DNA of 21,701 bases from the IMG/VR virus record IMGVR_UViG_3300010151_000220, positions 1-21,701 of that record. One strand, 5' to 3'. Each line of letters begins with the position of its first letter. Positions within the stretch are counted from its first letter, which is position 1. The position numbers and the translations under genes are program-made. Shown in pieces: positions 1-21,701 of the stretch. The notes beneath the pieces were generated by a model. The model made no database searches. It saw only the letters and a list, made by a program, of their open reading frames with translations, and was not told the origin of the DNA. This DNA comes from a virus.

Positions 1-320
1 ACATCAGTGGATGCGCCCGCGGTCACACTGAGCGTATCTGTGGTCTCCAGATTCAGCTTGTTGCCGCCCATTATTTCGAGTGAGCTATTAGCCGGTATCG
101 CCGTGCCAGTGATCAGCTCGACGGTCTGGTTGGACTCGTCGTTGTTGCCGGCCCGATTGGCGGTATCTGTGCCAATGCTGACAGTGGCTGTCGTCGCAGA
201 CCCGGTTGTGTTGCCGAGCACCAGACCGATCACAACAGCCGTGGTGCTGGCGGCAACGGTATAGATAACGTCCGCGCTGGTCACATTCGCCTTCGTGACG
301 AGCTTAAAAGTGTTAGCCAT
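1..320 (-). CDS. Beta-rich virion protein, N-terminal 106 residues (runs off window)
   Basis: ATG at 320 has AAGGA 6 nt upstream and begins 12 nt after the fibre stop; the frame is open to the window edge, so the C-terminus is missing. It begins MANTFKLVTKANVTSADVIY, then TVAASTTAVVIGLVLGNTTG, with later PANSSLEIMGGNKLNLETTD and TLSVTAGAS. This pattern (short strands, 'VIYTV.A.TT.VVIGL.L.N', 'L....GD.L.V') is shared by many short podovirus and siphovirus structural proteins with a beta-sandwich or jelly-roll appearance, often of about 110 aa, so little may be missing. Its position after the fibre fits a fibre tip, collar or decoration component, but the role is not established. Confidence 0.7.
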   Translation of the reverse strand, partial: MANTFKLVTKANVTSADVIYTVAASTTAVVIGLVLGNTTGSATTATVSIGTDTANRAGNNDESNQTVELITGTAIPANSSLEIMGGNKLNLETTDTLSVTAGASTD

Positions 321-332
321 GATTTTTCCTTT

Positions 333-1505
333 CTAGCCTAACGCGATTGCCATGGGGACCGCTTCCGACGCAGCCGCCGATGATGCAGCAGCAGTAGCGC
401 TAGCCGCAGAGGCCGCAGCGGAAACCGAACTAGCCGACGCGCTTGAGGCGCTAGCCGTGGCTGAAGTCGAGGAGTTGGAGGCCTGGGTGCTGGCGGACGA
501 GGCCGAGGTCGAGGCGTTGCTGGCCTGGGTGCTAGCGGACGAGGCGCTGGAAGCGGCCGCCGTGGCTGATGCCGCACTCTTAGCAGCGTGATGTAAAGAG
601 GAATAGCTTGTGCCATCGACTGTCTGATCTTCGGGGTTGATTGCCCATTCTTTGGCAGGGCCTCTTGACGCCGTATCGGTAACGTCAGTGCCGCCTACAG
701 CCCAGGCTTTACTTGAGAAGTCCGATCCAGTAACAGCACCGTCCACTTTCACAGCGTAGTCGTCTGCTAATTGGGCTGATGTCGCCGCCGCCGTCGCACT
801 GGTGGTTGCGGAAGCGCCGTCAACGATGATGGTGAATTTTGCAGCATCGGTATTGCCGGATATTGGTAACGACCCGGAGGAGGTATGGGCCTCATTCACA
901 AAATAGACATTCCCGTTACCGCTATCGCGGACTACGTCCCTGATAACATATGCGGTATCGGCGGCCCAATTGCCCCGATGTTCACCGATTGACACTGATG
1001 TCGTCAGGGCAGCGCCTGTCGCATCGTAGGCCAAGATCTTGTTCTTGTTGTTTGCCGGTGTATCGTAAGGTAGGAAGAGGGGGCCTAGGGATGACCAGTC
1101 TCGGTTGCCGAAAATCTCAACCTGTACAGCGCGGTCCATGGCCTCGTCGAGTTGCTGCTGCTGAACCGTCAAGGCGTCCAGGTCCAAGTTCATCGTCGAT
1201 GCCCGGATATCGCCACCTGCGGTGAAGTCCGTTGTCCGGCTGATAGCTCTGTCGCCGATGATAGTAATCAGCTGTGCTGTCGTCGGCTCCTGTCCACCAA
1301 CGAACGTGATCGAACCCGTGCCGTCAGCGGAAAGCGCGACAGTGTAGTGGGTCGTCAACGTCTTCAGCGTAGATGACGTGGTAGAGCCCTGGTAGACGGC
1401 GAGGTCGCCCTCATCCAATACCGTAAACGTAAAGGCATAGGGGCCAGCTTGGCCGCTGCCGCCGACCGTGTACTGAACCCTCCTTGTTACCGCTGCTACA
1501 GTCAT
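333..1505 (-). CDS. Tail fibre protein with T7 gp17-type N-terminus, 390 aa
   Basis: This is the host-recognition fibre or its base. Residues about 1-130 (RRVQYTVGGSGQAGPYAFTF, VLDEGDLAVYQ, TTHYTVALSADGTGSITFVG, then NLDLDALTVQQQQLDEAMDR) match the tail-attachment domain of T7 gp17-like fibres ('Y.......F...F.YL....V.V...L...L....Y......I.......I.R.T.......D.N...Q..E..DRA'). A middle WNAADTAY-like segment (GNWAADTAYVIRDVV) resembles a carbohydrate-binding-like repeat. The end is an Ala/Ser/Thr rod and stops without a receptor-binding tip or chaperone domain, so the tip is probably another protein. ATG at 1505 with GAGGA 8 nt upstream is preferred to a TTG just before. Good confidence. Confidence 0.85.
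   Translation of the reverse strand: MTVAAVTRRVQYTVGGSGQAGPYAFTFTVLDEGDLAVYQGSTTSSTLKTLTTHYTVALSADGTGSITFVGGQEPTTAQLITIIGDRAISRTTDFTAGGDIRASTMNLDLDALTVQQQQLDEAMDRAVQVEIFGNRDWSSLGPLFLPYDTPANNKNKILAYDATGAALTTSVSIGEHRGNWAADTAYVIRDVVRDSGNGNVYFVNEAHTSSGSLPISGNTDAAKFTIIVDGASATTSATAAATSAQLADDYAVKVDGAVTGSDFSSKAWAVGGTDVTDTASRGPAKEWAINPEDQTVDGTSYSSLHHAAKSAASATAAASSASSASTQASNASTSASSASTQASNSSTSATASASSASASSVSAAASAASATAAASSAAASEAVPMAIALG
481..564 (-). repeat. 42-bp tandem duplication in the fibre rod
   Basis: The plus-strand segment beginning GCCTGGGTGCTGGCGGACGA at 481 recurs at 523 with one change in its first 23 bases. It encodes two 14-residue units (ASSASTQASNASTS and ASSASTQASNSSTS) in the Ala/Ser rod of the fibre. 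Unit number would set rod length. Confidence 0.75.
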
Positions 1506-1532
1506 CAATCAGTTCCTCTGTCGTTTGTATAT

Positions 1533-4418
1533 CTAAAAATCCAACCCAACGCCAGCGATACCGCCAGCCCGTTCTGCTTTTTTCTCGTCGATGGCGGTCT
1601 TCAAATCTGGATATTCTTGATACAAGAGTGATCTCGCGGCTTCATCTCTCACAGTAACTATGCTTTGCATTCGGGATACTTTCGCAGCTTTGTCGAGTTT
1701 GTTGTACACGGTTTCGCCAGCACCAAATACCTGCGCGTCGATTTGTTGTAGCAGGGTGGGCGGGTTTCTCCGGCCTTTGTAAAATCTTGACGAATCTGGC
1801 CTCATCGACAATTCCAACAGCCGGTTGTAGTGTTCTGCACTAAGGTCAACGCCTTCTATTTTTCGCTGCGGCATAGTGATGCCATCACCAAGGTTAACGA
1901 GTTCAACATCAACTTTTCTGTGGTCAGTTGTCCTTACCCGAATTGGCAGGTAGGGCATGTCTAGGCCGCGCACGGTTTCGGCCCATCGATTGAGCCGAGG
2001 CTGGAGGCCCTGCGAAATGCCCGGAATGCCATCACGCCATTTCTGGATCGCGCCCCAGATATTCCGCATGATCAACGTATTGCCATGTTCTGGCGGCAGA
2101 TGGCTCCTGAATTGTGGATCTGTCACGCCTTCGATCAGCTTCGTCAAGGTTGGCGGCATGGTGCCGAGGGTGACGGCACTTTGAGCCGTGGACAGCGCGG
2201 CACCCGTGTAGACTTTAGCGAAGGCGCCTGCGAGGGCCTCCAGACCGCCGACGCCCTTGGGGCGAAACGCCACGGCATTCGACAGGGTTTCGATGCCTTG
2301 CATCATGGGCATAGTCCCCACGTAATTGTACACACCCGCCGTCATCGCCGTCATTATGTCTCCGAGATTGTCGGCGCCCTCGTATTTCGCGAGTTGTCGG
2401 TAGTCAGCCATAATCGCCAGAAGTCCCGACACCGGCTCAAATCGGCTGAAGCTGACAGCCGTCCAAGACCCGTCAGCATTACGGCTATGCATCGAATATG
2501 GCTGGATGCCTGCCCGCTGCCATGCCTCCCTGGTTTTCTTATCCACGGGCATGCCGCCCGTCACCCGGATGTCGCCTTCCTCCTTAACTGGCCCGGAGTT
2601 CTCCAGGCTCTCCATCAGCATGTAGACGCTGCCAAGAAGCATGGACCCGAAGGCCATCTTCCCCATGGCCATGTCGGCGGCAGGCCCGCCTTCCTTCACG
2701 GCCTTCTGGAAATCTGACAAGCCCAACTTGCCGATCACTGAATCGCCCATGCCCATGCGGCCAGCTGTCTGGCCCCATACCACGTCAAGGAGGGGAAGGG
2801 GCGTCCGGTCGATCATTGCCTTGGCGATGTTTGTCGGCGTTTTGTAGAACGGCGAAACGGGCTTCATCGCAGCAGACTGGAAGAACGGTGCCAGCCTCGC
2901 CACACCACCTTCAAGGTCTTGTTGATATGTGCGGTCCAAGGCCTCGTCGATCAGGCGTTGACGCACCTTTTGCGAGGGATTGACGACGATCTCGTCGGTG
3001 GCAATACGAGCGGCCTCGCGGGTATCCATGCCGCCATGCACCAGTTCAGCTGCACGGCGATGCGCCAGGGCATGCATTTCGGCGCGTCGGAAAATGGCCT
3101 TAAAGAATTCGTCTTCTGCCATCAGCAATCGCCCGGGTTGTCTTACAAACCACTTCGCCATGAAGTCGATGCCGCGGGCGGCAGCGCCGTCAGCATCCAT
3201 CGCAGGTATCAACCGCGCCATGTTTTCCCCGGTCACGGCGCGTGTCTTGTACTCAAGCTTTGACACGCCGCCGGTAGGCAGTTCTGTCATATATGATCTG
3301 CCAGCCGCCCGGAAGGCCTCGCCAAAACTCGACATCAAAGCGTATCCGTAGGATGTCGCCTCGCCGAACAAGACACGCTCGTCATCTGGCATGCTTCGAA
3401 TAAGAGTGCGGCCTCTCCCGGCGACGGCGGCGACAGCCCGCTCGGGTACGGCCAAGGAGCCGTTCAAAGCATTCGACAATATATTGACCATGTGAGTGAC
3501 GGGTGATGCCAGTAGGCCGTTGACGTAGACCTCGACAATCATGTCAGCCGTCAGCCGTCCCTTGCTTGCAAGCTCCTTGACGAACGTACTTTGTTGCGTC
3601 GGGTCAGGCATCCTGATGTAGGCCTGGGCTAGCATATCTTTGGCAATCGGGTCCGCGTCTTGGCCAACCCTTTGGCCTCTCTGGATCAGGTCGAGAAGGG
3701 GCGCAGCGGCTTGGTCGTTTGCCATCGCGATTTGTCGTGTTGACGCGAGGCCGCGGGCGGTAGCTGTCCGCATGTTAATCAAATTCTGCACGAAGACGCC
3801 CTGCGCCGCCATGCCAGCTGACGCGACCGAGAACAGGTGGTCGATTTCTTCCTGTGATCTCCCGTTGGCCCGAGCATTAAGGTATTTGCCGAACGATTTC
3901 CTGACGGCCAAAGCCCATTGAACGTGGGCATGACCAACAGCGGTGAGGGTTACGTCGAGATCTTTTAGCGTAGCCGCGCTGGCGCCCTTTTCCAAAACCT
4001 CAAAGGTGCGGTCCATGCCCAGTGCGGCGGCTTTCTCTTGCAGCTCTGCAAAGGTTCTGGTCACATTGTGGTCGAGGTTCGACTTGATGCTATCGACTAC
4101 GCCATCAATGAGGCCTCGGATCGTCGCATCGCTGACGGTGTCGGAGCCAAAGATCCGCTCCATGTTGATGTCGTGAAACGGAACACCTTTAGTGGGCGAT
4201 GGCTTGCCGCTGATTTTGCCGCTCAACCGGCCAAAGAGGTTGTGGCCAGGGTACGCTTTGAGAATTTCGTTCGCTTCCTCATGCGTCGGCTGGCGGATGA
4301 CGATACTCTCGCCAACATGCTTGATGACATCGCCGTCGTCCATGACGCCGCTGATCTTCGGCTCTGGATTGCCTACGTCATCGAGCGCGCCTTTGAGGGC
4401 TTTTGTGAGATTTACCAT
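1533..4418 (-). CDS. Very large internal virion protein, 961 aa
   Basis: This is probably ejected with the genome. Helical throughout, it has segments recurring in long phage structural/polyvalent proteins: YVNGLLASPVTHMVNILSN at 298-316; PFFQSAAMKPVSPFYKTPTN at 511-530 followed by a helix ending DRTP; a hydrophobic segment at 582-604 (MAMGKMAFGSMLLGSVYMLM); and REAWQRAGIQPYSM at 630-643 with a following strand SWTAVSFSRFEPVSG. The second half is richer in Gly, Met and hydrophobics, compatible with membrane interaction. There is no evident enzyme motif. GGGAG lies 7 nt before the ATG, which is 3 nt past the previous stop. With the 877-aa protein it replaces the single gp16 of T7. Confidence 0.7.
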   Translation of the reverse strand: MVNLTKALKGALDDVGNPEPKISGVMDDGDVIKHVGESIVIRQPTHEEANEILKAYPGHNLFGRLSGKISGKPSPTKGVPFHDINMERIFGSDTVSDATIRGLIDGVVDSIKSNLDHNVTRTFAELQEKAAALGMDRTFEVLEKGASAATLKDLDVTLTAVGHAHVQWALAVRKSFGKYLNARANGRSQEEIDHLFSVASAGMAAQGVFVQNLINMRTATARGLASTRQIAMANDQAAAPLLDLIQRGQRVGQDADPIAKDMLAQAYIRMPDPTQQSTFVKELASKGRLTADMIVEVYVNGLLASPVTHMVNILSNALNGSLAVPERAVAAVAGRGRTLIRSMPDDERVLFGEATSYGYALMSSFGEAFRAAGRSYMTELPTGGVSKLEYKTRAVTGENMARLIPAMDADGAAARGIDFMAKWFVRQPGRLLMAEDEFFKAIFRRAEMHALAHRRAAELVHGGMDTREAARIATDEIVVNPSQKVRQRLIDEALDRTYQQDLEGGVARLAPFFQSAAMKPVSPFYKTPTNIAKAMIDRTPLPLLDVVWGQTAGRMGMGDSVIGKLGLSDFQKAVKEGGPAADMAMGKMAFGSMLLGSVYMLMESLENSGPVKEEGDIRVTGGMPVDKKTREAWQRAGIQPYSMHSRNADGSWTAVSFSRFEPVSGLLAIMADYRQLAKYEGADNLGDIMTAMTAGVYNYVGTMPMMQGIETLSNAVAFRPKGVGGLEALAGAFAKVYTGAALSTAQSAVTLGTMPPTLTKLIEGVTDPQFRSHLPPEHGNTLIMRNIWGAIQKWRDGIPGISQGLQPRLNRWAETVRGLDMPYLPIRVRTTDHRKVDVELVNLGDGITMPQRKIEGVDLSAEHYNRLLELSMRPDSSRFYKGRRNPPTLLQQIDAQVFGAGETVYNKLDKAAKVSRMQSIVTVRDEAARSLLYQEYPDLKTAIDEKKAERAGGIAGVGLDF

Positions 4419-4421
4419 GGC

Positions 4422-7055
4422 TTAACTCCCGGCCTTGGGGGGGTTAAGCGGGGCGTCTAGCTTTCTTCGGCCTCGTCCTCGTCCGCCTCTGGGGCCAGCG
4501 GCTGCACGACCTTCGCCAGACGCTGGAACAGTTCCGTCTCCGCTTTGCGTAGAGCCGCTCTTTCGTCCGTGTTTTCTGATGAGTTCGTCGAGTTTGCCAA
4601 GATCAACTCCTTCCGCTTCTGTCCAAGGCCTGCCTTCTTTGCCAGCTTTTTGGACGCTAAATCCCTTGGGTATGACGCCACTACCCCGCTTCTTAATGTC
4701 GGAGATCAAGGCTTCCTTCGTGTCTTTTGTGAACGTGTAAATTGTACCATCGCTGGCCGGATATTCAAAGCGGAACCCGCGCTTGGTTTTCACTTGAGAG
4801 AAGCCGTAGTTCCATGTGCCGAACCTGCCTTCTCTAGCTTTGGCGCCGACATACGGGTCTAAGTCGCCCCTGGCCTGCTTGATCAAGCCCAGCAAACTTG
4901 CGTGGTCCGCTTCTTGGTTGCCGCGCTTAACCCAAGTCTTCCAGTGCCATTCGCCAGCGGTTACGCCCTTCGGCAGCTGACGGGCCAGTTCCGCTTCGAT
5001 CTGTTCGTAAAGTAGCAGGCCTCTATGGCCCTTGAATATTTCTGCCAGAGATGTCCCGGCCTTGGTTGCCAGTTTATCTGTCCCAGTCCTTACCTTCTCA
5101 CCATCCCATAGATTTAGGTCATCAAAACGGCCATCATCAAAGAATGCCTTGGCCTGGATGCGGTCGATTATAACAACGTCCTTGCGGCCAGCCAGCAGCA
5201 TCATAAAGGACAGCACCTTGTTGTTGATGCCTGGGTCATCAGCCAACTCATAGAAGCGGCGGCGAACATCCTTGGATGAGACAGATGGGTCAGAGAGTAG
5301 ATCGTGGAATTGCTGTAGCGGCGAATTGCCTGCTTCGCCAGCACCCATCTTCCGTAGGAAATCCTTACCAAACGCATTCAAGTTATGCTGTGTGCCCCGT
5401 CCAAATGATCCCTCTTTGATCACGCCGGATGCCCAATCCAGATACCTTACCAGCATCTTGTCGTCGAACTTGCCGCCCAAAGCTGCCTGAATAAACGGCT
5501 CTATGCCGTTGATGGCATCAAGAAATCCCGCCTCCTGAACACTCGGCGATACGCCTCTCGACAACATGCCCCAAAGGGTCAGCTTGGCAGTGGTTGTGGC
5601 ATCGGCTTGGGCGTTGCCCCCCGCCCTGTAAAGCGATGCAAAGTCGTTAGCAAACTCCAGACCATCGTCAGCCATGCGTAGTTGATCCGGCGTGAGGTCG
5701 AGCATCTCATCGTGCAACCGGCCTTCGTTTGCCATCTGTATGAACCGATACGGCGGAATTGGGACATCCGTGTCGCCCAGTGCGTCGGCCCACATATTGC
5801 TGAATGCCTCTTCAGAACTGAACGGCTCTGGGTGCCGAGATATAACGTCATCCAATCCCTTGGCTTGCCGTGTGGCGTTCTTGGTATTTGTCTTTTTTAT
5901 AATCAAAGGCTTTGTATGCTCTGGTTGGACAGTTGCGGCCTGTCGGAAGCGCGACATCAAACCCCATAAGTTGTCTTCTGCAACCGCAGCCTGTCCGGGC
6001 AGTTTCACGCTGCCGGACGTGTCTTCAAAGAACTCCTTTAATACCTGAGTGAATTGCCCGCCTAACCCCGAATCCTTTGCAGCAATAGCCAGCCGCCCAG
6101 CTTTGTTTAGCACTGGTGTCAAAACAAGGCCGGGGACGCTGGCAAAGAGGCGGGAGCGGAAATTCGTGTCTATAAGTGAGCCTGGGTCAGCGTTAATGAA
6201 GTCCTCAAGCGCCTTGTGTACTAAAGCTGAATATTCCCCAACATCAAGGCCAGCAAGGGCATAGTCCTCGGGGATAGCTGAGAAAAGGCTCACCAAGTCA
6301 TTAGCTTCAGTTTCAGATGATGTGGCAAAATCACCCAAGCCGCCGCCGACAAGGTCGGCAATCACTGCACCGCTGCCCGCCATTTTTAACGCCTTGATGA
6401 ACGGTATCATGGTTGGAACAGCCTGCGCGATGCCCTTGCCAAAAGCAGCCGCCATACCCGGAGGCGCTGGCGGTGGCTTGGCATCCAGCCCCGTCAACTC
6501 ACCCAGGAAGTCCAGGGCATCGCGTAACGTGGTTAGTTTTCTGCCGTCCTCCGTAATCCATTCGCCAATCGGAATAAGGTCGTTTACGTTGGCCGCTCCC
6601 GCGACGAGGCCTTCGGGCATGCCCGCGAAGAAGTTTTGGACGCCCTCCACAAATCCGCCTTCGTCCTCTTCCGTAGCCGCCACGGCCTCTGCCTCCTCCT
6701 CGACGGCCTCCTCGGGCGGTGATAGTGATGACAACTCTGTGTCTGCCGTCATCTGGGCGGCATGAGCGTTGGCTGATATGCGTGAATAGCTCCCGTCTGG
6801 ACCACGCTGCACAACAGGCTGACCGTCACCGATGATGCTCTGATCCTCGTAGGCCCTCAACATCATCTTGTTGATGTCGTTGGGGTTGTCTGACACCTGC
6901 GCGGCGGGGCGTATTTCGATTTTCAGCGGCCCTTCCCCCGTGTCAACGTCTGGCTGCTCAACGACCGGCATTGGCGCGGGCGGGAGATTGACCTGTGGCA
7001 GATCCGGTCGTGACCCAGGCACCTCGGTAACAATGCTATTCAGGGGATCTGCCAT
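4422..7055 (-). CDS. Large internal virion (ejection) protein, 877 aa
   Basis: This is a probable ejection protein in the place of T7 gp16. Regions in order: Pro-rich N-terminus; acidic stretch at about 114-134 (EEAVEEEAEAVAATEEDEGG); hydrophobic, Gly/Ala-rich segment at 208-243 that could insert in a membrane; helical middle; a compact domain at about 555-720 (GRGTQHNLNAFGKDFLRKM, later SFMMLLAGRKDVVIIDRIQA and AGEWHWKTWVKRGNQ) that resembles a domain found in very large phage polyvalent proteins. No lytic transglycosylase motif is visible. GGGGAG lies 6 nt before the ATG. The last 48 codons are Gly/Arg-rich and codon-poor, while another frame there looks better, so the C-terminus is uncertain. 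Confidence 0.65.
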   Translation of the reverse strand: MADPLNSIVTEVPGSRPDLPQVNLPPAPMPVVEQPDVDTGEGPLKIEIRPAAQVSDNPNDINKMMLRAYEDQSIIGDGQPVVQRGPDGSYSRISANAHAAQMTADTELSSLSPPEEAVEEEAEAVAATEEDEGGFVEGVQNFFAGMPEGLVAGAANVNDLIPIGEWITEDGRKLTTLRDALDFLGELTGLDAKPPPAPPGMAAAFGKGIAQAVPTMIPFIKALKMAGSGAVIADLVGGGLGDFATSSETEANDLVSLFSAIPEDYALAGLDVGEYSALVHKALEDFINADPGSLIDTNFRSRLFASVPGLVLTPVLNKAGRLAIAAKDSGLGGQFTQVLKEFFEDTSGSVKLPGQAAVAEDNLWGLMSRFRQAATVQPEHTKPLIIKKTNTKNATRQAKGLDDVISRHPEPFSSEEAFSNMWADALGDTDVPIPPYRFIQMANEGRLHDEMLDLTPDQLRMADDGLEFANDFASLYRAGGNAQADATTTAKLTLWGMLSRGVSPSVQEAGFLDAINGIEPFIQAALGGKFDDKMLVRYLDWASGVIKEGSFGRGTQHNLNAFGKDFLRKMGAGEAGNSPLQQFHDLLSDPSVSSKDVRRRFYELADDPGINNKVLSFMMLLAGRKDVVIIDRIQAKAFFDDGRFDDLNLWDGEKVRTGTDKLATKAGTSLAEIFKGHRGLLLYEQIEAELARQLPKGVTAGEWHWKTWVKRGNQEADHASLLGLIKQARGDLDPYVGAKAREGRFGTWNYGFSQVKTKRGFRFEYPASDGTIYTFTKDTKEALISDIKKRGSGVIPKGFSVQKAGKEGRPWTEAEGVDLGKLDELIRKHGRKSGSTQSGDGTVPASGEGRAAAGPRGGRGRGRRKLDAPLNPPKAGS
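4457..4600 (-). CDS. Possible overlapping small gene or frameshifted end, 47 aa
   Basis: Inside the 877-aa gene, the +1 frame reads TTG at 4600, then ANSTNSSENTDERAALRKAE and TELFQRLAKVVQPL, ending APEADEDEAEES at TAG 4457: an amphipathic helix with an acidic tail. GGAAGGAG lies 6 nt before the TTG. Over the last 36 codons (4460-4567), 26 end in G or C, against 14 in the 877-aa frame. Either an internal gene is translated from this site, or the true C-terminus of the 877-aa protein switches to this frame. The frame is open further back to GTG 4681. Chance cannot be excluded without homologues. Confidence 0.4.
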   Translation of the reverse strand: MANSTNSSENTDERAALRKAETELFQRLAKVVQPLAPEADEDEAEES

Positions 7056-9049
7056 TATCGTCTCCCCATATATGTCTGGATCTTTGCTTTTATATCTAAT
7101 CCGGCATCGCTACCGTATTTCTTGAAAACCGCCCTATATTTGTTGAGCCACTTCCTCGCCGCTGTTCTTTTGTTCTCGTTAATTACATGGACTTGGTCGC
7201 CCAAGCCCCACCAGTATTCGGACTCTGTTTCTACTATTTTACTTTGCAGAAACGCTTCCGGGTCACTGCCAGGAGGCGCCATTCCGATCATCGTCATAAT
7301 GCCGGGGTACCTGTTTTCGTCGCGGAGTTCAGATACCGCTGCCTCAAAATCATCTGCCCTATCTTTTTTCATTCGGTCGGAACCGACAAGCTGGCGGGCG
7401 ATGTCCAATATCGTTCTCTCGTTGACGGGGTCGCCCACAGCGAACCCATACGCTTTTCCATTTTCGCCGACTTGACCATCGGTAAGCCAGTTGGTGATCA
7501 TGTCGATGTACTCGTTAAATTTCATCAGGGCGGCTCTGTCCGCCTGTTGCGTATCTGCCGACGTGAACTCCCGCTCGACAACCTTCAGCGTCCGACGAAT
7601 GTGATCTCTTGCCAGTTTCAACCCGCCGCTTTCGTTTGTTTTAGCGGCAACGTCTGCCATGGCTTTTGCGGCGTGTTCGCCTTGCAACAGGCCCAATTCC
7701 ATGAGACGTTCGACATATTCATATTCGAGCGTACCTTCAGCCTTGCGGCGTTCCAGTTCCAATGCGATGTCAGGCTGGAGGTCTCTCGTCTTTAGCAACG
7801 CCGTTCTAGTTTTCTGGGCAATTTCACTATGGCCCAGTCTGTTTAGCGCCGCGTCCATCGCAGATGCGCGTAACGTGGCGTTGGCATCATCCATGTCGCC
7901 CAGATTAAGGGGCCGCTGACTGGCGATGGCGAACTCTTTGGCAATGCCTGCGACACGGTGCTTCTCTCTGGCCTCCCACGCAGACCTGTCGAGAATGGGT
8001 TTGTTGGTCTTAATTTTATGCGCGTCATCCAGTGCTTTGATAAAGTCAGTCTTGGTGTCGTCATCCATATGTTGCCATATTCGGCCAAGGGCGAGGCTCT
8101 GTTCGAGGGTGCCAATACCCTTGAAATCAGATTTGCCGTGGTTGTTGTTGATGTGGTCGATCACAGCCGATTGACCCATTTCCACCGCCCGCATAACTCC
8201 GTTGCTGACAAGTGCCTTTTTGACGTGCTTATCCCAGGTTGCGTCGAAGGCCTTGAAATCCAGGCCGTTGACGACGGCGGTATGTTCCGCTCTTGCATAA
8301 ATGCTTTTGATTAGTTCAGGGTTGCCTGCTTCTATGGCCGTCACCACCGCGTCCTGTTCCAAAACAATAGACCGCTGGGCGACAGCCTTCCGCACCTTAC
8401 CTTGGTGCGTCAGGTATTTGGTGTTAAATGCATTTAAGGCGTTGTGGCCTTCGATGCGGAGGTTGGCGTAGAGCTTGGACGCTAGCACAGGTGAAATCTG
8501 CATCGCCGCATTCTTCGTGTCATCGACCAGCTTGTTCAGTTCGTCTTGCACTTCCGTAGGCGCCTTGATAGGTGCGCCGGACTGATCGTATGCAGCCTTG
8601 GTGATGCCGCCCATCGCAATCTTGGAATCGACGCTCAAATCCAGGTACATCTGGTCGAGGGCTGCGCTGCGGGCGGCGCGGCCAAATACGGTCCAGGTGT
8701 CGCCGGGAACCGGCTGACCCCTGGCATCGTACTCCCACTCCTTGGTGTTAGCATTCTGAATCAGGTCGGCAGATGGAGCGTTCTGTACCCCATAGGCCTC
8801 GCCTTCGACTTTCGCCTGCGCCGCAGCCGAGTTGAAGGCCATGCTGGTCATCTGGTTGAGGCGGTTCTGAAGATCCGCCGCGGCTTGGCTCTGAAGGGCG
8901 GCGGTGCGCTGCTGACCGGAGATGTTCATCTGCTGCGCCCGTTCAGCCGCCGCAGTGCGCTTTGGAGCAACCAAGCCTGCGGGCTGCAACGAGGCAAATG
9001 TCGGCACGGCGCCTCTAACTTGTCGGTTTGGTAATGGTCGCCTTGCCAT
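7055..9049 (-). CDS. Internal virion protein, T7 gp15-like, 664 aa
   Basis: This large, mostly helical protein lies directly after the gp14-like gene, the position of T7 gene 15, whose 747-aa product lines the ejection channel. It starts MARRPLPNRQVRGAVPTFAS, then shows helical hairpins rich in Ala, Glu and Lys throughout, for example MDAALNRLGHSEIAQKTRTA and RDHIRRTLKVVEREFTSADT. A late segment reads SEYWWGLGDQVHVINENKRT. I see no catalytic motif or signal peptide. ATG at 9049 has no convincing Shine-Dalgarno sequence and is 2 nt past the previous stop, suggesting coupling. The TAA shares one base with the next ATG (TAATG). Assignment rests on order, length and composition, less on motif. 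Confidence 0.7.
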   Translation of the reverse strand: MARRPLPNRQVRGAVPTFASLQPAGLVAPKRTAAAERAQQMNISGQQRTAALQSQAAADLQNRLNQMTSMAFNSAAAQAKVEGEAYGVQNAPSADLIQNANTKEWEYDARGQPVPGDTWTVFGRAARSAALDQMYLDLSVDSKIAMGGITKAAYDQSGAPIKAPTEVQDELNKLVDDTKNAAMQISPVLASKLYANLRIEGHNALNAFNTKYLTHQGKVRKAVAQRSIVLEQDAVVTAIEAGNPELIKSIYARAEHTAVVNGLDFKAFDATWDKHVKKALVSNGVMRAVEMGQSAVIDHINNNHGKSDFKGIGTLEQSLALGRIWQHMDDDTKTDFIKALDDAHKIKTNKPILDRSAWEAREKHRVAGIAKEFAIASQRPLNLGDMDDANATLRASAMDAALNRLGHSEIAQKTRTALLKTRDLQPDIALELERRKAEGTLEYEYVERLMELGLLQGEHAAKAMADVAAKTNESGGLKLARDHIRRTLKVVEREFTSADTQQADRAALMKFNEYIDMITNWLTDGQVGENGKAYGFAVGDPVNERTILDIARQLVGSDRMKKDRADDFEAAVSELRDENRYPGIMTMIGMAPPGSDPEAFLQSKIVETESEYWWGLGDQVHVINENKRTAARKWLNKYRAVFKKYGSDAGLDIKAKIQTYMGRR

Positions 9050-9051
9050 GA

Positions 9052-9753
9052 TCAGGTGAACCCAAATCCAGATCCAGATCCAAATCCAGATCCAGATCCA
9101 GATCCACCGATCTGGGCGAACTTGAAGGCGCTGCTGGCCATGCTACCCGCGGCAGATGTGAAGCCACGGGACTTGATGACAGAGGCTTGGTTCGCCGCAT
9201 TCTGGCGGATGACGTTTTGTTGGTATGGGTTCAGTTGCTCTACTATGTAGTTGGCGTCGGCGTCCATGACATCGGCCTGGAAGCCGAGGATGTCGGCGCC
9301 TGATATCTGGGTCTGCCGCTGGATCTCCTTGGCGGCGCGTTGGATATCGCCAGCCTCGGTCGCCGTCTGGAAATCTTCGAAGCCCGTGCCCAGCGCCTCC
9401 AAGGTCGGCACATTCCCGAGATCGACCATGCCAGATCCCGATGAGGCGTTGACGGCGGCTACCCGCTCAAGGGCCGTCTTCATGGCGGTGTTAGCTTCGT
9501 CGCGGCGCTGGAGGCGGGCGAACTCGCCCTCCAGGCCGGTCAGGCCTGCTTGTGACATTTGCAGGGAGGCTTGTGCCCTGGTCACCAGGGCCTGCGATTC
9601 CAGCTGCTGCGCCTCGCGTTGGGCTTGCAGGCCTGCCAGTTGCGCCTGTGCCGCCGCATTGGCTTCCACCGCCTTCGCTTCGGCTGATGCCTGCATTATG
9701 CCGGTGACGGCGGACACCGCCGACATCGCCAAACCAACTGCTGCCATCGTCAT
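9052..9753 (-). CDS. Internal virion protein, T7 gp14-like, 233 aa
   Basis: This is a probable ejection protein, stored in the head and inserted in the outer membrane during DNA delivery. It begins MTMAAVGLAMSAVSAVTGIM, a small-residue hydrophobic helix, followed by an Ala/Gln-rich coiled coil (ANAAAQAQLAGLQAQREAQQ onward). This design and its position after the gp12-like gene are typical of the gp14 family; T7 gp14 is 196 aa. The C-terminus is a GS/GF repeat (GGSGSGSGFGSGSGFGFT) encoded by 6-bp tandem units. ATG at 9753 has GGGA 8 nt upstream; ATG at 9747 is an alternative. It stops 2 nt before the next gene, which has no clear ribosome binding site. Confidence 0.78.
   Translation of the reverse strand: MTMAAVGLAMSAVSAVTGIMQASAEAKAVEANAAAQAQLAGLQAQREAQQLESQALVTRAQASLQMSQAGLTGLEGEFARLQRRDEANTAMKTALERVAAVNASSGSGMVDLGNVPTLEALGTGFEDFQTATEAGDIQRAAKEIQRQTQISGADILGFQADVMDADANYIVEQLNPYQQNVIRQNAANQASVIKSRGFTSAAGSMASSAFKFAQIGGSGSGSGFGSGSGFGFT
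9066..9107 (-). repeat. Seven tandem 6-bp units at the gp14-like gene end
   Basis: The plus strand carries seven consecutive units of ATCCAG, with single-base variants ATCCAA and ATCCAC. On the coding strand this gives alternating Gly-Ser/Gly-Phe. Unit gain or loss keeps the frame, so the tail length of the protein can vary freely. Confidence 0.9.
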
Positions 9754-9755
9754 AA

Positions 9756-11984
9756 TTATTGTCCCACGCTTACCTTGTATTCACACCCCAGGAGTGTGAA
9801 GAAAAGTGGATTGGTCTGGGTGAACTCCAGCGCAGCCGTCTTGGAAAAGCCGAGCAAGGGCCCGGACGATTTCACGCCCGTGAAGGTGTCCACGCTTTCG
9901 TCGAAGTCGGAACTGTCGAACGTGCGAAAGGTGACGCTGTTGCCCGACACCGAAATGTTTTGCGTCAGGTCGAGGATCAGGCTGGCGTCGATGATGCGTT
10001 TTTTCTGCCCAGTGATTGGGCCCGATGACAGCTTGGTTTCCACGGGCAGCGTCTTGACCTGAACCGTGTAGTCGAGGCCGAACTCTATATAACTGGAGGC
10101 TGGCCTCTCAATCGTCGCCACGCCGGACGCCGACACGGTATTGTCGGCCAAGACGATGTCATCAGCGATAACGCTGACGCTGGTGCTTGGCAGATGCGTC
10201 AGGTTGCGGGTTTCCGAAACCGTGCCGAAGGTCACCGCAGCGTTGTCCGCAGGCGAAGATGCGAGAGCCGCGGAAAGCGTCAGCGTGGACTTAAACGTGG
10301 TGCCCGTGCCGTCGTCAGCCAGAGTTGTCGCCGACGAGATCGTGCTTGTGCCCGTCACCCCGGCAACCGTGAAGGTGTCACCTGCCTGCGGCTGCGCCGT
10401 CAACGCATCGATCTCGAGAGACGTACCCGACTGCGCCGCGCCCCTCACCAGCGGAGAGCCGTAGTTTGCAGGCACAACCTGTAGCGCCGCATCAGTTGTG
10501 AAGTCAGCGTCGAACTTCTCGACGTGATAAACGGTTGCAGAGTTAATCGTTCGCTTAACAACTACATACATGTCGGTAACGTCTACACCGACGTTTTCGA
10601 ACGTGCCCGATGTAGTGAAGAGACTGGGCGCTATGACCTTCTGAGACCGTAAAAAGCTGTAGGCCGTGATGCTGCCGTCCAGGCTATTGACGACCAGCAA
10701 CAAGTCGCCTTCGTCGGTGGATGTTGCCTTCCGCAACGCCATGTCGGTAGGCGTGGCGAGGAGGTTTGATGATAGTAGTGATAAATTGTTGCTGACGTAG
10801 TTCGCGGAAACGTCGGAGAACTGAAATTCGTATAGGGCCTTTCCGTTTCTATGGATGAACAGCGTGCCGCTTTCCGAGCCCTGCGGTCTGATGCCCACCT
10901 TTGCGCCATGATTGGAACCACGCTTGACGGCGATGTTCGTCGGCGTTATCGGCTCAAGGTCAACTTGAGGTATAGAGAATTCTGCGCCCAGTGAGAACAC
11001 TTGCAGATCCCGGCCAGAGTGAATGCCGGTGATGGCATTCAGGCTGTCGGTGGAGATGGTCGCCTCCAGGGCCTCGTCGTCTAGTGCCTGCCCCGGGTTG
11101 AAATTGAAAAAGTCGTTGACGCGGCTGGCGTACATCGTCGTCGGGCGGTCCCTGGTGCCGCCGAACCAGAGGCGCCCCTGGTGAAATGTCGCCGATCTCG
11201 GATATCCGCGGGTTCCAGACCAGACATCCTCGTAGCCGGTTTCCAGTGTCCAGCTGCCGGAGGCCATCGCCGTCGTCGAGAAAAACGGCAGTTCAGTGAC
11301 GGCGTCAACGGATGTTCCAGACGTGTATCTGACGATCCGGGCTCGGCCAAGGCCGTCGTTGGCTTCGACGTACTGGCCCACGCTGCCGGATGAAAACACC
11401 GAACTGCCCGCGGTCAGCGTGATGTTTCCGGCGACGGCAGACGGCGTCAGGGTCGCAGACGGATTTGAAGTCGCCAGGGTGAAGGCATGCTGGGGCACGA
11501 AGCCGAAGGTGATTGTCGATATCGTCCAGTCGGCTGACGTTGCACCGCGGACGATTTTGCGTGGCGCCATGCCTTCCTGTACCAGGATAAGGGTGTCGGC
11601 GCTCTGAGTAAAATAGACATCAGCAAGCGTGGCTGATCCGATGCTCGTCGTCAGGTAGTCGTTGCCCGATGCATTGATGTTGGTGACGAGGGCGGCGTTT
11701 CGATAGACGAACATCTTGTTGTTGACGAACAGCAGCATGTAGCTGTCACTGACGGAGAACTCAAAGGCGACCAGCCGACAGCCGTTTTCGGGGTTGTCGC
11801 CGGACGGAATGGTGTGGATAAACTTCAGGCCGGGTCTGCGGCCCAATCCGCCTTGGGGCTGAATGACGACATTCCGAGCTTTGTCGAGCGCCGAGTAGTA
11901 TTGATCGATATCGACGCGGGCCCTTAGTTGTGGATCAATCTCGCCAATCGTGAAATCGGTCTGGATTTGAAATACCCGCGACAT
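9756..11984 (-). CDS. Tail tubular protein B (nozzle), T7 gp12-like, 742 aa
   Basis: This protein forms the tail nozzle. The N-terminus reads MSRVFQIQTDFTIGEIDPQL, then RARVDIDQYYSALDKARNVV and IQPQGGLGRRPGLKFI, which is the family signature 'F..GE.SP.L.GR.D...Y..G....N.....GG...RPG..F'. Next come GCRLVAFEFSVSDSYMLLFV at about residues 68-87, RSATFHQGRLWFGGTRDRPT at about 262-281 with the 'FHQ.RL.FGGT...P' motif, and FFNFNPGQALDDEALEATIS. The C-terminal third is Thr/Ser-rich beta structure. Length is close to T7 gp12 (794 aa). It overlaps the gp11-like gene by 1 nt. Confident. Confidence 0.94.
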   Translation of the reverse strand: MSRVFQIQTDFTIGEIDPQLRARVDIDQYYSALDKARNVVIQPQGGLGRRPGLKFIHTIPSGDNPENGCRLVAFEFSVSDSYMLLFVNNKMFVYRNAALVTNINASGNDYLTTSIGSATLADVYFTQSADTLILVQEGMAPRKIVRGATSADWTISTITFGFVPQHAFTLATSNPSATLTPSAVAGNITLTAGSSVFSSGSVGQYVEANDGLGRARIVRYTSGTSVDAVTELPFFSTTAMASGSWTLETGYEDVWSGTRGYPRSATFHQGRLWFGGTRDRPTTMYASRVNDFFNFNPGQALDDEALEATISTDSLNAITGIHSGRDLQVFSLGAEFSIPQVDLEPITPTNIAVKRGSNHGAKVGIRPQGSESGTLFIHRNGKALYEFQFSDVSANYVSNNLSLLSSNLLATPTDMALRKATSTDEGDLLLVVNSLDGSITAYSFLRSQKVIAPSLFTTSGTFENVGVDVTDMYVVVKRTINSATVYHVEKFDADFTTDAALQVVPANYGSPLVRGAAQSGTSLEIDALTAQPQAGDTFTVAGVTGTSTISSATTLADDGTGTTFKSTLTLSAALASSPADNAAVTFGTVSETRNLTHLPSTSVSVIADDIVLADNTVSASGVATIERPASSYIEFGLDYTVQVKTLPVETKLSSGPITGQKKRIIDASLILDLTQNISVSGNSVTFRTFDSSDFDESVDTFTGVKSSGPLLGFSKTAALEFTQTNPLFFTLLGCEYKVSVGQ

Positions 11985-12601
11985 CAGCGCACATCTGTCA
12001 AAGCAAACGTCTGTATGCGGCTGGGGATCTGCCCCCGGCCATCCATGTGCATGGCCTGACGCAAATATCCGCCGCGGCCATTTTCAGCTGCCACGCCGAA
12101 CAGTCGGTTGTGCCAAAGTTCTGCTTTTTCGATCTGGTCTGTGACCAGTTCAGCGAGATGCGCCGCCATGGCATAGCGCAAAGCCTGGACGAAATACGGA
12201 GGCATTGACGCCTCATCGACGCTGAACAGGTAGTCGATGACGATGGCTGTCTCATTGCTTTGCAGACGGTCGCCAAGGATTTCCCAGCCGGTGGCAACAG
12301 GGCTGGCGCCCGTCGCCGTCGAATTGTAGACGGCCTGCGGCCCGGACATGATCATGTCAGGCGGCAGTTGATATTCGTAAGTCCACTCGTTCGTCGGGGT
12401 CGATGATAGTTGTGCCAGCTGCACCTTCTTGGTGGCGAACGACCAAGGATACATCGACAGCATTGTGTTTTTGGTTCCAGGGTAGAGTTTGTCGCAGACG
12501 CCAGCAATCTCTGAGCCGTCAGAAAATGACGAGATCTCGCTTTCGCCAAGGAGGTTGAGGGCGGTACTGCAAATGTTCACATCGGTGTCGCCGGTCGCCA
12601 T
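11984..12601 (-). CDS. Tail tubular protein A, T7 gp11-like, 205 aa
   Basis: This adaptor forms the upper ring of the short tail, between portal and nozzle. It starts MATGDTDVNICSTALNLLGE, continues SEIAGVCDKLYPGTKNTMLS, then YPWSFATKKVQLAQL, matching the gp11 family pattern 'INICS.AL..LG......F.DGS..A..C...Y......L...PW.FA.K...L'. Later, MPPYFVQALRYAMAAHLAEL (about residues 133-152) is the conserved 'P..F..AL...LA..LA' helix. Its length is close to T7 gp11 (196 aa). GGAGG lies 4 nt upstream of the ATG. Its TGA shares a base with the next ATG (TGATG). Confident. Confidence 0.93.
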   Translation of the reverse strand: MATGDTDVNICSTALNLLGESEISSFSDGSEIAGVCDKLYPGTKNTMLSMYPWSFATKKVQLAQLSSTPTNEWTYEYQLPPDMIMSGPQAVYNSTATGASPVATGWEILGDRLQSNETAIVIDYLFSVDEASMPPYFVQALRYAMAAHLAELVTDQIEKAELWHNRLFGVAAENGRGGYLRQAMHMDGRGQIPSRIQTFALTDVR

Positions 12602-12631
12602 CAGACCTCCAAAGAAAAATAATGGGGACGA

Positions 12632-12653
12632 GGCGGCAGGTTGCCCCGCCGCC
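12632..12653 (-). terminator. GC-rich hairpin between decoration and tail genes
   Basis: In the minus-strand RNA, a 9-bp stem (GGCGGCGGG pairing with CCUGCCGCC, one G-U pair) closes a GCAA tetraloop of the stable GNRA type. A T-rich stretch (ATTATTTTTCTTT) begins about 9 nt after the stem. This is further than in a strong intrinsic terminator, so a leaky terminator or an RNA-stabilising hairpin that limits expression after the capsid genes is likely. Confidence 0.5.
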
Positions 12654-12669
12654 CCGCACCTAGTTAGTG

Positions 12670-12951
12670 CTAGTCGCTGTCGGTCGCGGTCACAACAAGA
12701 CCGTCAGTGACATCGACAACGCCGGATGCATTCGCATTCACATACGAAATACTGACCACAGGCGTGCCGCCCGATGCGCTGACGCAGAAAATCACATCGT
12801 TGACTGCTACGTCACCTGACACCGAGTCGAAGTACGAAGCCGCCCGAATTACGCTCTGGGCATCCGTACTGGTGTAGGACCATATTTGTGGGGCCGAGCC
12901 CTTGCGGCTCTGACCGCCGATGGGATTCCAGCCCGCTCTTGCAAAAGCCAT
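12670..12951 (-). CDS. Probable head decoration / head fibre protein, 93 aa
   Basis: The small protein begins MAFARAGWNPIGGQSRKGSA and continues PQIWSYTSTDAQSVIRAASY, FDSVSGDVAVNDVIF. A start of this type, followed by 'W.Y...DA...V..A.YF......V.D.I', is common in short phage proteins encoded directly after the capsid gene, which are thought to decorate the shell. The second half is beta-rich (VVSISYVNANASGVVDVTDG) and low in charge. AAGGAGG lies 7 nt before the ATG, so it would be made in amounts like the capsid protein, which supports a stoichiometric virion component. It starts 19 nt after the capsid stop. Decoration role is inferred from position and expression. Confidence 0.65.
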   Translation of the reverse strand: MAFARAGWNPIGGQSRKGSAPQIWSYTSTDAQSVIRAASYFDSVSGDVAVNDVIFCVSASGGTPVVSISYVNANASGVVDVTDGLVVTATDSD

Positions 12952-12970
12952 TTTTTATCCTCCTTATGGA

Positions 12971-13825
12971 TTAGGCTGCGGCGGCAGTGTCGCGGCAGGT
13001 GATTTCAACGATGCCTTCGGCGTCGATGCCGACAGCGCCTGCACTGAAGAGCGCGGACACGAGCCAGGACACTTTCTCCGGGACATAGTTGACCTCGACG
13101 CGAGAGCTAATGCCTTCGGCTAGGCCGATGGCGTGTTTGTGCCACGCGAGACATTTCCTGTCGGAACTGCCGTCGATGGCCAAGCCGTTCTCGTCCATGT
13201 CGCCGATAACAATGACATTAAAGCCCATGTACTCACCAAATTGACCGCTGACCAACGGACGGCCTGCCACAAAGTCGGCAGACGTTACAGCGGTCTGACT
13301 CAACAGCGAATTGAGGTTGTTGGCATGCATGAGAACGTACCGATCACCGGCTGGCACGTTCTTCGCATTGAGTTGCTTGTGAGCATCTCGCAGCTTGGCC
13401 TCATTCATGTTGGTGTTTGATCCGCCAATTGAATTGGCAACGGTGAGGGACGTGCCCGCGCCGTCAAGCGCATCGATCACCATCTGGTCGAGACGGCGTC
13501 CGATAGCCTTAGAGCAAACCTGTACCAACTCGGAGCGTTCCGAGAAGTTCACCTTCGCCTGATCGAAAATCGAGGTGTACTCCGGTGCCGCATAATCTGC
13601 CAGGGTCGCCGTCGCTTGGCTGAAGGTGGAATTTAGGGGCACGACATCGGTGCTGGGAGTGTGCACGGTGGCCACGCCTTTGCCGACTTTCGGGAATTTC
13701 ACCGTGGAGCCAACCACGCCAGTGCGTAGACGCACCGTATTTCGCAGCTTGCTCTCGGCTTGGTATGCCTGCTTCACCTCTTCGGAGAAGAGTGTGACGA
13801 AGGCGGGTGATAATCCAGTTGACAT
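12971..13825 (-). CDS. Major capsid protein, Phage_capsid_2-like, 284 aa
   Basis: This is the HK97-fold shell subunit. It starts MSTGLSPAFVTLFSEEVKQA and continues AYQAESKLRNTVRLR and VVGSTVKFPKVGKGVATVHT (about residues 37-56), then LADYAAPEYTSIFDQAKVNF (75-94) and a helix with SKAIGRRLDQMVIDAL. These match the order of conserved segments in the podovirus capsid family called Phage_capsid_2 ('FV..F...V...YQ....LRN.V...NGVVGST..F.K.GKG'). It has the usual position after scaffold. Length is typical of this family and shorter than T7 gp10A. ATG at 13825 has a near-perfect AAGGAGG, and it probably has its own promoter. No maturation protease gene is visible nearby. The call is secure. Confidence 0.92.
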   Translation of the reverse strand: MSTGLSPAFVTLFSEEVKQAYQAESKLRNTVRLRTGVVGSTVKFPKVGKGVATVHTPSTDVVPLNSTFSQATATLADYAAPEYTSIFDQAKVNFSERSELVQVCSKAIGRRLDQMVIDALDGAGTSLTVANSIGGSNTNMNEAKLRDAHKQLNAKNVPAGDRYVLMHANNLNSLLSQTAVTSADFVAGRPLVSGQFGEYMGFNVIVIGDMDENGLAIDGSSDRKCLAWHKHAIGLAEGISSRVEVNYVPEKVSWLVSALFSAGAVGIDAEGIVEITCRDTAAAA

Positions 13826-13943
13826 TTTTGCCTCCTTAACTGGGTCAAAGTTTTAATTTCGATCCAGTTGCGGAGATGTCCGGCTGGCAGATAGTCCGGG
13901 GTAGGCGCAATGCGTTGCTGCCCCAACTATGATCTGCCAAAAG
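13826..13943 (-). promoter_or_regulatory. Capsid gene leader and strong ribosome binding site
   Basis: This non-coding leader of about 118 nt separates the promoter-like region from the capsid ATG. It ends AAGGAGGCAAAA before the ATG, the best Shine-Dalgarno context in the window together with that of the following gene, as expected for the most abundant protein. I see no ORF or terminator in the leader. Confidence 0.7.
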
Positions 13944-13949
13944 ATCATA
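13928..13949. repeat. Perfect 8-bp inverted repeat over the capsid promoter -10
   Basis: TATGATCT and AGATCATA are exact reverse complements separated by GCCAAA. The right arm contains the -10 hexamer TATGAT on the minus strand and the left arm lies at about +8 to +15. It fits an operator dyad, or a 5'-end hairpin if transcription starts inside it. There is no T-run after it, so it is not a terminator. Confidence 0.6.
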
Positions 13950-13971
13950 CAAATGTCAAGCAGGTTGTCAG
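13944..13971 (-). promoter_or_regulatory. Sigma70-like promoter for the capsid gene
   Basis: On the minus strand, CTGACA (13971-13966) is followed after 16 nt by TATGAT (13949-13944), matching TTGACA/TATAAT at 5 of 6 bases each. A nested TTGACA occurs in the spacer. It lies about 120 nt upstream of the capsid ATG and is the best promoter candidate in the window. It would boost the major capsid gene within the late operon. Confidence 0.55.
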
Positions 13972-13973
13972 AC
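13946..13973 (-). promoter_or_regulatory. Copy 1 of the 28-nt conserved motif
   Basis: The minus strand reads GTCTGAC, 5 nt, then GCTTGACATTTGTATG. The same arrangement with a 4-nt gap and one substitution is found on the plus strand at 21462-21488. This copy covers the -35 and most of the -10 of the capsid promoter, so a protein bound here would control it, or the motif is itself a phage-specific promoter. Confidence 0.55.
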
Positions 13974-13986
13974 TTTTTTATTCCGG

Positions 13987-14154
13987 TTAGTGCAGGCTAT
14001 GGTTTGGCAAAATCGATGAGCCGCAGTTGACGCAGCGTAACTCCTTCAGTTCCGCAGTCTCGGCATCCGGCCTGTCGTCGAAAAACGCCAGCCAGTAGTT
14101 TGACGAGCATGAACAAAATGCTACGCCGTCTTCGTCGATGAAGAGGTCAATCAC
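13987..14154 (-). CDS. Small Cys-rich (zinc-ribbon-like) protein, 55 aa
   Basis: This short ORF starts at GTG 14154, inside the scaffold stop (GTGATTGA), and ends at TAA 13987. It reads MIDLFIDEDGVAFCSCSSNY, has a central acidic part, and continues ELKELRCVNCGSSI. The Cys-x-Cys (residues 14 and 16) and Cys-x-x-Cys-Gly (41-45) pairs are spaced like a minimal zinc ribbon, and WLAFFDDRPD between them is typical of a real fold. It has no good Shine-Dalgarno sequence, so translation would be coupled to the scaffold. No other start is possible, since an in-frame TGA lies just upstream and there is no internal Met. It fills otherwise unexplained space between scaffold and capsid leader. Function unknown. 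Confidence 0.6.
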   Translation of the reverse strand: MIDLFIDEDGVAFCSCSSNYWLAFFDDRPDAETAELKELRCVNCGSSILPNHSLH

Positions 14155-14980
14155 GGAACATCGGCACAGTCAACGACTGGCTGTCGCCTCTGACACCCCC
14201 ATATTCGGCATCGAATGCTTTCTCGACTTTCGCACGATAGGCGGCATTCGTCTGGTATTCCGGGTCTGCGACCATTGCGGAAAGTTCTTCCGCTCCGGGC
14301 CGCTGACTATCGGTCGAGGCCTCTATGGGGGCCATCTTTTCCCCGTAGAATGCCTGTATTTTTTCAAACACCTGGATGCCATGTGCGCTGCCCGCCATGA
14401 TGCGGGCCTCTTCAAAGTCGGCATCGTTCAAAATGCCCCGGCTATGCATGCGGGCCAACCACTGCGCCGAAGCCTGGATGCGGTCATCGGCTTTGGGCCC
14501 GAGGATTGATCGCTCCTCGGCGATGCTACGTTGCTCCTCCTCCATCCCGGCCTGCCCATTTTCGATGTAGCTTTTTGCCAGAGACGAGAAGGCATGCTGC
14601 GAAACACCAAATTCTCTCTCCCATTCAGTGAACGATTGCAGCATGGGATCTTGTGCGTCAACGCCAGCCTGCGTGATCTCGGTGGTGTCGTAGGTGCCGT
14701 CTTCGGGCACCTTGTGGCCATCAGCATTGAATTGGTTGCGGAGTTCGTTGTAGGACTTGCCGAGCTTTTCAGTGTCGGCCTCACCCTTCTCCGCGTTCCA
14801 GAATTGTTCTTGCAACCAATCAGGCCTTTGCCTGGGGGCGTCATCGCCCTCCGGGCGGTTGAAGCGGCCCACGTCAAGGTCGTCTCTATGTGAAAGTTCG
14901 TCGGGCGGCGCCGCCTGATCATCGCGGACATCCGGCACCAAGTCGTCGATGGCTGTATCGGCCATGGCTACATCGCTCAT
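14147..14980 (-). CDS. Scaffolding / capsid assembly protein, T7 gp9-like, 277 aa
   Basis: This directs capsid shell assembly and leaves before or during packaging. It is strongly acidic with little hydrophobic core, as scaffolds are. Residues about 52-84 (RPDWLQEQFWNAEKGEADTE, then KLGKSYNELRNQF) match the conserved podovirus scaffold start 'P..(L)P.KFWD...G....E.L.KSY.EL'. The central part is predicted helix and coiled coil (AGMEEEQRSIAEERSILG), and the C-terminus ends YGGVRGDSQSLTVPMFRD, probably the capsid-binding tail. It is 277 aa against 307 in T7 gp9. It lies immediately upstream of the capsid gene. ATG at 14980 is in an ATGA overlap. Confident from sequence style and position. Confidence 0.88.
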   Translation of the reverse strand: MSDVAMADTAIDDLVPDVRDDQAAPPDELSHRDDLDVGRFNRPEGDDAPRQRPDWLQEQFWNAEKGEADTEKLGKSYNELRNQFNADGHKVPEDGTYDTTEITQAGVDAQDPMLQSFTEWEREFGVSQHAFSSLAKSYIENGQAGMEEEQRSIAEERSILGPKADDRIQASAQWLARMHSRGILNDADFEEARIMAGSAHGIQVFEKIQAFYGEKMAPIEASTDSQRPGAEELSAMVADPEYQTNAAYRAKVEKAFDAEYGGVRGDSQSLTVPMFRD

Positions 14981-15237
14981 CTTTGTTTCCCTATTCTGGT
15001 TCTGTTTTCGATTTCTCTGACGATGGAATTCTGACCTTCGCGGGCATATCCATATGAGGCGTCAGACCCCGGCAAGAACGATGGTTGGTCGAGGGTTTTG
15101 GCGCGGAGGTAGGCGGTGACCTTGACGCCGTCATTGGTTGAGAAGACGCGTGCAAACAGTTTGTTGATGCTGTCTTGGCTGGTGTCTTCTTCGCCGGGTT
15201 GCGCTAGAAGTGCGGCCCAGCCGGTGTCATCGACCAT
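14977..15237 (-). CDS. Bbp19-like small structural protein, 86 aa
   Basis: The segment FARVFSTNDGVKVTAYLRAK at about residues 28-47, then LDQPSFLPGSDASYGYAREG and QNSIVREIE, matches the pattern of Bbp19-type phage proteins ('FA..F.T.DG..VL.YL...T...P......A...EG.R.....I'). Bbp19 was named in Bordetella phage BPP-1 and is associated with the virion; the gene is usually between portal and scaffold, as here. The ATG at 15237 has GGAG 5 nt upstream, starts 12 nt after the portal stop, and the TGA overlaps the scaffold start (ATGA). The biochemical role of the family is not established. Confidence 0.75.
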   Translation of the reverse strand: MVDDTGWAALLAQPGEEDTSQDSINKLFARVFSTNDGVKVTAYLRAKTLDQPSFLPGSDASYGYAREGQNSIVREIENRTRIGKQR

Positions 15238-15249
15238 GTTGTCTCCTGT

Positions 15250-16812
15250 CTAAGCGGCGGCGGGCGCCGCCTGGAGGTCGCCGGGGTTGGCGTTTTCGAC
15301 GCCCGCCGCCTGTGCAGCCGCGGCCATAGCCATCTGCTGCATTTGCTGTCGTTCTTGGGGGGTTGTCCGCAGTTCCCCTGGTACGCCAAGTTTGTCCGCA
15401 ATAAAATCTACGATGGCGTCGGTGCGGGCGGCAATCTGGCCCTCCGGCCCGAAGCTGGCGAGGATCTGCATCCACTGCATCACCTTTTCTATTTCTTCGT
15501 TGTTCTGCGCCTGCGCCAGGGGAGATACGGGGACCATCTTGACCTCCAGGCCGTCAACCTTGAGCGGCATTTTGATCAGGCCAGCCTCGTCCATCACCGC
15601 CAGGGTACGGCGCACCAGTGGGACCATCATTTCAGTAATTAATCTGCCGAATGCTGACCCAAGGTTCTGCGATAGCTCTTGCATCCGCTGGGATATTTCC
15701 AGAGCCGTCCTGGCGGACATATCGTCCCGCGGCAAGTTGTCGTCGAGCATGACTTTCTTGATCGACATCTGCATATCTTGCATGACCAGCTGGGCCAGCT
15801 GCACGTCACCGCCTCGCGGCAGGGGAATGAGGGAGGGGCCCTGCGGGCCTCCGTTCCGTGCGACGGGGATGATCGCGCCGGGGGCAATGTTGACGACCTC
15901 CGGGTTGAGGACGCCGTCGTCGGCAGCGGTGAAGACGGGGGCAATGGAGAGCGAGGCGTTCTTCAACAGGAACTCCTTCGCCTTGTTTAGCGTTTTGATA
16001 TCTGCGAGGCAGCTGAGAATCGGACCTCGGCCATAAATTTCGCCAGCGGTCTTGGAGAAGCGGCTGATGATCCAAGGTGAGGTCAGGCTGTAGCGGACCA
16101 GCAGCAGATGCTTGCTGCCGGGATGGATCACATGGAAGCAATATTCACCACGGTCGTCGTCGTAGATTGTGGCCTCCAAAAGGTCCGCTTCCTCTTCCGG
16201 GCGGTCAACGGCAAGGCGGCGCAATTCGTCGTTCAGTTCAGCCGAGGGATATGTGCGCTGGATCAGGTCTGGCCGCATTCGGACCTTTCTGTAGACATTT
16301 TCCACTGTGTTATGGGGGCCTTCCTCCAGGCTGACCAGAAACGCGGGCACGGCGGTGTAGCGTATCGGCTCGGTAGAGGTGCCTTTTTCCACCAGCATGA
16401 CGGCTGTGCCAACGGAAAGGTCAAGCAGGAACTCGCCTAGAGCGAGGTCAAAATTAGATTGCCGCAGGGTGGAGAACATCATCTCGCGGTAATAGTCGAG
16501 CATCTGTTGGACGGCTTGGGCTGCCTCCGGGGGTATGTGCTGGCCAGCCTCCAGGCGACACCAGGAACGGTATGGCGGAAAGAGGGTTGACTGCAGCCGA
16601 TTGGCGAAGCCCTGCGTGGATGCCACGGCGGTGGAATCGAAGAGGCGGTCATTCTTCCTGGCGCCACGGCTGCGGCCCTCATAGGTGTCGTACAGATTTC
16701 GCCCGGGCAGGCAATATTCATACGCCTCCTCGTACAGACTGCGCCATTCCTCTTTTCTGGCGTCGGCGCGTTTGTGGCGCTTGAGGATTTGCTCGACCGT
16801 CATTCTAGCCAT
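15250..16812 (-). CDS. Portal / head-tail connector protein, T7 gp8 type, 520 aa
   Basis: This forms the dodecameric portal at one capsid vertex, the docking point of terminase and the channel for DNA. Its length is close to T7 gp8 (536 aa). Family features visible are the N-terminal helical region RADARKEEWRSLYEEAYEYC (about residues 15-34) followed by LPGRN, the segment NDRLFDSTAVASTQGFANRL (54-73) leading to QSTLFPPYRSW, a long central beta-rich region, and the helical stretch DDMSARTALEISQRMQELSQ with the usual 'T-A-x-E-(I/V)-x-x-R' pattern. The C-terminus is Gln/Ala-rich and probably flexible. ATG at 16812 has AAGG 9 nt upstream; a second ATG three codons later is possible. Call is secure, supported by scaffold and capsid genes downstream. 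Confidence 0.94.
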   Translation of the reverse strand: MARMTVEQILKRHKRADARKEEWRSLYEEAYEYCLPGRNLYDTYEGRSRGARKNDRLFDSTAVASTQGFANRLQSTLFPPYRSWCRLEAGQHIPPEAAQAVQQMLDYYREMMFSTLRQSNFDLALGEFLLDLSVGTAVMLVEKGTSTEPIRYTAVPAFLVSLEEGPHNTVENVYRKVRMRPDLIQRTYPSAELNDELRRLAVDRPEEEADLLEATIYDDDRGEYCFHVIHPGSKHLLLVRYSLTSPWIISRFSKTAGEIYGRGPILSCLADIKTLNKAKEFLLKNASLSIAPVFTAADDGVLNPEVVNIAPGAIIPVARNGGPQGPSLIPLPRGGDVQLAQLVMQDMQMSIKKVMLDDNLPRDDMSARTALEISQRMQELSQNLGSAFGRLITEMMVPLVRRTLAVMDEAGLIKMPLKVDGLEVKMVPVSPLAQAQNNEEIEKVMQWMQILASFGPEGQIAARTDAIVDFIADKLGVPGELRTTPQERQQMQQMAMAAAAQAAGVENANPGDLQAAPAAA

Positions 16813-16915
16813 TGTCTTCGGCCTTCTTGTCGTTTTCTTCCTTGATTTCCTTTGGCGTCTTTTTTCGATGTTTTGGGTTTCTGATGAAGACCTTGTCTTG
16901 GGTATCTTCAGGCAT
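16805..16915 (-). CDS. Tiny basic protein, 36 aa
   Basis: This very short ORF reads MPEDTQDKVFIRNPKHRKKT and ends KKAEDNG; almost half its residues are charged. The ATG at 16915 overlaps the stop of the preceding gene by 8 nt, and its TAG overlaps the portal start by 8 nt (ATGGCTAG). An ATG 22 codons further upstream is possible but would overlap the 118-aa gene more and has poorly spaced SD. It fills exactly the space between two real genes, which is the main reason to accept it. No function can be proposed. Confidence 0.5.
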   Translation of the reverse strand: MPEDTQDKVFIRNPKHRKKTPKEIKEENDKKAEDNG

Positions 16916-17264
16916 TATACGCCCCCGCTCGGCGGGGCTTTCGCGATGGTCCCAACGTTTTGTTAGAGCCTTTCGGGTCATCGAGTAGCCCAACTTCCGG
17001 CGATTTCCTGTCTTGCGTTGTCAGCAGGCGTCGGCCTTTGCGCCGAGTTTTCGCAGCTGACGCCGCCGTTTGCAGTTGCTCCTTGCGTTCACTTTCGACG
17101 CGGGCTTCTTGTGTATCGATACGTTCTTCCAGTTCTTTTTTCTGCGCGTCGATCTGCACTTGTTGTGCGTCTATCCTGGCTTGCAGCGCCTCATTAAAGG
17201 CGGTGTTGTCGGGTGGCGGCGGCGGGGGTGGCGGCGGCGACGGCTTGGAGGAGAAGATGCTCAT
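16908..17264 (-). CDS. Polyproline plus coiled-coil small protein, 118 aa
   Basis: Not a recognised family. The protein starts MSIFSSKPS and runs directly into nine prolines (residues 10-18), then a long predicted coiled coil (FNEALQARIDAQQVQIDAQK onward to about residue 66, with repeated I-D-A-Q/I-D-T-Q units), then a basic segment (AKTRRKGRRLLTTQDRK). Short podovirus proteins with a Pro-rich start and an R-R-x-G-R-x-x-(I/L)-(L/T)-T segment are common between terminase and portal genes and are probably minor virion or assembly proteins; T7 gp7.3 has a comparable Arg/Lys-rich end. The ATG at 17264 follows the previous stop by 4 nt, and its TGA overlaps the next ATG by 8 nt. Function inferred from position only. 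Confidence 0.65.
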   Translation of the reverse strand: MSIFSSKPSPPPPPPPPPDNTAFNEALQARIDAQQVQIDAQKKELEERIDTQEARVESERKEQLQTAASAAKTRRKGRRLLTTQDRKSPEVGLLDDPKGSNKTLGPSRKPRRAGAYNA

Positions 17265-17268
17265 GTTG

Positions 17269-17961
17269 TCATGCTCCTAATGTTGCGCCGCCAGCGCCGA
17301 GGAAGGCGTCAGACGTGGCGCGGCTGCGCCGCGGTCTGCGACGGCCTCGACCTTTCGACTCCTTGGCGGTGATCTGTTGTTGCTGTTGGACGAGGGCGGA
17401 TGTCTCGCCAGCCTCAAAGGCCGGTGTGTCGGCAGGCGTTGACGTGGTCTTGGGAATGACCTGCGGCGCTGCTGCCGCCGCTGCCGCCGCTGCCGCCGCA
17501 GTGGTGGTGCTGGATGCCGTGCTGATCTTGCCGTCTGCCTTCGCCGCTTGCTCTTTCGCGGCTTGCTCTTTCGCAGCTTGCTCTTTCTCTGCCTGTGCCT
17601 TCGCCGCCGCCGGATCTTGCTGTACCTGCCAGATCGACTCTACCTTCGTGTCGTAGGCGCGGCGCTTGTACCTGTTGCCGTGTTGGTCGGGTGCGGTCAA
17701 GACCGACATCTCGGGCACACCATACTCGCCGTAGCTTGTCGTAGTGTTGCGCTCGTAGTCGTATTCGGCTTTCGTGCCGGTGCGCCATTCTTCCTGACCT
17801 GGACCATGGCTGTCGCGGATGAGATACCTCTTTCGACCTGTGTCAACGGCGTGATAGCCCGGGGCTATTTGCGCCCCCGCCGCAGGTTCGCCGTAGAGAT
17901 CTACATTCGGCGTAACGTACTCCTGTCGGGAACGCTGCTTGCCGCCGAAAACCCCGCTCAT
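17269..17961 (-). CDS. Low-complexity virion-associated protein, 230 aa
   Basis: Function unknown. Residues 1-115 look globular (YVTPNVDLYGEPAAGAQIAP, then an Arg/Tyr-rich stretch ending in VESIWQVQQD). Residues 118-142 form a charged repeat of A-A-K-E-Q units, 155-165 are eleven consecutive alanines, and 191-196 are a Gln run. The C-terminus is basic then small (SKGRGRRRPRRSRATSDAF, then LGAGGATLGA), a pattern seen in short podovirus proteins encoded near the portal gene. The frame is open 96 codons further upstream, but ATG at 17961 fits: AAGGTG lies about 6 nt before it and it forms ATGA with the GNAT gene stop. It could be an assembly factor or minor head-tail protein, by position comparable with T7 gp6.7/gp7.3; this is inference. 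Confidence 0.6.
   Translation of the reverse strand: MSGVFGGKQRSRQEYVTPNVDLYGEPAAGAQIAPGYHAVDTGRKRYLIRDSHGPGQEEWRTGTKAEYDYERNTTTSYGEYGVPEMSVLTAPDQHGNRYKRRAYDTKVESIWQVQQDPAAAKAQAEKEQAAKEQAAKEQAAKADGKISTASSTTTAAAAAAAAAAAPQVIPKTTSTPADTPAFEAGETSALVQQQQQITAKESKGRGRRRPRRSRATSDAFLGAGGATLGA
17471..17497 (-). repeat. Three 9-bp tandem units coding poly-Ala
   Basis: The plus strand carries GCTGCCGCC three times in perfect tandem, within the codons for an eleven-alanine run in the 230-aa protein. Unit copy number could vary without breaking the frame. Confidence 0.85.
17546..17590 (-). repeat. Three 15-bp tandem units coding A-A-K-E-Q
   Basis: On the plus strand, GCTTGCTCTTTCGCG is repeated three times (17546-17560, 17561-17575, 17576-17590), the last two with small changes. 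It lies inside the 230-aa protein gene and encodes a charged helical repeat. In-frame loss or gain of units would change only the linker length. Confidence 0.85.
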
Positions 17962-18464
17962 TTTGTCACCTTGGAATACATAAAGTAGTCGGCTCCATCC
18001 GGGCCATATTTTCGCAGGCGACCTTCCAGGTCGAAACCTAATACATCCGCCCATCGAATTGCAAGAGGATTGTATGAATGGATTGTAAATTGGAGCCGCC
18101 GCAGCCCGGCATATGTATAGACATATTCGATGCCTTTCGTGGCGGCGCGGTGGAAAATGAATTTGTCGCGGGACAGGTATTTGGATGTGAACATCCAGCC
18201 CTCGGCCACGCCATCCCAGTACGGTATGAAGCCGAATGCAACAACGCACTCGCCTTCGACGAGGCCAGCATATTTCGCTGGATACGCCAGCAGCGTATCG
18301 GCGAAAGCCCTGATGGAGCCGCCGCCAAGGGCACCGATATCAACATCGCGCAGTTCCATGGCCATGACGTGATGCGGCTGGCATTCGACTATGTCGCCGC
18401 GCCTTGGCAGGTTGACGGCCTGAAGCAGTTCGTCCGCCGTGGGCCAGACGAATTCAGAAGACAT
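17958..18464 (-). CDS. GNAT-fold protein resembling T7 gp13, 168 aa
   Basis: The sequence has the shape of a GNAT acetyltransferase: IVECQPHHVMAMELRDVDIG near the N-terminus, a central strand pair GECVVAFGFIPYWDGVAEGW at about residues 77-96, and a C-terminal YTYAGLRRLQFTIHSYNPLA followed by WADVLGFDLEGRLRKYG. Such proteins match the family of T7 gp13, an internal virion/morphogenesis protein. The usual acetyl-CoA loop (Q/R-x-x-G-x-G/A) is not visible; the equivalent region reads RDKFIFHRAATKG, so enzymatic activity is doubtful. ATG at 18464 is chosen over an upstream TTG; it overlaps terL by 11 nt with GGCGGA close upstream. In T7, gene 13 follows the tail tube genes, whereas here it follows terL. 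A structural role is likely but inferred. Confidence 0.7.
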   Translation of the reverse strand: MSSEFVWPTADELLQAVNLPRRGDIVECQPHHVMAMELRDVDIGALGGGSIRAFADTLLAYPAKYAGLVEGECVVAFGFIPYWDGVAEGWMFTSKYLSRDKFIFHRAATKGIEYVYTYAGLRRLQFTIHSYNPLAIRWADVLGFDLEGRLRKYGPDGADYFMYSKVTK

Positions 18465-19989
18465 TGAAGTCCGCCCTGGCAATATGCGGCTTGTTGTGCA
18501 TGGGGCGCCGCGTCATCCTCCGGTGTTCGCCGCCGCCGGTCATCAGATATCCGAAGGCGTCACCAATGTGACTATGTTCATTTTTATAGGGCATGTCGCG
18601 GAACAGTTCCGCGCCCCGCGAATCGGGTATGCGTTTGAAGTGATAGCCGCCAGCCAGCGCCTTTCTTGTCTGGTTACAGCTACGGTCGATCTGGAGGCCG
18701 GGACGGCCCTGCACCAGCCGTGTCATGGGCAGGGCGCCGCCTTCACGGCGCACCTGGAAGTCGTTCGACGGGGCAGGGCGGGCGTTCAGGCCTATGGTCT
18801 GCAAATGGTCAAATGCAGTAGTCTCAAAGACCTGATCCCGTTGACCGCCCGCCGGGTCGCCAAATATTTCGAGTTCATGCTTGGGCCAATAGCGGTTACA
18901 GAACATGAGGAGGTCGTTAGCAAAGCGGGCGAGGCCCATGTCTCTGGACACTACCTCGCCCAAGATAAACCAGCAACCACTGGGCTGACGCTGGCCAATG
19001 CAGGCGGCAGGCGTCAAGCCGAAGTCGAGGCCGATTTGCAACGGCATGTCGGGGTTCGCCTCCAGGCCATCGGCAACCATGGTGTCGTCATCAAACTCGG
19101 GCCAGACAGGCCTGCCCTCCTGGACGTAGACGAACTTGGCCTCCAGATAGCATCTGATCCAGTCGAGGTTCTTCCCGCCAAGCTGCTGATCGTAATATCC
19201 GGGCGGCAGGTTGTTGTAGTTCTCTGACGTGCCCTTGACGTGCCAGTGCTTACCCGCCGACGTGATGGTGTTTTCGTCTTCGTGGGCCTCTTCGACTGCG
19301 CCATTTTGCCGGTAAAAGTGCCATGGATATTCGCCGCGGACGGGCTCTTTTTCGCTTAATCTGTACCACCAGTGATCATCGCTCATGGCGTTGCTGTCGA
19401 GCCAGATGCCGCGCCACGTCACGCCGCCCATGGCGCGGCTGGGGTATCTACCCACCCGATGCGTCAGCCCCTGGATGACGCCTAATGGCATCTCCCTTGC
19501 TTCGTTCACCCATGCGCCCGTTATTTCCAGCGATAGCAATTTTCGGACATCAACGTCCTTGTCGAGGGCAATGAAAAGCACTTCGCAGTCGATGCCGGGG
19601 ATGTCGTCTTTTGGCGGCAGCTGGATGTGATGCGTAATCGGCGGGCTCCAGCGCATCGGCCCCCAGATATGCTCCGGGAAGATGTCTTGCCATGTCTTGA
19701 TGGTCGTCGTCCGTAGCATGGGGTACGAATTTCTGACGATGACAAAGCGGGTTTTGCGAATATTATCGGCGGGGTCAGGCTCCTGGTTCGCCGCCCGCAG
19801 CATGATCTCTGCGGCGCAGGCATAGGACTTGCCAGAGCCGACCGGCCCCATGATACCCCTGACGAAGGCATCGTCTTGCAGAAACTTGCTGCATATCGGC
19901 GATGTAGAAAAGTCGAGATTGAGAAGGCCTGATACGTCAGCCTTCGCCTTTCTCGGCCTCCGCGCCGTCGCTCCCTTCCTCCGGGCCAT
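18454..19989 (-). CDS. terL: Terminase large subunit, 511 aa
   Basis: This is the ATPase-nuclease that translocates phage DNA into the procapsid and cuts it. The Walker A motif GPVGSGKS is at residues 48-55, and a Walker B-like strand with catalytic Glu lies in LEITGAWVNEARE at 154-166. The C-terminal RNase-H-like nuclease shows its three acidic sites: GLDFGLT at 320-326 (Asp322), FGDPAGG at 376-382 (Asp378) and HIGDAFGY at 474-481 (Asp477). Length is normal for the family. The N-terminus is basic. ATG at 19989 follows GAGG by 7 nt. The gene starts inside terS and its TGA overlaps the next start by 11 nt, so the three are translationally linked. The call is secure; the packaging mode (cos, pac or direct repeats) cannot be read here. 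Confidence 0.96.
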   Translation of the reverse strand: MARRKGATARRPRKAKADVSGLLNLDFSTSPICSKFLQDDAFVRGIMGPVGSGKSYACAAEIMLRAANQEPDPADNIRKTRFVIVRNSYPMLRTTTIKTWQDIFPEHIWGPMRWSPPITHHIQLPPKDDIPGIDCEVLFIALDKDVDVRKLLSLEITGAWVNEAREMPLGVIQGLTHRVGRYPSRAMGGVTWRGIWLDSNAMSDDHWWYRLSEKEPVRGEYPWHFYRQNGAVEEAHEDENTITSAGKHWHVKGTSENYNNLPPGYYDQQLGGKNLDWIRCYLEAKFVYVQEGRPVWPEFDDDTMVADGLEANPDMPLQIGLDFGLTPAACIGQRQPSGCWFILGEVVSRDMGLARFANDLLMFCNRYWPKHELEIFGDPAGGQRDQVFETTAFDHLQTIGLNARPAPSNDFQVRREGGALPMTRLVQGRPGLQIDRSCNQTRKALAGGYHFKRIPDSRGAELFRDMPYKNEHSHIGDAFGYLMTGGGEHRRMTRRPMHNKPHIARADFNVF

Positions 19990-20377
19990 CTCTCACCTCA
20001 TATTCGACTTCAGCATGTTTGACGTTGATGCCAATCAGGGTAGGTTTGTTGCTGTCGCTGCCCGCGTCCAGCAAGCCTTCGTGCTTTGCCAGCAGGCGCA
20101 GGGCGGACAGCTTATCATGCATCTCGACTTCGATCTCGTTGCCGTCAGGCGTGGGCCGAACCTTCATTTTTTTGATTGCCTTCCGCATTCTGTCAGGCAA
20201 ATCCTCGCTGGACCGGACAGTGACATCGCCAGACGAGTTCCACCACAAGACATCTGTGATCTCGGCCCCGGCCAGGGCATCCAATTCGCCCAAAACCGCC
20301 GCTTTTCTGTTGTCGTCGTTGCCTGCAAGGACGCCGCGGGCCTCCCGCGTCGAAATCTTAGAAGGGGACTTCGTCAT
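19937..20377 (-). CDS. terS: Terminase small subunit, HTH-less form, 146 aa
   Basis: This is the DNA-recognition/regulatory subunit of the packaging motor. Residues about 29-62 (LGELDALAGAEITDVLWW...SSEDLPDRM) and the signature VEMHDKLSALRLLAKHEGLL at about 84-103 match the central and C-terminal parts of Terminase_2-type small subunits, where 'LHDKLKALELLGKHLGLF' is typical. The N-terminal helix-turn-helix that normally occupies the first 50-60 residues is absent, and the protein starts close to the oligomerisation region. The C-terminus is very acidic (EEGSDGAEAEKGEG). ATG at 20377 has AAGG 8 nt upstream; a TTG one codon earlier is less likely. It overlaps terL by 53 nt, and adjacency to a clear large terminase supports the call. 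DNA binding might be supplied by another protein. Confidence 0.8.
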   Translation of the reverse strand: MTKSPSKISTREARGVLAGNDDNRKAAVLGELDALAGAEITDVLWWNSSGDVTVRSSEDLPDRMRKAIKKMKVRPTPDGNEIEVEMHDKLSALRLLAKHEGLLDAGSDSNKPTLIGINVKHAEVEYEVRDGPEEGSDGAEAEKGEG

Positions 20378-20618
20378 CAAGCGTACCTTCCGACTTGAAG
20401 GGGGCCTGCGCCTGCGCCTGGACCTCGTCGGCGGGGAACATCAGCAAGCGGGTCTGGAGCCCGTACTTCTCGTCGTAGGTCGGCAAGGGCAAAGCATCCA
20501 AGGAAATGCTGAAACCGCCGCCCTTGACCTCCCATGCCGACCCAATGTTCACCATAAAGGACTTACCGTCGTCTTTTTTCCGGCCCGTGGCGGCTCTTAC
20601 GTTATATCGTTTTGTCAT
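20358..20618 (-). CDS. Small protein with SSB-like acidic C-terminal tail, 86 aa
   Basis: The protein starts MTKRYNVRAATGRKKDDGKS and has a central segment NIGSAWEVKGGGFSISLDAL (about residues 25-44) that resembles a widespread family of small alphaproteobacterial and phage hypothetical proteins ('IG.AW..K.GGF...LDALPL'). It ends EGTLDDEVPF. This acidic stretch closing with a hydrophobic-Pro-Phe is the signature of single-stranded-DNA-binding-protein tails, such as DDDIPF of E. coli SSB, which recruit replication and repair proteins. The body is too short and too different to call an OB-fold SSB by eye. ATG at 20618 has GGAG 7 nt upstream and is preferred over the ATG at 20624, where the spacing is 1 nt. 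It overlaps the small terminase gene by 20 nt. Confidence 0.65.
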   Translation of the reverse strand: MTKRYNVRAATGRKKDDGKSFMVNIGSAWEVKGGGFSISLDALPLPTYDEKYGLQTRLLMFPADEVQAQAQAPFKSEGTLDDEVPF

Positions 20619-20620
20619 GT

Positions 20621-20941
20621 TCATACTCCATATTTGAGAAAGTCATAGGCGTCTGAAAAGTCATAAAAGTCTGCCTCTGGAACACCCAGAGCATTCGAAT
20701 ACTGCTGCGCCCAGACACTTCGGCGGTCACCGGCCTCCGGGCCGTCGTAATAGCCGAGTATGTCTACGCGCCGATTGCAAAGCTCAAGCCTAGACAACGT
20801 CCTGGGCGACACGCCAACCTCGTGCGACATTCTTCTAAGGCTCCAGCCTGCCGCCTCCCTCATTGGCCGCAAAAGTTGCCGAATATGAGCGGCCTCGGCA
20901 TCGCTAAATACGCCGTCCTCTACCCGATTGTTGAGCTCCAT
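20621..20941 (-). CDS. XRE-type helix-turn-helix protein, 106 aa
   Basis: This is a probable DNA-binding regulator. Residues about 24-54 match an XRE/Cro-like helix-turn-helix: LRPMREAAGWSLRRMSHEVG is followed by VSPRTLSRLEL, with the expected 'G-x-S/T-x-x-x-x-S/A-x-x-x-G-V-S' spacing and a recognition helix in SPRTLSRLE. The C-terminal half is acidic and aromatic (ADFYDFSDAYDFLKYGV) and may be a dimerisation or partner-binding segment. ATG at 20941 is preferred, with GGAGG about 10 nt upstream; a TTG two codons earlier is possible. Its TGA overlaps the next ORF. Being upstream of the terminase genes, it could control the late operon or, since the small terminase lacks an HTH, help recognise packaging DNA; both roles are inference. 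Confidence 0.7.
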   Translation of the reverse strand: MELNNRVEDGVFSDAEAAHIRQLLRPMREAAGWSLRRMSHEVGVSPRTLSRLELCNRRVDILGYYDGPEAGDRRSVWAQQYSNALGVPEADFYDFSDAYDFLKYGV

Positions 20942-21104
20942 CTCCAATTTCCCTCCGGCTTAATCGTTGATATTCCCGTACTTTTGCAGACCACATGACC
21001 TGCATTTCCGGCGCTTGCGCCCGTTTTGCGGCCCTGTCGAGCCGCTCTAGCACCCACTCAATCCTCGAAAGGCGACGGGTGTCGTAGTCTTCATGTATAG
21101 GCAT
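20904..21104 (-). CDS. Small charged helical protein, 66 aa
   Basis: No family is recognised. The frame is open further upstream, but the ATG at 21104 is chosen because GGAG lies 7 nt before it, whereas the longer form adds 47 residues antisense in style (Arg- and Ser-rich) and would overlap the whole preceding gene. The product is basic and mostly helical (RRLSRIEWVLERLDRAAKRA at about residues 10-29, then MQVMWSAKVREYQRL), resembling a short coiled coil or an adaptor. It overlaps the preceding gene by 14 nt and the following HTH gene by 38 nt. The tail (GAQQSGRGRRI) is read from bases that also encode the start of the HTH protein. Function unknown. Confidence 0.55.
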   Translation of the reverse strand: MPIHEDYDTRRLSRIEWVLERLDRAAKRAQAPEMQVMWSAKVREYQRLSRREIGDGAQQSGRGRRI

Positions 21105-21279
21105 AGACTTGCTCCGCAATTTCAGGCGGGATTTCGCCTTCCCAGGCGTCCCGCTCCCGCGCTTGCTCAAGAATCGCCGTGCGGGCTCCACAGCTGCACT
21201 GCGCGATGATCCATTCCCTGTCAGTGCCGTCACGAGGAGCCGCAACGAAACTGCCGAATATGTGCTCGTGCCGCGTCAT
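21091..21279 (-). CDS. Small protein with a Cys-x-Cys motif, 62 aa
   Basis: I do not recognise a named family. The protein begins MTRHEHIFGSF and contains REWIIAQCSCGARTAILEQA at about residues 21-40, a W-x5-C-x-C-G arrangement common in small phage proteins that may hold a zinc ion; the early histidines could complete the site. The C-terminal half is acidic. The ATG at 21279 sits in an ATGA overlap with the preceding ORF, and no Shine-Dalgarno sequence is visible, so translation would depend on coupling. In-frame codons upstream of this ATG encode CFCP, a further Cys pair, and stay open back to the TAG at 21319, so the true N-terminus could be longer. The TGA overlaps the next start by 14 nt. 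Role unknown; its position suggests an early or accessory gene. Confidence 0.6.
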   Translation of the reverse strand: MTRHEHIFGSFVAAPRDGTDREWIIAQCSCGARTAILEQARERDAWEGEIPPEIAEQVYAYT

Positions 21280-21494
21280 CGGACAAAAACAGGGAAAATT
21301 TTGTGTGATGGCCCCCCTCTATCGCCCCCGCCCCCGGGGGGCCCTATATCGACTTCTGGCGGGGCCCCGCGCACCAGCCGTCGTCGCATAAATGTAGCAG
21401 CCGCAGCGGTCGTTGACGGTCCACGCCGCCAGCCGCAGCGGGACGCCTCGGTCGTACAATTGTCTGACGTTCGCTTGACACTTGTATGCGTCAT
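21276..21494 (-). CDS. Doubtful 72-aa ORF coupled at both ends by ATGA
   Basis: This ORF starts with an ATG inside the ATGA overlap with the upstream partial gene, and its TGA again forms ATGA with the next gene, which argues for a real cistron. The protein itself is unconvincing: it is rich in Arg, Gly and Pro, with a GC-homopolymer stretch (GPPGGGGDRGG at about residues 50-60) and no recognisable domain. Over the 34 codons from about 21358 to 21459, a hand count gives 22 GC-ending codons in this frame against 29 in the frame ending at 21319. A sequencing indel in the G/C runs at 21312-21344, or a frameshift at 21491, would explain the conflict. No function is proposed. Confidence 0.3.
   Translation of the reverse strand: MTHTSVKRTSDNCTTEASRCGWRRGPSTTAAAATFMRRRLVRGAPPEVDIGPPGGGGDRGGPSHKIFPVFVR
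21319..21459 (-). other. Competing reading frame with the stronger coding character
   Basis: This frame overlaps the 72-aa ORF and reads as a more natural protein, with DRGVPLRLAAWTVNDRCGCY near its start followed by an Arg-rich tail, ending at TAG (21319-21321). It is open back to a TAG just before 21500 but has no ATG or GTG; the only start codon available is TTG at 21459, without a Shine-Dalgarno sequence. It lies +1 relative to the partial gene that ends at 21491, so a single-base slip at CGA-TGA-C would fuse the two. Past its TAG, the same frame continues into the 62-aa gene at 21091-21279. It may be a frameshifted extension, part of a decayed gene, or a consequence of a sequencing error. 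Confidence 0.35.
21462..21488 (+). promoter_or_regulatory. Copy 2 of a 27/28-nt conserved motif
   Basis: The plus strand reads GTCTGAC, 4 nt, then GCTTGACACTTGTATG. The minus strand at 13946-13973, in the capsid leader, reads GTCTGAC, 5 nt, then the same 16-mer with one C/T change. The two copies face opposite ways. This copy has no acceptable -10 box downstream, so it is more likely a protein-binding site than a promoter. It lies inside a region that may also be coding on the minus strand. Confidence 0.5.
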
Positions 21495-21700
21495 CGTTCC
21501 ACCACTATCGCTGCCGATGCTGGCGCTTGACCTGGGTGCGCCGCCAGCCACGCCGTGGTCAGGTCGAGGATCTCATCCACGCCTAGGCCATCACGCATCG
21601 CCGCCCTGACATGTCGCGCCTCATCGACGCCGATTCGCAGGGCGCCGGTCCTCGCCTCGACCAGCCTCACCCACCGCTCCGCGACTCGCCTGACTTCCCT
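21491..21700 (-). CDS. Unknown protein, C-terminal 69 residues (5' end outside window)
   Basis: I do not recognise this protein. An open frame enters from the right edge of the window and stops at a TGA at 21491-21493. The readable 69 residues are mostly predicted helix, with many Arg, Glu and Ala; they include the segment GVDEILDLTTAWLAAHPG at about residues 40-57, and third codon positions are strongly GC-rich, as in the sure genes. There is no stop in this frame up to the window edge. Its TGA is followed by C and overlaps an ATG (ATGA), the coupling seen elsewhere in this operon. The frame one base over continues with better codon use than the ATGA-coupled ORF, so the annotated stop may not be the true end (see findings). 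Coding status is fairly secure; function is unknown. Confidence 0.6.
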   Translation of the reverse strand, partial: REVRRVAERWVRLVEARTGALRIGVDEARHVRAAMRDGLGVDEILDLTTAWLAAHPGQAPASAAIVVER

Positions 21701-21701
21701 C

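Follow-up and report, generated by a model that had tools for sequence, protein, structure and literature searches.

A probable small gene nested in the +1 frame at the end of the gene preceding internal virion protein D in a T7-like podovirus and its relatives

The window analyzed here is a 21.7-kb virus record (21,701 nucleotides, the whole stretch) with a GC content of 57%, whose minus strand carries T7-like podovirus structural genes, namely portal, capsid, tail tube and nozzle, followed by genes of 233, 664, 877 and 961 aa. The region of interest lies at the end of the 877-aa gene and comprises the following features.

4422..7055, minus strand: annotated 877-aa host gene, whose Gly/Arg-rich end constitutes the overlap.
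4457..4600, minus strand: candidate nested +1-frame gene of 47 aa, with a TTG start and a TAG stop at 4459-4457; proposed from codon usage, from the group A start site and, in relatives, from similar +1 products and selection in the +1 frame.
4607..4612, minus strand: putative ribosome-binding site AAGGAG of the nested gene; proposed from its sequence, its predicted pairing and its matching position in an alignment with ten group A loci.
4457..4681, minus strand: the same +1 ORF in its longest form, starting at GTG 4681 and encoding 74 aa.
1533..4418, minus strand: next gene, encoding a 961-aa internal-virion-protein-D-like product (PHROG 6651, E 4.7e-23).

The 961-aa product also matches the internal virion protein D of marine podoviruses among named relatives, and its gene starts 39 nt beyond the end of the nested gene. 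For the 877-aa product, neither Pfam nor PHROG yields a matching family; it is presumed to be a virion protein from gene order only. Its annotated tail is predicted to be disordered in a structure model of the C-terminal region (low confidence, mean pLDDT 58). A PDB sequence match of the 877-aa protein to an arginine kinase (E 6.4e-5 over 149 residues) is thought to be spurious. Elsewhere in the window, the 3′ end of a probable tail fibre gene (333-1508, minus strand) consists of a long Ala/Ser-rich low-complexity stretch.

The sequence GGAAGGAG occupies positions 4614-4607 and is followed 6 nt on by an in-frame TTG at 4600, exactly as reported in an earlier note on this DNA. The pairing predicted for this binding site amounts to -8.3 kcal/mol, the values for the 13 gene starts of the window spanning -2.9 to -12.1; it comes sixth among 77 alternative-frame starts whose ORFs encode 40 aa or more and is not exceptional when taken alone. 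The second frame is open, with its own start and ribosome-binding site as expected of a nested gene, and this arrangement is conserved in group A, the set of relatives discussed below. The 47-residue product would carry a net charge of -7 and contain no cysteine. Its strongest amphipathic stretch spans residues 23-40 and was equalled in 67 of 5000 shuffles, which supports the amphipathic helix proposed previously. Two alternative-frame starts inside the portal gene, at 15887 and 16721 on the minus strand (ORFs of 82 and 80 aa), have binding sites stronger than that of the nested gene and are absent from the listed top codon-score windows.

The +1 frame is stop-free from 4705 to 4457. Openness alone is unremarkable in a genome of 57% GC, where about 21% of windows are open in +1, and this favors a reading in which the 877-aa gene merely ends in a fast-evolving low-complexity tail, whose Gly/Arg/Ala-rich codons, in a genome of high GC, produce the +1 signal incidentally, and no second protein is made. 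The third-position composition is of little help: between 4570 and 4460, GC-ending codons number 14/36 in the annotated frame, as first counted, and 27/37 in the +1 frame, a recount replacing the earlier 26/36, and they reach 30/36 in the third frame, so that GC3 alone does not single out +1. Codon usage is more discriminating. With a codon model built from the 13 genes of the window, the best 36-codon window (start 4571) scores 0.273 in +1 and -0.216 in the annotated frame, a difference of 0.489 that is the highest among 2849 stop-free alternative-frame windows; apart from windows overlapping it, the runner-up reaches 0.121. For 46-codon windows, the top difference is 0.366 and the next -0.018 (n=2003). 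Over its last 50 codons, the 877-aa gene shows an advantage of +1 over the annotated frame that exceeds that of all other stop-free stretches in the window genes. When the annotated tail was redrawn synonymously according to window usage, none of 20,000 sequences was both open and as good in +1. Permutation of the tail's own codons alone reached the observed +1 score in 4.3% of cases, a result that also speaks for the low-complexity reading since part of the signal must stem from the unusual codon and residue content of the tail. With this 4.3% taken into account, the second frame displays the coding-like codon usage expected of a nested gene, and the second coding signal claimed by the earlier note is real. 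Between about 4634 and 4580, the preference passes from the annotated frame to +1, and the first 27 codons of the 74-aa form show no clear +1 preference.

A change of coding frame near the end of a gene could also reflect a base insertion or deletion, either real or due to a sequencing error, that moved the true C-terminus into +1. The only close relative, contig L002, is 96.7% identical to the window over 10.3 kb and carries identical bases throughout the overlap; since it represents another strain, the base error contemplated earlier is unlikely, and the same two-frame arrangement recurs in group A relatives. Taken as a whole, an origin by insertion or deletion appears extremely improbable. 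The identity of the overlap in L002 makes this pair uninformative on selection, and between the window and group A the substitution counts have reached saturation, so that the case for the ORF of the window itself is drawn from codon usage and kinship. In the same comparison with L002, residues of about 165 to 345 of the 877-aa protein (window 6020-6560) diverge strongly between nearly identical flanks, forming a mosaic block.

This kinship is with group A. The host-gene C-terminal region of the window is 29-36% identical to those of L098, L129, L141 and L115, and the start regions coincide in the alignment, the AAGGAG-6-TTG of the window corresponding to (A/G)GGAG-6-GTG in ten group A relatives. 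The +1 products of the window and of group A align over nearly their full length; their similarity was never equalled in 2000 shuffles for L129 and L141 (0/2000), had shuffle frequencies of 0.0005 for L098 and 0.002 for L118, and was not significant for L102. Because the underlying DNA is homologous, similarity between +1 products is evidence of a shared ORF but does not on its own demonstrate selection. Judged by these alignments, the window is a member of group A.

Selection was addressed by counting substitutions in relatives according to annotated-frame codon position (1, 2, 3), upstream of and within the overlap. With all pairs considered, the upstream and overlap counts are, respectively, 31,16,338 and 120,13,53 in A2; 9,4,109 and 27,6,12 in group B; 54,63,302 and 83,44,68 in group C; 75,23,273 and 60,24,42 in group D; 18,6,82 and 22,6,8 in group E; 250,165,268 and 73,73,79 in group F; and 323,239,540 and 167,145,123 in group G. 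As pairs within a group share history, 12 disjoint pairs were chosen, for which the counts are 194,111,597 upstream and 86,39,52 in the overlap (Fisher p 1.7e-17, position 1 vs 3). Taken singly, nine of the 12 pairs give p values below 0.03, the others being L052-L053 (0.05), L071-L073 (0.14) and L055-L056 (0.72). As controls, windows were slid along the same host gene and along internal virion protein D, giving 72 to 338 per pair. The shift in the overlap lies beyond every control window in 10 of the 12 pairs, among them L110-L116 and L052-L053 with 2 and 3 substitutions, respectively; no shift beyond controls was found for L055-L056, where 92/253 controls reach the overlap value, or for L071-L073 (21/310). 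The closer pairs of groups A to E were decisive, the positional counts of distant pairs of groups F and G looking flat. The change in pattern becomes visible about ten codons past the proposed start.

The direction of this shift bears on the low-complexity reading. Relaxed selection would level the three positions; instead, annotated position 1, which is mostly silent in +1, is in excess, and such an excess, as opposed to an evening-out, requires selection in the +1 frame. Position 2, non-silent in both frames, is the lowest (p 0.0006 vs the upstream pattern carried over to +1), and both frames therefore seem constrained. The comparison of homologues recommended by the earlier note, which was to look for conservation of the +1 frame, thus came out in favor of that frame, and it shows purifying selection on +1 at this place in the relatives.

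The AT-rich groups F and G provide a further argument. Open +1 stretches of that length are rare in their loci, amounting to 0.2-1.6% of windows, and the proportion of synonymous rewrites staying open is 0.00015 for L055 and 0.00045 for L056. For group F, in which the substitution counts lend no support, this rarity is an argument for the gene, even though in L059, which is nearly identical to L056, the start is soon followed by a stop and L051 is devoid of the ORF. The recurrence of the ORF in AT-rich relatives, where open +1 stretches are this rare, together with the excess at position 1, makes a mere low-complexity tail decidedly improbable.

Two coding frames could be connected in another manner. 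A programmed +1 (or -2) ribosomal shift would join the +1 frame to the 877-aa protein, yielding the two C-termini envisaged previously; such a shift would equally explain why the +1 frame is coding and why it stays open beyond the start on the upstream side, as far as 4705. Sequences resembling binding sites can also stimulate ribosomal shifts. The relatives argue otherwise: their start codons follow a binding site, TTG or GTG being used in group A and ATG, GTG or TTG in other groups, no shift-prone run common to the aligned group A start region could be recognized by eye, and the change in substitution pattern begins at and after the start. A shift is consequently disfavored and we regard it as improbable. 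Internal initiation fits best, because the start codon is of three kinds, mostly behind a binding site (weak in group E), because common shift-prone codons are absent and because the annotated frame is open up to the next gene. Ribosomes would thus initiate internally at TTG 4600 by means of the AAGGAG site, while the annotated frame would be translated through the same bases and terminate just before the next gene. We hold with considerable confidence that the 3′ end of the 877-aa gene harbors a nested, internally initiated small gene in the +1 frame and that both frames are coding, the relatives lending good support to the small overlapping gene among the options listed at the outset. A second protein of 47 aa is very probably encoded by another frame of the last part of the large gene, presumably made in this phage and from TTG 4600. 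Since related phages keep a similar hidden small gene, current genome annotations overlook such genes.

The distribution of this arrangement was surveyed further. When the 877-, 664- and 961-aa proteins were used as queries, nothing beyond contigs near the window came up; the nozzle protein gave 27 loci, some of which have a +1 ORF with a binding site over the end of the gene preceding internal virion protein D. Alignment scans with the latter protein supplied 15 viral loci, the best 80 of 311 qualifying loci and nine bacterial contigs. From an input of 104 loci, four were dropped (no match or ORF) and 15 lacked an upstream gene, leaving 85. A +1 tail ORF had to encode at least 35 aa and a binding site to match at least 5 bases. 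In this set, which includes the best 80 of 311, a +1 tail ORF occurs at 56/85 loci, as compared with 85/402 other genes of the same loci, and is accompanied by a binding site at 27/85 (10/402 among the other genes); the remaining 29/85 loci have none. Many of these loci are near copies. When they are grouped into 31 clusters at 80% internal virion protein D identity, again with the best 80 of 311 included, 14 clusters have a +1 tail ORF and seven a binding site as well. By eye, several of the 56 ORFs look like chance occurrences (L078, L091, L093-L095, L113 and L123). Among the background cases, that of L106 is perhaps a further example of such a gene, an incorrect neighbor having been taken as the upstream one. 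In L066 (3430-3630), L067 and L068, the host gene contains a 66-aa +1 ORF at a more upstream position, beyond the limits of the survey. In survey groups A to D, the nested stop lies 35-39 nt before the start of the next gene, with the exception of L079 and L082 (9 nt); that this spacing plays a role in coupling is a guess.

The small proteins themselves appear diverse. Profile comparisons among those of groups A, B, C and E/F found none related, and profiles of the window host gene and of the host genes of groups F and G revealed no homology. We tentatively suggest, as a possibility that we do not favor, that the gene end before internal virion protein D is a slot for several small nested genes, nearly always in +1. 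If true, nested genes would be repeatedly born or exchanged in one genomic place, perhaps because an ejected protein requires a matching small partner, exchanged together with the C-terminal domain of that protein, and this recurrence would offer a testable system for the birth of overlapping genes. The C-terminus of the host gene is exchangeable between phages, and that of L069 matches ART-PolyVal, an ADP-ribosyltransferase domain of polyvalent proteins (E 4.6e-6, below the cut-off of Pfam). These two observations lead to the weakly held guess, rather unlikely in our opinion, that the product is a late-made accessory of the neighboring ejected virion proteins, for instance a partner or chaperone of the exchangeable C-terminal domain. 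The host genes of L088, L124 and L119 (groups B, C and E) match Pfam DUF7178 with E values of 3.5e-24, 0.00059 and 1e-5, respectively, only L088 being above the cut-off.

Searches among named phages found no relative of the 877-aa protein, of five small +1 proteins or of the L098 DNA. The C-terminal part of the 877-aa protein gave two chance matches at E 7, and an archaeal-virus match of a small +1 protein (E 0.2) was likewise taken as chance. Against Pfam and PHROG, the small proteins gave weak matches only and no family; the B-type protein was not encountered elsewhere in bacterial genomes (0/2 and 0/385, in searches run without a positive control). The gene is not described in the accessible portions of the open-licence literature on overlapping and nested phage genes, small proteins, DUF7178 and polyvalent proteins (including PMC5512222 and PMC8024684). 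Phage polyvalent proteins (PMC5512222) resemble the host genes of the relatives in their exchangeable C-termini, one of which is that of L069 with its ART-PolyVal match. The 877-aa protein was rejected as a polyvalent protein, having no recognized effector domain and no Pfam match.

The nearest named relative found by nozzle protein (51.7%) is Methylophilales phage MEP301. Its gene order agrees with that of the window from tail tubular protein B through to the internal virion protein, but the gene before the latter encodes 161 aa and ends with a +1 ORF preceded by a weak binding site. In the MEP301 record (L033, 5032-8131), homology to the 961-aa protein of the window is divided between gp24 (residues 292-338) and gp23 (424-951), which lie in different frames, pointing to a frameshift or a sequence error in that record. 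Besides MEP301, 14 records of named phages were examined; among those tabulated, no +1 ORF with a 5-base binding-site match exists at that place except in CRP-227, where it encodes 33 aa and stops 158 nt before the next gene.

Out-of-frame nested genes are known from well-studied phages. In Rz/Rz1 spanin pairs, Rz1, a lipoprotein with a lipobox cysteine, can lie within Rz in the +1 frame; the 47-aa product, which offers no cysteine for a lipobox, does not fit an Rz1-type outer spanin. The relatives described here constitute a natural series for the study of two frames evolving together, and a Gly/Arg-rich tail whose other frame behaves well may be the tell-tale of such genes missed by gene callers. 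Gene E of phiX174, nested in another frame of gene D, is likewise a small out-of-frame gene with its own start inside a longer gene of the same strand, and the candidate would operate in that manner too. In contrast to gene E, the gene considered here occupies the 3′ end of a gene that precedes an ejection-protein gene in T7-like podoviruses, its product has no sequence relative that we could find and nothing suggests a function in lysis. The candidate belongs to a known kind, the nested genes of phages, to which it adds an overlooked small gene in the ejection-protein region of uncultured podoviruses.

Follow-up and report, generated by a model that had tools for sequence, protein, structure and literature searches.

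A short sequence shared by the capsid leader and the replication/packaging boundary of a phage contig as a probable landing site for a regulatory protein

The window analysed here, 21,701 bases with 59.6% G+C, is the whole of an IMG/VR virus record that is classed as linear and is possibly a fragment (Table 1). Nearly all of its genes lie on the minus strand, in the order replication-initiation gene (end only), 62-aa gene, XRE-type gene, small and large terminase, portal-like, scaffold-like, major capsid protein and tail proteins, where the portal, scaffold and tail labels were assigned by position against Methylophilales phage MEP301. Among isolated phages MEP301 is the closest by its terminase, at 60% identity, and has a similar order of packaging, capsid and tail genes (PMC8024684). 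One 15.8-kb contig (L094, also L006) belongs to the same species as the window and extends further into the early genes, whilst L093 and L095 are a pair from one sample, again of that species. L096 is a more distant relative, with a replication protein 74% and an XRE protein 61% identical. No useful DNA relatives of the region were found among phage records, none were found for the replication gene among the bacterial genomes searched, and there was no Rfam match in the window or in eight relatives.

Table 1. Coordinates of features in the window.
Feature	Position	Strand	Remarks
Major capsid protein gene, downstream of copy 1	12971..13825	-	PHROG 3437, major head protein, E 6.6e-58
Folded 5′ leader of major capsid mRNA	13826..13939	-	-46.9 kcal/mol, z -5.1; ribosome-binding AGGAGG paired
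Sigma-70-like promoter match CTGACA-N16-TATGAT	13944..13971	-	10/12; overlaps copy 1
Capsid-leader half-site GACATTTGTATG (within TTGACATTTGTATGA)	13946..13957	-	11/12 or 12/12 in L007-L009, 10/12 in L010
GTCTGAC block of copy 1	13967..13973	-	This spacing is confined to L005 and L006, of the window's species
Possible weak second arm of copy 1, GACTTTTTTATT	13971..13982	+	9/12 against half-site, 13-nt spacer
XRE-type HTH protein gene	20621..20947	-	HTH_31/HTH_3
Block B, non-coding, G+C-rich (GTCGATATAGGSCCCCCCGGGGGCG...GATAGAGGGGGGC)	21280..21353	-	75-95% identical in L096; between copy 2 and packaging genes
Copy 2 as dyad	21453..21488	.	Arms 21453-21464 and 21477-21488, 12-nt spacer, 10/12 paired
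Block A, 43 bp, holds copy 2 and replication gene stop codon	21453..21495	.	39/43 identical (91%) in L096
Replication-initiation gene (O-like, HTH_36), 3′ end	21491..21701	-	Complete in L094 5446-6090; PHROG replication initiation proteins

A sequence-only reading of this DNA had reported a 27/28-nt motif occurring twice in opposite orientation. Both copies are present where they were claimed: copy 1 (13946-13973, minus strand) reads GTCTGAC-N5-GCTTGACATTTGTATG and copy 2 (21462-21488, plus strand) reads GTCTGAC-N4-GCTTGACACTTGTATG, with 22/23 bases identical outside the gap and no further copy of the GTCTGAC-gap pattern within the window. The match had also been called far beyond chance, which does not follow from the match itself. 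A pair of the same shape (7 exact bases, a short gap and 15/16) was present in 44 of 3626 dinucleotide shuffles (1.2%), rising to 114 of 3626 (3.1%) when the gaps were defined more loosely, counts that leave out overlapping, tandem and palindromic pairs; the pattern-scan expectation of 0.00 is that for a pattern picked after it had been seen. The real window holds a second pair of such shape within a coding repeat. Moreover, under blastn scoring the copy pair is outscored by other self-matches of the window and is not among the best, whilst the best inverted self-matches of shuffled windows reach 29-46, above the copy pair. An excess over chance becomes reasonable because of the position and the separate conservation of each copy, not through similarity alone. 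DNA outside genes makes up 2.4% of the window, and of the 31 distinct 15/16 (16-mer) pairs found in it, against about six expected per shuffled window, the copy pair is the only one with both partners outside genes. Compared with the 161-nt capsid leader, the copy 2 block matches at 15/16, and the best of 300 shuffled leaders reached 14/16.

At the capsid leader the conserved part of copy 1 is TTGACATTTGTATGA, which recurs in six contigs (L005-L010) with capsid identities of 79-100%. In that order, it matches at 15, 15, 14, 14, 15 and 13 of 15 positions and lies 134, 134, 132, 132, 124 and 123 bp before the capsid start. In L009 the half-site is exact over 15 nt although the remaining leader differs. 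The element was not found in farther relatives (L011 onward), nor, despite the shared gene order, in the capsid leader of MEP301. In L007 about 80 bp of different sequence intervene between the GTCTGAC block and the half-site, and L008-L010 lack the block. The 27/28-nt composite has not been kept as a whole: in the capsid leaders of relatives only its TTGACATTTGTATGA half persists. The weak second arm of copy 1 corresponds to L094:13599, is not kept in L007-L010, and may be a chance match.

The promoter overlapping copy 1 had been described as the only good one in the window; positions 1-19999 contain 11 promoter-like sites against 8.6 expected, three of them with 10/12 matches. No sigma-70-like match occurs in the capsid leaders of L008 and L009, and -35 and -10 hexamers spaced at 16-18 nt are not conserved in relatives. 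These observations bear on the possibility that the copies are unrelated look-alikes, copy 1 being a capsid promoter (with TTGACA as its -35, or as CTGACA-N16-TATGAT) kept for the host RNA polymerase and copy 2 a separate conserved element, so that the 22/23 match is a coincidence in 21.7 kb. The shuffle frequencies of 1.2-3.1% and the roughly six 15/16 pairs expected by chance are in keeping with this, as are the promoter match over copy 1 and the fact that TTGACA forms the start of the conserved element in L005-L010. However, conserved non-coding DNA rarely holds both partners of such a pair, the two arms of the dyad at copy 2 (described below) each resemble the capsid half-site, and the capsid element is kept past TTGACA (TTTGTATGA), where a -35 predicts nothing. 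Whereas the conserved TTGACA is promoter-like, conservation runs on into the would-be spacer, no -10 is conserved at a fixed distance, and there is no promoter-like sequence at or after copy 2. To coincidence we assign a probability of roughly one in four, chiefly because the match itself is not extreme and few contigs show copy 2.

The half-site lies just upstream of the strongly folded leader of the capsid mRNA. Folding in relatives ranges from z -4.0 (L009) through z -2.5 (L010) to z -1.7 (L007); support for a common structure over all five leaders is weak and the fold has no Rfam entry. In the leaders of L009 (287-395) and L010 (733-840), GGAGGUUAC pairs without mismatch with GUAACCUCC close to the 5′ end, and the ribosome-binding site is paired. 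The predicted folds suggest control of capsid translation. The small gene before the capsid gene (13987-14154) is swapped among relatives: the window and L006 carry a 55-aa ORF there, L005 and L007 what looks by eye like an HNH-endonuclease gene, and L008 a different sequence.

Copy 2 occupies a gap of roughly 210 bp between the replication-initiation gene and the 62-aa gene, the first of the packaging operon, and is visible in four contigs (the window, L094, L095 and L096), three of which are one species. L094 spans the entire surroundings and shows that copy 2 starts at the replication gene's stop codon. Here the sequence forms a dyad, CATACAAGTGTC-N12-GACAATTGTACG, that is the capsid half-site in both directions, with one half-site oriented like the capsid copy. 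Its pairing score of 10 was reached in 21 of 4000 shuffles and, jointly with L096, in 3 of 3000. The opposite orientation of the copies had been taken to argue against co-directional late promoters, an objection that fails because the second arm of the dyad reads toward the packaging genes. No further strong half-site occurs in the known parts of the phage, whose genome is incomplete. In a wider dyad search the extra viral matches (L099 and L100) belong to unrelated phages, where they lie within or overlap genes, and ten bacterial matches, with spacers lacking similarity, are at about chance level.

Conservation around copy 2 falls into two blocks. In the alignment with L096, identity is 40-50% before block A, 90-95% across it and 20-45% after it, rising again in block B. 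Three of the four changes in block A alter residues in either plausible reading frame, which therefore points to constraint on the DNA. This matters for the idea that copy 2 is conserved as coding sequence, within an ORF (21276-21506, minus strand) running from the replication gene stop to the start of the 62-aa gene. Such an ORF is open in the window, L094, L095 and L096, and in the window's species its ends have overlapping stop and start codons; however, substitutions in blocks A and B are mostly non-synonymous and do not favour third positions, and the central part of the ORF cannot be aligned as protein, making a coding explanation very improbable. Block B folds no better than its shuffles and is possibly a packaging, origin or termination element. 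The block, which is at 4470-4545 in L096, immediately precedes the packaging genes and has a recurring CGATAnAGG as well as runs of C and G.

Copy 2 and block B could together form a packaging (cos/pac) or replication-origin element, with copy 1 as a second site of the same terminase or initiator. Consistent with this, copy 2 directly follows the replication-initiation gene and precedes both terminase genes, and two conserved non-coding blocks lie within 215 bp. Yet three contigs read through the region with no fixed DNA end, although headful packaging is compatible with read-through, no run of iterons was noticed, and such a site before a capsid gene has no obvious use; we regard this account as unlikely. 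More improbable still is that the copies are crossover sites at which a small serine recombinase flips the intervening 7.5-kb segment. The copies are inverted and the recombinase (L094 1725-2501) is nearest the DNA-invertase family PHROG 125, but spacers of 4 and 5 nt do not provide the identical core and spacing required, the segment has the same orientation in the window and L094, a flip would leave the terminase and portal genes running opposite to the capsid genes, and the capsid copy in L007-L010 is a half-site only. The recombinase gene, on the minus strand of L094, encodes a resolvase domain and adjoins a gene for a 239-aa protein without Pfam match; a resolvase-domain protein is also present in MEP301.

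Taken together, the capsid mRNA leader has a single half-site just upstream of it, and a further two, arranged as a dyad, lie between the replication and packaging modules, each of these two places being upstream of an operon of structural or packaging genes. A common DNA-binding protein would be the simplest account, because two separately conserved non-coding elements share the half-site and each precedes a late operon. Our preferred reading, held at a little under even confidence, is that the shared sequence is a binding site, with a half-site of about GACAnTTGTAYG, for a phage-encoded (or host) regulator that would switch the packaging/portal and capsid/tail operons together. The positions, the dyad and the conservation at both places are direct observations. 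From these we infer one protein at both sites, acting on transcription and at a particular time: one dimer, or two, would occupy the dyad, and the protein would use the capsid site as a half-site next to a promoter, so that both operons would be activated or repressed together, probably late in infection. A repressor would fit, as would an activator that substitutes for contact at a -35, or a replication or packaging protein with a second role. Points against a regulator are the differing spacers (4 versus 5), the weak second arm of copy 1, the lack of a promoter at copy 2, the 1-3% obtained by shuffling, the few contigs with copy 2 and the want of a convincing XRE or ribbon-helix-helix candidate.

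Among the meanings listed by the sequence-only reading, a phage regulatory site is the best supported, but its choice of the XRE protein as the regulator is not borne out: the gene is cleanly missing from L095 (3880-3890), where copy 2 is kept, which leaves it a weak and unlikely candidate. Autoregulation of a ribbon-helix-helix protein (L094 from about 3637) was likewise considered and rejected; the upstream 9/12 pair is weak, occurs in L094 and L095, and is not conserved in L096. The 62-aa protein encoded beside copy 2 has just one CXC and no Pfam match. No phage RNA polymerase gene was seen among the genes examined in this incomplete genome.

The only comparable late-promoter dyads found in the literature are those of phage P2, where late promoters activated by Ogr carry TGT-N12-ACA dyads (PMC3931495). 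The likeness lies in the recurrence of a short dyad ahead of several operons for structural genes, with a single small phage protein as activator. In contrast, the inner dyad at copy 2 is TGT-N14-ACA, copy 1 has no ACA partner, and the 62-aa protein lacks CX2CX22CX4C, the motif of the small zinc-binding Ogr. Operators of XRE/cI-type phage repressors are also dyad sites in intergenic DNA. The present dyad is intergenic and the phage encodes an XRE-type protein nearby; however, the dyad is not adjacent to the promoter of that XRE gene, and in L095 it occurs although the gene is absent.

Phages of this group are known mostly from metagenome contigs, and the timing of their late genes is hardly known; for MEP301 no RNA polymerase gene was reported, and its description does not mention promoters (PMC8024684). 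A wider interpretation, which from the sequence we consider possible but rather doubtful, is that an undescribed phage regulator recognises GACAnTTGTAYG both in the dyad between the replication and packaging modules and in the lone half-site of the capsid leader, and would thereby coordinate the timing of packaging and of capsid synthesis in a group of phages that apparently uses the host RNA polymerase. A conserved site at two late operons offers a handle on late timing, and one 36-bp probe could fish out the regulator.
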